Below are positions 1 to 47,407 of a DNA stretch of 47,407 nucleotides, in pieces; position 1 is the first letter of the stretch, and each line of letters starts with the position of its first letter. The stretch spans positions 1-47,407 of IMG/VR virus record IMGVR_UViG_3300007280_000520. One strand, given 5' to 3'. The notes beneath the pieces were generated by a model. It was not told the origin of the DNA. It searched no databases and saw only the letters and a program-made list of their open reading frames with translations. Position numbers and translations under genes: made by a program. This stretch comes from a virus.

Positions 1-513
1 GAAGAAACTGTAGAGGAAGTAGTGGAAGAAGAGACTGTAGAAGAAACAGTAGAAGAAAACAATACAGAGGAGGAAGCCTCTGATGATAAAGATAATGATG
101 ACAATGAACAAACTACTGAAGAAAAGGATAGTAAAACCGACAAAACTATAACAAAACCGACACCTAAGAAGAAAAAACTGACAGAAAAACAAAAACAAAA
201 AGCTAAAGAAGATAAAATGAGACAGATTATCAAAGAGAAATTATCAAAGTTAGCAGAAGTTATGTCAGATGCCGCAACGCTTGAACAGCAAGCAGCATTA
301 CAAGCACAGATAGCAGCACTTATAAATTACGTTCCAGGATTTAATGCCTATGGGCAATTAGCAATACCAGGTGTAGAGTTTTATCAACCAGATGACATGT
401 GGCAGTATCGTAACAGGAAAGTACCAGAGAATCAACGTGGGCTTTTAAATGGTTTAGCAAGCGAACTAAAGCATAAGAAAATGGTTGATGAACAATATGA
501 GGGAATGGAATAA
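1..513 (+). CDS. acidic conserved phage protein, 5'-truncated by window edge
   Basis: The frame is open from base 1, so the true start lies upstream. A GTG at 22 is possible but gives no natural start. The N-terminal part is a run of Glu, Val and Thr repeats followed by an acidic and then a Lys-rich linker, which looks disordered. The C-terminal ~90 residues are a folded-looking domain with a helical segment and an ending rich in Tyr, Trp and Arg (PGFNAYGQLAIPGVEFY, then QPDDMWQYRNRKV). From memory, this tail resembles a small conserved protein of T4-like marine phages; its function is unknown. The stop overlaps the next ATG (TAATG), suggesting coupled translation. Confidence 0.7.
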   Translation, partial: EETVEEVVEEETVEETVEENNTEEEASDDKDNDDNEQTTEEKDSKTDKTITKPTPKKKKLTEKQKQKAKEDKMRQIIKEKLSKLAEVMSDAATLEQQAALQAQIAALINYVPGFNAYGQLAIPGVEFYQPDDMWQYRNRKVPENQRGLLNGLASELKHKKMVDEQYEGME

Positions 514-839
514 TGGAGTTTTTATTTGGAATAGCAATGTCTATTCATTTAGGATTAGACAATGATTATAATCAAATGCATCCTTACTTTAGAGCAGAGT
601 ATGAAGAAATGTTTGCAGGCGTATATTATAATAGTCTAGAAAAAACAAGTCTATATATTGGAACTGAACGTGAGTTGGGATCTGATATATCAGTAGAGCT
701 AGGAGTAGTATCAGGATACAAAAAAGATCCAATTGATATTATACCGATGGTTAGACTAAAGTACAAACAATGGTTTGTTATGCCCGCCATTGAAGATGAG
801 AACAAGGGCGCAGTAATTGGATATGAATTTAAATTTTAG
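513..839 (+). CDS. conserved phage protein, beta-strand-rich
   Basis: 108 residues, starting at the ATG that overlaps the previous stop. The protein alternates polar and hydrophobic residues through most of its length and ends in an aromatic residue (GYEFKF), as outer-membrane barrel strands do. It has no clear signal peptide, so it could equally be a small soluble beta protein. From memory, similar short proteins with an 'HPYFRAEY...YYNS' pattern occur in T4-like cyanophages without known function. It sits between an acidic protein and a membrane-anchored coiled-coil protein, with only 11 bases before the next gene. Confidence 0.65.
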   Translation: MEFLFGIAMSIHLGLDNDYNQMHPYFRAEYEEMFAGVYYNSLEKTSLYIGTERELGSDISVELGVVSGYKKDPIDIIPMVRLKYKQWFVMPAIEDENKGAVIGYEFKF

Positions 840-850
840 GGAGAAATAAA

Positions 851-1480
851 ATGTCAGAAGGAAAAACAGAAGTAGAATTTGCTGGCGTAAAATTTCGAGG
901 CGGCAGAATTTTTGCCATTATATTAGCACTAAGCACACTAAGCGGTGGTTTATATGGAGCCTTTGAGTTTTATAAAGACTATATGAATATGAGAGCAAAG
1001 ATTGAGTCTTATGTTGCGCCAGACTTGTCAGGTTTAGACAAGCAATTAGCAGTATTATTAGAACATCAAAACACAGTTGAAGCTCATATGGAATTCGTTA
1101 GCAAAGAGATAGACCTATTTAAAGAAGAGATAGGATTTATCAAAGAAAATAATGACGAACATACTGTATATGTTAAGGACTTAAAGAATGGAATAAGAGA
1201 TGACATTCAGAGAGTTGAGAAAATTATGGATCAGGTTGAAGATGATATTAATGATATGGAAACAGATGTAAGAAGTAAAATTGATATTGCTGATCAACGC
1301 TTTGAAAACAAACGTGGGCAGTTACAAAATGATTATGATGCTAAAGCAGATAGTTTACGTACAGAAGCAGATCGCAAAAACGAATCATTAAGAGCAGATG
1401 TTGAACGAGCTCTTAAAGAACTAGAAGCAAGATTAAACAAAAGACTACAAAGAGCACTTGACAATCCGCTAGCACAGTAA
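851..1480 (+). CDS. membrane-anchored coiled-coil protein
   Basis: 209 residues. A single hydrophobic segment lies at about residues 18-38 (IFAIILALSTLSGGLYGAF). It is followed by a long, highly charged, heptad-like region to the C-terminus (about 50-200), consistent with a trimeric or dimeric coiled coil projecting from the inner membrane. A good ribosome-binding site (GGGAG) precedes the ATG. It could be a spanin- or holin-associated protein or a phage membrane organiser, but nothing in the sequence decides between these. A consensus sigma70 promoter for the following gene lies within its last codons. Confidence 0.7.
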   Translation: MSEGKTEVEFAGVKFRGGRIFAIILALSTLSGGLYGAFEFYKDYMNMRAKIESYVAPDLSGLDKQLAVLLEHQNTVEAHMEFVSKEIDLFKEEIGFIKENNDEHTVYVKDLKNGIRDDIQRVEKIMDQVEDDINDMETDVRSKIDIADQRFENKRGQLQNDYDAKADSLRTEADRKNESLRADVERALKELEARLNKRLQRALDNPLAQ

Positions 1481-1486
1481 TATAAT
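1458..1486 (+). promoter_or_regulatory. sigma70-type promoter, perfect consensus
   Basis: TTGACA at 1458-1463, a 17-bp spacer and TATAAT at 1481-1486. The -35 and spacer lie inside the 3' end of the coiled-coil gene. It drives the sulfotransferase-like gene starting at 1508. The -10 overlaps TAATAAATA, which also resembles a T4-type late motif. Confidence 0.75.
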
Positions 1487-1507
1487 AAATATTGCTAGGA
1501 GCGACTT

Positions 1508-2131
1508 ATGCCAAGACTGTTAATAGTAACAGGGCCACAAGGTTCTGGAAATCATTTGTTTAGTAAGATATTTGCATTACACGATGAGGTGTATGGATGG
1601 ACAACCCTTCTCAATACTTATTGGGAAGGGCATCATCATGAACCATTTGCTGATGCTTGGCAAAATCCTGACTTGCTACATGGCTTTAATTGGAAACAGA
1701 GCGAGTACTTTGTAACAAGTATTAGTTGTCCATTTGTTAAAGATAAAATGCCACAGATTCCAGACTACAAGAAGTTTATAGACATTGCAAATGTGTATTC
1801 TGATGTTGAAATTTGTATTATAGGTAGAGATCAAAATATACTTGAGAGTCAGCAAACACGAGTACGTGGCGAACATACTACGCCATTAGCGATTGATTCA
1901 CTAAATGAACTAATGAAAGATAACGAAGTAAACTTTTTAAGTCAAGAGCTCTTGTATTTGTATAAAGACAAATATCTAGAACAATTAGCCGCAGACTTAC
2001 AGTGGCCTATTGCTTATTGGGATACCGAAGTTATGGAAATATTAAAGGCTGATGCAAATAAAAAGTACGTCAAAGATGTACACGAGTATTGGTTAGATTT
2101 TGAAGTCCATAGAGCTATTAGAGAAAGTTAG
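1508..2131 (+). CDS. P-loop sulfotransferase-like protein
   Basis: 207 residues starting at an ATG after AGGAGCG. Near the N-terminus is a P-loop-like sequence (GPQGSGNHLF, residues ~9-18), which in the sulfotransferase superfamily binds the 5'-phosphosulfate of PAPS. A second conserved-looking block (CIIGRDQNILESQQTRV, about residue 100) fits the 3'-phosphate binding region. This family also contains non-sulfotransferase members, so the reaction is uncertain. It is the first of four P-loop proteins of this type in the window (others at 29441, 41658 and 43802). Its last 39 bases overlap the end of the convergent glycosyltransferase gene. Confidence 0.55.
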   Translation: MPRLLIVTGPQGSGNHLFSKIFALHDEVYGWTTLLNTYWEGHHHEPFADAWQNPDLLHGFNWKQSEYFVTSISCPFVKDKMPQIPDYKKFIDIANVYSDVEICIIGRDQNILESQQTRVRGEHTTPLAIDSLNELMKDNEVNFLSQELLYLYKDKYLEQLAADLQWPIAYWDTEVMEILKADANKKYVKDVHEYWLDFEVHRAIRES

Positions 2132-2815
2132 TCCTGTCATTTCACGATATAAATCAAGCCACTTATGTTCGTAGTCTTGTCCCCACACACCATTAAATGG
2201 ACCACCATTAGTAAAGTGTATGCCTCTTGGTAATCCGTTCTTTGCTTCGTATTCTCCTACTAGGAAATTCCAATCATCGTCAAGTTCTCCAATCTCACTT
2301 TCATCACACCATTCAAAACGATGTAACCATTGTGGGCTTCTATTACTAACACTCATTGGTGTTAAGTTTTTACAGCTTGGATGTTCACAGTTAAACAGCA
2401 TTAAGCTACTCCAGTTCTTCTTTGGAAACATGTGTTGAGTTTCCCCATAGAATTTGGTAGTATTTTTAGGCTGATACATTGGATGTTTTACACAATACAC
2501 AGCAGTTTTATCTGCATGTTTATCCCATATTATTCTATCTAAGATAGTAGACACATCATAATTAAAAATAAAATCACTATCAACAAAAAAAGCCCAACCG
2601 CTATAGTCACATAAGAACGGAACTAAGAATCTCAAATAGGTAAACTCAGTGCTATGAGGACTGTCATCATTTCTAAAATAATATCCAGCTTCTTCCATGT
2701 CAGCTTTCTTCAAGTCAACCGTCTCAATATAGTATCGTTGTTGACGATGGATACTATACTTACAAACCTCACTAGCCGCCTGTTGTTTAGGATCCCATCC
2801 TACAAATATTCTCAT
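2093..2815 (-). CDS. GT8-like glycosyltransferase
   Basis: 240 residues on the minus strand. The N-terminus (MRIFVGWDPKQQAASEVCKY) matches the start of phage GT-A glycosyltransferases. A DxD metal and nucleotide-sugar motif is visible (AFFVDSDFIF, about residues 95-104). A late 'HFTNGGPF' block fits the acceptor/product region of GT8-like enzymes. It probably transfers a sugar from a nucleotide-sugar donor to DNA, a virion protein or host glycan; which one is unknown. It overlaps the upstream minus-strand gene by 4 bases (coupled) and overlaps the convergent + strand gene by 39 bases. Confidence 0.7.
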   Translation of the reverse strand: MRIFVGWDPKQQAASEVCKYSIHRQQRYYIETVDLKKADMEEAGYYFRNDDSPHSTEFTYLRFLVPFLCDYSGWAFFVDSDFIFNYDVSTILDRIIWDKHADKTAVYCVKHPMYQPKNTTKFYGETQHMFPKKNWSSLMLFNCEHPSCKNLTPMSVSNRSPQWLHRFEWCDESEIGELDDDWNFLVGEYEAKNGLPRGIHFTNGGPFNGVWGQDYEHKWLDLYREMTGLTFSNSSMDFKI

Positions 2816-3765
2816 AAGTAATGTCTCCCTTTTCCAATATTAGCTCTAACAGCATTGAACATTTCAGCAGTATTTTCGTCAAACTTAAACTGGTCGTCTA
2901 ACAAACTCTTAGGCAAATTGCCTATATGCTGTGGCTGCCATCTGCCATGTTTCATATCAAATATAAAGTCGTCTAAATAAAATCTATCACCATCATGTCT
3001 AATAAGATCTTTTAAGTTGGGATCTAAATCCATATGATGACGATGCACAGCGTCACGATAGCTGACTGTTTTCAGTGTCATGTCTAATCCTGCACGTTTA
3101 TTTCCGTATTTACGCAATCCCAAGTCTATGCCTTCAGCCCATGGATCAAAATGGTTGTTGTTTAGATGAAACCCATCTTCAGTAAAACGTATGTCGTCCA
3201 TCTCTAACACAAAACTATCATCTTCTCGGTGTTCAAACATTTCAACAAACTGTTCAGCCGTTTTAACTTCTTTGTTGTTGATAGTCCATATCCATGGATC
3301 AGGATCAGTAAGTGGATACCAAATGTAAAAGCAATCAATATGTTGGAGAGGAGTAAGATATGTAATAGCAAACTTCTTATCGCTTCCTGGATGGGTATGA
3401 TAATTCCTACCAGCTTGTATAATTTGAAGCGGCATTTTTTGTCCGTTCTTACGGATATCTTTTGCCAGCCACATGATTTTATACAAACGATAAATAGTAT
3501 ATAGATCACTATCCTTGTCGCAATCCCAAAAACCAATTCCACCTTTAAAGAATTGATCTTTTGTTTCTTGTGGTATTTCAATGTAACGATTAATAAGCGC
3601 ACTCATCTGAGCTGTGATACCAGTCTCCCAATGGAAGCTAGTATCATAATCAAACAAGTTTTTTAGATCTCTTGCGCTAACCGTGAACTTGTATACACGT
3701 GCTTGGTTAGTTTTATTGCAGTACTCAAAGAAGTCTTTTGCAATACGATAAAATTTCTGGTTCAT
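2812..3765 (-). CDS. conserved hypothetical protein (possibly ParB-like)
   Basis: 317 residues on the minus strand. I do not recognise it with confidence. A segment at about 105-130 (KMPLQIIQAGRNYHTHPGSD) faintly resembles ParB-like nuclease-domain patterns, in which a predicted ligand loop is followed by an 'HPG' box. The rest is rich in Trp, Phe, Asp and His, with no membrane segment. It forms a two-gene unit with the glycosyltransferase, whose start overlaps its stop by 4 bases. No clear Shine-Dalgarno sequence is seen before its ATG. Confidence 0.6.
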   Translation of the reverse strand: MNQKFYRIAKDFFEYCNKTNQARVYKFTVSARDLKNLFDYDTSFHWETGITAQMSALINRYIEIPQETKDQFFKGGIGFWDCDKDSDLYTIYRLYKIMWLAKDIRKNGQKMPLQIIQAGRNYHTHPGSDKKFAITYLTPLQHIDCFYIWYPLTDPDPWIWTINNKEVKTAEQFVEMFEHREDDSFVLEMDDIRFTEDGFHLNNNHFDPWAEGIDLGLRKYGNKRAGLDMTLKTVSYRDAVHRHHMDLDPNLKDLIRHDGDRFYLDDFIFDMKHGRWQPQHIGNLPKSLLDDQFKFDENTAEMFNAVRANIGKGRHYL

Positions 3766-3772
3766 TTTTAAA

Positions 3773-3801
3773 TTGACTATTCAGGAGTTTTACACTATAA
3801 T
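3773..3801 (+). promoter_or_regulatory. sigma70-type promoter in the divergent region
   Basis: TTGACT at 3773-3778, a 17-bp spacer and TATAAT at 3796-3801. It points towards the glycosyltransferase gene at 3848. The gap from 3766 to 3847 is a divergent promoter region. Confidence 0.7.
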
Positions 3802-3814
3802 AAATATGTGTGTA

Positions 3815-3824
3815 GTTATTTATC
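3815..3824 (-). promoter_or_regulatory. possible T4-type late promoter motif (minus strand)
   Basis: On the minus strand this reads GATAAATAAC, which matches the NATAAATA late consensus of T4-like marine phages. It is about 50 bases upstream of the ATG of the minus-strand gene ending at 2812. The same decamer occurs on the + strand at 45848. Confidence 0.4.
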
Positions 3825-3847
3825 CACACAACAAATAGAGGAATTTC

Positions 3848-4552
3848 ATGTTAGACGTTTTTATGTTGACCTTTGGAGAACCCGAAGCTGACGATAACTT
3901 TAAATTATTACAAGAAAAAGCACCAAAAGCAAAACGTATTGATAATATTGAAGGCTTACTAAATGCACACCAAGCATGTGCAGAGGAAAGCAATACAGAT
4001 TATTTTTATGTATGTGATGCGGATGCAATCATACAAGAGAACTTTGGATTTAAATTTACTCCAAGTGACAGACGTGAGGCATACCCAGGTGTGCCTGAGA
4101 CTGAATGTGTGTTTACATATAGGAGTCATAATCCTATTAACGATCTTATATATGGATACGGTGCAGTAAAACTATTTCCTAAAAAAGGATTGCTTAATAC
4201 AAAAGAGTTTAAAGTTGATATGACTACAAGTATTGGTGCAAAGTTTAAGCCTCTGTTTGAAATTAGTAACATTACTGGATTTAATACTGATCCATTTAAC
4301 ACCTGGCGCAGTGCCTTCCGTGAATGTACAAAACTATCAAGTGGCATTGTTGATCATAATAAACAGATTGACGATATGTATAGACTTGAGGTTTGGTGTA
4401 CACGTGGAGAGAACAGACGTTATGGTGAATATGCCTTGCTTGGTGCGCAACAAGGAAAAGACTTTGGAGAACATTATAGAGGTAATGTAGACGCACTCAA
4501 AAGAATTAATGACTGGAACTGGTTAAGGAAACAATTTAATGGAGCTCTCTGA
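3848..4552 (+). CDS. glycosyltransferase-like protein (GT-A, phage type)
   Basis: 234 residues. A DxD motif is present (YFYVCDADAIIQ, about residues 52-63). A block 'LIYGYGAVKLFPK' follows at about 100. A pattern of this kind occurs, from memory, in phage GT-A enzymes linked to TET/JBP-type base oxidation. 'TGFNTDPFNTWRSAFRE' at about 143-159 also looks family-specific. It may glycosylate a modified base or a protein; the substrate is not shown by the sequence. The C-terminus overlaps the following methyltransferase-like gene by 14 bases. Confidence 0.55.
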   Translation: MLDVFMLTFGEPEADDNFKLLQEKAPKAKRIDNIEGLLNAHQACAEESNTDYFYVCDADAIIQENFGFKFTPSDRREAYPGVPETECVFTYRSHNPINDLIYGYGAVKLFPKKGLLNTKEFKVDMTTSIGAKFKPLFEISNITGFNTDPFNTWRSAFRECTKLSSGIVDHNKQIDDMYRLEVWCTRGENRRYGEYALLGAQQGKDFGEHYRGNVDALKRINDWNWLRKQFNGAL

Positions 4553-5678
4553 ATTTCACAAACAATATCATTGGATGAATGGTTTACACGAATACTTTTC
4601 GTTTACAGGTAAACTAGAAGAATATGAGATTATTCATAAAGCATTGTATCATGACAATTGGTACAGGAAGCGTGACATACTTATTGATCTAAATAACATG
4701 CCTGGAAGTAACCCACAGCATTATCGTGCTTGGATTAATACATTACTACATGACAAATTAGACGTAGAGCTAAAGCCACAATTGGTAGCTAATTTAATTA
4801 GGAAGCTGATGCGTGAAGATACTTTTATGACTAATTTGACTCGCTTTATCAATTATTTTGTAGAGAAAGAAATGGCGGCAATGTGTCCTGATTTGGGAGA
4901 CTTCCTAAGTCGTGGACAAGTTAAAAGTAAAATTTGGATGGTTGAGGAACTAGAAAAGATTATTGATGGATCACTAGGCAATGTTATCTTTTATGGTGGT
5001 TGGTATAATTTCGTAGCACACTTCCTGTTTGAATTTTTCGATCTTAAAAAAGTATACAGCGTAGATTGGAATGAGGATGTAGTAGACCCAAGCAAAAGAC
5101 TCTATTTAGATGAAGTAAATGCTGGAAGGTTTATGCCGTTTTCAATGGATGTAAACGAGCTAGAGTGGAAAGAAGAAGGCGGCGTTTGGTATATGGATTG
5201 GGACAAGCGTCAGGAAAGTATTGATGCTTGGATGCAAAAACAAAACGAAGCATGTGATGCCAAGCGACAAGAGATTATTGACGATTGGATGTCTAAAGAC
5301 AGTAACATTGCCAAGGTTAAACAAGGAGTTGTTGACAAAGAAGCTCTGTTTGATGAAATAGCAGGCGATGACTTACGGGCATCATATTTTGAAAATAAAG
5401 AAGAAGTGTTTGAGAACTATGGCTGGAGAAAAATTGATGACATTAATTTGGTTATCAATACTAGTTGTGAACACATGGACAATACATGGTTTGATAAGAT
5501 ACCAGAAGGACAGTTAGTATTACTACAAACTAACGACTACTTTGAAAATGAACAACACAGTAATTGTTGTAAGGATTTAGAAGATGCAAAGAAAAAGTAT
5601 CCTATGCAAGAGGTACTATATGAAGGCGAACTGGATACGCAGTTGTACAATAGGTTTATGTTAATTGGCTACAAATAA
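4539..5678 (+). CDS. SAM-dependent methyltransferase-like protein
   Basis: 379 residues. The N-terminal ~150 residues are helical and unassigned. A Rossmann-like segment follows (NVIFYGGWYNFVAHFLFEF, then VYSVDWNEDVV), equivalent to motif I and the acidic end of strand 2. Near the C-terminus 'LVINTSCEHMDNTWF' and 'GQLVLLQTNDYF' fit the later strands of a class I methyltransferase. The glycine-rich loop is atypical (YGGWYN), so the fold call is moderate. It directly follows and overlaps a glycosyltransferase gene, so the two may act on one substrate. Confidence 0.5.
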   Translation: MELSEFHKQYHWMNGLHEYFSFTGKLEEYEIIHKALYHDNWYRKRDILIDLNNMPGSNPQHYRAWINTLLHDKLDVELKPQLVANLIRKLMREDTFMTNLTRFINYFVEKEMAAMCPDLGDFLSRGQVKSKIWMVEELEKIIDGSLGNVIFYGGWYNFVAHFLFEFFDLKKVYSVDWNEDVVDPSKRLYLDEVNAGRFMPFSMDVNELEWKEEGGVWYMDWDKRQESIDAWMQKQNEACDAKRQEIIDDWMSKDSNIAKVKQGVVDKEALFDEIAGDDLRASYFENKEEVFENYGWRKIDDINLVINTSCEHMDNTWFDKIPEGQLVLLQTNDYFENEQHSNCCKDLEDAKKKYPMQEVLYEGELDTQLYNRFMLIGYK

Positions 5679-5928
5679 TCCACATAGACTAGAATTTATA
5701 GTCAGCGAGCATAGTGTCTACACTGAGGGTGAGACATTTCCAGTATGGGATTGTATTGCTAATATTGTGCATCAGCTAACATCAATAAGAATATTTTATG
5801 GACAAGACTATGGCATAGCAGAAAGTTACGTAAGTAAAAAAGGACAGCGTATAATGGTTTTGGAATTTAAAGAAGCTGAAACTGCCATGATAGTAAAATT
5901 GCATGGCGTAAAGAAAGTAAACGAATGA
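5665..5928 (+). CDS. small hypothetical protein
   Basis: 87 residues, apparently starting at a TTG that overlaps the upstream gene by 14 bases; no better start is visible downstream. The sequence alternates strands and helices with no recognised motif. It is flanked on both sides by 4-14 base overlaps, which supports it being a real coupled gene. No function can be assigned. Confidence 0.5.
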   Translation: MATNNPHRLEFIVSEHSVYTEGETFPVWDCIANIVHQLTSIRIFYGQDYGIAESYVSKKGQRIMVLEFKEAETAMIVKLHGVKKVNE

Positions 5929-6191
5929 CAGATGAAGAAGTAGAAATGACAATGGACGAGTTCGATATGTTTTTAGACGAACTTACTACCAGACAGTTGC
6001 AAAAGGAATGTGCTAGAGCATTGCATGGCATACCTGGAGACAATAATAGTATACACAAGTTTAATAAGAAAGCCCATCACAATAGTCTACTTTGGTATAA
6101 GGCAGTTATCAAAGAATATGTTTGGGAGCATGGCGGTATGCCTAGTGAAATAGGACCAGGAGTTGATGTTAGGTTTGTAATGGATGATTGA
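5925..6191 (+). CDS. small hypothetical protein, acidic N-terminus
   Basis: 88 residues. The start ATG overlaps the preceding stop (ATGA). The N-terminus is acidic and Met-rich (MTDEEVEMTMDEFDMFLDEL) and looks helical; the middle is basic with several His residues. No known family was recognised. It overlaps the downstream membrane-protein gene by 8 bases. Confidence 0.55.
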   Translation: MTDEEVEMTMDEFDMFLDELTTRQLQKECARALHGIPGDNNSIHKFNKKAHHNSLLWYKAVIKEYVWEHGGMPSEIGPGVDVRFVMDD

Positions 6192-6537
6192 TTTATTAAT
6201 TGTAAATGCAACCTATGTGGCTTATAGGTTATTAGTGAGCGCACACATTGTTAAGTTTTTTAACAAGTATGTGAACTACTATTGGGCAGTGTTAATTATG
6301 AGCCAGTTCAGTTTTGCATATGATAATGGATTGTTTGCATATCTTTATTCAGCGCAAGAAATGCCACAAATAATAGACTTAATCACCGCAGATATATTAT
6401 ACACAATTAGAGTATTTGCGGCATGGTTAATTATTAAATGGCTATGGGAAAAATTAAAAAACTATTACGTAGCAGTATTCATTGGAGCAGAAATGACCTT
6501 TGTTGTAGACTACTTTATATTTGATGGAGTATATTAA
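6184..6537 (+). CDS. small integral membrane protein
   Basis: 117 residues with about three hydrophobic segments: near residues 2-20, 35-55 (VLIMSQFSFAYDNGLFAYLY) and 72-110 (a longer pair including VFAAWLIIKWLWE). It probably sits in the host inner membrane. No holin or transporter signature is clear. Its stop overlaps the ATG of the radical SAM gene (TAATG). Confidence 0.6.
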   Translation: MIDLLIVNATYVAYRLLVSAHIVKFFNKYVNYYWAVLIMSQFSFAYDNGLFAYLYSAQEMPQIIDLITADILYTIRVFAAWLIIKWLWEKLKNYYVAVFIGAEMTFVVDYFIFDGVY

Positions 6538-7628
6538 TGTACAATTATGAAGACATTAAAGAGATACATTTAGAAATTACACAGCGTTGTAACGCTAGTT
6601 GTCCAATGTGTGACCGTAATGAAAACGGCGGTGCAGTTAACAAACATATTAGGAACGATTTACAAGAACTAAGTTTAGATGATTGTGAAACTATTTTTAC
6701 TCCTGAGTTTATTAGCCAGTTAAATGTTATGTACATGTGTGGTAATCTAGGAGATCCAATTAGTGCAAAAGACACATTAGAAGTGTTCAAATACTTCCGT
6801 GAACATAATCCAAATATGTGGTTGAGTATGAACACCAATGCAGGTGGACGTAGTGAGGCATGGTGGAGAGAACTTGCAAAAGTTATTGGACGCAAAGGTG
6901 CAGTTATTTTTAGTGTTGATGGATTAGAAGATACCAACCATTTATATCGTCAAGGTGTACACTGGAATCTAGTAGAGCGAAACATGAAAGCATTTATTGA
7001 TGCAGGAGGCAGAGCTCGTTGGGACTTTATCATCTTTGAATACAATGAGCATCAAGTTGAAGAAGCAGAAGCTCTTGCTGAGAGTTGGGGTGTTGAGAAG
7101 TTTATGAAGAAGAAAACTGGACGCTTCTTCAGCAGTATGAAAAACAAAGGCAAAGAGTCACACCAAGCACAAAACCGAAAAGGCGAAGCTACTACAGAAC
7201 TAAAGAAGCCTAAAAAGTTAGAGAATCAAAACTTAGCATTGGCTAAAGAAAAAGAGATTCAAAAAACATATGGTAGCATGATGGAGTATTACAACAAAGC
7301 AAAGATTGATTGTAAAGTTGCAGGTGCAGGAAACTTGTATGTGACAGCAGAAGGCATTGCGTTGCCTTGTTGTTGGACAGCCGGGCGTATGTACAAGTGG
7401 TGGCATGATGATCCACGTGCAGAACAAATATGGGACTTTATTGACGAAGCTGGCGGCAAAGACGCAATCAATGCCAAGTATATGGGATTACAAGGTGTCT
7501 TTGACAGTGGCATAATGAAGAACATACAAGCAAGTTGGAAATTAAAGAGTATTAAAGAAGGCAAGCTAGGCATTTGTAGTCAAAAATGCGGCACTGAGTT
7601 TGATCCATTTGCGGAGCAATTTAAATAA
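6537..7628 (+). CDS. radical SAM protein with SPASM-like C-terminal cysteines
   Basis: 363 residues. The canonical cluster motif CX3CX2C is at about residues 18-25 (RCNASCPMC). Further radical SAM features are 'CGNLGDP' at about 68 and 'FSVDGLEDT' at about 127. An insert rich in Lys follows (about 190-230). The C-terminal region has clustered cysteines (IDCKVAGAG, LPCCWTAGR, and GICSQKCGTEF near the end), typical of an auxiliary Fe-S cluster domain. It probably modifies a peptide or sugar, but the substrate is unknown. It is a paralogue of the gene at 22715 and is coupled to the nitroreductase-like gene that follows. Confidence 0.85.
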   Translation: MYNYEDIKEIHLEITQRCNASCPMCDRNENGGAVNKHIRNDLQELSLDDCETIFTPEFISQLNVMYMCGNLGDPISAKDTLEVFKYFREHNPNMWLSMNTNAGGRSEAWWRELAKVIGRKGAVIFSVDGLEDTNHLYRQGVHWNLVERNMKAFIDAGGRARWDFIIFEYNEHQVEEAEALAESWGVEKFMKKKTGRFFSSMKNKGKESHQAQNRKGEATTELKKPKKLENQNLALAKEKEIQKTYGSMMEYYNKAKIDCKVAGAGNLYVTAEGIALPCCWTAGRMYKWWHDDPRAEQIWDFIDEAGGKDAINAKYMGLQGVFDSGIMKNIQASWKLKSIKEGKLGICSQKCGTEFDPFAEQFK

Positions 7629-8266
7629 TGGAATATAATGAAATACTAAAAAATAGATTTACAACATTTGCTTGGAGCGAAGAAAAAGTATCAGACGAAG
7701 TTATTCGTGATGTAGCAAAAGAGGTGTACGATCATTATCCAAGTAAAAACCTAAAGTTTCCTTACACAGTTGATGTAGTTGACAACACTGACTATCAACA
7801 ACGGAAAGAACTACATCTGATGTGCCATCGTAATACAGATATGAATGTAGAGAATGACAAAGGCAACCCACAAGTATTAGCGCCTACGTTGCTAGTGTTT
7901 TGTAACCGCAATGTAGAAGATTTAGAAGTTGTATTTCAAAAAGTAGAAAAAAGGAAAGCAATTGGTGTTGTGAATACGGACAACATTGAAATAGGAATAG
8001 CAGTCACTGGATTTATTTTAGGTCTAACTGCTCGAGGTGTACACACAGCATTATGTCAGTGTCTACGTGAACAAGAAAAAATTGCAAAACTTCTTGACAT
8101 TGATGGATTTCCGTATATTATATTAGGTGTAGGTTATAACAGTGAGTCCATGTATTACATGGATCCACGCAATGATAAAGAACGTAGAATACCATATGAT
8201 TCACGCATTAAAACACCGTACATTAAACCTGACTTTGAATCAATTTATAGATTTAAAGACAAATAA
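7628..8266 (+). CDS. nitroreductase-family flavoprotein
   Basis: 212 residues. The N-terminal pattern (YNEILKNRFTTFAWSEEKVSD) and the helix 'GIAVTGFILGLTARGVHTAL' followed by 'YIILGVGY' match the FMN-binding nitroreductase fold, in which a mid-protein helix and a late 'lGvGy' strand are conserved. It would use FMN and NAD(P)H to reduce a substrate. Its ATG overlaps the stop of the radical SAM gene, so the two enzymes may act together, for example on a peptide or cofactor. A sigma70 promoter follows directly for the next operon. Confidence 0.6.
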   Translation: MEYNEILKNRFTTFAWSEEKVSDEVIRDVAKEVYDHYPSKNLKFPYTVDVVDNTDYQQRKELHLMCHRNTDMNVENDKGNPQVLAPTLLVFCNRNVEDLEVVFQKVEKRKAIGVVNTDNIEIGIAVTGFILGLTARGVHTALCQCLREQEKIAKLLDIDGFPYIILGVGYNSESMYYMDPRNDKERRIPYDSRIKTPYIKPDFESIYRFKDK

Positions 8267-8270
8267 GTTA

Positions 8271-8299
8271 TTGACAAATAACAAAAAATCGTGTAATAT
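8271..8299 (+). promoter_or_regulatory. sigma70-type promoter for the clamp gene
   Basis: TTGACA at 8271-8276, a 17-bp spacer and TAATAT at 8294-8299. It lies in the 66-base gap after the nitroreductase gene. A strong Shine-Dalgarno (AAGGAGA) follows before the ATG at 8333. Confidence 0.75.
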
Positions 8300-8332
8300 C
8301 AATACAATAAACAAATCACAAGGAGACTCATA

Positions 8333-9085
8333 ATGAGTACAATTAAAGACGTAGTACAGGACGTGGTAAAGATGACTGCGAGTCTTGGTATCTTTTCCTT
8401 TGTCAAAGTAGATGGCGATGATGAAAATACTAAGTTTGCGGCTATTGATGCTGACCAGACAGTAATCGTTAATGCAAAGCTACATGAATCAGTTGCTGAT
8501 CTAAAAGGTAACTTTGGCTTTGGCAACCTAGCTTTTTTAAGCGGTATTTGCGGACTTCGCGGATACAAAGAAGATGGCGCAAAAGTAGAAGTTCTACAGC
8601 GTGAACGCAATGGCGTTAATGAACCTGAAGCATTGCAGTTTAGCGATGAGTTTGGTAACAACGATCGATATCGTCTAATGAATGAAGTACAAGTGCGTTC
8701 AGCATTTGTTGAAATGGAATTTAATGGCGTATCTGAATGGGATGTAGTGTTTGAACCTACAAAGCAAAAAGTAGGAGAGCTACAAGAGATTGCTGGCATT
8801 TATGGTGGTATCGAACCTAACTTTGCTATTAAAACTGATGGTAGTGACTTGATTGTTACTGTTGGAGACTCAGGCGGAAGTTACACAGGTAAGCGAACAT
8901 TTGCAACCGGTGTAAAAGGATCAATGCCAGAAGGATTTACATGGCCATTGTCACAGTTTTTAAATATCCTAAAACTTGGTATGACTGCACAGTGTACAGT
9001 GCGAGTAAGTTCACTAGGTGTTATTATGGTTAACATTGATACAGGTGTCGCTGAGTACGAGTATTTGCTACCAGCATTTTCATAA
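8333..9085 (+). CDS. DNA polymerase sliding clamp, T4 gp45-like
   Basis: 250 residues, close to the usual length of phage clamps (~228). The segment 'DLKGNFGFGNLAFLSGIC' at about 46-63 aligns with the gp45 strand-helix region. A second half with 'KGSMPEGFTWPLSQFLNILK' and a C-terminal beta hairpin fits the two-domain clamp fold. It would form a trimeric ring that tethers the phage DNA polymerase and, in T4-like phages, co-activates late transcription with gp33 and gp55. It has its own promoter. The DpdA-like gene follows 10 bases later. Confidence 0.6.
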   Translation: MSTIKDVVQDVVKMTASLGIFSFVKVDGDDENTKFAAIDADQTVIVNAKLHESVADLKGNFGFGNLAFLSGICGLRGYKEDGAKVEVLQRERNGVNEPEALQFSDEFGNNDRYRLMNEVQVRSAFVEMEFNGVSEWDVVFEPTKQKVGELQEIAGIYGGIEPNFAIKTDGSDLIVTVGDSGGSYTGKRTFATGVKGSMPEGFTWPLSQFLNILKLGMTAQCTVRVSSLGVIMVNIDTGVAEYEYLLPAFS

Positions 9086-9095
9086 AGTGGGAACA

Positions 9096-10598
9096 ATGGA
9101 TATAAATTTAACAAAACGGAATAAAGATTATAGTGTATTTTTGCCTAGCATTAGTACGTTCTATAATAACGTTATTGCCAAGTACAAAGCACAAGGCACT
9201 GACTTTATTCCAGATGAACGCATACCAGCCGGCTTTGATAAAGGTATTGAAGGCATGGACTTTTTGCGATCAGATAGTTACTTTCCTTATAAGTGGGGGC
9301 TATACTCAGCAGGACATGCTCAGTTAAATCTCGATAAGGCAGATGTAAGTGACTATATGGTGCAAAAACGAGACAGAGAAAATACTTTTATCCTCGGTGA
9401 TAGTGGTGGGTTCCAGATTATTAAAGGTGTTATCCAGTGTGACTGGAAAAACTTTAAAACTGATGACACTCTGCGTGAAACAATTCTTAATTGGCTTGAG
9501 TACACAGCAGACTACAGTATGATTTTGGATATTCCAACACTAGCGGCAGATCCAACGTTTACTGAACGTACAGGTATCACAAGTTTTAATCAGTGTTTAG
9601 AGTATACAGATTTTAATGTAGAATGGTTTAAGCGTAACCGAAAGTACCAAACAAAGTACTTGAATGTTATGCAAGGACGCAATTGGGATGAAGCAGAGTA
9701 CTGGTACGATCATATGAAGAAGCATGACTTGGAAGGTTTTGCATTTGGTGGTAGTGCTAAGAATGACATCAACATTGTTTTACGTACACTAATTAAAATG
9801 CGTGATGATAAACAGCTTGAGCGTGGTAAACGAGACTTGCTACACTATCTAGGTATTAGTAAACTAGAGTGGGCAGTAGCATACACTGCAATCAAACGTG
9901 CATTGCGTAAGACAGTAAACGAAGACATTGAAGTAATGTTTGATTGTGCATCTCCATTTATTGCAACAGCAATGGGTCAGATGTATACGCAACACTCGCA
10001 TCGTAATAATAAGTTTGGTTATGTTATGGACAGTGCAGTAGATAATAAAGCACTAGCAGGAAGTGACATTCCGTTTCCTTGGGGAAGCCCTATTGGAGAT
10101 AGACTTACAATGGGTGATGTTTGTTGGTACAAACCAGGTATGCTTAACAAAAATGGTAAAGAAGGCAAAACATCTTGGGATAGTTTTAGTTACTTCTTAC
10201 TAATGGGTCACAATGTTTATAGTCATTTGGAAAGTGTACAACGTGCGAATGAATTAACTGATGCAGTTCGCAAACAATACTCTCCATCATATACTGATTG
10301 GACAAAAATTAAAAGTGGTAGTAAAGAAGATCAGTTTGATCCTTGGGTACCACGTAACGTAGTTTACATGACGAGTTTCATTGAACAATTGTTTGAAAGT
10401 GAAACTCCCATGCAAATGTTGGATGATGCCGCACCTATGTTGGCAAACTTCAACGGCGTCAAGTCACTATCAACGACAGGCAAATCAACAAAATCACTGT
10501 TTACTGTAAAAACGGTTTTGGATGACGTCACAAACGAAGAGTTCTCAGACGAGGATCTTGAAAACGCAAATAACATTATGGAAAATATGGAGGCTTAA
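9096..10598 (+). CDS. dpdA: DpdA/tRNA-guanine transglycosylase-like protein
   Basis: 500 residues from the ATG at 9096. The TGT hallmark 'DSGGFQ' is at 102-107, where Asp102 would contact or activate the base. Other TGT-fold features are 'FAFGGSAKNDI' at about 215-225 (substrate glycine pocket), 'YLGISKLEWAVAY' at about 251, and 'MFDCASPF' at 281-288, a likely position for the second catalytic Asp. In phages, DpdA inserts a 7-deazaguanine base into DNA by base exchange; bacterial TGT acts on tRNA. FolE, a QueD-like protein and QueE elsewhere in the window support a 7-deazaguanine role. The Asp- and Glu-rich C-terminus is an extension. Confidence 0.75.
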   Translation: MDINLTKRNKDYSVFLPSISTFYNNVIAKYKAQGTDFIPDERIPAGFDKGIEGMDFLRSDSYFPYKWGLYSAGHAQLNLDKADVSDYMVQKRDRENTFILGDSGGFQIIKGVIQCDWKNFKTDDTLRETILNWLEYTADYSMILDIPTLAADPTFTERTGITSFNQCLEYTDFNVEWFKRNRKYQTKYLNVMQGRNWDEAEYWYDHMKKHDLEGFAFGGSAKNDINIVLRTLIKMRDDKQLERGKRDLLHYLGISKLEWAVAYTAIKRALRKTVNEDIEVMFDCASPFIATAMGQMYTQHSHRNNKFGYVMDSAVDNKALAGSDIPFPWGSPIGDRLTMGDVCWYKPGMLNKNGKEGKTSWDSFSYFLLMGHNVYSHLESVQRANELTDAVRKQYSPSYTDWTKIKSGSKEDQFDPWVPRNVVYMTSFIEQLFESETPMQMLDDAAPMLANFNGVKSLSTTGKSTKSLFTVKTVLDDVTNEEFSDEDLENANNIMENMEA

Positions 10599-10599
10599 T

Positions 10600-10776
10600 A
10601 TGGCTAAAAAAATTCGACTAATTGATGAAGATGCAACAGAAGCAACAACAGATGAAACATCTTCTGTTGTTATTGATGGCATCGATCCAGAAGCTTTTAT
10701 GAAGTATATCGAAGCAATCGATTGGAAACTTTGGGAACTTCTAAAGCTAGCACGTAAACACATGGGCGAGGAGTAA
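10600..10776 (+). CDS. small acidic hypothetical protein
   Basis: 58 residues starting at the ATG just after the DpdA stop, with a GGAGG upstream in the end of dpdA. The N-terminal half is rich in Thr, Glu and Asp; the C-terminal half is helical and aromatic (YIEAIDWKLWELLKLARKHM). It may be a small partner of DpdA or of the QueD-like protein that follows 5 bases later; this is inferred only from position. Confidence 0.6.
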   Translation: MAKKIRLIDEDATEATTDETSSVVIDGIDPEAFMKYIEAIDWKLWELLKLARKHMGEE

Positions 10777-10780
10777 GATT

Positions 10781-11164
10781 GTGCTAAGTGTATCTAAAAG
10801 ACAAATTTGGGTTACTTTCCAAAAGGAAGGTATCCATTTGTATCCTGCCGCAAAAGACGATCCAGCGTTGGCAACAGGCGGATGGGACGATGTGTCATTC
10901 CTCGGCGTAGCCCATAGACACATCTTTCACTTTCGGGTAGCAATCGATGTGCAACACAATGATAGAGATATTGAATTTATCCAATTCAAGCGGTGGCTGG
11001 AATCACTGTATTCAGACGGAACTCTGGAGTTGAATCATCGTAGTTGTGAAATGATTGCAGAAGAACTAGCACAACAAATTAATAACAAATATCCGAATCG
11101 TTCTATTACTATCAGCGTAGCTGAAGATAATGAGAACGGTGCAACCTTAACTTTCACATCATAA
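10781..11164 (+). CDS. QueD/6-pyruvoyl-tetrahydropterin synthase-like protein
   Basis: 127 residues with a GTG start. The pattern 'AHRHIFHFRVAIDV' (44-57) aligns with the HxH zinc-binding strand of the QueD/PTPS family, with His19 a possible third ligand. 'SCEMIAEELAQQI' and 'VAEDNENGATL' near the C-terminus fit the conserved 'T/S-E-x-hA' helix and the 'E' strand. QueD converts dihydroneopterin triphosphate (the FolE product) to carboxytetrahydropterin. No Cys lies between His19 and His45, where the catalytic Cys usually is, so the activity may differ. Context with dpdA, folE and queE supports the call. Confidence 0.5.
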   Translation: MLSVSKRQIWVTFQKEGIHLYPAAKDDPALATGGWDDVSFLGVAHRHIFHFRVAIDVQHNDRDIEFIQFKRWLESLYSDGTLELNHRSCEMIAEELAQQINNKYPNRSITISVAEDNENGATLTFTS

Positions 11165-11176
11165 AGGAATAATGTG

Positions 11177-11497
11177 ATGACTACTCAGTATCGTATTGGT
11201 GGAATGTACACCATTCAAGATATTAAATTTGATCTTCTAAAGATCATCCAGCCATATGATGGCTATATTGCAGGTCCGAAACAAACTGCTCAAGTTGAAA
11301 AATTGTTTCGTGCTTTCTTGTCAGATTTGCAAGGAAGCTGGAAGATTCGGGAGTATGAGATTTCATCTACCGAGAAAGAGAACGCTGTGACGTTCGACAT
11401 TAATGTCAAAATTCACAAAGACCGAGCGCCAAAGCGTTTAAAAATTCATGTTGGACGTTATGTTCACTTCCGTGACAAGCAGGAACAGGCGGCATGA
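11177..11497 (+). CDS. small hypothetical protein
   Basis: 106 residues from the ATG at 11177; a GTG immediately before it is also possible. AAAGGAAT lies upstream. The protein shows alternating beta strands (YDGYIAGPKQT, VTFDINVKIH, RLKIHVGRYVHF) with basic character near the C-terminus, compatible with a small nucleic-acid or structural protein. No family was recognised. It is packed between the QueD-like gene and the cytidylyltransferase-cupin gene, with one base separating it from the latter. Confidence 0.6.
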   Translation: MTTQYRIGGMYTIQDIKFDLLKIIQPYDGYIAGPKQTAQVEKLFRAFLSDLQGSWKIREYEISSTEKENAVTFDINVKIHKDRAPKRLKIHVGRYVHFRDKQEQAA

Positions 11498-11498
11498 T

Positions 11499-12257
11499 AT
11501 GAGTAAAGTTGTTTTAGTCACTGGTGGCTTTGACCCCTTACACAGAGGTCATATTGCATATTTTAAAGCCGCAAGGGAACTAGGCAACGAGCTTTGGGTA
11601 GGAGTAAACAGTGACGAATGGCTGACCCGTAAAAAAGGTCAGCCGTTTATGTCTTGGACTGATCGTCATGATATTATTAACGAGCTCGGTTGCGTAGATA
11701 GAGTAATTGCATTTAACGATGATGACAATACAGCATGTGATGCAATTACAAAAGTATTAGAAATGCATCTTGGTGATGTTATATTTGCTAATGGTGGAGA
11801 CCGAGGCAAAGATAATATTCCTGAAATGTCAGTAAACAATGATCGTGTATCGTTTGCATTTAGTGTTGGCGGCGATGATAAAAAGAATTCAAGTAGCTGG
11901 ATTTTAAAAGAGTGGAGCCAACCTACTACACAAAGAGCTTGGGGTAGTTACACAGTACTACACAAAGGACCAGGCTGGCAAGTAAAAGAACTTGCGTTTG
12001 GAAATAAAACTCCGCTCAGTGATCAACGACACTTTATCCGTAGTGAGCATTGGCATGTAATTGAAGGAACCATTCTTATGGATTTAGAATTTCCTAATGG
12101 CGACAAGGAAAGCAAAAGATATGGTCCAGGTGAAAGCATCGACATTCCAGTATGTACATGGCACAAAGCACACAATGTAGGCAGTGGGACTGCCAAGGTT
12201 ATTGAAGTATGGATGGGTGAAGAACTAACAGAAGATGATATTGAAAGGAGAGACTAA
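11499..12257 (+). CDS. cytidylyltransferase-cupin fusion protein
   Basis: 252 residues, starting at the ATG at 11499 because the nucleotidyltransferase fold begins there. Residues ~3-135 are a cytidylyltransferase-like domain with the HxGH nucleotide motif (GGFDPLHRGHIAYF). Residues ~150-245 are a RmlC-like cupin: 'SEHWHVIEGTILMD' and 'PGESIDIPVCTWHKA' supply the two cupin motifs with candidate metal-binding His residues, resembling the type II mannose-6-phosphate isomerase domain. It may activate a sugar- or polyol-phosphate with CTP and isomerise or bind a sugar phosphate. It is followed without a gap by a membrane protein and a HAD phosphatase, suggesting a small nucleotide-sugar operon. 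Confidence 0.75.
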   Translation: MSKVVLVTGGFDPLHRGHIAYFKAARELGNELWVGVNSDEWLTRKKGQPFMSWTDRHDIINELGCVDRVIAFNDDDNTACDAITKVLEMHLGDVIFANGGDRGKDNIPEMSVNNDRVSFAFSVGGDDKKNSSSWILKEWSQPTTQRAWGSYTVLHKGPGWQVKELAFGNKTPLSDQRHFIRSEHWHVIEGTILMDLEFPNGDKESKRYGPGESIDIPVCTWHKAHNVGSGTAKVIEVWMGEELTEDDIERRD

Positions 12258-12523
12258 TGACTGATTATTATGCATTACACTGGAGCGACATATTTGGAAA
12301 CATGGGGGTATTACTTCTAGTGTCAACCTACTTGTTGCTACAGGCAGATAAAATTGACGCTAAAGGTTTCTTTTATAGTTTCGCAAACTTGATGGTAGCA
12401 TTGCTATTATTTGTTAACTTGTATTTTAAACCAGTACTAGCAAATATTACACTTGAGATATTTTGGGCGGCTATCAGCATATACGGATTGTATAAGTGGA
12501 ACAAAAAAAGGAAAAACAAGTGA
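12257..12523 (+). CDS. CBU_0592-like small membrane protein
   Basis: 88 residues with three hydrophobic segments (about 13-32, 40-60, 64-82). The sequence pattern, 'DIFGNMGVLLLVSTYLLLQ' at the start and 'LEIFWAAISIYGLYKW' near the end, matches the bacterial CBU_0592 membrane family, which has no proven function. Its ATG overlaps the previous stop. A membrane protein between a nucleotidyltransferase-cupin and a phosphatase could act in sugar or lipid handling, but this is a guess. Confidence 0.65.
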   Translation: MTDYYALHWSDIFGNMGVLLLVSTYLLLQADKIDAKGFFYSFANLMVALLLFVNLYFKPVLANITLEIFWAAISIYGLYKWNKKRKNK

Positions 12524-12858
12524 AATATGTTATCGATATTGACGGCACTATTTGCAAAGAAGTAATTATACCTGACAGTGGTGGTAAAAAAGACTATGCC
12601 AATCACATTCCAATGCCAGAGCGTATTGCAAAAGTAAACGCATTGTACGATGCAGGACATACAATTAAATACATGACTGCACGTGGTATTACAAGCGGTG
12701 TTGACTATTATAATTTAACAAACAACCAACTCATTGAATGGGGTTGTAAGTTTCATGAACTAAGCGTAGGTAAAAAAGAACACTACGACATTTGGATTGA
12801 CGACAAAGCATTTTGGAGTGAAAACTTCTTCCGTGAAACAGGCGAGAGCTATGAGTAA
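12520..12858 (+). CDS. HAD-superfamily phosphatase
   Basis: 112 residues. I chose the GTG at 12520, which overlaps the previous stop and follows AAAAAGGAAA, because the HAD fold begins there. Motif I 'VIDIDGTI' (about 4-11) supplies the nucleophile Asp and acid/base Asp. 'YMTARG' at about 48-53 is motif II, and 'DIWIDDKAFW' at about 90-99 is the C-terminal Asp pair that binds Mg2+. Proteins of this size and pattern occur in capsule and sugar-phosphate gene clusters. It overlaps the PEPCK gene by 8 bases. Confidence 0.8.
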   Translation: MKYVIDIDGTICKEVIIPDSGGKKDYANHIPMPERIAKVNALYDAGHTIKYMTARGITSGVDYYNLTNNQLIEWGCKFHELSVGKKEHYDIWIDDKAFWSENFFRETGESYE

Positions 12859-14053
12859 CATTGAAATTGAAACACACCCAACAGGACGTAGTCCAGAAAA
12901 CAAATACTTTTTTGGAGATAAAACAAAGCACTTGGATCTAACAAGACCCAAGTACAATAAAATTGGTAAAGAAGAGGACTTTCAAAAGTTCTATGATCAG
13001 CTTATTGAATATACCTACAAGCACAGTTTGATTTTTTATACATCTGGCTTCTGCTTTCGAGTAGATACAAATGATGATAGGCATGCACAGTTTGTTCGCA
13101 ATATGTTTACAGTTGAAGACAATGCAGGAGATCATTTTCCAGCATGGGTTATTACGCATAACACAGAAATTGATCTTCCTGAGCCAAAGATATATGTCCA
13201 CTTGGACAGAAGAAGAATGTTAATTGGTGGTACAACCTTTTTAGGAGAGATTAAAAAAGGTGTATTTGGTATCATTAGTTTTGAGTTGCCTGATAAAGGA
13301 TACCTCCCTATGCATTGTAGTGCCTTTACCTATAAAGATACTGTCAATGTTATGTTTGGTTTAAGCGGCACAGGTAAAACTACATTAAGTAGTGATCCAG
13401 ACTATCAATTAATTAGTGATGATGAAGTTGCATGGATGCAAGAAGGCATCAATATGATAGAAACAGGATGCTATGCAAAGAGCGAAGGATTATCTCCTGA
13501 TACACATAAAACAATTTATGATGCAGTAGAGCTAGCACGTAGTAGAGACACCTTAGTTGTAGAAAATCCACAGGCGGCAAATGCCAGATTGAGCTATCCA
13601 ATTGATTGTGTTGAAAATGCATATCATGAACCTGAAGGTTGGGATCACCCACACAATATTTTCTTCCTAACAATGGATGCAACAGGAACGTTTCCAGCAG
13701 TAAGTAAAATTACTGGACAAACTGTCAGACGTTTCTTTGAAACTGGATATACCAGTCAAATGCCAGGAACAGAAGCTGGTAGTAATGAAATTAAAAAAGT
13801 GTTTAGTCCATGTTATGGATCACCGTTTATGCCTAGAGATGTTAGTGTTTATTCTGACATGCTTATGGATAAGATTACAAAGCATTCCTGTGATGTATAC
13901 TTAATTAATACTGGAATGAATAATGAAGGCAGACGCTTTCCTCTAGACTACACACGCAAATGTGTCAAAGATGCCATCCAAGAAACAGCAATTGACAACA
14001 GTGTCGAATGTTTAGAACACTTGGAGAAAATGATAGATGGATCCGACACCTGA
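12851..14053 (+). CDS. pckA: ATP-type phosphoenolpyruvate carboxykinase-like protein
   Basis: 400 residues from the ATG at 12851. PEPCK converts oxaloacetate and ATP to PEP, CO2 and ADP, the entry step of gluconeogenesis. Conserved blocks: 'TGRSPENKYFFGD' (11-23), 'MLIGGTTFLGEIKKGVFG' (123-140), 'MHCSAF', the kinase-1a P-loop 'FGLSGTGKTTLSSDP' (169-183), the metal-binding 'LISDDEVAW', the Arg of 'ARLSYPID', and 'INTGMNNE'. Bacterial enzymes have about 530-540 residues; this one is shorter at both ends, but the active-site motifs are present. It lies upstream of an aldolase gene with one small gene between. It could be a diverged kinase with a new substrate. Confidence 0.85.
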   Translation: MSNIEIETHPTGRSPENKYFFGDKTKHLDLTRPKYNKIGKEEDFQKFYDQLIEYTYKHSLIFYTSGFCFRVDTNDDRHAQFVRNMFTVEDNAGDHFPAWVITHNTEIDLPEPKIYVHLDRRRMLIGGTTFLGEIKKGVFGIISFELPDKGYLPMHCSAFTYKDTVNVMFGLSGTGKTTLSSDPDYQLISDDEVAWMQEGINMIETGCYAKSEGLSPDTHKTIYDAVELARSRDTLVVENPQAANARLSYPIDCVENAYHEPEGWDHPHNIFFLTMDATGTFPAVSKITGQTVRRFFETGYTSQMPGTEAGSNEIKKVFSPCYGSPFMPRDVSVYSDMLMDKITKHSCDVYLINTGMNNEGRRFPLDYTRKCVKDAIQETAIDNSVECLEHLEKMIDGSDT

Positions 14054-14252
14054 GGAAATTAAAGAAGCATTTAGATTATTCTTTTTGGTCAAAGGCCATA
14101 TGGATATAACAGAAGAAATGGCACTAGCAAGTGCGCCAGGATATTTTAGAAGACTTTGGATTGCTGGATGTAATGGTGCTCCATTATATGATTACGATGA
14201 ACAATTTGAAATAGAATGGGAAACGTTTAAAAAGGAAAGAGGATATGACTGA
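14037..14252 (+). CDS. small hypothetical protein
   Basis: 71 residues, starting inside the end of the PEPCK gene (17-base overlap) and overlapping the aldolase start by 8 bases. It is helical and acidic with several Trp and Tyr residues (FRRLWIAGCNGAPLYDYDEQ). No family was recognised. The tight overlaps on both sides indicate co-translation with the two gluconeogenic genes. Confidence 0.6.
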   Translation: MDPTPEEIKEAFRLFFLVKGHMDITEEMALASAPGYFRRLWIAGCNGAPLYDYDEQFEIEWETFKKERGYD

Positions 14253-15051
14253 TCATAGATTTATTGCAGCAATGGATCACAGTGGTGGTTCAACAGGCGG
14301 CGTACTAGAACGCTACGGACAAGAATACACAGAAGAAGATAAAATGGAGAAAGTTCATGCTATGCGTCTTAGAATGGTCAACAGTCCTGACTTCAACGAC
14401 TCAAACATCTGGGGAGCAATCCTCTACCAAGACACAGTTACACGTGGCATGGTTAACATCTTGGATGAAAAAGGTATTGACACGTTCTTAAAGATTGACA
14501 GTGGATGTGATGCTGACGGAACACTCAAACAATTTCCAGTAAAGCAGATGTTGGAGTTTGCTACAAACGGTATTGGTCCTAAAATATATGGAACAAAGAT
14601 GCGAAGTATTGTACATGGGTCAGGAATGATTCATCCTGTACTTAAACAACAGTTTACACTTGCTCGTACTATTTGGGATCATGGACTTGTTCCTATTATT
14701 GAACCAGAAGTGCCTATTGATCATCCAATAAAGGAACAAGTAGAAGATGATTTAGAATATCATTTACTTGAGTTCTTAGACACTTATCCAGGTAAGTGTA
14801 TTTTAAAACTAACACCACCAGAAAAGCCAAACCTATATCACAATCTTACAGTGCTACCTAATGTAGAACGTGTCGTGTTTTTAAGTGGCGGGTATCCTAC
14901 AATAGAAGCCTGCCGTAGATTAAAAGCCAATGAAAATGTCACTGCTAGTTTTAGCCGTGCATTAAGTGAAGGGTTAAAATATTCATTGACACAATCAGAG
15001 TTTGATGCTAAAATGAAACAGAATATTAAAATGATTACAGAGGCTAGTTAA
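14245..15051 (+). CDS. fda: class I fructose-bisphosphate aldolase
   Basis: 268 residues. This family condenses dihydroxyacetone phosphate with glyceraldehyde 3-phosphate to fructose 1,6-bisphosphate through a Schiff-base Lys. Diagnostic blocks: 'FIAAMDHSGGSTGGVLERYG' at the N-terminus, 'GAILYQDTV' at about 53, 'FLKIDSGCD' at about 83, 'GTKMRSIV', 'LVPIIEPEVPID', 'KCILKLTPPEKPNLY' (likely Schiff-base Lys in LKLT), and 'VVFLSGGYPTIEA'. The order and spacing match bacterial class I aldolases, slightly shortened. With PEPCK it forms a gluconeogenic pair. A glycosyltransferase gene starts at the overlapping ATG downstream (TAATG). Confidence 0.9.
   Translation: MTDHRFIAAMDHSGGSTGGVLERYGQEYTEEDKMEKVHAMRLRMVNSPDFNDSNIWGAILYQDTVTRGMVNILDEKGIDTFLKIDSGCDADGTLKQFPVKQMLEFATNGIGPKIYGTKMRSIVHGSGMIHPVLKQQFTLARTIWDHGLVPIIEPEVPIDHPIKEQVEDDLEYHLLEFLDTYPGKCILKLTPPEKPNLYHNLTVLPNVERVVFLSGGYPTIEACRRLKANENVTASFSRALSEGLKYSLTQSEFDAKMKQNIKMITEAS
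14986..15014 (+). promoter_or_regulatory. candidate sigma70-type promoter inside the aldolase gene
   Basis: TTGACA at 14986-14991, a 17-bp spacer and TAAAAT at 15009-15014. It lies in the coding sequence, 36 bases before the glycosyltransferase start, and could give that gene and folE extra expression. Coding constraint may explain the match by chance. Confidence 0.35.
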
Positions 15052-16100
15052 TGAATACAATTTGGATTATACCAATTGAACCAATTGATCAAAGATATAC
15101 CAAACAATGGTATGACAACATTCCAGTGATGTTACGCAACAGTACTGATAAATATAATGTAGTTACAATTGACGGTGAAGATTTTGCTCCAGAGCAACGT
15201 AGTGAAGGAGCATTTTTGGACTTTGGTGCGACAAATGTATATAAAGCATCACAGACAGTTGAAGTGAGTAAGCTCTTTAGCAACGGTAAAGTTAAAGCTG
15301 GCGATAAGTTTTTAGTAACAGACGCATGGAACTTTATAATTACTCCAATAAAATACATGAGTGACTTACTAGACATTCCTGTAGAAATACACAGCATCTG
15401 GCATGCAGGTGCTTATGATCCAAGTGACATACTTGGGTATAAAATGAATAAACCTTGGCCTTGGGATGCAGAGCGTAGTTGGTTCCATAGCAGTGACTAT
15501 AACTATTATGCAAGCAATTCTCATCGTGATATGTTCTTAAAAAACTTAGACATTCCCGAAGAGTTTCATCACAAGGCAATACGTAGTGGACAACCACATG
15601 AGCTTATTATTGATAAGCTAACCTGTTATCTGGATACTCCCAAAAAGAAACAAGTTATGTGGCCACATCGTTACAATGCTGACAAACAACCAGAAATTGC
15701 AGAGGATATCTCAAAAGACGTTGACATGATTATCACACAAAAGATGAACTTGTCAAAAGAAGATTACTACGCAACGATGGGAGAAAGTCAGGTTATCTTT
15801 AGTTGTGCATTACATGAAAATTTAGGCATCAGCGTTATGGAGGCAGTATTGGCAGGATGTATTCCTCTTGTTCCAGATCGTTGTAGCTATAGTGAAATGT
15901 ATTTAGACGAGTTCAAATATCCAGAAAAGTGGACTCGTGATTGGGATAATTTTATAGGACACAGACATAAACTTATGGTACGTTTAATGGATATGGTAAA
16001 TGAACCATCTAATTATGTTGAACTAATGGAAAAGCAACGAAAAATATTGATCGATAATTATCTCAATAGTAGCATAATGATCAATAATTTAATACAATAA
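15051..16100 (+). CDS. GT-B family glycosyltransferase
   Basis: 349 residues. The C-terminal half has a GT4-type donor-binding region: 'CALHENLGISVMEAVLAG' contains the E-x7-E motif, followed by 'PLVPDRCSYSEMY'. Upstream, 'VMWPHRYNADKQPEIAED' resembles the 'W-H-R...D-K-x-P' element of phage GT4 enzymes and of tRNA-queuosine mannosyltransferases. Its position just before folE makes a sugar transfer to a 7-deazaguanine-modified nucleic acid worth considering, though a virion or surface glycan target is equally possible. The start overlaps the aldolase stop. Confidence 0.7.
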   Translation: MNTIWIIPIEPIDQRYTKQWYDNIPVMLRNSTDKYNVVTIDGEDFAPEQRSEGAFLDFGATNVYKASQTVEVSKLFSNGKVKAGDKFLVTDAWNFIITPIKYMSDLLDIPVEIHSIWHAGAYDPSDILGYKMNKPWPWDAERSWFHSSDYNYYASNSHRDMFLKNLDIPEEFHHKAIRSGQPHELIIDKLTCYLDTPKKKQVMWPHRYNADKQPEIAEDISKDVDMIITQKMNLSKEDYYATMGESQVIFSCALHENLGISVMEAVLAGCIPLVPDRCSYSEMYLDEFKYPEKWTRDWDNFIGHRHKLMVRLMDMVNEPSNYVELMEKQRKILIDNYLNSSIMINNLIQ

Positions 16101-16114
16101 GGAACATAGTATAA

Positions 16115-16816
16115 ATGAAAAAGACTTCCACAATTCTAAAAAGCCGTTTAGAGGATGCCGGCATCCGCTATTGGGCAGGAGATAATATATCTCAAATTAT
16201 GCAAAAAGGCGATAAAGAAGGCCTCATTGAAGAACTTACACCGAAATTCGAAGAGGTGTTAGACAGTCTAGTAATTGACAGACACACTGATCCAAACAGT
16301 ATGGATACAGGTAGACGACTTGCTAAAATGTATATCAATGAATTAATGTCTGGTCGTTATGACCAAATGCCTAGTGCAACAGCATTTCCAAATGAACCTG
16401 ATAATATTACTAACGAGAAATATGAAGGAATGTTGGTAGTGAGAAGTGAACTAACAAGTGTTTGCTCGCACCACCATCAACCAGTTAAAGGTGTCGCTTA
16501 TATCGGTATTATTGCCGCTGACAGATTAATTGGATTAAGCAAGTATACACGTATAGCGCAATGGTGTGCAAGGCGTGGTACATTACAAGAAGAACTAGCA
16601 ATGGATATTGCACGTGAGATAATGTCCGCCACAGGAAGCAATGATGTAGGAGTCTACATTCAAGCCACTCATGGGTGTTGTGAAAATCGCGGCATAATGG
16701 CACACAGTTCACTTACACAAACTACAGTATTGAAAGGAAGTTTTCATACAGACAAGTTTTGTAAACAAGAGTTCTTCGAAAACATTAAACTGCAACAGGA
16801 ATTTGCGCCTAGATGA
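16115..16816 (+). CDS. folE: GTP cyclohydrolase I
   Basis: 233 residues, near the usual ~220. It converts GTP to dihydroneopterin triphosphate, the first step of both folate and 7-deazaguanine synthesis. Visible family features are 'LTSVCSHHHQPVKGVAYIGI' (Zn-binding Cys and His with the catalytic His; about 113-132), 'LIGLSKYTRI' and 'GCCENRGIMAHSS' (second Zn Cys and substrate region), with 'QTTVLKGSF' near the end. In phages folE often accompanies queD, queE and dpdA, which are also in this window. GGAAC lies before the ATG. The stop overlaps the next gene's start. Confidence 0.93.
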   Translation: MKKTSTILKSRLEDAGIRYWAGDNISQIMQKGDKEGLIEELTPKFEEVLDSLVIDRHTDPNSMDTGRRLAKMYINELMSGRYDQMPSATAFPNEPDNITNEKYEGMLVVRSELTSVCSHHHQPVKGVAYIGIIAADRLIGLSKYTRIAQWCARRGTLQEELAMDIAREIMSATGSNDVGVYIQATHGCCENRGIMAHSSLTQTTVLKGSFHTDKFCKQEFFENIKLQQEFAPR

Positions 16817-17034
16817 TGCGCCGCAGTCGATACAATTTATCATCTGAAGAACAAGAGGCAAAAGTTAAACGAAGAAATACCTTGATAGAGAAGAAGGAAA
16901 AAGTATACGTGGAAAATTTTAATGGCTACTGTGATAATACTGATCATCCTTTATTCTCTATCAAGGTTAATAAAGACAAGAAATTTGCCGCTTGTTACTA
17001 TTGCAGTAAACTCTGGATCTATAGGGAGAAATAA
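16813..17034 (+). CDS. small zinc-finger-like protein
   Basis: 73 residues. The basic N-terminus is followed by 'GYCDNTDHPLFSI' and 'FAACYYCSKLWIY', giving a C-x4-H...C-x2-C arrangement like the CHCC zinc-finger family related to a complex I accessory subunit. It probably binds one zinc ion. Its ATG overlaps the folE stop by 4 bases. Function unknown. Confidence 0.6.
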   Translation: MMRRSRYNLSSEEQEAKVKRRNTLIEKKEKVYVENFNGYCDNTDHPLFSIKVNKDKKFAACYYCSKLWIYREK

Positions 17035-17035
17035 T

Positions 17036-17215
17036 ATGGCAACCGGAAACAAAAGCAAAAACGCACGTAGGCTGAAAAGCATGCATGATTATTTGCATAC
17101 AAAAGTTGAAGAAGCTGAAGCGGTACGTGAAAGCGATAGATCAGCAAACGGCAAAATGGAGTTACAAACTCTTAAAAAGCAAAAATTAGCATTGAAAGAC
17201 AAACTAAAAGGATAA
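17036..17215 (+). CDS. DUF465/YdcH-like small helical protein
   Basis: 59 residues, starting at the ATG at 17036 after AGGGAG. The sequence fits a DUF465 helical hairpin: 'MHDYLHTKVEEAEAV' followed by a short loop and 'LKKQKLALKDKLKG', the family's typical ending. Members are common in alpha- and gammaproteobacteria and have no firm role. It lies between the zinc-finger protein and the phosphoribosyltransferase. Confidence 0.65.
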   Translation: MATGNKSKNARRLKSMHDYLHTKVEEAEAVRESDRSANGKMELQTLKKQKLALKDKLKG

Positions 17216-17220
17216 CTAAC

Positions 17221-17775
17221 ATGTCAATAAAAAAGGTACACTATACTTGGAAAGACATCGAACATATGATTACAACAATTAATAATCTTATGTTCGCAGA
17301 TAATTGGCGCCCAGATTACATTGTGGGATTAACACGTGGAGGTCTTGTGCCAGCAGTTATTATGTCAAACATGACAGGAATTCCAATGCATGCATTGGAT
17401 GTTCGATTCCGTGATGTTGGTGACGATTATAGTGGTCCAGAAAGCAATTGCTGGATGGCAGAAGATGCATTTGGTTACCAAGGCGACGGATTATCTCACG
17501 TCAGTCATAGAAAGAATATTTTAATCTTTGATGACATTAATGATAGTGGTAACACACTAAATTGGATACGTGATGACTGGCCATCAGGTTGCTTACCTAA
17601 TGACAAAGGTTGGGAAACGGTTTGGGGAAATAATGTTAGAGTGGCAACACTTATGGACAATGCACAAAGTAAATTTGAGCATGTAGACTATACAGCATTA
17701 GAAATCGACAAAGCCGAGAACCCAACCTGGATTGTATTTCCGTGGGAAGGTGAACGAGATTACGGAAACTTTTAA
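17221..17775 (+). CDS. phosphoribosyltransferase (PRTase type I)
   Basis: 184 residues. The PRPP-binding signature is 'ILIFDDINDSGNTL' (about residues 100-113). An N-terminal 'YIVGLTRGGLVPAVIMSN' (about 37-54) matches the pyrophosphate loop of hypoxanthine/xanthine-type PRTases. It probably salvages a purine base, or possibly a 7-deazapurine, by joining it to PRPP; the hood region that would fix the substrate is not diagnostic. It follows the DUF465-like gene by 5 bases and overlaps the next start (TAATG). Confidence 0.8.
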   Translation: MSIKKVHYTWKDIEHMITTINNLMFADNWRPDYIVGLTRGGLVPAVIMSNMTGIPMHALDVRFRDVGDDYSGPESNCWMAEDAFGYQGDGLSHVSHRKNILIFDDINDSGNTLNWIRDDWPSGCLPNDKGWETVWGNNVRVATLMDNAQSKFEHVDYTALEIDKAENPTWIVFPWEGERDYGNF

Positions 17776-17987
17776 TGATAGATCCGTTTAGCCGAGGAAA
17801 AGAGATAGATTTTCTACTTGAAAAATATGACGATATATCTCTTCGGCTAACGGTTCTAAGCGAAGTAATGGACGACATTTTACTTGAAGGTAAAACCAAG
17901 AGTAAATTTACCATTGAAGAAAGAGTACAACATAAGTTGATGCTAAGAAGATTATCAGGAGAAAGTAATGGCAACATACGAGATTGA
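17775..17987 (+). CDS. small hypothetical helical protein
   Basis: 70 residues, starting at the ATG overlapping the PRTase stop. It is amphipathic and helical throughout (FLLEKYDDISLRLTVLSEVM) and ends in a basic segment. No family was recognised. It overlaps the next gene by 20 bases. Confidence 0.55.
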   Translation: MIDPFSRGKEIDFLLEKYDDISLRLTVLSEVMDDILLEGKTKSKFTIEERVQHKLMLRRLSGESNGNIRD

Positions 17988-18537
17988 AATAAATGGTTAT
18001 GGAGGAGAAGTCGTCCTCGGCAAAATAACCAAGGAAGCATTTGAGCATTGGGGAACCAGAGACGAAGATGATGAGGCATTGTGTCATCATTTGTTTTGGG
18101 ATCCGTATGAGGAAGCAGATGGTAATGATGTAACTGATGATGAGGATCCACGCTGGCTTGGACAGTGGCATGAAATTGATGACATTGAGCATACCTTTGG
18201 TGCCAATCTTGAAAGTTGCACAGTAGTTGTTATGGATGAAGATGGCGAAGAGATTCATACAGATGATGATCCTAAATCAGAACATACAACATTTGCTGAT
18301 CCAGAAGACCAGCCAGAGGGTTATTACTTTAAAGGCTGGAGTACAGAAAAAGGACAGTTTTTTCATGCTGAATTTGAGTGTGAAGAATTTGATCCAACAA
18401 AGCTCAAGTATTCAGTAACTGACATTGATGGTGATGTTATTATTGATAGTGTAGAGTATGACGGAGAAGCTCTCGACAATGACGGCGGAGATACTCGTGG
18501 CAAAAGCTCAGGCTTTGAGTTTTACGAAATATTATAA
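17968..18537 (+). CDS. very acidic hypothetical protein
   Basis: 189 residues with a very high Asp and Glu content and few basic residues, so strongly negatively charged. The N-terminus is beta-like (YEIEINGYGGEVVLGKI). The middle has 'FEHWGTRDEDDEALCHHLFW' with a cluster of His and Cys. DNA-mimic proteins are similarly acidic, but no specific match was seen. AGGAGAAAG precedes the ATG. Function unknown. Confidence 0.6.
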   Translation: MATYEIEINGYGGEVVLGKITKEAFEHWGTRDEDDEALCHHLFWDPYEEADGNDVTDDEDPRWLGQWHEIDDIEHTFGANLESCTVVVMDEDGEEIHTDDDPKSEHTTFADPEDQPEGYYFKGWSTEKGQFFHAEFECEEFDPTKLKYSVTDIDGDVIIDSVEYDGEALDNDGGDTRGKSSGFEFYEIL

Positions 18538-18546
18538 GAGAAGATT

Positions 18547-18945
18547 ATGAGAACATACTTAAAAATTATATCCATTATTGGAATAATGACTGCTGGATTA
18601 GCACATGCGCAATCCATTGGTCCAGATAGTTTAATACAGGAGCCTATGACTCCACCACCAGTTCAGCCACAAGCACCAGACCAATCTCAACTTCAGTTTA
18701 AAATGTTACAGCGGCAAATGGGATGTCAGTCTATACCAAATGTTAGACTATTCCTAGAAGCACGTGGTATTATAACCTGGGCTAGCGGGTTTAATCAAAG
18801 TCAGCCTGATGTCTTTGATGGTGTGATTATTTCTAGAAATCCTGAAACATTGGAATATGCAGTTCTTCTAGTAAATCTTCAGAACAGCGTAGCATGTATT
18901 ATTGCTATAGGTGACGAGATAAAACTTCTAGAAGAAATGGAATAA
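18547..18945 (+). CDS. small exported protein
   Basis: 132 residues with a clear signal peptide: a basic start (MRTYLK), a hydrophobic core (IISIIGIMTAGLAHA) and an AxA-type cleavage site near residue 21. The mature N-terminus is Pro- and Gln-rich (MTPPPVQPQAPDQSQ). Two Cys residues remain in the mature part and could form a disulfide in the periplasm. It lies just upstream of the regulated promoter of the secreted subtilase, so both are probably envelope proteins. Confidence 0.6.
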   Translation: MRTYLKIISIIGIMTAGLAHAQSIGPDSLIQEPMTPPPVQPQAPDQSQLQFKMLQRQMGCQSIPNVRLFLEARGIITWASGFNQSQPDVFDGVIISRNPETLEYAVLLVNLQNSVACIIAIGDEIKLLEEME

Positions 18946-18960
18946 AATGTAAATTAATGC

Positions 18961-18989
18961 TTGACAAGTAAGACGTCTTACTGTATATT
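18961..18989 (+). promoter_or_regulatory. sigma70-type promoter with a palindromic operator (subtilase)
   Basis: TTGACA at 18961-18966, a 17-bp spacer and TATATT at 18984-18989. The spacer carries a perfect 16-bp palindrome, AGTAAGACGTCTTACT, at 18967-18982. A third AGTAAG half-site follows in the leader, then an A-rich run and GGAG. The 50 bases 18959-19008 match 33529-33578 except at one position. A regulator bound between the -35 and -10 elements would block or remodel initiation. Confidence 0.75.
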
Positions 18990-19024
18990 GGTATAGTAAG
19001 TTAAAAAAGGTCAGGAGACTGAAA

Positions 19025-21700
19025 ATGAAAAAGACAGTTTTAACCATGCTAATGGCGGCGGCTCTATTTACTGCGCCGCTTTCTGCGTCTGCGGCACAGC
19101 GTAGTTTTTATGACTATGCATCCGGCTTAACAGACCAAAACAGCCAAACAAATTTTGTTAATCGTATGATTAGATCATACACAGATAGTAACAAACGTTA
19201 TAAGTCATTCTTAGACAAATACAAGCGTTTTGCCGCTTATAGTTTTTATCAGCGATTAAAAGATCGTTATGATTTCCAAGTAGCAGAGATTGAAAAGTAT
19301 CAAGAACTTATCTCACATACGCCAGTTGTAACAGTTGTTGATGTACAAACAACCACTGAGCCCTACACTATCTCACGTGACAATCCAACGACTGTTAGTA
19401 GTGAAACATCTACTGTAGTTGAGGAGCGTACCGAGACTGAGGTTACTGAGTGGGCAGTGAAAACTATTGTTTACGAGACAGTAACACGTACTTGGCATTA
19501 TAATCGACACACCACTGTAACCAAGTATAGTGATGGTGCAGTAACAACATCACAAAAAAGTGACTATTTGCGTGTTGAAAATGCATCAGCATTTGAGACA
19601 GTTGTAGAGCGTGAAAAGATCCGTTCATATGCAATAGTTATTGAACAAGAAGAACAGACTGATGAAGTTTCGCAAGAAACCACCACTGTACTGACTGAGG
19701 AAGAATATCTTGCTCGTTCTGATGTTAAACTACAAGGTACTGATGTGTATCGTGAAGCAGTACACAAACTGAATAGTCGTATCAATGTTGACTATATTAC
19801 ACGTGATAGTGGACTAGGACTTTATGGTAACATGCTAGAGCAAATTGGTGCACCTACAGCATGGAGTCGTGGATATACTGGTAAAGGTAGTACTATTGCT
19901 ATCCTCGATACAGGTATTGACTTAGATCATTCAGAATTTGATGGACGCATTGCAGGTACTGGTTGCTTTACTTCGGAATGTTTAGATGGTTATGCTACAG
20001 TAGATGACGAGAATCGTAAATCACATGGTACACATGTTGCAGGTATTGCGGCGGCGGCATTAGATGGATCAGGTACAACCGGTGTTGCACCAGATGCAGA
20101 ATTGCTTATTGCTAAAACAGCATACAACAGTGGTTACTTTGAGTTTTCCAAAGTAGATGAAGCCATTGCATGGGCAGTTGATAATGGTGCTGACGTAATT
20201 AATATGAGTGCTAACATGAATGTTGATCGCACATATAAGAGTAGCCTAGAACAGATTGATAATGGATTTTATTACTCAACTGACACACGTGGCACATATC
20301 AGTCAACTGGTTATAATGAACTTTATGTAAGTGACAGTCACTACAAAAACATTGTTGAAGCAATGAAGGATCATGAAGCAGTGCTAGTAATGGCGGCAGG
20401 CAATCAAGGATTGGATGTTGCAGGTTTACCAAGTAACCTAGCAATTGATCCAGATGTTGGCAACCGTGTACTAGTTGTAGGCAATTGGGATGTACGTAAG
20501 AATGACTTGCATCGTTCATCTAACCGTGCCGGTACACTATGCTTAGAGAAAGCATCTGATGGCACTTGTGCAAATAAAGCAAAGGTTAGTGATCGTTACA
20601 TTATGGCTCCTGGCATGTATGTTGCAAGTACCGACAAAGATGGCGAGTATGTTGTTTCAAGTGGTACATCAATGGCGGCTCCAGTTGTAAGTGGTGCAGT
20701 TGCGGTAGTACACCAAATGTGGCCACATATGACAGGTGAAAATGTTTCACAGTTGTTGTTGAATACGGCTAGCAAAGACATTACAAACTACAATGTAGAT
20801 GTGCATGGACAAGGACTATTGGACTTGGCTGAAGCTACTAGCCCTCAAGGTGCAGTTGGACTACCAACAACAGGTCGTGTTGAAGGAGGCATAGCACAAG
20901 TTAGCAATGGTACAATGGCATTGTCTGGAGGATCCATTAGCGCACTTGAAGAAGTTATGTTGATTGATGATTATGATCGTGACTTTTACTTTGATGCTAA
21001 CCAAGTTGTACAGGTAATGGATACTCGTACAGCAAGTGCAACCCAAGCGGCACAACATGGTGTTGTTCCTGATTATTACTTTGGCTACGCAAGTGGTACA
21101 GTGCTTCCTATAAATAATGGTGCAGTAAGTATTAATGACGACACACATGAAGTTGCTATTGCATATCAAGCAGATGGTATTTCGTTTGGACTTACTAATG
21201 AATCTAAGAGCTTTCTTGGTAACATTGCTGATAGTGATATGATGCGAGTAACAGGTGCAACCACAGCATATGCTGGTTACAGCTTTGATGATGGTAACTT
21301 GTTTGGCGGAGCGCAGTTTGGTGCAACCAGTGTTGATGTTGACAGTAGTAGCTATCTAAAAAATGTTGACACTATCCTTAGCTACAGTGCAACACTTGGT
21401 GTAAAGCAAACAATTGGTAGCGAAACATTTGGTTTTGTTACTAGCCTTCCAGTTAGTATTGCAGAAGGTAATGCACAGTTTAGTATGCCAGGCTCAGTAA
21501 GCTCAAATGGTGATATTGTAAATACAAATGTAAACAGTTCGTTTACTACAGATCGTCAAGAAGTTGATTTTGGATTGTTTTACAATAATCAAATTACTGA
21601 CGCAGTGAGTGTTGATTCGTTTGCAGAAGTTCGTACAAACTATGCAGGTACAAGCGATAACACATATGAAGTTGGTTTAAACCTAAAGGTAACATTTTAA
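19025..21700 (+). CDS. secreted S8 subtilisin-like protease, possible autotransporter
   Basis: 891 residues. Signal peptide at 1-23 (MKKTVLTMLMAAALFTAPLS, cleavage near ASA-A). Residues ~25-270 are an alpha/beta N-terminal region rich in Thr, Val and Glu. The peptidase domain spans ~280-620 with a complete triad: Asp295 (AILDTGIDLD), His334 (KSHGTHVAG) and Ser549 (SSGTSMAAPV); Asn460 (MAAGNQG) is the likely oxyanion residue. The last ~270 residues are beta-rich, Ser- and Asn-rich and end in an aromatic residue (YEVGLNLKVTF), as in autotransporter barrels. It would be exported and displayed or released at the outer membrane. The promoter is described above; the stop overlaps the thymidine kinase start. 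Confidence 0.9.
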   Translation: MKKTVLTMLMAAALFTAPLSASAAQRSFYDYASGLTDQNSQTNFVNRMIRSYTDSNKRYKSFLDKYKRFAAYSFYQRLKDRYDFQVAEIEKYQELISHTPVVTVVDVQTTTEPYTISRDNPTTVSSETSTVVEERTETEVTEWAVKTIVYETVTRTWHYNRHTTVTKYSDGAVTTSQKSDYLRVENASAFETVVEREKIRSYAIVIEQEEQTDEVSQETTTVLTEEEYLARSDVKLQGTDVYREAVHKLNSRINVDYITRDSGLGLYGNMLEQIGAPTAWSRGYTGKGSTIAILDTGIDLDHSEFDGRIAGTGCFTSECLDGYATVDDENRKSHGTHVAGIAAAALDGSGTTGVAPDAELLIAKTAYNSGYFEFSKVDEAIAWAVDNGADVINMSANMNVDRTYKSSLEQIDNGFYYSTDTRGTYQSTGYNELYVSDSHYKNIVEAMKDHEAVLVMAAGNQGLDVAGLPSNLAIDPDVGNRVLVVGNWDVRKNDLHRSSNRAGTLCLEKASDGTCANKAKVSDRYIMAPGMYVASTDKDGEYVVSSGTSMAAPVVSGAVAVVHQMWPHMTGENVSQLLLNTASKDITNYNVDVHGQGLLDLAEATSPQGAVGLPTTGRVEGGIAQVSNGTMALSGGSISALEEVMLIDDYDRDFYFDANQVVQVMDTRTASATQAAQHGVVPDYYFGYASGTVLPINNGAVSINDDTHEVAIAYQADGISFGLTNESKSFLGNIADSDMMRVTGATTAYAGYSFDDGNLFGGAQFGATSVDVDSSSYLKNVDTILSYSATLGVKQTIGSETFGFVTSLPVSIAEGNAQFSMPGSVSSNGDIVNTNVNSSFTTDRQEVDFGLFYNNQITDAVSVDSFAEVRTNYAGTSDNTYEVGLNLKVTF

Positions 21701-22266
21701 TGAAGTACACATACAATCGGGGCCGGCTAGAAGTTATAGCCGGTCCCATGTTCGCAGGAAAGAGTAGTGAACTATTAAAGCGCATACTCTTTTTAGAACA
21801 CGGAGGAAGTAAAGTACTGGTACTTAAACCAGTAATAGACGACAGATACGATGCAAATAGTATTGTAACACACAACCAGTTAAGTCATCCAGCATCAGCA
21901 GTTATTGACTTGGAACTAGTTAAAGACAATTATACAATTAAGCCATACAATTTCCATACAATTTTTATTGATGAAGTTCAGTTTTTTGATCCAAAAGAAA
22001 CATTATGGTTTGTAGAAGAAGGATTAAGAGAAGGTGTTAACTTTGTATGCAGTGGCCTTGACCAGGACTCGAGAGGAGTACCTTTTGACACAACAGCACG
22101 TATGCTTGCATTGGCTGATGATGTTCACAAAATTACAGCGTTCTGTAATGTATGTGGTCAGACTGCTAGCAAAACCCAACGGTTGAGAAAAGGTGGTGGA
22201 AGAGTAAACGTAGGTGGTTCAGAAACATATGAGCCACGTTGCCATGAACATTGGGATTCAAAATAA
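21700..22266 (+). CDS. tdk: thymidine kinase (class II)
   Basis: 188 residues, the usual bacterial/viral type II length. It phosphorylates thymidine with ATP for dTTP supply. Walker A 'GPMFAGKSSELL' at about 15-26, the Mg/base-binding 'FIDEVQFF' at about 88-95, the 'GLDQDSRGVPF' lasso region, and a zinc-binding set 'CNVCGQT' ... 'RCHEHW' at the C-terminus. The ATG overlaps the subtilase stop, so it is probably transcribed from the same palindrome-containing promoter. Confidence 0.95.
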   Translation: MKYTYNRGRLEVIAGPMFAGKSSELLKRILFLEHGGSKVLVLKPVIDDRYDANSIVTHNQLSHPASAVIDLELVKDNYTIKPYNFHTIFIDEVQFFDPKETLWFVEEGLREGVNFVCSGLDQDSRGVPFDTTARMLALADDVHKITAFCNVCGQTASKTQRLRKGGGRVNVGGSETYEPRCHEHWDSK

Positions 22267-22718
22267 TGTATCATGAAGTAGATAACGAAATACAAGACAA
22301 AATTGACGACTTGTTAGTAAATTATCAACAGGCGGCATTAGGTACAATGGGTGAAAGATTTCCTCACGTGTCAAAAGTTATGCCGCTATTTCACAACGGA
22401 GAAATATATCTTCTTTTAAGTGATTTGTCAGAGCATACAAAAAATATAATGGAAAGCAAACGTGTAAGTATCTATTTTGCGGCAGAAGAAGAACATGGAA
22501 CTAGGCTCAACAATCCACGATATACTATGATGGGAAAATTGTATCCTGTACCATACACAAATGACAAGCAAGGCGATCAGTATCAGAGTATGTTGCAAAA
22601 GTTTGACGAAGTAGACAAAGGCGCCTCATTTTATGGAACGTTTGGAGATTTTAATATCTATCGCTTCGAGATGTTTGATCATTTATATGTAGAAGGATTT
22701 GGTAAGGCGTATAAATGA
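22266..22718 (+). CDS. pyridoxamine-phosphate-oxidase-fold protein (HugZ-like)
   Basis: 150 residues, starting at the ATG overlapping the tdk stop. The pattern 'AALGTMGERFPHVSKVMPLF', then 'YLLLSDLSEHTKNIMESKRV' and the C-terminal 'DFNIYRFEMFDHLYVEGFGK' fits the FMN-binding split-barrel family, closest in pattern to HugZ-type heme-utilisation proteins. It may bind FMN or heme. A role in heme or iron release from the host would be notable in a phage, but substrate cannot be read from sequence. It overlaps the following radical SAM gene by 4 bases. Confidence 0.7.
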   Translation: MYHEVDNEIQDKIDDLLVNYQQAALGTMGERFPHVSKVMPLFHNGEIYLLLSDLSEHTKNIMESKRVSIYFAAEEEHGTRLNNPRYTMMGKLYPVPYTNDKQGDQYQSMLQKFDEVDKGASFYGTFGDFNIYRFEMFDHLYVEGFGKAYK

Positions 22719-23332
22719 TTGAAGAATTGCATCTTGAGCTTACAAGTAGATGTTTGTTGCAATGTCCAAAATGTCCTAGAACAATTTATCGAGGAACATA
22801 CGACATTAGTGATTTAGATTATGATTTGTATACTGATTTATTAACTAAGTTGGATCCAAAGGTAGTAAATTTTTGTGGTAACTTAGGAGACCCAATATAC
22901 CATCCAAAGTTTATAGATTTTGTAAAGTTTGCTCATAGTTTAGACAAGCCAATATTATTGTCAACAGCCGCATATGGTAAAAAGACTGCCTGGTGGCAAG
23001 AGCTTTTTGATAGTTATAAGTCTGGTGAGATTAGAGTTGGCTTGGATGGATTAGAAGATACTGCTCACTTATATCGTGTAGGTACAAAATACAAACAAGT
23101 GTTTGATGTAATGCGTATGGGAGCAAAACAAGACAAACGTATAGTATGGCAATGGATACCATTTAGTTTTAATGAACACCAAATAGAAGAAGCAAGAAAG
23201 ATAGCTCAAGATAATGGAATAGTTTTTGAAGTTAGAGTGAGCAGTAGATTTGAAGGTCCTGATGATCCTATGAGACCTAATCGAAAGGAATATCAACTTG
23301 GATATCAACCCCAAATGCCAAAACGGCGATAA
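22715..23332 (+). CDS. radical SAM protein, N-terminal part (frame interrupted)
   Basis: 205 residues. The cluster motif is CX3CX2C (RCLLQCPKC, residues ~13-21). 'CGNLGDPIYH', 'GLDGLEDTAHLYR' and 'WIPFSFNEHQIEEA' match the paralogue at 6537 in order. The frame ends at 23332 just where the paralogue continues into its Cys-rich C-terminal domain; that domain continues in the +1 frame (23298-23576). The C run at 23309-23312 is the likely shift point. The product is therefore either a broken gene, a sequencing/assembly indel, or a frameshifted protein. Confidence 0.75.
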   Translation: MIEELHLELTSRCLLQCPKCPRTIYRGTYDISDLDYDLYTDLLTKLDPKVVNFCGNLGDPIYHPKFIDFVKFAHSLDKPILLSTAAYGKKTAWWQELFDSYKSGEIRVGLDGLEDTAHLYRVGTKYKQVFDVMRMGAKQDKRIVWQWIPFSFNEHQIEEARKIAQDNGIVFEVRVSSRFEGPDDPMRPNRKEYQLGYQPQMPKRR

Positions 23333-23576
23333 ACTTTATGTACATCACACAGGTACCTTACGCCCATGTTGTTGGATAGGGCATGTACTTAGTAATACTG
23401 TTTTTGAGCGTAGCAAGAGCTGGAACCCTGAACACACCTCAATAGAGGAAATTAAAGACAAAGTGTTACCAGATTTTGCAGAACAAATGAAAAGACAACC
23501 ATTTCCTGTTTGTCAGGAGATGTGTAGTGTAGAGAGTGGGCTTTCTAATCCTACTCAAAGGATTGACAGAACTTAA
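23298..23576 (+). CDS. radical SAM protein, C-terminal Cys-rich part (+1 frame)
   Basis: This frame carries 'CQNGDKLYVHHTGTLRPCCW' and later 'FPVCQEMCSVESG', the auxiliary Fe-S cluster cysteines of the gene that begins at 22715. They align with the C-terminal region of the paralogue at 6537 (LYV..., PCCW, C..KC). The nominal start here is a TTG inside the upstream frame and is unlikely to be an independent start. The two parts form one gene with a +1 shift near 23309-23312. Confidence 0.65.
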   Translation: MDINPKCQNGDKLYVHHTGTLRPCCWIGHVLSNTVFERSKSWNPEHTSIEEIKDKVLPDFAEQMKRQPFPVCQEMCSVESGLSNPTQRIDRT

Positions 23577-23591
23577 AAATTTTGTTACAAT
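23563..23591 (+). promoter_or_regulatory. sigma70-type promoter
   Basis: TTGACA at 23563-23568, a 17-bp spacer and TACAAT at 23586-23591. It overlaps the end of the radical SAM gene and precedes the gene at 23611, with AAAGGAAA as the ribosome-binding site. Confidence 0.7.
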
Positions 23592-23610
23592 ACAAGAGAA
23601 AGGAAAAGCA

Positions 23611-23916
23611 ATGAATAATCCTAAACAAACAGGGCAACATAGTTGGACTGTAGAAGTACAAGAAAATGGCAAAACAAAGGAACTGTTTATTGAGTTTCCT
23701 CCAGACTGTTTGGATCAGGTTGGATGGGATGTAGGCGATACATTGATTTGGGAAGAACTTGATCATGGCGGATGGGCTATTACAAAAAAAGTCGAACCCA
23801 AAAAAGAGAGCGAATATCCAGTAGACGGTGAAATTACTAAAGGTACTAGGATGGACGATAACTATTATTTTTTTAGAAAAGAGGAAGATGAAGATGCCGG
23901 ATCCGATGATAATTGA
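23611..23916 (+). CDS. small protein with an AbrB-like segment
   Basis: 101 residues from the ATG at 23611 after AAAGGAAAAGCA. A central 'GWDVGDTLIWEELDHGGWAI' (about 41-60) resembles the strand-turn of SpoVT/AbrB-fold antitoxin and regulator proteins, but the rest does not clearly fit. The C-terminus is acidic. It has its own promoter and overlaps the MazG-like gene, so it may regulate or accompany it. Confidence 0.5.
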   Translation: MNNPKQTGQHSWTVEVQENGKTKELFIEFPPDCLDQVGWDVGDTLIWEELDHGGWAITKKVEPKKESEYPVDGEITKGTRMDDNYYFFRKEEDEDAGSDDN

Positions 23917-24268
23917 TCCAGAACCCGAACGTTACTATGATTGGATGTTATGGAAAGGAAGACAATTGGACAAAGAGCTACAAAAATCTGTACCAGTTCA
24001 CGAAAAAGAAGTTGTTGATCAGATGATGTACGTAACAGCCGAGGAGTGCGGCGAGTTAGTACAAGCATGTATGAAGATTGCCCGTTGGGGCATTGATAAA
24101 AAGAAGCACACAAGTTTATTAGAAGAGGCAGGCGATGTAAAATGCATGCTAGACTTACTTGTGGAGAACGGAATGTTTACTAAACAGGAACTGAAAGATG
24201 CCGCTAAACATAAACGTAATAAACTAAAGCGGTATACTCCAGTTATAGTAAAGGAACCAAATGGCTAA
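23894..24268 (+). CDS. MazG-like nucleotide pyrophosphohydrolase
   Basis: 124 residues from the ATG at 23894; an ATG at 23888 is also possible. The all-alpha NTP-PPase pattern is visible: 'TAEECGELVQACMKIARWG' (EExxE) and 'LLEEAGDVKCMLDLLVENG' (ExxD), which together coordinate Mg2+. These enzymes hydrolyse (d)NTPs to monophosphates. In marine phages MazG-like proteins are thought to shape nucleotide pools or ppGpp. The reading frame overlaps the end of the AbrB-like gene. Confidence 0.75.
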   Translation: MPDPMIIDPEPERYYDWMLWKGRQLDKELQKSVPVHEKEVVDQMMYVTAEECGELVQACMKIARWGIDKKKHTSLLEEAGDVKCMLDLLVENGMFTKQELKDAAKHKRNKLKRYTPVIVKEPNG

Positions 24269-24407
24269 AACAGAAATCAATAAAGAAGAAAGCGATGCAG
24301 TAAAAGAGTATTTGAAAAAAGGAGGCAAAATTACCAAATGTCCGCCTAATGCAGTTACAGAAGACATTGTTTACAAATATCAAATTGGAAGGAAGAAGAA
24401 GAAATGA
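24261..24407 (+). CDS. small basic hypothetical protein
   Basis: 48 residues. It overlaps the MazG-like gene by 8 bases and the aminopeptidase start by 4 (ATGA). The sequence is basic with 'YLKKGGKITKCPPNAVTED' in the middle and a poly-Lys end. From memory, short proteins with a 'KKGGKITK' core occur in T4-like marine phages without known function. Confidence 0.55.
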   Translation: MAKTEINKEESDAVKEYLKKGGKITKCPPNAVTEDIVYKYQIGRKKKK

Positions 24408-25777
24408 CAAATGCATTAGTAGTTTTTAAAGACTCAGTGCAAGCCAAAAAATTAGGCAAAATTGCAACAAGAGTAAAAGATATTGAAGGCAATGTAGATA
24501 TTACCTACAGTCATGATGAATATGATTTTATTACCATTGTAGACACCAAAGGTAAATTTAAGAAAAAAGATTTACGTGAGCTTGGTGGTGAGATGTATAC
24601 CAAGTATAAAGACAAAGTTACATCTTTAACACTAGACTTTGAAGGTGTAGATAGTAATGCAGTTGCTGAAGGTGTAGCAATGGCAGGTTATACATTTCAG
24701 CGTTACAAAACAAGTCCAAAGGATCCAAAAATTTGGCCAGAAGATGTGACCGTTGTTGGTGCTGAAGATAGAGGCATTGCAGAAAGTATTTGGTTAGCAC
24801 GTGACCTTGTAAGTGAACCAGGCAATGTATTATTTCCAGCAGAGTATGCACGTAGGATTACAACCGCATTAACAGCATTTCCAAATGTAACTGTGAAGGT
24901 ATATCACGAAGCACAATTACGTGACATGGGATTTAATCTTCTACTAAGTGTAGGACAAGGATCAGAAAAAGACAGTTACGTAGTTGTAATGGAATACATG
25001 AACGGCAAACAAGGCGAACGTCCACTTGCATTAGTAGGCAAAGGCGTTACATTTGACACAGGTGGTATCAGTCTAAAGCCAGGACGTGGCATGGGCGATA
25101 TGAAATATGACATGGGTGGTAGTGCCGCAGTTGTTGGTGCTATGCATGCAATTGTATCAAATCAATTAAAACGTAATGTGATTGGTATTGTAGGCTTAGT
25201 AGAGAATATGCCAGATGGTAAAGCAATCAAGCCAGGCGATGTTGTTACATCACTAAGCGGACAAACTGTAGAAAATCTAAATACAGATGCAGAAGGACGA
25301 TTAGTACTAGCAGACATACTACATCATGTACAAGAGGAATATGATCCAGACACTGTGATTGATCTTGCTACACTAACTGGTGCTATTCTTGTATCACTTG
25401 GCAAAGAGATGGCAGGGTTGTTTACTAACTCTAGTGATCTTGAGGAACTTATTCTAGCTGCAGGCAAAGATGCAGGCGAAGGATTTTATCGCATGCCAAT
25501 GGGTGAGAACTGGAATAAAATGATTGATAGTGATATTGCAGATATGCAGAACATTGGCGGGCCGCATGGTGGCTCTACAACAGCCGCAGAGTTTTTGTAT
25601 AGATTTGTAGATAAAAAACGTGCATTTGCACATTTGGATATTGCTGGTATGGCATGGGCAGATAAGCCAAACAAAGTAACACCCAAGGGTGCTATGGGAT
25701 TTGGTGTTCGTACACTATACAACATTGCATGTAAATCTCCTCAGCCTCTGTCAATTGATAAGGATATGAAATATTGA
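24404..25777 (+). CDS. pepA: M17 leucyl aminopeptidase (PepA-like)
   Basis: 457 residues. It would remove N-terminal residues from peptides with two metal ions. The C-terminal catalytic domain has the family blocks 'GKGVTFDTGGISLKPG' (metal-binding Lys and Asp), 'MKYDMGGSAAVVGAM', 'LVENMPDGKAIKPGD', 'NTDAEGRLVLAD' (the M17 signature) and a C-terminal 'AHLDIAGMAW'. The N-terminal ~150 residues are the usual accessory domain. E. coli PepA also binds DNA in Xer recombination, so a DNA role cannot be excluded. It overlaps the UDP-sugar dehydrogenase gene. Confidence 0.92.
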   Translation: MTNALVVFKDSVQAKKLGKIATRVKDIEGNVDITYSHDEYDFITIVDTKGKFKKKDLRELGGEMYTKYKDKVTSLTLDFEGVDSNAVAEGVAMAGYTFQRYKTSPKDPKIWPEDVTVVGAEDRGIAESIWLARDLVSEPGNVLFPAEYARRITTALTAFPNVTVKVYHEAQLRDMGFNLLLSVGQGSEKDSYVVVMEYMNGKQGERPLALVGKGVTFDTGGISLKPGRGMGDMKYDMGGSAAVVGAMHAIVSNQLKRNVIGIVGLVENMPDGKAIKPGDVVTSLSGQTVENLNTDAEGRLVLADILHHVQEEYDPDTVIDLATLTGAILVSLGKEMAGLFTNSSDLEELILAAGKDAGEGFYRMPMGENWNKMIDSDIADMQNIGGPHGGSTTAAEFLYRFVDKKRAFAHLDIAGMAWADKPNKVTPKGAMGFGVRTLYNIACKSPQPLSIDKDMKY

Positions 25778-26520
25778 AAATAGCAGTTTTTGGATGTGGA
25801 TTTGTAGGCGGAACAGTTGCTAATTTTTTAGAGAATCGCAATGTTGAAGTCATTAGAGTAGATCCAAAATTATACCCAAACATAGATCCAGTTGAGTCTG
25901 TTATGTACAGTGATGGTATCATTATTTGTGTACCGACACCGTCTTCGGATGATGGTACATGTGACGATAGTATAGTTAGAGAAGTATTAGAGCTAACTGA
26001 CTATCGCACTCGTATACTTTTGAAGAGTACAGTTACATATGATAACGTAAAGACTTATCCAACGCAGTTGGTTTATAATCCAGAGTTCTTACGTGAGAAA
26101 CATGCCAAAGATGACTTTTATAATCAGCAGTTTGCGGTGTATGGATACAATGAACATGCCGCTGACGATGCAGTTTGGTGGAATGAACTATTTGGATTTG
26201 AACCAGTGTACACTGATCTAGTTACAGCTAGTTTAATCAAATATGTACACAATAGTTGGCTAGCAACAAAGGTAGCTTGGTTCCATGAGTTGTATAAAAA
26301 TATGCCTCCAGGTGCAAACTATCATGATTTAACAAAGACGCTGTCAATGTTTCCTAATATCGGACCTTCGCATATGTCAGCACCAAACGATCAAGGCACA
26401 TTAGGTTACACTGGACATTGTTTTCCAAAGGACGTTTCTGCCTTGACAAAAGCACTAGATCATAGTATATTAGAGTATGTACATAAAATAAATCAGAGTT
26501 TGAATAAGCATAAAATTTAA
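25774..26520 (+). CDS. short UDP-sugar 6-dehydrogenase-like protein
   Basis: 248 residues with a TTG start that overlaps the aminopeptidase stop. A Rossmann NAD-binding start is present (KIAVFGCGFVGGTVA). 'IIICVPTPSSDDG' and 'VYNPEFLREKHA' match the UDP-glucose/GDP-mannose dehydrogenase family, as does the catalytic Cys216 block 'GYTGHCFPKDVSAL'. Family members usually have 390-450 residues; this one ends after the central domain and lacks the C-terminal UDP-binding domain. It may oxidise a smaller or differently activated sugar. It would link to the cytidylyltransferase and glycosyltransferase genes. Confidence 0.8.
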   Translation: MKIAVFGCGFVGGTVANFLENRNVEVIRVDPKLYPNIDPVESVMYSDGIIICVPTPSSDDGTCDDSIVREVLELTDYRTRILLKSTVTYDNVKTYPTQLVYNPEFLREKHAKDDFYNQQFAVYGYNEHAADDAVWWNELFGFEPVYTDLVTASLIKYVHNSWLATKVAWFHELYKNMPPGANYHDLTKTLSMFPNIGPSHMSAPNDQGTLGYTGHCFPKDVSALTKALDHSILEYVHKINQSLNKHKI

Positions 26521-26539
26521 ACCTGTAACAGGAGTTAAT

Positions 26540-27433
26540 ATGAAACTTAGATATTCAGAAGCGTTTTACAGCGTACAAGGTGAAGGTAAATTTGTAGGAG
26601 TGCCTAGTGTATTTTTGCGCACCTTTGGTTGTAACTTCCGTTGTATGAACTTTGGTGTTGATACTAAAAAAGATCGTTGGGAGCAACACAAAGAAGGCAA
26701 TCGATATAATGCAGAAGTAAAAGCATTATTGGATGCTGGTGTACATGAAACCACAGACAAGTTTGAGGACTTGCCTATTATACACACAGGGTGTGATACA
26801 TATGCTAGTATCTATCCTGAGTTTAAAGACTTCAATCGACTCGCAGAAGTTGATGAAGTTGTCGAGCATTTACTAAGTCTTACACCCAATGGTAAATGGG
26901 TACAAGACAATGGTCAAGATGTACATTTGATCATTACTGGCGGCGAGCCGTTGTTAGCGTGGCAACGGTTATACGTTGATTTATTTGAACACCCACGCAT
27001 GCAGGATTTAAAAAATGTCACATTTGAAACAAACACTACACAACATCTACACGATGATTTCTACAATTATCTCAACGACAGCGATAGGATTGAAGTCACT
27101 TGGAGTTGTTCCCCAAAACTTAGCGTTAGCGGAGAATCTTGGAGCGATGCTATTAAGCCTGATGTTGCTCGTGAGTACCAGTGTGTTACTGATAGTGAAC
27201 TTTATCTTAAGTTTGTTGTCGCTACTCGTGATGACTTTGCAGAAGTTGAGCGAGCTGTTCAAGAATACCGTGATGCAGGCGTCGAGTGTCCAGTATATCT
27301 TATGCCGCTTGGCGGACGTTCCGAAGAGTATAGTCTCAACGTTAAAGACGTTGCAGAGTTCTGTATGGAAAAAGGATGGAGATTCACTCCCAGACTCCAC
27401 ATCAGCTTATTCGGAAATGCCTGGGGAACTTAG
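26540..27433 (+). CDS. queE: QueE-like radical SAM enzyme with a displaced third cysteine
   Basis: 297 residues. QueE forms 7-carboxy-7-deazaguanine from carboxytetrahydropterin using SAM and a 4Fe-4S cluster. Family features: 'YSVQGEGKFVGVPSVFLR' at the N-terminus, 'GCNFRC' (Cys31, Cys35), 'LIITGGEPLL', and late 'CSPKLSVSG' and 'PVYLMPLGG'. The third cluster Cys is not two residues later. Instead 'TGCDTYAS' (Cys85) appears after a 49-residue insertion and fits the usual 'WCDT' position. A good ribosome-binding site (AGGAG) precedes the ATG. It is the first gene of the queE-sufE-metK cluster. Confidence 0.85.
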   Translation: MKLRYSEAFYSVQGEGKFVGVPSVFLRTFGCNFRCMNFGVDTKKDRWEQHKEGNRYNAEVKALLDAGVHETTDKFEDLPIIHTGCDTYASIYPEFKDFNRLAEVDEVVEHLLSLTPNGKWVQDNGQDVHLIITGGEPLLAWQRLYVDLFEHPRMQDLKNVTFETNTTQHLHDDFYNYLNDSDRIEVTWSCSPKLSVSGESWSDAIKPDVAREYQCVTDSELYLKFVVATRDDFAEVERAVQEYRDAGVECPVYLMPLGGRSEEYSLNVKDVAEFCMEKGWRFTPRLHISLFGNAWGT

Positions 27434-27512
27434 CAAATATAAAAATGCACAACATGAGCGGGCGATGAAAGCGCCTATTGATCAAGATGCACTTAGAAAG
27501 GCAGGTTTATAA
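27417..27512 (+). CDS. possible 31-residue protein
   Basis: ATG at 27417 inside the end of queE, stop TAA overlapping the ATG at 27512 (TAATG). The predicted peptide is polar and helical with a basic centre (HERAMKAPIDQDALRKAGL). The tight overlap and the 79 bases without another gene favour it, but its size leaves real doubt. Confidence 0.45.
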   Translation: MPGELSKYKNAQHERAMKAPIDQDALRKAGL

Positions 27513-27697
27513 TGAAAGATCCTAAAGTTGCAGAGCTTGTTAAAGAGCTAAAATCAAATATTAAGAAGCTAAATAGTATTAACACAAAACTATACAAACA
27601 AGGTGTTACCTATCGTTTAGAAGATGGCTATGACGAAGAAACTAGTTCTAAGGTAGTTTCAATCAATTATCTCAAACAGGAAGTTACTTATGAATAA
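27512..27697 (+). CDS. small hypothetical protein
   Basis: 61 residues. The N-terminal half is a Lys-rich helix (LVKELKSNIKKLNSINTKLY) and the C-terminal half is beta-like. It overlaps sufE by 8 bases. No family was recognised. Confidence 0.6.
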   Translation: MKDPKVAELVKELKSNIKKLNSINTKLYKQGVTYRLEDGYDEETSSKVVSINYLKQEVTYE

Positions 27698-28085
27698 GAT
27701 CGAGTACTACTCTGATGAATTCAGTTGGCTCGATGATGATGACCGACTCACTTATTTAATAGACTTAGCAAAAAAGGCAACAACATTGCCACAAGAGCTA
27801 CGTACTGAAGAGCGTCTTGTTCCAGGATGTATGAGTAAGATTTGGATTGATGTTGGACTTCAAGAAAGTACTGTTCAAGTCTACTATGATAGTGATGCTA
27901 TGATTACAAAAGGTATAACCAGTGTTATATGTGATTGCTTTTCTGACATGGACGTCAATGAAGCAAAACAATTAAAAAAAGAAGACTTTGAAAGTCTCGG
28001 AATCAAGGAACTACTAACTTCTCAACGAAGGAACGGTTTAGCAAATTTGATTTCAATTATTATTGAAAAGGTAAATAATTTATGA
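27690..28085 (+). CDS. sufE: SufE-like sulfur acceptor
   Basis: 131 residues, near the usual ~140. SufE takes persulfide sulfur from the cysteine desulfurase SufS and passes it on to the Fe-S scaffold. The catalytic block 'RLVPGCMSKIWID' places the acceptor Cys at position 47, close to the family norm. 'DSDAMITKGITSVI' and 'LGIKELLTSQRRNGLANL' also match the family. No SufS or SufB is in the window, so it would work with host partners. It overlaps metK by 4 bases and lies downstream of queE. Confidence 0.9.
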   Translation: MNKIEYYSDEFSWLDDDDRLTYLIDLAKKATTLPQELRTEERLVPGCMSKIWIDVGLQESTVQVYYDSDAMITKGITSVICDCFSDMDVNEAKQLKKEDFESLGIKELLTSQRRNGLANLISIIIEKVNNL

Positions 28086-29161
28086 ATAACTATATTTTTA
28101 CAAGCGAAAGTGTTAGTGCTGGGCATCCAGATAAAGTAGCAGATCAAATCAGTGATGCACTGGTTGATGCTGGTTTAGCTAACGGAGACGAGACTACTCG
28201 TGTAGCAGTTGAAACACTTGTAACCACTAACCATGTAACGGTAGCGGGTGAAGTAAAAAACTTTAACGTAGATAACGTAGAAGAAATTATACGAAACAAG
28301 GTTAAAGAAATTGGATATGAGCAAGAAGGTTTTCATTGGGAAAATCTAAAAATTTATAATGAAATACATGCACAGAGTGGAGACATTGGTTTAGGTACTG
28401 ATAATTTTGGTGCAGGTGACCAGGGTATTATGTTTGGTTATGCATGTAATGACACACCTAGTATGATGCCAGCACCTATCCATTATAGTCATGAGATTCT
28501 AAAGAGCTTAGAGCAACGTAGATTAGAAAATTTGGACATTTTAGGACCAGATGCAAAAAGCCAAGTCAGTGTTAAATACGAAGACGGCAAACCAAAGTAT
28601 GCAACAAACGTGGTTTGTAGTACACAACACGCTGAAGGCAAGGGAAACGATGCCAAAGAGCTCGCAAGGTTAGTGATGCGTGATCAATTAGGAGAGCTAT
28701 ATGATGCAGAGCGCACTAAATTTTTTATTAATCCTACTGGCAATTTTGTTATTGGTGGGCCTGACGGTGATAGTGGTGTCACTGGACGTAAGATTATCGT
28801 TGATACTTATGGGGGCTATGCTCCCCATGGTGGCGGCGCTTTTTCTGGCAAAGATCCAACAAAGGTTGACAGATCAGCGGCATACATGGCGAGATGGCTC
28901 GCCAAGCAAGCAGTGGCCAAAGGGTATTGCGAGTGGGCGACAATCCAACTATCGTACGCCATTGGAGTAAAAGCACCTATGGCAGTATATATTGACTGTA
29001 ACGACGGTGGCAACAAAACAGCCATTCAAAACTGGATCAGTACTGTTGATTTAACCCCATTGGGTATCATCAGAAAGTTTGATCTATTTAACTTCCATGA
29101 GTATAGTGCAAATTGTACCTATGGACATTTTGGGAATAAAAACGTTCCTTGGGAGAAGTAA
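28082..29161 (+). CDS. metK: S-adenosylmethionine synthetase
   Basis: 359 residues; bacterial MetK is about 384-400. It makes SAM from methionine and ATP. Family blocks: 'FTSESVSAGHPDKVADQISD' at the N-terminus, 'GAGDQGIMFGYA' (ATP loop) at about 112, 'NPTGNFVIGGPDGDSGVTGR' at about 218, and 'GGGAFSGKDPTKVDRSAAYM' at about 250. The C-terminus is shortened but keeps 'FGNKNVPWEK'. Its start is coupled to sufE, so SAM and Fe-S sulfur supply are co-expressed. Confidence 0.96.
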   Translation: MNNYIFTSESVSAGHPDKVADQISDALVDAGLANGDETTRVAVETLVTTNHVTVAGEVKNFNVDNVEEIIRNKVKEIGYEQEGFHWENLKIYNEIHAQSGDIGLGTDNFGAGDQGIMFGYACNDTPSMMPAPIHYSHEILKSLEQRRLENLDILGPDAKSQVSVKYEDGKPKYATNVVCSTQHAEGKGNDAKELARLVMRDQLGELYDAERTKFFINPTGNFVIGGPDGDSGVTGRKIIVDTYGGYAPHGGGAFSGKDPTKVDRSAAYMARWLAKQAVAKGYCEWATIQLSYAIGVKAPMAVYIDCNDGGNKTAIQNWISTVDLTPLGIIRKFDLFNFHEYSANCTYGHFGNKNVPWEK

Positions 29162-29162
29162 T

Positions 29163-29438
29163 ATGTTTGATAAACTAAAGTCTATTTTTTCTTTAGGTAA
29201 GAAGGCTGATGTGATTGCTGAAAAAGATCAAGCAACCGCAAAAGGCGAACCTTTTGTTAAAGTTTTAAGTACACAATTTGATCCAGAAAATCCAGCTGAT
29301 GGATATTTTGAACTTGAGTGGAACAATATCTTTGTAAGGAAATTACTTGATGCAGGCTACAGTGGTAGCACTGAAGAAGAAATCGTAGACGCATGGTTTA
29401 CTGCTCTATGTAGACAGATCGCCGAAGAAGTAAAGTAA
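29163..29438 (+). CDS. small hypothetical protein
   Basis: 91 residues from the ATG at 29163, one base after the metK stop. It has a basic amphipathic start (MFDKLKSIFSLGKKAD) and an acidic C-terminal half with 'WFTALCRQIAEEVK'. No family was recognised. It belongs to the same transcription unit as metK. Confidence 0.6.
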   Translation: MFDKLKSIFSLGKKADVIAEKDQATAKGEPFVKVLSTQFDPENPADGYFELEWNNIFVRKLLDAGYSGSTEEEIVDAWFTALCRQIAEEVK

Positions 29439-29440
29439 AC

Positions 29441-30151
29441 ATGGAGTATAAAAACTGGCCAGTACCTGATAATTTGGTAATGTTTCGAGGAGGGTGCGGT
29501 GGTAATTTTATTACTAGCTCACTCTATAATCATTTGTTTCCAAAAGACGACTACCATTATGAATTTTTATACGATACTGTACAAAATGAATATCAGTTTT
29601 GGTCTCATCACTTCCATTGGAAAACCCCAGAAATCAGACCAATACTAGATCAAACTCACTTAAATGTTTGGTTTAAGCCGACAAAAGATACAGAATATGG
29701 TTCTGAAATATATACAAAAGCAAGATATCGGGATCGATTACAAGCATATAAAAACACTAATATAATTATGATCCAGCCAGGATTACATAACATTGCCTAT
29801 ACTGAACACTTGGGAAAAATGAAAATACTGGAAAGATCTGGAGTATTAACAACCTCAAAAGAGGATGGTGAGCATGGAATTAATCCTCACGTATACTCTT
29901 ATATTGAAAGTACAATACGTCATTATAAGTTTGCAAGCTGGATAATGAGAAAAAGTGGTATAAATGTTCTAGATGTTGATTATGGTCAACTCATGAAGTT
30001 TGATACTAAAAATCAAGTGATCCGTATATGTAAGTTTTTAAAAAAACCATATGCACCAGGAATTGCATTGGACTGTATTAATTACAGCAAACATAACCAA
30101 AAATTAATGGATCAATATGGTTATGGACTTCAACTAAAACGGTTGACATAA
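29441..30151 (+). CDS. P-loop sulfotransferase-like protein
   Basis: 236 residues. 'FRGGCGGNFITSSLYN' (about 15-30) looks like the PAPS-binding loop of the sulfotransferase superfamily, though it lacks a Lys. A late 'GINVLDVDYGQLM' and 'VIRICKFLKKPY' fit the family's final helices. It is poorly conserved, so the call is tentative. It follows the small gene after metK by two bases. The next promoter lies in its last codons. Confidence 0.45.
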   Translation: MEYKNWPVPDNLVMFRGGCGGNFITSSLYNHLFPKDDYHYEFLYDTVQNEYQFWSHHFHWKTPEIRPILDQTHLNVWFKPTKDTEYGSEIYTKARYRDRLQAYKNTNIIMIQPGLHNIAYTEHLGKMKILERSGVLTTSKEDGEHGINPHVYSYIESTIRHYKFASWIMRKSGINVLDVDYGQLMKFDTKNQVIRICKFLKKPYAPGIALDCINYSKHNQKLMDQYGYGLQLKRLT

Positions 30152-30171
30152 CGTCACCATTATGTTACATT
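30143..30171 (+). promoter_or_regulatory. sigma70-type promoter for the exonuclease gene
   Basis: TTGACA at 30143-30148, a 17-bp spacer and TACATT at 30166-30171. It overlaps the stop of the upstream gene and precedes the ATG at 30205. Confidence 0.65.
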
Positions 30172-30204
30172 AAGTATGATAAAGTAACAGTGAGATAACA
30201 TTAC

Positions 30205-31191
30205 ATGACTTATATTCTAGTAGACGCCGCTAACATGTTTATGCGAGCCCGCCATGTCGTGCGTGGTGCCGATATGTACACTAAAATTGGTATGAGCTAT
30301 CATATCATGTTTAACAGTATCAGCAAAGCGTGGCGTGATCAAAGTGGCACACATGTTGTTATGTGTTTTGAAGGTCGCAGTTGGCGCAAAGATTATTATG
30401 AACCTTACAAGCGCAACCGTGCCGCAATAGCATCTGCTAAAACAGAACAACAGCAACAAGAGGACCAGGAGTTCTGGGATGCCTTTGATGCGTTCCGTAC
30501 ATTTATGACAGATAAAACTAATTGCACTATTTTACAGAGCAAGCATTGTGAAGCTGATGATTATATTGCTCGTTGGATACAGAATCATCCTAACGACAAG
30601 CATTGTATTGTAAGTAGTGACAGTGACTTTTATCAATTGCTTTCCTCTAACGTTACACAGTACAATGGTATCTCACAAGAGCTTATTACAGTAGAAGGTG
30701 TGTTTAATGATAAAGGTAATCCTGTACTAGACAAGAAAACTAAAGAGCCTAAACAAATAGGTGATCCTGAATGGCTGTTGTTTGAGAAATGTATCCGTGG
30801 TGATACAGCAGACAATGTGTTTAGTGCATTTCCTGGCGCTCGTAAAAAAGGCACTAAGAATAAAGTAGGTATGTTAGAAGCGTTTGCTGATAAAGATAGT
30901 AAAGGCTATAACTGGAATAACTTTATGCTACAGCGTTGGGTAGATCATGAGAATGTAGAGCATCGTGTGCTTGAAGACTATCAGCGTAATCGTGAGATTA
31001 TTGATCTAACTATGCAACCTGATGAGATTAAAGCAGAGCTTGATGAGACTATTGTTAATCAAGTGCAAAAGGAACGTAAGAGCCAAGTGGGCATTCACTT
31101 TATGCGTTTTTGTGGATTACACAGTTTAGATCGTGTAAGTCAGAATGCAACAGATCATACTGATTATCTAAACGCCGCTTATATCAAATAA
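30205..31191 (+). CDS. 5'-3' exonuclease/RNase H (FEN-1 family)
   Basis: 328 residues. The metal-binding PIN-like core is visible: an N-terminal Asp (ILVDAANMFMRAR), 'CEADDYIARW' at about 115 and 'IVSSDSDFYQLL' at about 135. 'GDTADNVFSAFPGARKKG' at about 200 is the helix-hairpin-helix region of FEN proteins. T4 RNase H and similar phage enzymes remove RNA primers from lagging-strand fragments. Its own promoter and the clamp gene elsewhere fit a replication role. Confidence 0.88.
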   Translation: MTYILVDAANMFMRARHVVRGADMYTKIGMSYHIMFNSISKAWRDQSGTHVVMCFEGRSWRKDYYEPYKRNRAAIASAKTEQQQQEDQEFWDAFDAFRTFMTDKTNCTILQSKHCEADDYIARWIQNHPNDKHCIVSSDSDFYQLLSSNVTQYNGISQELITVEGVFNDKGNPVLDKKTKEPKQIGDPEWLLFEKCIRGDTADNVFSAFPGARKKGTKNKVGMLEAFADKDSKGYNWNNFMLQRWVDHENVEHRVLEDYQRNREIIDLTMQPDEIKAELDETIVNQVQKERKSQVGIHFMRFCGLHSLDRVSQNATDHTDYLNAAYIK

Positions 31192-31635
31192 ATGTACACC
31201 GCACAGGAAGTCATAGCAGGTCGCTTTTGGATCGTAAAGAACCAACAAGGTAAAGTTGGTACTTTACGTATGATTGAAGATGACATGTATGAGTTCTTTG
31301 ATCAACGTAGTGATGAAAAGACTACAGTTAACAGCCTAGAAGAGATGTTTAGGTTAGAAACAGTAGCCCGAGAAGGAAGCATCACAGGCACTAGCATGGT
31401 AAATGGATATCCATGTGGCTTTGAATCTCCTATACCAGTAGAACATGAACTTCCTCTGTTTAAAAAATCTCCCACAAGTAAAACATTAATAGCGGCTGGA
31501 TATTATATTATTGAGTTTAAAAAATGGTTGCCAAGTTTTTGCCCCAAGTATCAAACTCTTGAAAAATATCCTTTCCGTGGACCATATCCAACCGAATGGG
31601 AGATGAATTTAGAGCTAAAAAAAGCTAAACGATAA
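31192..31635 (+). CDS. conserved phage hypothetical protein
   Basis: 147 residues with the ATG directly after the exonuclease stop. The opening 'VIAGRFWIVKNQQGKVGTL' and the ending 'YPFRGPYPTEWEM' have, from memory, counterparts in a T4-like cyanophage protein of unknown function. It is compact and beta-rich in the first half. No catalytic motif is seen. Confidence 0.65.
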   Translation: MYTAQEVIAGRFWIVKNQQGKVGTLRMIEDDMYEFFDQRSDEKTTVNSLEEMFRLETVAREGSITGTSMVNGYPCGFESPIPVEHELPLFKKSPTSKTLIAAGYYIIEFKKWLPSFCPKYQTLEKYPFRGPYPTEWEMNLELKKAKR

Positions 31636-31666
31636 CCGTCAAACCCATAATTATCTGCTTGTTTAA

Positions 31667-31674
31667 CTAAATAG
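31667..31674 (+). promoter_or_regulatory. possible T4-type late promoter motif
   Basis: CTAAATAG lies in the 59-base gap before the gene at 31695. It partly matches the NATAAATA late motif. No sigma70 pair with good spacing is present here. Weak evidence. Confidence 0.3.
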
Positions 31675-31694
31675 TTGTATAAAGGAGATAGTTT

Positions 31695-31997
31695 ATGGCT
31701 AGACCTAAACCTAATATCATTATTGAGTCTGTTGATAAGAAATACAATAGTGATCAAATTCTAGAAGCAGACGCAATTTATGCCGTATTTTATCAAAATA
31801 AACCAATTAACATCAGGACTCTAAATAAGCTAGTAAACTATCCAGGTCCTAAATATAAAAAGGTAAGTTTTAGTAATAGTGGACACGCTTTTAATTTAAG
31901 AGACAGACTGAATAAAAAATTTAACACTGATGAATTCAGTGTTGTGAAGTTAACACATGGAGAAACAATCACTAGAGATCAACCAAATACAGGCTAA
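31695..31997 (+). CDS. conserved T4-like phage protein of unknown function
   Basis: 100 residues after AAAGGAGATA. 'DAIYAVFYQNKPINIRTLNK' and 'YPGPKYKKVSFSNSGHAFNL' form a pattern that I recall from T4-like cyanophage genomes. It is probably a small folded protein; no activity is indicated. It overlaps the next gene by 41 bases, an unusually long overlap for this window. Confidence 0.7.
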   Translation: MARPKPNIIIESVDKKYNSDQILEADAIYAVFYQNKPINIRTLNKLVNYPGPKYKKVSFSNSGHAFNLRDRLNKKFNTDEFSVVKLTHGETITRDQPNTG

Positions 31998-32277
31998 AGT
32001 AATAGCCCTACTTTGTGATGACTCGTTGAAACCTACCGACATATTTCAAAATACTAATACCTTGAGGCTCAAAAGAAAAGGCGCTCGTGCTATGCAAAGA
32101 AAGTTCGAGAGTTGGGAACTAGAGCCTCCAGTTATGACGGCAGGCAATATGATTAATTTTATACGTAAGATGACTTTTCCATATTATATAGATAAGAAAC
32201 GACTCGTATTGTTTACTGAAGTTGATGCAATGTTTGCGAAGCTAGCAGGAGCGCAAGGCTGGTTAGATGGCAAATAG
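31957..32277 (+). CDS. small hypothetical protein
   Basis: 106 residues. It starts within the end of the preceding gene and overlaps the radical SAM gene by 11 bases. It is basic and helical, with 'LRLKRKGARAMQRKFESWEL' in the middle; 'TAGNMINFIRKMTFPYYID' follows. It could be a nucleic-acid binding protein. No family was recognised. Confidence 0.6.
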   Translation: MEKQSLEINQIQAKVIALLCDDSLKPTDIFQNTNTLRLKRKGARAMQRKFESWELEPPVMTAGNMINFIRKMTFPYYIDKKRLVLFTEVDAMFAKLAGAQGWLDGK

Positions 32278-33541
32278 ATTACAACGATTGAAATTACCAG
32301 AGAGCTTTTGCTTTGCACCATACACTAATATAGATCTAGATCAATCTGGAGGAGTATTGCCTTGCTATCGTAGCAAAGAGTTTCAAGGCAAATGGAAACA
32401 AGGCCATAATGCTACAGAAACAATTAACAATGACAATATGAGAAAACTTCGCCGCCAGTTATGGGAAGGCGAATGGCCTGATAGTTGTGTACAATGTAAA
32501 AAGCGAGAAGCCAAAGGTGTAAAGAGTACACGACAAGAATACAATGAACACTTTTTAACTAACATTGTTGATAAAGAGTATATTGAAACTCTGGTAGAAG
32601 ACATTAAACAAGAACCAGAAGTTAGTCATACCAGTAGAATACATACTATGGAAATTAGACCACATGGTGTTTGTAATCTAGCATGCGCTCATTGTAATCA
32701 GGAAAGTAGTACACGTTGGGTAGGTTTATTATCAGAGTACGAGGATGTAGAGCAAGTCAAAGATGCTTTTTATTTAGATACAAGTAGCTCAATACAGCAA
32801 CAATATATTTCCAATTACGTCAGCGGATCTACTGACTTGGAAGATTTCTTTAGTCAAGCAGACAGATTGAAACATCTACACTTTACTGGTGGTGAGCCCT
32901 TGCTTGATAAAAAGCATTTGGATTGGTTAGATATAATACCCAACAAGAGTAAGATAGATCTCAGATACCATACTAATTTACAGCATCGTCTGTATAACAA
33001 GTTTTTTGATAGATGGAATGAATTTAAAAGTTTGAGAGTATTTGCAAGTTTAGATACAAGCCCACATTTTTATCCTTATTTTCGCTATGGTAGTGATTGG
33101 AATCTAGTAGACGAAAATATTAAAGCAATTAAAGAAAATGTAGACAAGGTTACCATAAAAGCCACTATAACTGTCAACTTCCTTACTATGCTAGATTGGA
33201 ATGGAATACTAGATTATATTATTGAAAATGAATTAGAAATGCATGTGGCTTTTGTTGATCCACCGCACCCAATAAGTGCAGTATATTTGCCTAAAGAATT
33301 TAAAGACAAGGCACTAGTAGACCTTATACAGAGTAAGAAAAAACTAAAAGACTTGCCCAAGCGTCTGGCCAAGTTTAGCTCAGATGGTATAGATAAAATA
33401 GAAGAATTTCTAGTTAGCGAGTATGACAGTCAGGATATGCCAGACAAAACTGTTGAGTATTTTCATCATCTTGACAAGATATATAATTTAAAAATAAGTG
33501 ATTTTTCTTCAGATTTATTGCCTTTTTTGCTTGACAAGTAA
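32267..33541 (+). CDS. twitch-type radical SAM protein
   Basis: 424 residues. An N-terminal auxiliary 'twitch' region carries Cys residues (SFCFAPYTNID, VLPCYRSKEF, DSCVQCKKRE). The radical SAM motif CX3CX2C follows at about residue 136 (GVCNLACAHCN), and 'LHFTGGEPLLDKKHL' at about 206. The cores of 45901 and this protein have the same order, with the twitch part first. Such enzymes often modify peptides or sugars. The promoter for the next gene lies at its 3' end. Confidence 0.85.
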   Translation: MANRLQRLKLPESFCFAPYTNIDLDQSGGVLPCYRSKEFQGKWKQGHNATETINNDNMRKLRRQLWEGEWPDSCVQCKKREAKGVKSTRQEYNEHFLTNIVDKEYIETLVEDIKQEPEVSHTSRIHTMEIRPHGVCNLACAHCNQESSTRWVGLLSEYEDVEQVKDAFYLDTSSSIQQQYISNYVSGSTDLEDFFSQADRLKHLHFTGGEPLLDKKHLDWLDIIPNKSKIDLRYHTNLQHRLYNKFFDRWNEFKSLRVFASLDTSPHFYPYFRYGSDWNLVDENIKAIKENVDKVTIKATITVNFLTMLDWNGILDYIIENELEMHVAFVDPPHPISAVYLPKEFKDKALVDLIQSKKKLKDLPKRLAKFSSDGIDKIEEFLVSEYDSQDMPDKTVEYFHHLDKIYNLKISDFSSDLLPFLLDK

Positions 33542-33559
33542 GACGTCTTACTGTATAGT
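33531..33559 (+). promoter_or_regulatory. sigma70-type promoter with a palindromic operator (33592 gene)
   Basis: TTGACA at 33531-33536, a 17-bp spacer and TATAGT at 33554-33559. The spacer carries the same perfect 16-bp palindrome AGTAAGACGTCTTACT (33537-33552) as the subtilase promoter. The -35 overlaps the radical SAM stop codon. The leader contains GTAAGTTAAAAAA. Confidence 0.75.
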
Positions 33560-33591
33560 GGTATAGTAAGTTAAAAAAACAGGAGCATTTA

Positions 33592-33846
33592 ATGCAATTT
33601 TTCGAACTAAGCGATCGCCAACTTCAAGCAACATCATTAGCTGAGTATATGACTCAGATGACATACCGTATCGAAGATAGTAAGTTAGCAGTAGATCTAA
33701 TGCGTGTTGCTGAAAAGCTAGCAGATCTAGATGCACTATTCGGTACACGTTACGACCGAGATTTTGATGCTAGAGAAAAAGCACTAGTAAATGCTTGTAA
33801 AAGCATGATGGAAAAAGATACTGGAAAGCGTCTACGGACTGCTTGA
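33592..33846 (+). CDS. small hypothetical helical protein
   Basis: 84 residues after an AGGAG site. It is helical and charged throughout (LAEYMTQMTYRIEDSKLAVD, then RVAEKLADLDALFG). It has a dedicated palindrome-containing promoter identical to that of the subtilase, so it is co-regulated with it. Its stop overlaps the next promoter. No family was recognised. Confidence 0.65.
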   Translation: MQFFELSDRQLQATSLAEYMTQMTYRIEDSKLAVDLMRVAEKLADLDALFGTRYDRDFDAREKALVNACKSMMEKDTGKRLRTA

Positions 33847-33870
33847 CACAACCGCAAATATGTGTATAAT
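33843..33870 (+). promoter_or_regulatory. sigma70-type promoter before an attenuator-like leader
   Basis: TTGACA at 33843-33848, a 16-bp spacer and TATAAT at 33865-33870. It starts inside the stop codon of the 33592 gene. Transcription would begin near 33877, about 40 bases before the terminator-like hairpin. Confidence 0.7.
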
Positions 33871-33915
33871 GGTATACAGTAAACAAATAAGTTTACATAG
33901 CCATTTTAGACACTG

Positions 33916-33942
33916 GGCGGAGATTAACTCCGCTCTTTTTTT
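33916..33942 (+). terminator. intrinsic terminator or attenuator in the leader of the 33954 gene
   Basis: Stem GCGGAG (33917-33922), loop ATTAA, stem CTCCGC (33928-33933), then a T-rich tract (to ~33942). The ribosome-binding site GGAG follows immediately, so the element could both end short transcripts and limit access to the downstream gene. Confidence 0.75.
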
Positions 33943-33953
33943 GGAGAAATGAA

Positions 33954-34241
33954 ATGACTAAGAAAAATAGTAAAGACAACATATGGCAAATTGAAGCCAA
34001 ATGGAATCAAACCTATAACGGATTTGATGAAGATGCTATTGATAAATTTATGCAGATTGCTGATGGCGATATGGCTAACCTGGATAAGTGGATCACAGAA
34101 GAACTCAAAAAAATCGATATTGAGATGAAAATTGAGACTGAGATGGAAATGGCACTCTTGGAAATTACTGATGAGCAAGTCAAGGACGATGATCCATGTG
34201 AGCTTGCAAATGAAATGTTAAAAAAAATTACAAGTAATTGA
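33954..34241 (+). CDS. small acidic helical hypothetical protein
   Basis: 95 residues. The start region is polar and basic (MTKKNSKDNIWQIEAKW). The rest is rich in Glu, Met and Asp in helical spacing (DIEMKIETEMEMALLEITDE). It sits between two hairpin terminators and behind its own leader, so it forms a one-gene unit whose expression is probably attenuated. No family was recognised. Confidence 0.6.
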   Translation: MTKKNSKDNIWQIEAKWNQTYNGFDEDAIDKFMQIADGDMANLDKWITEELKKIDIEMKIETEMEMALLEITDEQVKDDDPCELANEMLKKITSN

Positions 34242-34245
34242 TTTT

Positions 34246-34269
34246 AAAGCGAACTTTTGTTCGCTTTTT
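34246..34269 (+). terminator. intrinsic terminator
   Basis: Stem AAAGCGAAC (34246-34254), loop TTTT and stem GTTCGCTTT (34259-34267), followed by TT. It closes the 33954 unit just before the MoxR promoter. Confidence 0.75.
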
Positions 34270-34271
34270 AC

Positions 34272-34300
34272 TTGACGAACTAACCAATATGCCTTACTAT
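34272..34300 (+). promoter_or_regulatory. sigma70-type promoter for the MoxR-like gene
   Basis: TTGACG at 34272-34277, a 17-bp spacer and TACTAT at 34295-34300. Half-sites CTTACT (34293-34298) and AGTAAG (34306-34311) flank the start region, like parts of the palindrome at 18967 and 33537. GTAAGTTAAAAAAGGAG is in the leader. Confidence 0.65.
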
Positions 34301-34329
34301 GAAAGAGTAAGTTAAAAAAGGAGACTTAG

Positions 34330-35454
34330 ATGTCAGTTGCTACTTCAGATGCCCGCACTGTAAAAATTTCAGAAGCTATTCCACTCATTACACGAGCGTT
34401 TAAAAAGAAACGTCCTGTGTTTTTGTGGGGACCTCCTGGTATTGGTAAGTCAGAGCTAGTCCAAGAGATTGGCAATTCGGGTGCTTTGGGTAACACCCAT
34501 GTAATTGATATGCGCCTTGCGCTATTTGAGCCAACAGACCTACGTGGTTATCCAGCACCAGACCTAGAAAATGGCAAAATGGTTTGGTTGCCTCCTGCAG
34601 ATCTTCCAAGTGCAGAATTTGCCGCTCAGTTTGATACTGTTATTGTGTTCCTCGATGAGATGAACTCAGCCGCACCTAGTGTACAGGCCGCAGGCTATCA
34701 GCTTATCCTTAACCGTGCTATTGGACAGTATAAACTTCCAGACAATGTGGTGTTGATTGCGGCTGGTAACCGTGAGACTGACAAAGGCGTTACATACCGC
34801 ATGCCTAAGCCACTTGAGAATCGTTTTGTTCACTTCGAACTACGTGTAGACTTCCAAGATTGGTTGAACTGGGCTGTTAACAACGATATCGATGCTGACA
34901 TTGTTGGTTACTTGTCATTTGCAAAAGGTGACTTGTATAACTTCGATCCACAGTCTAGCTCACGTGGTTTTGGTACTCCTCGCTCATGGACATTTACAAG
35001 TGAATTGATTGAGGATGATGAAGAAACTTCCGAGAGCATGATGACAGACCTGGTTGCAGGTTGTGTTGGTGAAGGTATTGCTGTTAAGTTTATGGCACAC
35101 AAAAAGATTGCTGGAGATTTGCCAGTACCAGAAGATGTGCTTGATGCAAAAGTTAAGAAGATCGACAATACTGAGATCTCCGCTTGCTATGCACTTGCTA
35201 CTAGCCTGTGTTATGAGTTGCGTGATCGCTTTATTGCTGGTGAGAAAGCTGGTGCTGAATCCAAAGCCATGGCACTGTACCACAAGAGCTACAGCAACAT
35301 GATCAGCTTCATGATGGATAACTTCGAAACTGAGATGGTTATCATGGCTAGCCGGATTGCTATGCAACAATACAAGTTGATGCCTAAGCAAGATAAAGTT
35401 GAACGTTTTAAGGACTATTTTGATCGTTATGGCCGCCTCATACTTGACTCCTAA
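34330..35454 (+). CDS. MoxR-family AAA+ ATPase
   Basis: 374 residues. Walker A 'LWGPPGIGKSELVQEIG' at about 33-49, Walker B 'VIVFLDEMNSAAPSVQAA' at about 105-122, and 'AAGNRETDKGVTYRMP' (sensor 1 region) follow the MoxR order. MoxR ATPases work with VWA-domain proteins as chaperones that assemble or activate protein complexes. The VWA/HExxH partner is encoded two genes downstream. It has its own promoter and overlaps the next gene by 26 bases. Confidence 0.92.
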   Translation: MSVATSDARTVKISEAIPLITRAFKKKRPVFLWGPPGIGKSELVQEIGNSGALGNTHVIDMRLALFEPTDLRGYPAPDLENGKMVWLPPADLPSAEFAAQFDTVIVFLDEMNSAAPSVQAAGYQLILNRAIGQYKLPDNVVLIAAGNRETDKGVTYRMPKPLENRFVHFELRVDFQDWLNWAVNNDIDADIVGYLSFAKGDLYNFDPQSSSRGFGTPRSWTFTSELIEDDEETSESMMTDLVAGCVGEGIAVKFMAHKKIAGDLPVPEDVLDAKVKKIDNTEISACYALATSLCYELRDRFIAGEKAGAESKAMALYHKSYSNMISFMMDNFETEMVIMASRIAMQQYKLMPKQDKVERFKDYFDRYGRLILDS

Positions 35455-35764
35455 ATTAAAAGAGGGAGAGACAGTTGATCTCTCCCGATATAACCCCCGA
35501 GAGCGTACTAACATACGTTTATATGGATTGGAATGTAAGGACTGGTTACCACGTGATGTCGCAGAATATAAACAACGGTGGGCCGCAAATAGTGAGCCAG
35601 TCATTATAAGAGGAAAACTAGATTCAGCCCAGAGGTGGCTGAGAGAACATTTATACCAACAAGATTACACTATACAACGATTTGCTAATCCTGATGATAG
35701 CCACACAATACATTTTAAAAATGCTGAAGAAGCAATGCTTTTTAAATTATCATTTAGTGGTTGA
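35429..35764 (+). CDS. small hypothetical protein
   Basis: 111 residues, with the ATG at 35429 inside the end of the MoxR gene. It is basic with strand-like spacing (VIIRGKLDSAQRWLREHLY) and ends in 'AMLFKLSFSG'. Its position between the MoxR ATPase and the VWA protein suggests a third component of that unit. The next promoter starts at its stop codon. Confidence 0.6.
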   Translation: MAASYLTPKLKEGETVDLSRYNPRERTNIRLYGLECKDWLPRDVAEYKQRWAANSEPVIIRGKLDSAQRWLREHLYQQDYTIQRFANPDDSHTIHFKNAEEAMLFKLSFSG

Positions 35765-35789
35765 CAGATAGTTAAATACATAGTATCAT
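35761..35789 (+). promoter_or_regulatory. sigma70-type promoter for the VWA gene
   Basis: TTGACA at 35761-35766, a 17-bp spacer and TATCAT at 35784-35789. TTAAATA at 35772-35778 partly resembles a late motif. The leader has GGTAAGTTAGGAG. Confidence 0.65.
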
Positions 35790-35814
35790 ATAAAGGTAAG
35801 TTAGGAGACTTGAC

Positions 35815-36996
35815 ATGAAAACTGCTGAAGAACGTATCACACAATCACGTGTTAGACTACTTCTCAATAAACCTTTCTTTGGACAGCTGGCGACACGTTT
35901 GCGCTTAGAGGATGCAAGTGATTACATTCCAACAGCCGCAACCGATGGGCGCCGCTTCTTATTCAATCGTGCATTTGTTGATAGCTTGACTGATGCAGAG
36001 CTAGACTTCTTAGTAGGACATGAAGTTTTGCATTGCGTATTTGATCATATGGAGGCACGTGGTGACAGACTTCCACGTCTTTATAATGCCGCCGCAGATT
36101 TTAACATCAATATGACACTAATGAAACAATCAGTTGGTGATCCTATTGGTGAGGATAAACTTGGTGGCGGAAAAATGTGTTTGGATTGGAAATATGACGG
36201 CTGGAATAGTTATGAAATTTATGACGATCTTTACAAGAATGCAAAAGAATCTGAAGGTATGGATGTACACTTAGAAATTTCTGATGGCGAGGCTGGTGAC
36301 GAAGAAGGCAAAGGTTATTCAGTACAGATGTCAGAAGAAGAAAAGAAGGCTCTTGCTGACGAAATTAAACAAGCTACTATCCAAGCGGCACAGGCGGCAG
36401 GACAAGACGTTCCAGATTCAATTAAGCGTATGATTAATGAACTGGTTGCTCCTAAAATGGACTGGCGTGACGTACTACGCACTAATATGGAAAGCTCATT
36501 AAAGAGTGACTTTACATGGATGCGTCCTAGCAAGCGTTCAGGCGAAGTTATCTTTCCTGGTATGAACAAAGATGAAGTTCTTAAGGCATTTATTGCATTG
36601 GACTTGAGTGGTAGTATTAGTCATGAGTTGGCTAAAGAAATGCTCAGCGAAGTACAAGGTATCATGGAGCAGTATGCAGACTATGAAATTCATGTTTGTT
36701 GTTTTGATACCAAAATTTATAACTATGATGTTTTTACTAGTGAAGATGGTCGTAGTATTATGGAATACGAAACAATGGGCGGTGGTGGCACCGACTTTGA
36801 CGTTGTATTCAAGTTTCTTGAGGAGGAGGCTATTGAGCCAGACCAACTAGTAATGTTTACTGATGGCTATCCTTGGGGATCATGGGGTAATGCAGATTAC
36901 TGTGATACATTATTTGTTATTCATGGTGATCCTAAAGGACGTATCCAAGCACCATTTGGTGTTACAGTGCATTACGACCAAGCTAGCGTTCATTAA
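35815..36996 (+). CDS. VWA-domain protein with a HExxH-type metallopeptidase motif
   Basis: 393 residues. An N-terminal domain carries 'FLVGHEVLHCVFDHM' at about 65-79, an HExxH zinc-metallopeptidase motif followed by a second His. The C-terminal domain is a VWA fold with the MIDAS 'IALDLSGSISHEL' (DxSxS) at about 262 and 'MGGGGTDFD' at about 321. A glycine- and acid-rich linker separates the two. It is the partner expected for a MoxR ATPase. Such pairs occur in large phages with unclear roles; proteolysis of a host or virion protein is possible. Confidence 0.85.
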   Translation: MKTAEERITQSRVRLLLNKPFFGQLATRLRLEDASDYIPTAATDGRRFLFNRAFVDSLTDAELDFLVGHEVLHCVFDHMEARGDRLPRLYNAAADFNINMTLMKQSVGDPIGEDKLGGGKMCLDWKYDGWNSYEIYDDLYKNAKESEGMDVHLEISDGEAGDEEGKGYSVQMSEEEKKALADEIKQATIQAAQAAGQDVPDSIKRMINELVAPKMDWRDVLRTNMESSLKSDFTWMRPSKRSGEVIFPGMNKDEVLKAFIALDLSGSISHELAKEMLSEVQGIMEQYADYEIHVCCFDTKIYNYDVFTSEDGRSIMEYETMGGGGTDFDVVFKFLEEEAIEPDQLVMFTDGYPWGSWGNADYCDTLFVIHGDPKGRIQAPFGVTVHYDQASVH

Positions 36997-37008
36997 GAGA
37001 GGAAACGC

Positions 37009-37293
37009 ATGTCCAAAAAAATTAAGATGATAGATAATCAAGGAGCCTTGAGCGAAGATGATCTATCATTACTTAGAGGAACTCCAACTCTACTAGACAT
37101 GATGCGAAATCGTCGTCTATTAGTAGTTGCAAGTGGCTATGAACCAGATTGGGAAGCCATCACTGATAATATCAGAGGATTATATCACATAAGAAATTAT
37201 CATCAAAAACAAATTTTTCAGGTTTGGTTTGAACGTGACGAGGATGTTGTTACATTTGAGCAAAATCTTTTTATACAAAAATTATCGGTATAA
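37009..37293 (+). CDS. small hypothetical protein
   Basis: 94 residues after GAGAGGAAA. It begins with 'KKIKMIDNQGALSEDD', similar in style to the small protein at 10600, and has a beta/aromatic C-terminus (YHQKQIFQVWFERDEDVVTF). No family was recognised. A late-type motif overlaps its end. Confidence 0.6.
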   Translation: MSKKIKMIDNQGALSEDDLSLLRGTPTLLDMMRNRRLLVVASGYEPDWEAITDNIRGLYHIRNYHQKQIFQVWFERDEDVVTFEQNLFIQKLSV

Positions 37294-37296
37294 ATA
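37289..37296 (+). promoter_or_regulatory. T4-type late promoter motif
   Basis: TATAAATA, an exact match to the T4 late -10 consensus, 30 bases before the ATG at 37326. No convincing -35 element accompanies it. The small gene that follows resembles a conserved T4-like phage protein. Confidence 0.5.
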
Positions 37297-37325
37297 AACA
37301 TAGCAGTTAATTATAGGAGTTTACA

Positions 37326-37550
37326 ATGACTGAAGAAAATACAAATACAGGTCCATCACTAACAGTTGGTGACCTAACACTTACAGCAAACATCATTGAT
37401 CTTGCAGTACAGCGCGGTGCCTTTAAAGGTGCAGAGCTTACTACTGTTGGCAATGCGTTTGACAAAATTATTACTCTACTGAAGGCAATTGCGCCAGAAG
37501 CAGTAGAAGCACCCGAAGCCAAGGCTGAGGAAAACTCAGAGGAGGACTAA
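37326..37550 (+). CDS. conserved small phage protein
   Basis: 74 residues after an AGGAG site. 'LTLTANIIDLAVQRGAFKGA' followed by 'ELTTVGNAFDKIITLLKAI' is a pattern I recall from T4-like cyanophages, where the function is not known. The C-terminus is acidic and Ala-rich. It may be expressed late from the TATAAATA motif. Confidence 0.7.
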   Translation: MTEENTNTGPSLTVGDLTLTANIIDLAVQRGAFKGAELTTVGNAFDKIITLLKAIAPEAVEAPEAKAEENSEED

Positions 37551-37551
37551 A

Positions 37552-38172
37552 ATGTCTAGAAATATTAAACATGTTGGACAGCTAATCAATACGCAGAAGC
37601 GTTGTGTAGTTGTATTCCGTGAAGTACCTGATGAGCCAGAAAGTTGTCTAGTAGTAGATACTGATTCTCTGGCAGATTGGATGCATGATGATGTAATCAA
37701 TGCAGTAGAATCACCAGGCGCTCAATCAAGTGCAAACTTTTATGAGTATGCACAACGATCAGTATTTACTGACGGATCAAATATGTTGCAAACGCTACAC
37801 ACTCGTGGCATGCTACATAAAACAAAAACAGAAAACGTAATGATGCTACCTAACTCAGGAGTAAAAATTCGTTTAGATGAGCTGAACCAAATCATTAAAG
37901 AGCAAAATGGTGATGCAAACGCTATTCCAGATTCTGACGGACAAGTTCAGATGGCTGGTAAAGATATTGAACCTGCAACAATGCAGGCACCAGCATCTAA
38001 TGCAGATGGCGTTGACGACACTGATTATGCAAAAACTCTATTAGCGCAAGCTAAGACTTTTGAAGCAGAAGCCAAACGCCTAAAACAGGAAGCATACGAT
38101 CTGGTACCTTCAATGAAGCCAGGACGTAAAACACCGGCGTCAGAGTCAGAAGAAACGGCGGCTAATGCATAG
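37552..38172 (+). CDS. hypothetical protein
   Basis: 206 residues. The first half looks like a compact domain (KRCVVVFREVPDEPESCLVV). The second half contains a Gln- and Ala-rich linker (IPDSDGQVQMAGKDIEPATM), a helical 'TLLAQAKTFEAEAKRLKQEA' and a Lys/Pro tail. It could be a structural or scaffolding component, but no family was recognised. Preceded by GGAGG. Confidence 0.6.
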   Translation: MSRNIKHVGQLINTQKRCVVVFREVPDEPESCLVVDTDSLADWMHDDVINAVESPGAQSSANFYEYAQRSVFTDGSNMLQTLHTRGMLHKTKTENVMMLPNSGVKIRLDELNQIIKEQNGDANAIPDSDGQVQMAGKDIEPATMQAPASNADGVDDTDYAKTLLAQAKTFEAEAKRLKQEAYDLVPSMKPGRKTPASESEETAANA

Positions 38173-38174
38173 TG

Positions 38175-38474
38175 ATGCCAATTGAACGCAAAGATCGATC
38201 TTTTGACAGAATTTTTGACGAAATCAGTTTAGAAAGTATCCCGATGGGATACATTAAGAACATCAAGATTGTACTAGTAGATGGTACAGAAGTTGACTTA
38301 GAGTCAGACGAACTTGGTGAATTTGACAATACTGCATTTTTATTTCAGCACTTCAAAAGTGAAGATATTATTGACATTGGTATTCAGCTTGACTATGAAA
38401 AGATCAAGACTGATGTGACTAAAGATGTCAATGCAGTATTAAACACCTTATTTGATGATGACGACAAACAATAG
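38175..38474 (+). CDS. small hypothetical acidic protein
   Basis: 99 residues from the ATG at 38175; a GTG at 38172 is also possible. It has 'RIFDEISLESIPMGYIKNIK' and 'LVDGTEVDLESDELGEF', a beta-like acidic body. It overlaps the following methyltransferase gene. From memory, similar small proteins with 'IPxxYIxxI...L.DG' occur in T4-like phages; function unknown. Confidence 0.6.
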   Translation: MPIERKDRSFDRIFDEISLESIPMGYIKNIKIVLVDGTEVDLESDELGEFDNTAFLFQHFKSEDIIDIGIQLDYEKIKTDVTKDVNAVLNTLFDDDDKQ

Positions 38475-39081
38475 ACTAACGCAAGTAAAAAATCACTTTA
38501 GTAAAGCAAACTATAGTCGCGAGCGTTGGGCTACACACTCAAAGAGTAGTGACATTTTAATTCCGTTTCTACAGGAATTAGAAGCTAACCTTATAATTGA
38601 CGTAGGTTGCGGCACTAATCCATATAAAGAACATGTAAGTAATTTAATTGGATTAGATGCCGCAAACTACCCCCAAGCTGATATAAATTTAGCAGTTGAA
38701 GAAGTCCACTCATTAAATATATTCCAAAACCAATGCGCCGATGTTGTACTAGCCTTAGGCAGTATTAATTTCGGATCTAGAGAAGATGTTGTAAACCAAT
38801 TACGTATATGCGTAGACTGGTGTAAGCCTGGAGGCTATATCATATGTAGAGCTAGACTAAATGATCATACTGAACTAAACAGAAAAAAAGGTTTTGTACA
38901 GTTTGGTTGGAAAGTCGAGGATATATACGATATAACAGAACAGTTTGGTGACGTAGAATTTTATCGAGAACCAGAGATAGAGACTGCCGCAGGTGGAGCT
39001 CGTCCCAAAGGAGAAGATCACGGTAAACCAGATCACAACAGACTGATAAATCTAGCAGTTTGGTATTGGAAAAAAAAATGA
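38455..39081 (+). CDS. class I SAM-dependent methyltransferase
   Basis: 208 residues; the ATG at 38455 or 38458 is the likely start. Motif I 'LIIDVGCGTNPY' at about 43-54, a following 'NLIGLDAANYP', and 'DVVLALGSINFG' at about 92 match the class I fold; 'CKPGGYIICRARL' is the motif III region. It is similar in motif and order to the protein at 44466 (paralogue). The substrate is unknown; small molecule or peptide tailoring fits the neighbouring oxygenases. Confidence 0.8.
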   Translation: MMTTNNRLTQVKNHFSKANYSRERWATHSKSSDILIPFLQELEANLIIDVGCGTNPYKEHVSNLIGLDAANYPQADINLAVEEVHSLNIFQNQCADVVLALGSINFGSREDVVNQLRICVDWCKPGGYIICRARLNDHTELNRKKGFVQFGWKVEDIYDITEQFGDVEFYREPEIETAAGGARPKGEDHGKPDHNRLINLAVWYWKKK

Positions 39082-39368
39082 TTAAATGGTACAAGGAAGC
39101 AAAACATCATCTAAAGGTAGAAACAGGTTGGGGATATTGGTACCACTTGTGGCATAGTATGCAGAACACCTGGAAACTTTTAGTTGTTGCATTCAAGAGC
39201 CTTGTACATGGACTATTTCCTTGGGTATGGAAATCAGATAGTCCAAAGGCAGTTATAAAAATGTACCACACCATTATGCGAATTGAGCATATACGGAAGA
39301 TGGACGAATTAGCGGAAGTACCAAAAAATGAAAGATACAGACGTAAGTTTACTAACATTACTGAATAG
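39078..39368 (+). CDS. small hypothetical protein with a hydrophobic segment
   Basis: 96 residues, starting at the ATG overlapping the methyltransferase stop. It is aromatic and Trp-rich (YWYHLWHSMQNTWKLLVVAF) with one hydrophobic stretch that may be membrane-associated. The C-terminus is basic (YRRKFTNITE). It overlaps the next oxygenase gene by 41 bases. No family was recognised. Confidence 0.55.
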   Translation: MIKWYKEAKHHLKVETGWGYWYHLWHSMQNTWKLLVVAFKSLVHGLFPWVWKSDSPKAVIKMYHTIMRIEHIRKMDELAEVPKNERYRRKFTNITE

Positions 39369-39918
39369 TTACGGAGACGTCATAGAACTTGATTGGGACT
39401 TTGATGTTGATGAAGTTATAAAACAATTAAGTCAGTTGCCGTTTCAAGATAGTACAGGTAACAAAGCTGGAGTCAACCTAACTCACAGCGGAGATCAAGA
39501 AAATTTAAGTTTACGTGATGAAAATAAACATGACGTTGATCAACAATATACTGATTATCTCAATCAGTGTACTGAGCTTCTACCTTTCTTTGATAAGTGG
39601 GAAAAGCTAGCAAGGTGCCGAGCAGTTAAATTACAAGAAGGAAGTTTTTTCCGATTGCATCGTGATGCTTGGCGAATGAATCCACAAATGCGTATCTTTA
39701 TACCACTCAATAAAACTGATATAAGTGAGTGGGCGTTTATATATGATAAAGAACTGTATCAGTTTAAACCAGGCAAAGCATATATTTTGAATACACGCAA
39801 GCAACACGGAAGTTTTAGTTTTAGTAATGGTATCTACCATGTATTAATGAGTGTATATCTAACTGAAAATAATTTGCGCACAGTACAGACTATGCTACCA
39901 AATTGTAAGGATCATTAA
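39328..39918 (+). CDS. 2OG-Fe(II) oxygenase-like protein
   Basis: 196 residues. A cupin-like double-stranded beta-helix pattern is present: 'EGSFFRLHRDAWR' (HxD facial triad), 'PQMRIFIPLNK', and 'KPGKAYILNTRKQHGSFSF' with the distal His and a possible 2OG-binding Arg/Lys. It resembles aspartyl/asparaginyl-hydroxylase-type phage enzymes. It would use Fe(II), oxygen and 2-oxoglutarate to hydroxylate a substrate. It is the first of three oxygenase-like genes in this block. Confidence 0.7.
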   Translation: MKDTDVSLLTLLNSYGDVIELDWDFDVDEVIKQLSQLPFQDSTGNKAGVNLTHSGDQENLSLRDENKHDVDQQYTDYLNQCTELLPFFDKWEKLARCRAVKLQEGSFFRLHRDAWRMNPQMRIFIPLNKTDISEWAFIYDKELYQFKPGKAYILNTRKQHGSFSFSNGIYHVLMSVYLTENNLRTVQTMLPNCKDH

Positions 39919-40877
39919 TGAAAAAAAGTACAGGAAAAAATTGGTACAGTGGAGACAAAGTACAAGACTTAGTCGATAACATTGATGCAGACAAGGAAAA
40001 GATCCAAGGCGTTACAGAAAAAGATAGTAACTACATTGAAGAAATGTACAGTGACGATCAGTTAAAACGTCACAAAGAAATGGATAATATTTTTACTGTT
40101 GACAATGTTCCTAGTCGTTGGGAACACAATAAACTTCGTAGTACTTGGCATTTTGATCCTATGGTAGATCCAGATAGTGAAACTACGTTTGTTGTTCCAG
40201 TACACTTGCAAGGTGATTTCCAGCCTGCTATTGACTTTGCATTGCGTGAAGCAAAAGAGATGACCATGGGTAACTATCGTAGTCGTAATGCTAGTAAACA
40301 AGATGCGGACTTGCATGATGGTGAACTAATGGATATGAAACGTGCTACTGGATTAGATGACTACAGTAGTATGTATTATGACAAAGTGGTACGTACCAAA
40401 TTTGATGCAGATGGAAACAAGCAAAGAAAAGAAAACAAAGTACCCGAGTATGAAATATTCCACGAAGCCATAAAGCAAATGGATATTGATGTACACCAAA
40501 GTCGTATCCATGTGCAGAAGATGGGACAGTGTACTCCAATACACATTGATCAGCAAATGAGATATGCTCGTCCTGGTTGGCGTAAAATATGGACAGATGC
40601 TGGTGCTGATAAACAGCCTCTAAAATTACGTAGATTTCTAATTATGTTACAGCCTTGGACACAAGGACATGTATGGCAGTTTGGAAACAAATATTTTCAG
40701 GGATACACTGGCGGAGAAGCAGTAACATATGATTGGTGTAACATGCCACATGGCACAGCCAACTTTGCATATGAACCTAGATTTACATTCCAGATTACAG
40801 GATTTGTAGGTGAAAAGATGCAGGGTTGGATTGACGATGCATACAACGGTGCTGATCCAAAGATTATTAAATTATGA
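39918..40877 (+). CDS. 2OG-Fe(II) oxygenase-like protein
   Basis: 319 residues, starting at the ATG overlapping the previous stop. The core is 'CTPIHIDQQMR' (HxD), 'LRRFLIMLQPWTQGHVWQFG', 'GEAVTYDWCNMPHGTANF' (distal His) and 'RFTFQITG' (2OG-binding Arg). An earlier 'TWHFDPMVDP' and the same core order recur in the protein at 45146, its paralogue. The N-terminal ~150 residues are a separate charged region. Confidence 0.75.
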   Translation: MKKSTGKNWYSGDKVQDLVDNIDADKEKIQGVTEKDSNYIEEMYSDDQLKRHKEMDNIFTVDNVPSRWEHNKLRSTWHFDPMVDPDSETTFVVPVHLQGDFQPAIDFALREAKEMTMGNYRSRNASKQDADLHDGELMDMKRATGLDDYSSMYYDKVVRTKFDADGNKQRKENKVPEYEIFHEAIKQMDIDVHQSRIHVQKMGQCTPIHIDQQMRYARPGWRKIWTDAGADKQPLKLRRFLIMLQPWTQGHVWQFGNKYFQGYTGGEAVTYDWCNMPHGTANFAYEPRFTFQITGFVGEKMQGWIDDAYNGADPKIIKL

Positions 40878-41671
40878 ATAAAGACGAGTTACAAGAATAT
40901 ATTCGATCAAACTTTGACAAAACACTCAAGGAAGAACGAGTACCAAATACAGTTGTCCAATATTATGGAAAGGATCAACCAGGATTATTTAATTTTGGAA
41001 AACCTGGTAATGATACTTTTAGCAGTCATTTATCACAGGACTATGACTGGACACAACACGAAATAACATACAAGTGGAATAGTTTAGGGCTACGTGGCCC
41101 TGAGCCAAACTTCGACGCAGACACTAAGCTATTGGTAGCAGGGGGAAGTGTATGCGTTGGCACAGGCATGCCATTAGAGCTAACGTTTCCACATATGCTC
41201 GCTGAACGCATGGGGGCTGACTACGTAAATCTAAGCGATTACGATAGCTTTTCAGATGTTATTACAGAGTTGTTGGACTTTGGACAACAGTACCAGCCCA
41301 CCCACATTGTATTAATGGATCCCAGATTTATTGGCATGAGTGGGTGGGCATTGAATTATTTTCTTATGCCAAAAAAATCTCCGGATTTAGAAAGAATAGA
41401 TAGACATTTTTATCAAAGTGTTCTACAATGGGATAATAATTTGTTTTTGAAAATGATGGATTCATACTTAACTGATCTATTTCCAAGAACAGAAATTATA
41501 CATTATTATGCTCTAGGACGAAAGCAATTTCAAAACACACCTGAGTACAAATATATAAAACCAGTGCTAATGGACAAGAGTCATATTATTGATTTAGCAC
41601 GTGACGGTAGCCATCCAGGACTACGTAGTCATCAATTAATAACAGATCTTTTATACAATGAACTTCGATAA
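40874..41671 (+). CDS. SGNH/GDSL-like hydrolase
   Basis: 265 residues. Block I 'LLVAGGSVCVGTGMPL' carries the nucleophile Ser of the SGNH family, and 'ARDGSHPGLRSHQL' near the C-terminus carries the Asp and His of the triad. 'GADYVNLSDYDSFSD' fits block II. These enzymes remove or transfer acyl groups on sugars, lipids or peptides. It overlaps the preceding oxygenase stop and the next gene by 14 bases. Confidence 0.75.
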   Translation: MNKDELQEYIRSNFDKTLKEERVPNTVVQYYGKDQPGLFNFGKPGNDTFSSHLSQDYDWTQHEITYKWNSLGLRGPEPNFDADTKLLVAGGSVCVGTGMPLELTFPHMLAERMGADYVNLSDYDSFSDVITELLDFGQQYQPTHIVLMDPRFIGMSGWALNYFLMPKKSPDLERIDRHFYQSVLQWDNNLFLKMMDSYLTDLFPRTEIIHYYALGRKQFQNTPEYKYIKPVLMDKSHIIDLARDGSHPGLRSHQLITDLLYNELR

Positions 41672-42320
41672 AAAATATATTTTCCTAGTTGGAGTACCCG
41701 GCAGTCGTTGGGGCAGACTAGAAGCAATGATTTATAAATCTGCACCTGGGTATATTGATGTTAGTTGTAAAGCACCATACCTACAGGACATGCCTAATCA
41801 TGGAACACAGCATATCTATACATTTTGGGGACCTTTCCATCAACACGGCGAGGGATTTGATAGATTAGATTTACTTGGACCAGAAAGAGTTATGGGAGAA
41901 ATTGAGAGTGCATATAATCCCAATGATCCAGGCAAGGTTAGAATTATCCGCTGTCACTGGTTTAGTTATCAGTTAGACTGGATTGCAGAAAACATGCCTT
42001 GGGTTGATATTTTATTTGTATTGCGTGAACCAGAAATGTGTTTCCGTTGGTGGAAAGAGAGTGGCGGATGGGATATTAGCTACCCTTGTTACAAATGGTA
42101 CAGCAATGACGAAGTATTAAAACGTCAAATACTTCAAGAAACCAGACTTATGCATAAATTTATTAACGAGCGTGGACTAAAAATTACAGACAACCTACAA
42201 AAGCCACGTGAGTGGATTAAGAATAATATGCCGGAAGTGTTAGAACATATAAATACCGATATAACTGTAAACACCTTAGACCAAACATTATGGCCAGTGA
42301 TTTACAGAGGAACACAATGA
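41658..42320 (+). CDS. P-loop sulfotransferase-like protein
   Basis: 220 residues. 'FLVGVPGSRWGRLEAM' at about 9-24 is the PAPS-type P-loop, and 'ILFVLREPEMCFRWW' at about 117-131 is the 3'-phosphate region. Paired with 43802, which shares 'GVPGSKW' and 'VYREPQ' at matching positions. Lys residues that usually contact the sulfate are not obvious. It may instead be a nucleotide-binding regulator. It is coupled to the amidotransferase gene that follows. Confidence 0.6.
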   Translation: MNFDKKYIFLVGVPGSRWGRLEAMIYKSAPGYIDVSCKAPYLQDMPNHGTQHIYTFWGPFHQHGEGFDRLDLLGPERVMGEIESAYNPNDPGKVRIIRCHWFSYQLDWIAENMPWVDILFVLREPEMCFRWWKESGGWDISYPCYKWYSNDEVLKRQILQETRLMHKFINERGLKITDNLQKPREWIKNNMPEVLEHINTDITVNTLDQTLWPVIYRGTQ

Positions 42321-42868
42321 AAGTATTAATTAGTACAAGATCACTTCCGAGCCCAGGTGGCTTTATGTTTGATGCTTACGAACGTGGCTTCAACAGTATG
42401 TTTAAGGATCACGACATAACGGCACTAATTAATAAAAAACATCAAAATTTTGAAGAATTTGCCGACACACACGACCTATTGGTCCTGAGTGGCGGTGATG
42501 ACTACCCCCTAAGATTGATGACAGAAATAGAAATGATTAAACAATTTCGCCAACGCAAAAAGCCAATATTGGGTATTTGCCATGGCGCATTTCTGTTAAC
42601 TCAATTATGGGGTGGTCAACTAATATCCGTTGAGGGTCATAGGCGTACAGAACACAACGTTTTGTATAAATACGAACAGCGCACAGTGAATAGTTACCAT
42701 GGTAGCTCTATAACTGTGGCTCCCACCGATGCAAAGGTCCTAGTGACCGACGACAACGGGTATATTGAGTCGTGGCAGTACGAAAATGTCATGGCTGTCG
42801 TCTGGCATCCGGAAAGAGATCTCGAACATCATTGGCTACCAGACGAATATTATGATATCATAAATTGA
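42317..42868 (+). CDS. class I glutamine amidotransferase-like (C26) protein
   Basis: 183 residues. The catalytic Cys88 sits in 'ILGICHGAFLLTQLWGG', and 'VVWHPERDLEHH' near residue 165 supplies the His and Glu. 'LLVLSGGDDYPLRLMTE' is the oxyanion region. This matches the GATase1 and gamma-glutamyl hydrolase families (PuuD-like), which hydrolyse glutamine or gamma-glutamyl amides. Its codon use is more G+C-rich than the neighbours at many third positions, a possible sign of transfer. It could supply ammonia to an amidation step in this block. Confidence 0.75.
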   Translation: MKVLISTRSLPSPGGFMFDAYERGFNSMFKDHDITALINKKHQNFEEFADTHDLLVLSGGDDYPLRLMTEIEMIKQFRQRKKPILGICHGAFLLTQLWGGQLISVEGHRRTEHNVLYKYEQRTVNSYHGSSITVAPTDAKVLVTDDNGYIESWQYENVMAVVWHPERDLEHHWLPDEYYDIIN

Positions 42869-42884
42869 AAAAGGAGTCAGAACA

Positions 42885-43742
42885 ATGACACAAATGACAG
42901 GTAAAGAGTTCGTAGCACACGTTGCAGAACTAATCGAACCACTATTTAAAGCTTCAGAAATCCAGACACAGGCTTACTTCCGTAACAACCCTGATCTAGA
43001 TGAAGCAATTTTCCACTTCAAGCGCAGAATGTTTAACGAGCGCATGAATATTGTTGAAATTTCAAAGACACTAGCGTCAATGCCAGCTTCAACAGACCCA
43101 GTACAGCTAAAACTATTAGCGAAGCAAGTACTAGACGAAGCAAAGCACTATGACATGGTGAAAAACGCAATCGAATATCTATCAGGTGAAGAGTTTTCAG
43201 ACGATGAGCTAGAAGCAGAATTTGCATGGCAGATGGACGAATCAAACGTTAAAGCAAAAGGTGCATCACTATTTGAAGAAATTGGTGGACACGAAGACGA
43301 AATGATGGCGGCTGTATATCAGTTTGTTGCAGAAGGCCGTGCAGGTCGTGTATGGAATGCAATGGCAACATCAATTGCAGATCCAATCGTTTCACGCACA
43401 TATGCAAAAATTGCAAAAGACGAAACATTCCACTCAACAATCGGCGCACGTACACTAGAGCGTCTAGCAGTGACAGAAGAAGCACAAGCAAGAGTGCTAG
43501 CAGTACTACCAAAAATGACAGAGCGTATGTACTGGATTAACTGCATGGGTACAGAAGCGACACGTGAAGCGGCTGAACTAGTTTCAACAGCATACGGTCA
43601 TGACGTATCAGATGAGAAAATGGCAGAGATGGGCAAATCATGGTTTGCACCAAAAGGCGAATTAAAAGACTGGACGCCAACACCTCGCGGTCAGTTTGAC
43701 ACAAAAGAATCAAGCGAACTAGTTGACAATTTCAGCTCGTAA
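42885..43742 (+). CDS. ferritin-like diiron protein
   Basis: 285 residues. Two EXXH metal motifs on long helices are visible, 'VLDEAKHYDMVKN' and 'IAKDETFHSTIG', consistent with a four-helix-bundle diiron centre as in ribonucleotide reductase R2, PaaA or N-oxygenases. The wording 'ferritin-like' describes the fold only. It has a strong AAGGAG site. Codons differ from the neighbours (many GCA, CTA, TCA and TTC codons), which suggests high expression or transfer. A promoter and a hairpin lie at its 3' end. Confidence 0.75.
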   Translation: MTQMTGKEFVAHVAELIEPLFKASEIQTQAYFRNNPDLDEAIFHFKRRMFNERMNIVEISKTLASMPASTDPVQLKLLAKQVLDEAKHYDMVKNAIEYLSGEEFSDDELEAEFAWQMDESNVKAKGASLFEEIGGHEDEMMAAVYQFVAEGRAGRVWNAMATSIADPIVSRTYAKIAKDETFHSTIGARTLERLAVTEEAQARVLAVLPKMTERMYWINCMGTEATREAAELVSTAYGHDVSDEKMAEMGKSWFAPKGELKDWTPTPRGQFDTKESSELVDNFSS

Positions 43743-43751
43743 GTTTATAAT
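43723..43751 (+). promoter_or_regulatory. sigma70-type promoter, perfect consensus, overlapping the end of the diiron gene
   Basis: TTGACA at 43723-43728, a 17-bp spacer and TATAAT at 43746-43751. The hairpin at 43757 begins just where transcription would start. The next gene begins at 43802. Confidence 0.7.
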
Positions 43752-43756
43752 ATATA

Positions 43757-43786
43757 GGAGAACGGCATAGTCGTTCTCCTTTTTTA
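43757..43786 (+). terminator. intrinsic terminator downstream of the diiron gene
   Basis: Stem GGAGAACG (43757-43764), a 7-base loop and stem CGTTCTCC (43772-43779), followed by a T run to about 43785. It would end the diiron gene transcript; for transcripts from the promoter at 43723 it would form a 5' hairpin instead. Confidence 0.8.
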
Positions 43787-43801
43787 TTCTAAGAGGTAAT
43801 A

Positions 43802-44473
43802 ATGACAAATTATAATAAACGCATTTGGTTTTGTGGAGTACCTGGATCAAAGTGGAGCGGTATTGATATTCAATTACGTAACGTTTTGCCTTGCGACAGA
43901 TCAGATGAGACCCCTGAACGAGTATTTTATCATAGAGTGAATACTCCAGGAGATAAAAACAACGGGCATAGAGGTTCATATTGGGGACCTGGTATGGGTT
44001 GTGGCGAGGATTGGACAGACTTCAATCACGTAACAAAAGAGAAGTTGGAGAATGATATTAACGAAGTCTTTACAGGCGAAGGTTATAAAATTATCAAGAG
44101 CCACTTCTTTGCAAGACAATTTAATTTAGATTTTATCTGGAATCATTTTCCAGGTGATTATATTATGTTCGTATATCGAGAGCCACAGGCAAGTTTTGCT
44201 TGGTGGTGCAACGTAATGGATTTTAGTCCAGAGCATTGGCCTAATTATTCGCCAGGGTATACAGACTATAACTACATGCGAACAAAAATATTTGAAGAAA
44301 GCAGTAAGATTACTGACTTTGCTATGCGAAAGCATATGGATTGGAAGATGTGGGATCCAAAAACATCAATTCAAAACTTTCCAGGTTTTAATCAGGAAGC
44401 AGCAGACGACATTTCACGTTGGGCAGGCGATGCTTGGGTAAGTTTTAAAGAGATACCGCATCAGAATGGATAG
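43802..44473 (+). CDS. P-loop sulfotransferase-like protein
   Basis: 223 residues. 'IWFCGVPGSKWSGIDIQL' at about 8-25 is the P-loop, and 'YIMFVYREPQASFAWW' at about 119-134 the second block, both matching the protein at 41658 in order. 'GYKIIKSHFFARQFN' fits the family helix. Its products may be related to those of its paralogue. It is expressed from the perfect promoter that follows the diiron gene. It overlaps the methyltransferase start. Confidence 0.6.
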   Translation: MTNYNKRIWFCGVPGSKWSGIDIQLRNVLPCDRSDETPERVFYHRVNTPGDKNNGHRGSYWGPGMGCGEDWTDFNHVTKEKLENDINEVFTGEGYKIIKSHFFARQFNLDFIWNHFPGDYIMFVYREPQASFAWWCNVMDFSPEHWPNYSPGYTDYNYMRTKIFEESSKITDFAMRKHMDWKMWDPKTSIQNFPGFNQEAADDISRWAGDAWVSFKEIPHQNG

Positions 44474-44519
44474 AAGTGAAATAAAGAGTACAATGGATAG
44501 AAGTGAAGTTAAGCATCTA
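44466..44519 (+). repeat. 27-base tandem repeat at the methyltransferase start
   Basis: Two 27-base units begin with the same 15 bases (ATGGATAGAAGTGAA) at 44466 and 44493. Each carries a start codon, giving two alternative starts 27 bases apart. Confidence 0.7.
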
Positions 44520-45149
44520 ATCAAAAATGCTTACCATAGTACGGATAATTTTTACACCTTTGCAGATCAAATTAATAGATACAAACCTGAACTTGTTATT
44601 GACGCTGGGTGTGGAACCAACCTATGGAAAGCTAAAGTAAAAAATCTAGTAGGATTTGATAAAAAACCCCACCCAGACTTAGACTACAATTGTAATTACA
44701 AAGAATTTGATTTGCAAGTTCAGCCAGGTACAGCTGATTTTGTTTTTTGCCTAGGTAGCATGCATGCCCAAGCAGACGTCAGCCATGAGTTGGATTTAGT
44801 ATATAAGTGGCTAAAGCCTGGAGGCAGAGTTATTATGAGAGTGCGTAAGGACTTGGATGATAAATCTATTGGGGCATGGACACTAGACAAAATACACAGT
44901 AATACAAATAAATATAACTATACTATAGAAAAGCCAATAGAAGAAAAAGCTATAATATTAAATACATTGGATGACGAAACATTCAAATGGCTAAAAGCAA
45001 AAGTAGACGATGAGTGGGAATTCCAAGTTGTTGGAAAAGAAACGCATCGTAGAGAAGCAATACAAAGGGAAACCGAACGCCGTGTCACAAATTTTGATGA
45101 AGATATTATTTTTAAATCTTGGTATGTTTGGTGGTGGAGAAAACAATGA
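44466..45149 (+). CDS. class I SAM-dependent methyltransferase
   Basis: 227 residues. Motif I 'LVIDAGCGTNLWKAK', then 'NLVGFDKK', 'DFVFCLGSMHAQADV' and 'LKPGGRVIMRVR' match the class I fold and the paralogue at 38455. The N-terminus is a 27-base tandem duplication (MDRSEIK, then MDRSEVK), so a second ATG at 44493 is also possible. It overlaps both flanking genes and lies directly before a 2OG oxygenase gene, as its paralogue does. Confidence 0.8.
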   Translation: MDRSEIKSTMDRSEVKHLIKNAYHSTDNFYTFADQINRYKPELVIDAGCGTNLWKAKVKNLVGFDKKPHPDLDYNCNYKEFDLQVQPGTADFVFCLGSMHAQADVSHELDLVYKWLKPGGRVIMRVRKDLDDKSIGAWTLDKIHSNTNKYNYTIEKPIEEKAIILNTLDDETFKWLKAKVDDEWEFQVVGKETHRREAIQRETERRVTNFDEDIIFKSWYVWWWRKQ

Positions 45150-45856
45150 AGTCACCTTTTAAGTCACCTTGGCATTTTGATAATTTTCGTCAGGACAAAG
45201 AGGGCGAATACGTAAAAATTATTGGAAAATTTCAGGGTGATTGGTTAGACGATATTAAAGCGGCACGTGATAAAGGCGTTACAGCGCAAGGATATAATCA
45301 ACAAGATTACGGACATGCCGCAAATGCAAAAAGTGAAGGACACGTGGATGAAGATAAAGATAATCCATACGGTAATCCAAGTGCTAAGATGTTTGCAAAG
45401 TTAAATTTTGACAGGCATCCTGGTACATGTCCAACATTTGAAAAAATAGTTAGTATGTTGCATTTCAATACTGACAAAAAACTAACACAAAAATTTAATG
45501 ATCAATTTCCTAATCATCAGCTTATGTGGCATATTGATAATTTGCCAGGACTGCCTGATGCTAAAAGAGTGATTGATAATCCAGACTTTAAATACCAAGA
45601 ACCAGATAAACTAAGATTTCTTATTATGTTGGAAGATTGGGAGCCAGGTCAACTTGTGCAATTTGGTACTCGCATTTATACACAATGGAGAGCAGGCACA
45701 GCATTCACGTGGGAATGGAGTACACTACCACATGCAACGTGGAATGGTAGTTGGCGTAAACGTCCAGCCTTACAATTAACTGGATCAGCATCAGAGAAGA
45801 CTTGGGATATAGTACACTCTGGAACAGCAGACACAATTTACAACGTAGATAAATAA
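45146..45856 (+). CDS. 2OG-Fe(II) oxygenase-like protein
   Basis: 236 residues, starting at the ATG overlapping the methyltransferase stop. 'SPWHFDNFRQD' near the start and the core 'LMWHIDNLPG' (HxD), 'LRFLIMLEDWEPGQLVQFG', 'GTAFTWEWSTLPHATW' (distal His) and 'RPALQLTG' parallel the protein at 39918, its paralogue. It would hydroxylate a substrate with Fe(II), oxygen and 2-oxoglutarate. The radical SAM gene that follows may act on the same substrate. Confidence 0.75.
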   Translation: MKSPFKSPWHFDNFRQDKEGEYVKIIGKFQGDWLDDIKAARDKGVTAQGYNQQDYGHAANAKSEGHVDEDKDNPYGNPSAKMFAKLNFDRHPGTCPTFEKIVSMLHFNTDKKLTQKFNDQFPNHQLMWHIDNLPGLPDAKRVIDNPDFKYQEPDKLRFLIMLEDWEPGQLVQFGTRIYTQWRAGTAFTWEWSTLPHATWNGSWRKRPALQLTGSASEKTWDIVHSGTADTIYNVDK

Positions 45857-45857
45857 C
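45848..45857 (+). promoter_or_regulatory. possible T4-type late promoter motif
   Basis: GATAAATAAC, overlapping the end of the oxygenase gene, matches NATAAATA and equals the decamer on the minus strand at 3815-3824. It lies about 45 bases before the radical SAM gene at 45901. Weak evidence. Confidence 0.4.
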
Positions 45858-45900
45858 AATGAGTATGGTGCAGACGAACTTGCACAAAAGGATCAATTAA

Positions 45901-47328
45901 ATGTCAGAGAACAAATTTCCATCGGATACATTCTGTATCCTGCCGTGGATTCATTTGTCAACCAGACCAGATGGTAGTATGCGAGTATGTTGTACAGCAA
46001 ACGCATCTAGTGTTGGAGCAACAAATGACAAAGTACACGGAGGACGAGTTGGTGTTGTAAAAACAGATGACGGACGTCCAGCAAACCTTAATATTAGTGA
46101 CTTAGATAGCGCATGGAACAATACATATTATCGTAGTGTTCGAAAAATGATGTTGGCTGGACAAAAGCCGCCAAGTTGTTTAAAATGCTATAAAGAAGAA
46201 GCAGCAGGCCACCGCAGTAAGCGACAGTGGGAAACAGAATACTGGATGAACAACGGTATTGATGTACAACAGTTGTTAGATGAAACTTTTGAGGATGGAT
46301 CGACAAAATCCAAACTAAGGTATATCGATATACGTATGGGTACAAAATGTCAGCTAGGCTGTATTATGTGTAGCCCACATGATAGTTCAGGTTGGGTAAA
46401 AGACTGGCAACAGCTAAATCCTAAAATTGAAAATGAAAGCCTTAAGCAAACAATGGTATGGGCTAACAAAGGTAAAGAGTACGGTGCAAGTTATAACTGG
46501 CACAAAGACAATCCTGTGTTCTGGGAACAGTTTTACGCACAGATTCCACATATGCGTCAGCTATATTTTGCAGGCGGTGAATCAACAGTTATTGATGAGC
46601 ATTATGAAATCTTAGATAAAGTTATTGAAATGGGTTATGCAGGTGACATGGAAGTTCGTTATAATTCAAACGGAATTGAACTACCTGACAGATTGCTAGA
46701 ACAATGGAAGCATTTTAAGAAAGTGCGTTTCCATTATAGTATTGACAGCATTGGCGAGATGAATGATTATATTCGTTACCCAAGTGAATGGGATCACCAA
46801 CTTGCGATGTTCAAGCGTTTGGATACTGAAACAACTAACAATGTAGAAATTACAATTGCATGTGCCGTTAACGCTCTTAACATTCACTATATTCCAGATT
46901 TCCTTAAATGGAAACTAACAGAAAGTGGATTACACAAAACAAATATGTGGCCATTTGGTGCAGGCGGTATTAACTATCACTTTGTATACTGGCCAGGACA
47001 CTTGAACGTTAAAGTATTACCAGATGAATTCTTAGACAAGACTGAAAAGAAGTACGAAGAATTTATTGAATGGTGGAGTGATAATTGGGAACTAGGTGTT
47101 CCTACATGGCACAAAGGCAAAGTAACAAAACAACAATGGCTAGATGCAAGTTATGGTATTAAGCGTTTACGTGGTATGCTTAGTTTTGCTCGTAGTGAAG
47201 ACTGGAGCAGACGTTTACCTGAGTTCCGTGAATATATTAACAAGCTAGATGGAATGCGTGGAACAGATTTCCGTAAGACATTCCCAGACATGGCTTATTT
47301 GTTAGACGAACCAAAGGATGAAGAATGA
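45901..47328 (+). CDS. twitch-type radical SAM protein
   Basis: 475 residues. The N-terminal twitch-like region has paired cysteines (TFCILPWIHLS, MRVCCTANAS, PSCLKCYKEE). The radical SAM core motif CX3CX2C follows at about residue 152 (GTKCQLGCIMCS), then 'LYFAGGESTVIDEHYEILDK', the family's substrate-binding strand, and 'WPFGAGGINYHF' at about residue 355. It is similar in layout to the protein at 32267 but longer. The start codon follows AAAGGATCAATTAA. It overlaps the next gene by 4 bases (ATGA). Confidence 0.88.
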   Translation: MSENKFPSDTFCILPWIHLSTRPDGSMRVCCTANASSVGATNDKVHGGRVGVVKTDDGRPANLNISDLDSAWNNTYYRSVRKMMLAGQKPPSCLKCYKEEAAGHRSKRQWETEYWMNNGIDVQQLLDETFEDGSTKSKLRYIDIRMGTKCQLGCIMCSPHDSSGWVKDWQQLNPKIENESLKQTMVWANKGKEYGASYNWHKDNPVFWEQFYAQIPHMRQLYFAGGESTVIDEHYEILDKVIEMGYAGDMEVRYNSNGIELPDRLLEQWKHFKKVRFHYSIDSIGEMNDYIRYPSEWDHQLAMFKRLDTETTNNVEITIACAVNALNIHYIPDFLKWKLTESGLHKTNMWPFGAGGINYHFVYWPGHLNVKVLPDEFLDKTEKKYEEFIEWWSDNWELGVPTWHKGKVTKQQWLDASYGIKRLRGMLSFARSEDWSRRLPEFREYINKLDGMRGTDFRKTFPDMAYLLDEPKDEE

Positions 47329-47407
47329 TATATGTATTAGTAGCATTAAAAGGCGAACTGCCAGAAAACAAACTTAACCCTGAAAAATTTAAAGTATGGT
47401 ATACAGG
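47325..47407 (+). CDS. MTA/SAH nucleosidase-like protein, 3'-truncated by window edge
   Basis: Starts at the ATG overlapping the radical SAM stop and runs off the window. The visible 27 residues (MIYVLVALKGELPENK, then FKVWYTG) match the opening strand and first loop of the nucleoside phosphorylase family, as in 5'-methylthioadenosine/S-adenosylhomocysteine nucleosidase. Such enzymes cleave SAM by-products, including 5'-deoxyadenosine from radical SAM reactions. The short visible part leaves the call tentative. Confidence 0.5.
   Translation, partial: MIYVLVALKGELPENKLNPEKFKVWYT

Follow-up and report, generated by a model that had tools for sequence, protein, structure and literature searches.

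By sequence comparison, the tailoring-enzyme block of the virus record IMGVR_UViG_3300007280_000520 is a composite of three separately conserved modules (A, B, and C) and not one duplicated set. It spans positions 38455–47328 of the window (the whole 47,407-nucleotide stretch that was analyzed) and comprises twelve genes, all on the + strand, that overlap by 1–41 bases or are separated by gaps of at most 59 bases. All genes named by the original prediction are found in place in this tightly packed array; the small DUF6356 gene (39078–39368) had been overlooked. The description as a tailoring block holds, whereas the claim that no such phage pathway is known was too strong, given the cyanophage cluster in PMC7824862 and the Mosig block. 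Tentatively, and with somewhat less than even confidence, the island is read as a pathway that decorates a surface component of the phage by hydroxylation, sulfation, and methylation; the target would probably be the tail fibers or a peptide or glycan attached to these.

Module architecture and origin of the paralogs

Module A takes the order DUF6356, AspH-like 2OG oxygenase (OGa), second 2OG oxygenase (OGb), SGNH hydrolase, and sulfotransferase (ST1). Module B consists of a class-I glutaminase-like protein (GAT) and a diiron oxygenase (DI), and module C of a sulfotransferase (ST2), optionally the methyltransferase MT2, OGc, and a twitch radical SAM enzyme (RS). Sequence analysis establishes which enzyme families are present, that their catalytic residues are intact, that the order within modules is conserved, and that selection is purifying (pN at least 5 times below pS in every gene, relative to the closest relative).

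Pairwise comparison confirms the predicted paralogy of two methyltransferases (MT1/MT2, 37% identity, E = 1e-17), two 2OG oxygenases (OGb/OGc, 41% over 69 aa, E = 1e-13), and two P-loop proteins (ST1/ST2, 26% over 177 aa, E = 1e-12) far above chance. No further pair within the 9-kb block has significant similarity, and none is detectable pairwise between OGa and OGb/OGc. A repeated order had been taken to suggest a duplicated ancestral set. The actual orders are MT-OG-ST and ST-MT-OG, however, which is no repeat, and ST1 and ST2, like OGb and OGc, fall into different well-supported clades. The ST and OGb/OGc trees require separate origins (branches 100/97 and 99/99), and each clade also holds other phages with that module alone, its own neighbors travelling along. 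Because the paralogs sit in separate, strongly supported clades with their own neighbors, and because module C is present without A or B, a local tandem duplication of one set is rejected for the STs and OGb/OGc. ST adjoins OGb/OGc in 63/90 unique cases, compared to 14% for other genes, and the tree distances of the two families are correlated (r = 0.72). A small precursor peptide had been suggested as a further check; no such ORF of 22–90 aa is present in the intergenic space of 36900–47407. Only 79 bases of the window follow RS, and a precursor gene could still lie farther downstream.

Enzymes of the three modules

On the module A side, the SAM-dependent methyltransferase MT1 (38455–39081) matches Methyltransf_11 just under the cut-off (E = 7e-4). 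The DUF6356 protein matches Pfam PF19883 above the cut-off (9e-8), and 38 of the 43 members of its family are encoded next to OGa. OGa (39328–39918), predicted as a third 2OG oxygenase, is assigned by its ligands and family profiles to the AspH/proline-hydroxylase-like 2OG-Fe(II) oxygenases. Its iron ligands H111xD113 and H160 are invariant in 21 sequences, six of which match Asp_Arg_Hydrox (down to 3e-17; the window protein itself has no match), and the family profile reaches beta-hydroxylase (1e-16) and L-proline cis-4-hydroxylase (8e-12) in the PDB. The 2OG-Fe(II)-oxygenase-like proteins OGb (39918–40877, 92% identical to L003) and OGc (45146–45856) retain the ligands of their family, in which H209xD211 and H278 are invariant and R288 is present in at least 90% of 29 sequences. 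Two distant OGb-family members match Asp_Arg_Hydrox, down to 1e-15. In the SGNH/GDSL hydrolase-like protein (40874–41671) the GxS, N, and DxxH blocks (G90xS92, N119, D244xxH247) are all invariant among 17 sequences, and DUF6473/GDSL matches are weak. In relatives, a tryptophan-halogenase-family gene occurs within module A.

ST1 (41658–42320) and its paralog ST2 (43802–44473), which precedes OGc-RS in relatives, are the predicted P-loop proteins and have a sulfotransferase fold. The AlphaFold model of ST1 (pLDDT 88) has tyrosylprotein sulfotransferases as its top VIA matches (Z 11.4, rmsd 3.3, 174 aligned). Ranks 1–10 are all sulfotransferases (Z 11.4–9.1), with kinases at 8.7 and lower. Sulfotransfer_3 is matched by 5 of 26 ST family members (best 5e-4) and not by ST1 itself. 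Judged by model and sequence, both proteins are putative PAPS-dependent sulfotransferases; among the genes of the window, none for PAPS synthesis was recognized. With Foldseek alone, neither the ST1 nor the DI model had a match at E <0.001, and PDB profile searches with the st0 and gt2 families gave no match. Two contigs carry an ST with two in-frame TGA codons; recoding of TGA was rejected, as the overall coding density bears no sign of it.

GAT (42290–42868) was correctly called a class I amidotransferase: it matches Pfam GATase at 1e-14, and its Cys-His-Glu triad (C97/H173/E175) is invariant. Its best NCBIfam match is gamma-glutamyl-CDP-amidate hydrolase (NF045546, 9e-15), but at 55 bits the score is far under the curated cut-off of 250, and a methyl-phosphoramidate pathway was therefore rejected. 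DI (42885–43742) is a ferritin-like/TenA-like diiron oxygenase whose full ligand set (E52, E85xxH88, E150, E180xxH183) is invariant in 37 relatives, in line with its prediction as a diiron protein. The model (pLDDT 91) is a helical bundle carrying Glu, ExxH, Glu, and ExxH. Diiron oxygenases and TenA are tied as structure matches (Z about 15), the subfamilies PaaA, MiaE, ADO, and CADD are all tied at Z 13–15, and the PDB profile match is just 0.97. GAT lies within three genes of DI for 13 of 16 DI (80% non-redundant), compared to 0 of 125 control genes. The synonymous divergence of both genes is much lower than that of their neighbors, and they were therefore probably exchanged independently.

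In module C, MT2 (44466–45149) is a SAM-dependent methyltransferase that matches Methyltransf_23 above the cut-off (1.8e-7). RS (45901–47328), predicted as a twitch radical SAM enzyme, is an N-terminal-twitch radical SAM/SPASM enzyme; it matches NF033640 (1e-123) with 413 bits against a curated cut-off of 170, and its identity is 64–90% across most of 80 viral loci. Relatives of module C often have an SAH/MTA-nucleosidase-like gene after RS; of 21 relatives with a PNP_UDP_1 nucleosidase in the locus, 20 have it one to two genes away from RS. Rows of radical SAM genes are seen downstream of RS. Outside the block, the + strand of the window encodes a second twitch/SPASM radical SAM paralog (32267–33541, 5e-25 to RS) and an S-adenosylmethionine synthetase (MetK, 28082–29161, three S-AdoMet_synt Pfam domains, 7e-52 to 9e-34), which possibly provides the SAM supply.

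Distribution and relation to known systems

The modules recur in dozens of uncultured large phages from marine and freshwater habitats and are nearly absent among 50,697 public phage records. A T4-type gp23 capsid gene is present on 9 of 17 host contigs. Gene-order conservation in relatives had been set beforehand as a refutation test, and the order is kept: the full module A order (DUF6356-OGa-OGb-SGNH-ST) in 20 of 41 loci and OGb-SGNH-ST in 34. After OGb loci are collapsed at 95% identity (n = 19), SGNH is next in 17, ST in 16, and DUF6356 in 13. Two glycosyltransferase-like genes precede module A in 17 loci. Module A loci are accompanied by tail-fiber-like clusters in 18 cases and by tail-sheath-stabilizer/virion genes in 28, and in many T4-like contigs tail-fiber genes lie on one side of module A and tail-sheath/neck genes on the other. 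Tail-fiber genes are at most 10 genes away in only 6 of the 19 non-redundant OGb loci, and the tail link may therefore reflect one phage lineage. Module B was also observed in other genomes with no tie to tail genes.

No report on this gene set was found in the literature. Iyer et al. 2021 (PMC7824862) described a cyanophage cluster of 8–12 genes with 2OG-Fe oxygenases, methylases, a halogenase, and a cupin, whose product is not known and for which decoration or a secondary metabolite was proposed. Phage-borne 2OG oxygenases and methylases are common to both systems, a likeness of enzyme types and not of shown gene homology. Unlike in the present block, sulfotransferase, SGNH, and radical SAM genes are not mentioned in that paper, and its core carbamoyltransferases are absent here. 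In the cultured T4-like Pelagibacter phage Mosig EXVC030M (MT647606), two AspH-like oxygenases and SGNH, radical SAM, and methyltransferase relatives adjoin tail fiber and peptidase S74 genes; sulfotransferase, diiron, and GATase relatives were not found in that block, and OGa is just 25% identical. Fe-S/radical-SAM-rich T4-like uncultured ocean viruses with up to 12 radical SAM genes (PMC5332604) were described for Fe-S assembly, with no sulfation or 2OG module reported. Among bacteria, Massilia atriviolacea and Janthinobacterium sp. UMAB-56 group a homologous diiron enzyme with sulfotransferase-like and methyltransferase genes (gene set DI-ST-st0-cupin-MT). These clusters lack GAT, OGa, and OGb/OGc and have sulfatase, 2H phosphoesterase, and NMT1-like transporter genes; DI adjoins transporter and sulfatase genes in two bacterial chromosomes. 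Genome searches for further bacterial clusters gave 2/245 in the Janthinobacterium family and 2/144 in the Bdellovibrionales class, with no additional cases.

Possible roles of the block

Under the decoration reading, the island would have been put together from three modules, each inherited on its own among uncultured large phages of aquatic habitats; those with a visible capsid gene are T4-like. The 2OG and diiron oxygenases would introduce hydroxyl groups or activate such oxygen functions, and the PAPS-dependent sulfotransferases would then sulfate these. The methyltransferases and the radical SAM enzyme may add or rearrange groups, the SGNH protein may take off or move an ester group, and GAT may cleave or use a gamma-glutamyl or glutamine amide. 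As to substrate and product of the block, we infer a phage surface component as target, most likely the tail fibers or a peptide or glycan attached to these, because many related contigs place module A between tail-fiber and tail-sheath/neck genes and the equivalent Mosig block adjoins tail fibers. Changed adsorption, escape from recognition, or receptor mimicry would be the benefit. The first rank of tyrosylprotein sulfotransferase in the ST fold comparison points toward decoration; the position of the block away from tail genes in the window's own clade, and of module B elsewhere, points against it, as do the two bacterial chromosomes with DI adjacent to transporter and sulfatase genes and the negative result for PAPS synthesis. 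A narrower and unlikely version is a mobile, phage-evolved pathway of post-translational modification, by which uncultured T4-like phages would hydroxylate and sulfate the side chains of their tail-fiber proteins, possibly with halogenation in some relatives. We know of no phage virion with such chemistry, and sulfated or hydroxylated virion parts are not known as phage modifications.

Alternatively, though this is considered somewhat unlikely, the enzymes could alter LPS or capsule glycans on the surface of the infected cell, for example, to keep out rival phages. The authors of PMC7824862 proposed such a role for cyanophage clusters in which 2OG oxygenases occur with methylases. Glycans are frequent sulfotransferase substrates, and the window has a UDP-glucose dehydrogenase, a predicted nucleotidyltransferase-cupin protein, and putative glycosyltransferase-like ORFs; yet no O-antigen flippase, polymerase, or initiating transferase is recognized in it, the nearest ST fold match is a protein sulfotransferase, and tail genes accompany module A in other phages. 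The tail link also argues against nucleic-acid hypermodification (DNA or tRNA), which appears highly improbable. In its favor, phage DNA hypermodification clusters can unite P-loop kinases, oxygenases, and methyltransferases; MiaE, a tRNA hydroxylase, is among the tied close structural matches of DI, and candidate QueE-, FolE-, and TGT-like ORFs are present in the window. OGa, however, is AspH/proline-hydroxylase-like and not TET/JBP-like, and the P-loop proteins are sulfotransferase-like.

With no precursor ORF in the intergenic space and no NRPS/PKS or exporter in the block, it is doubtful that a diffusible small molecule or RiPP-like peptide (toxin, signal, siderophore, nutrient) is made during infection. 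Such a product would fit the halogenase-family gene inside relatives' module A, the frequent use of peptides by SPASM/twitch enzymes, the NMT1-like transporter gene and sulfatase that adjoin the Massilia/Janthinobacterium DI-cupin-st0-ST-MT cluster, and the CysD/CysN-like and Sulfotransfer_3 genes next to DI in Bdellovibrionales, but copies in bacteria are very scarce and come without GAT or OGb/OGc. The block could also be a hypervariable auxiliary-gene island, in which enzymes unrelated to each other, each with its own substrate, have gathered at one site. The modules are indeed separable and apart in other phages (A and B lie about 100 kb apart on one 204-kb contig), GAT and DI were probably exchanged independently, and radical SAM genes stand in rows after RS. 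Strict order within modules, correlated ST and OGb/OGc trees, and overlapping genes make this quite unlikely.

Similar cyanophage clusters have already been described, so the block is a variation on a known theme. The pathway is conserved across large aquatic phages yet almost missing from public phage records. The relative in cultured Mosig makes the tail-fiber question accessible to virion proteomics. If true, a pathway of sulfation and oxidation in large phages from marine and freshwater habitats would mean that a layer of phage–host surface chemistry has been overlooked.

Block anatomy and enzyme families

In the 47,407-base window, which is an uncultured virus record, the block consists of twelve genes on the plus strand (38455-47328), in which neighboring genes overlap or are separated by gaps of at most 59 bases. 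Their order is a SAM-dependent methyltransferase (MT1), the small protein DUF6356, two 2OG-Fe(II) oxygenases (OGa, OGb), an SGNH/GDSL hydrolase-like protein (SGNH), a sulfotransferase-like protein (ST1), a class-I glutaminase-like protein (GAT), a diiron oxygenase-like protein (DI), ST2, MT2, the oxygenase OGc, and a radical SAM/SPASM enzyme (RS). The original prediction overlooked the DUF6356 gene; the paralogy it claimed for the MT, OGb/OGc, and ST pairs is real, and no other homology is found within the block.

OGb and OGc retain the HxD...H + Arg pattern, and OGa groups with AspH/proline-type hydroxylases. The catalytic blocks are retained in SGNH, the Cys-His-Glu triad is invariant in GAT, and RS belongs to the N-terminal-twitch radical SAM family. 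The structure model of ST1 has a sulfotransferase fold with tyrosylprotein sulfotransferases as top-ranked matches, and some ST relatives also match the Sulfotransfer_3 profile. DI combines an invariant ligand set (E, ExxH, E, ExxH) with a confident, helical structure model. Since the solved diiron enzymes MiaE, aldehyde-deformylating oxygenase, CADD, and HrmI tie with the TenA family (Z ~14-15), DI can be assigned clearly to the superfamily, but not to one subfamily. Tandem pairs of diverged DI genes in four relatives (L053, L075, L099, L123) possibly encode a heteromeric diiron enzyme.

Modules and their assembly

IMG/VR loci were gathered by matches to block genes (41 with OGb, 80 with DI, 80 with RS), and all locus counts are thus shares among such loci, not frequencies across phages. 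Family mapping across the relatives yields three separate units. Of the 41 OGb loci, 20 have a complete module A (DUF6356-OGa-OGb-SGNH-ST) and 34 have its OGb-SGNH-ST stretch. In module B, GAT is linked to DI in 80/85 DI loci and adjacent in 55/85; after 80% redundancy removal, linkage is found in 13/16, versus 0/125 control genes. In window relatives without A and B, what stays constant is module C, ST2-(MT2)-OGc-RS. Several contigs bearing these modules carry a T4-type gp23 gene.

ST adjoins OGb/OGc far more than background, a habit that is the same in loci collected without OGb as bait (25/44 and 17/22). Distances in the ST tree are also correlated with those in the OGb/OGc tree (r = 0.72). 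The repeated families had been taken for a duplicated ancestral set. In both the ST and the OGb/OGc tree, however, the two window copies belong to separate clades with strong support, and each copy groups with relatives that have its own neighbors. This rejects local duplication for these families; the set was assembled. Compared with the closest relative, pN is well below pS in every block gene, a sign of constraint, and the lower pS of GAT (0.38) and DI (0.27) than of the other block genes (0.59-0.83) fits a separate exchange of module B.

Occurrence and possible SAM supply

A tblastn search of 50,697 public phage records gave no match for OGb, DI, DUF6356, or SGNH, and remote matches only for ST and OGa. 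Among 84,980 bacterial and archaeal species, DI occurs in seven contigs, of which four look chromosomal. It is found as DI-cupin-st0 together with ST, MT, and a sulfatase in Massilia and Janthinobacterium, and adjoins sulfotransferases and genes reading as CysD/CysN-like in Bdellovibrionales; such neighbors are consistent with the cassette acting in sulfation. Two in-frame TGA codons interrupt a sulfotransferase relative in contigs G404 (2505-3143) and G406 (208667-209305); this gene is probably decayed, and neither contig shows a sign of recoding.

Of the 21 relatives with a PNP_UDP_1 nucleosidase in the locus, 20 have it one to two genes away from RS, and the window encodes a SAM synthetase outside the block (28082-29161). 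The two may form a viral SAM-recycling pair, and their presence suggests a phage contribution to sustaining a high demand for SAM. A short PNP_UDP_1 nucleosidase directly follows the twitch radical SAM gene in loci L005 and L128; in the closest relative, L127, an alternative oxidase (Pfam AOX 4e-80, 11419-12027) takes this position. TTT-transporter-like genes (TctA/TctC-like by reading) lie near cassettes in phage contigs L034, L035, L115, and L123.

Elsewhere in the window, TGT-like (DSGGFQ motif, 9018-10598), FolE-like (16115-16816), and QueE-like (26540-27433) ORFs may point to 7-deazaguanine chemistry. The TGT-like ORF had no match when searched against PDB sequences. Adjacent ORFs at 12797-15051 read as phosphoenolpyruvate carboxykinase-like and class-I aldolase-like. 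A subtilase (19025-21700, Peptidase_S8 1.5e-40) has a signal-like N terminus and reads as autotransporter-like, with a putative C-terminal beta-barrel.

Tail genes and the proposed target

Many T4-like contigs carry tail-fibre-like genes, two glycosyltransferase-like genes, module A, and then tail-sheath-stabiliser and virion genes, a neighborhood that is absent from the window's own clade. In the cultured pelagiphage Mosig, tail fibre and peptidase S74 genes have as immediate neighbors two AspH-type genes along with relatives of the SGNH, methyltransferase, and radical SAM genes. Three relatives (L005, L004, L048) harbor a tryptophan-halogenase-family flavoprotein gene inside module A, sited between OGa and OGb or between OGb and SGNH; its WxWxIP motif is intact in L048 only.

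This class of system is already precedented in cyanophage clusters (PMC7824862), in the account of which sulfotransferase, SGNH, and radical SAM genes are not mentioned. We infer that the target is a surface component, most likely on the tail fibres, that would first be hydroxylated and then sulfated and methylated.
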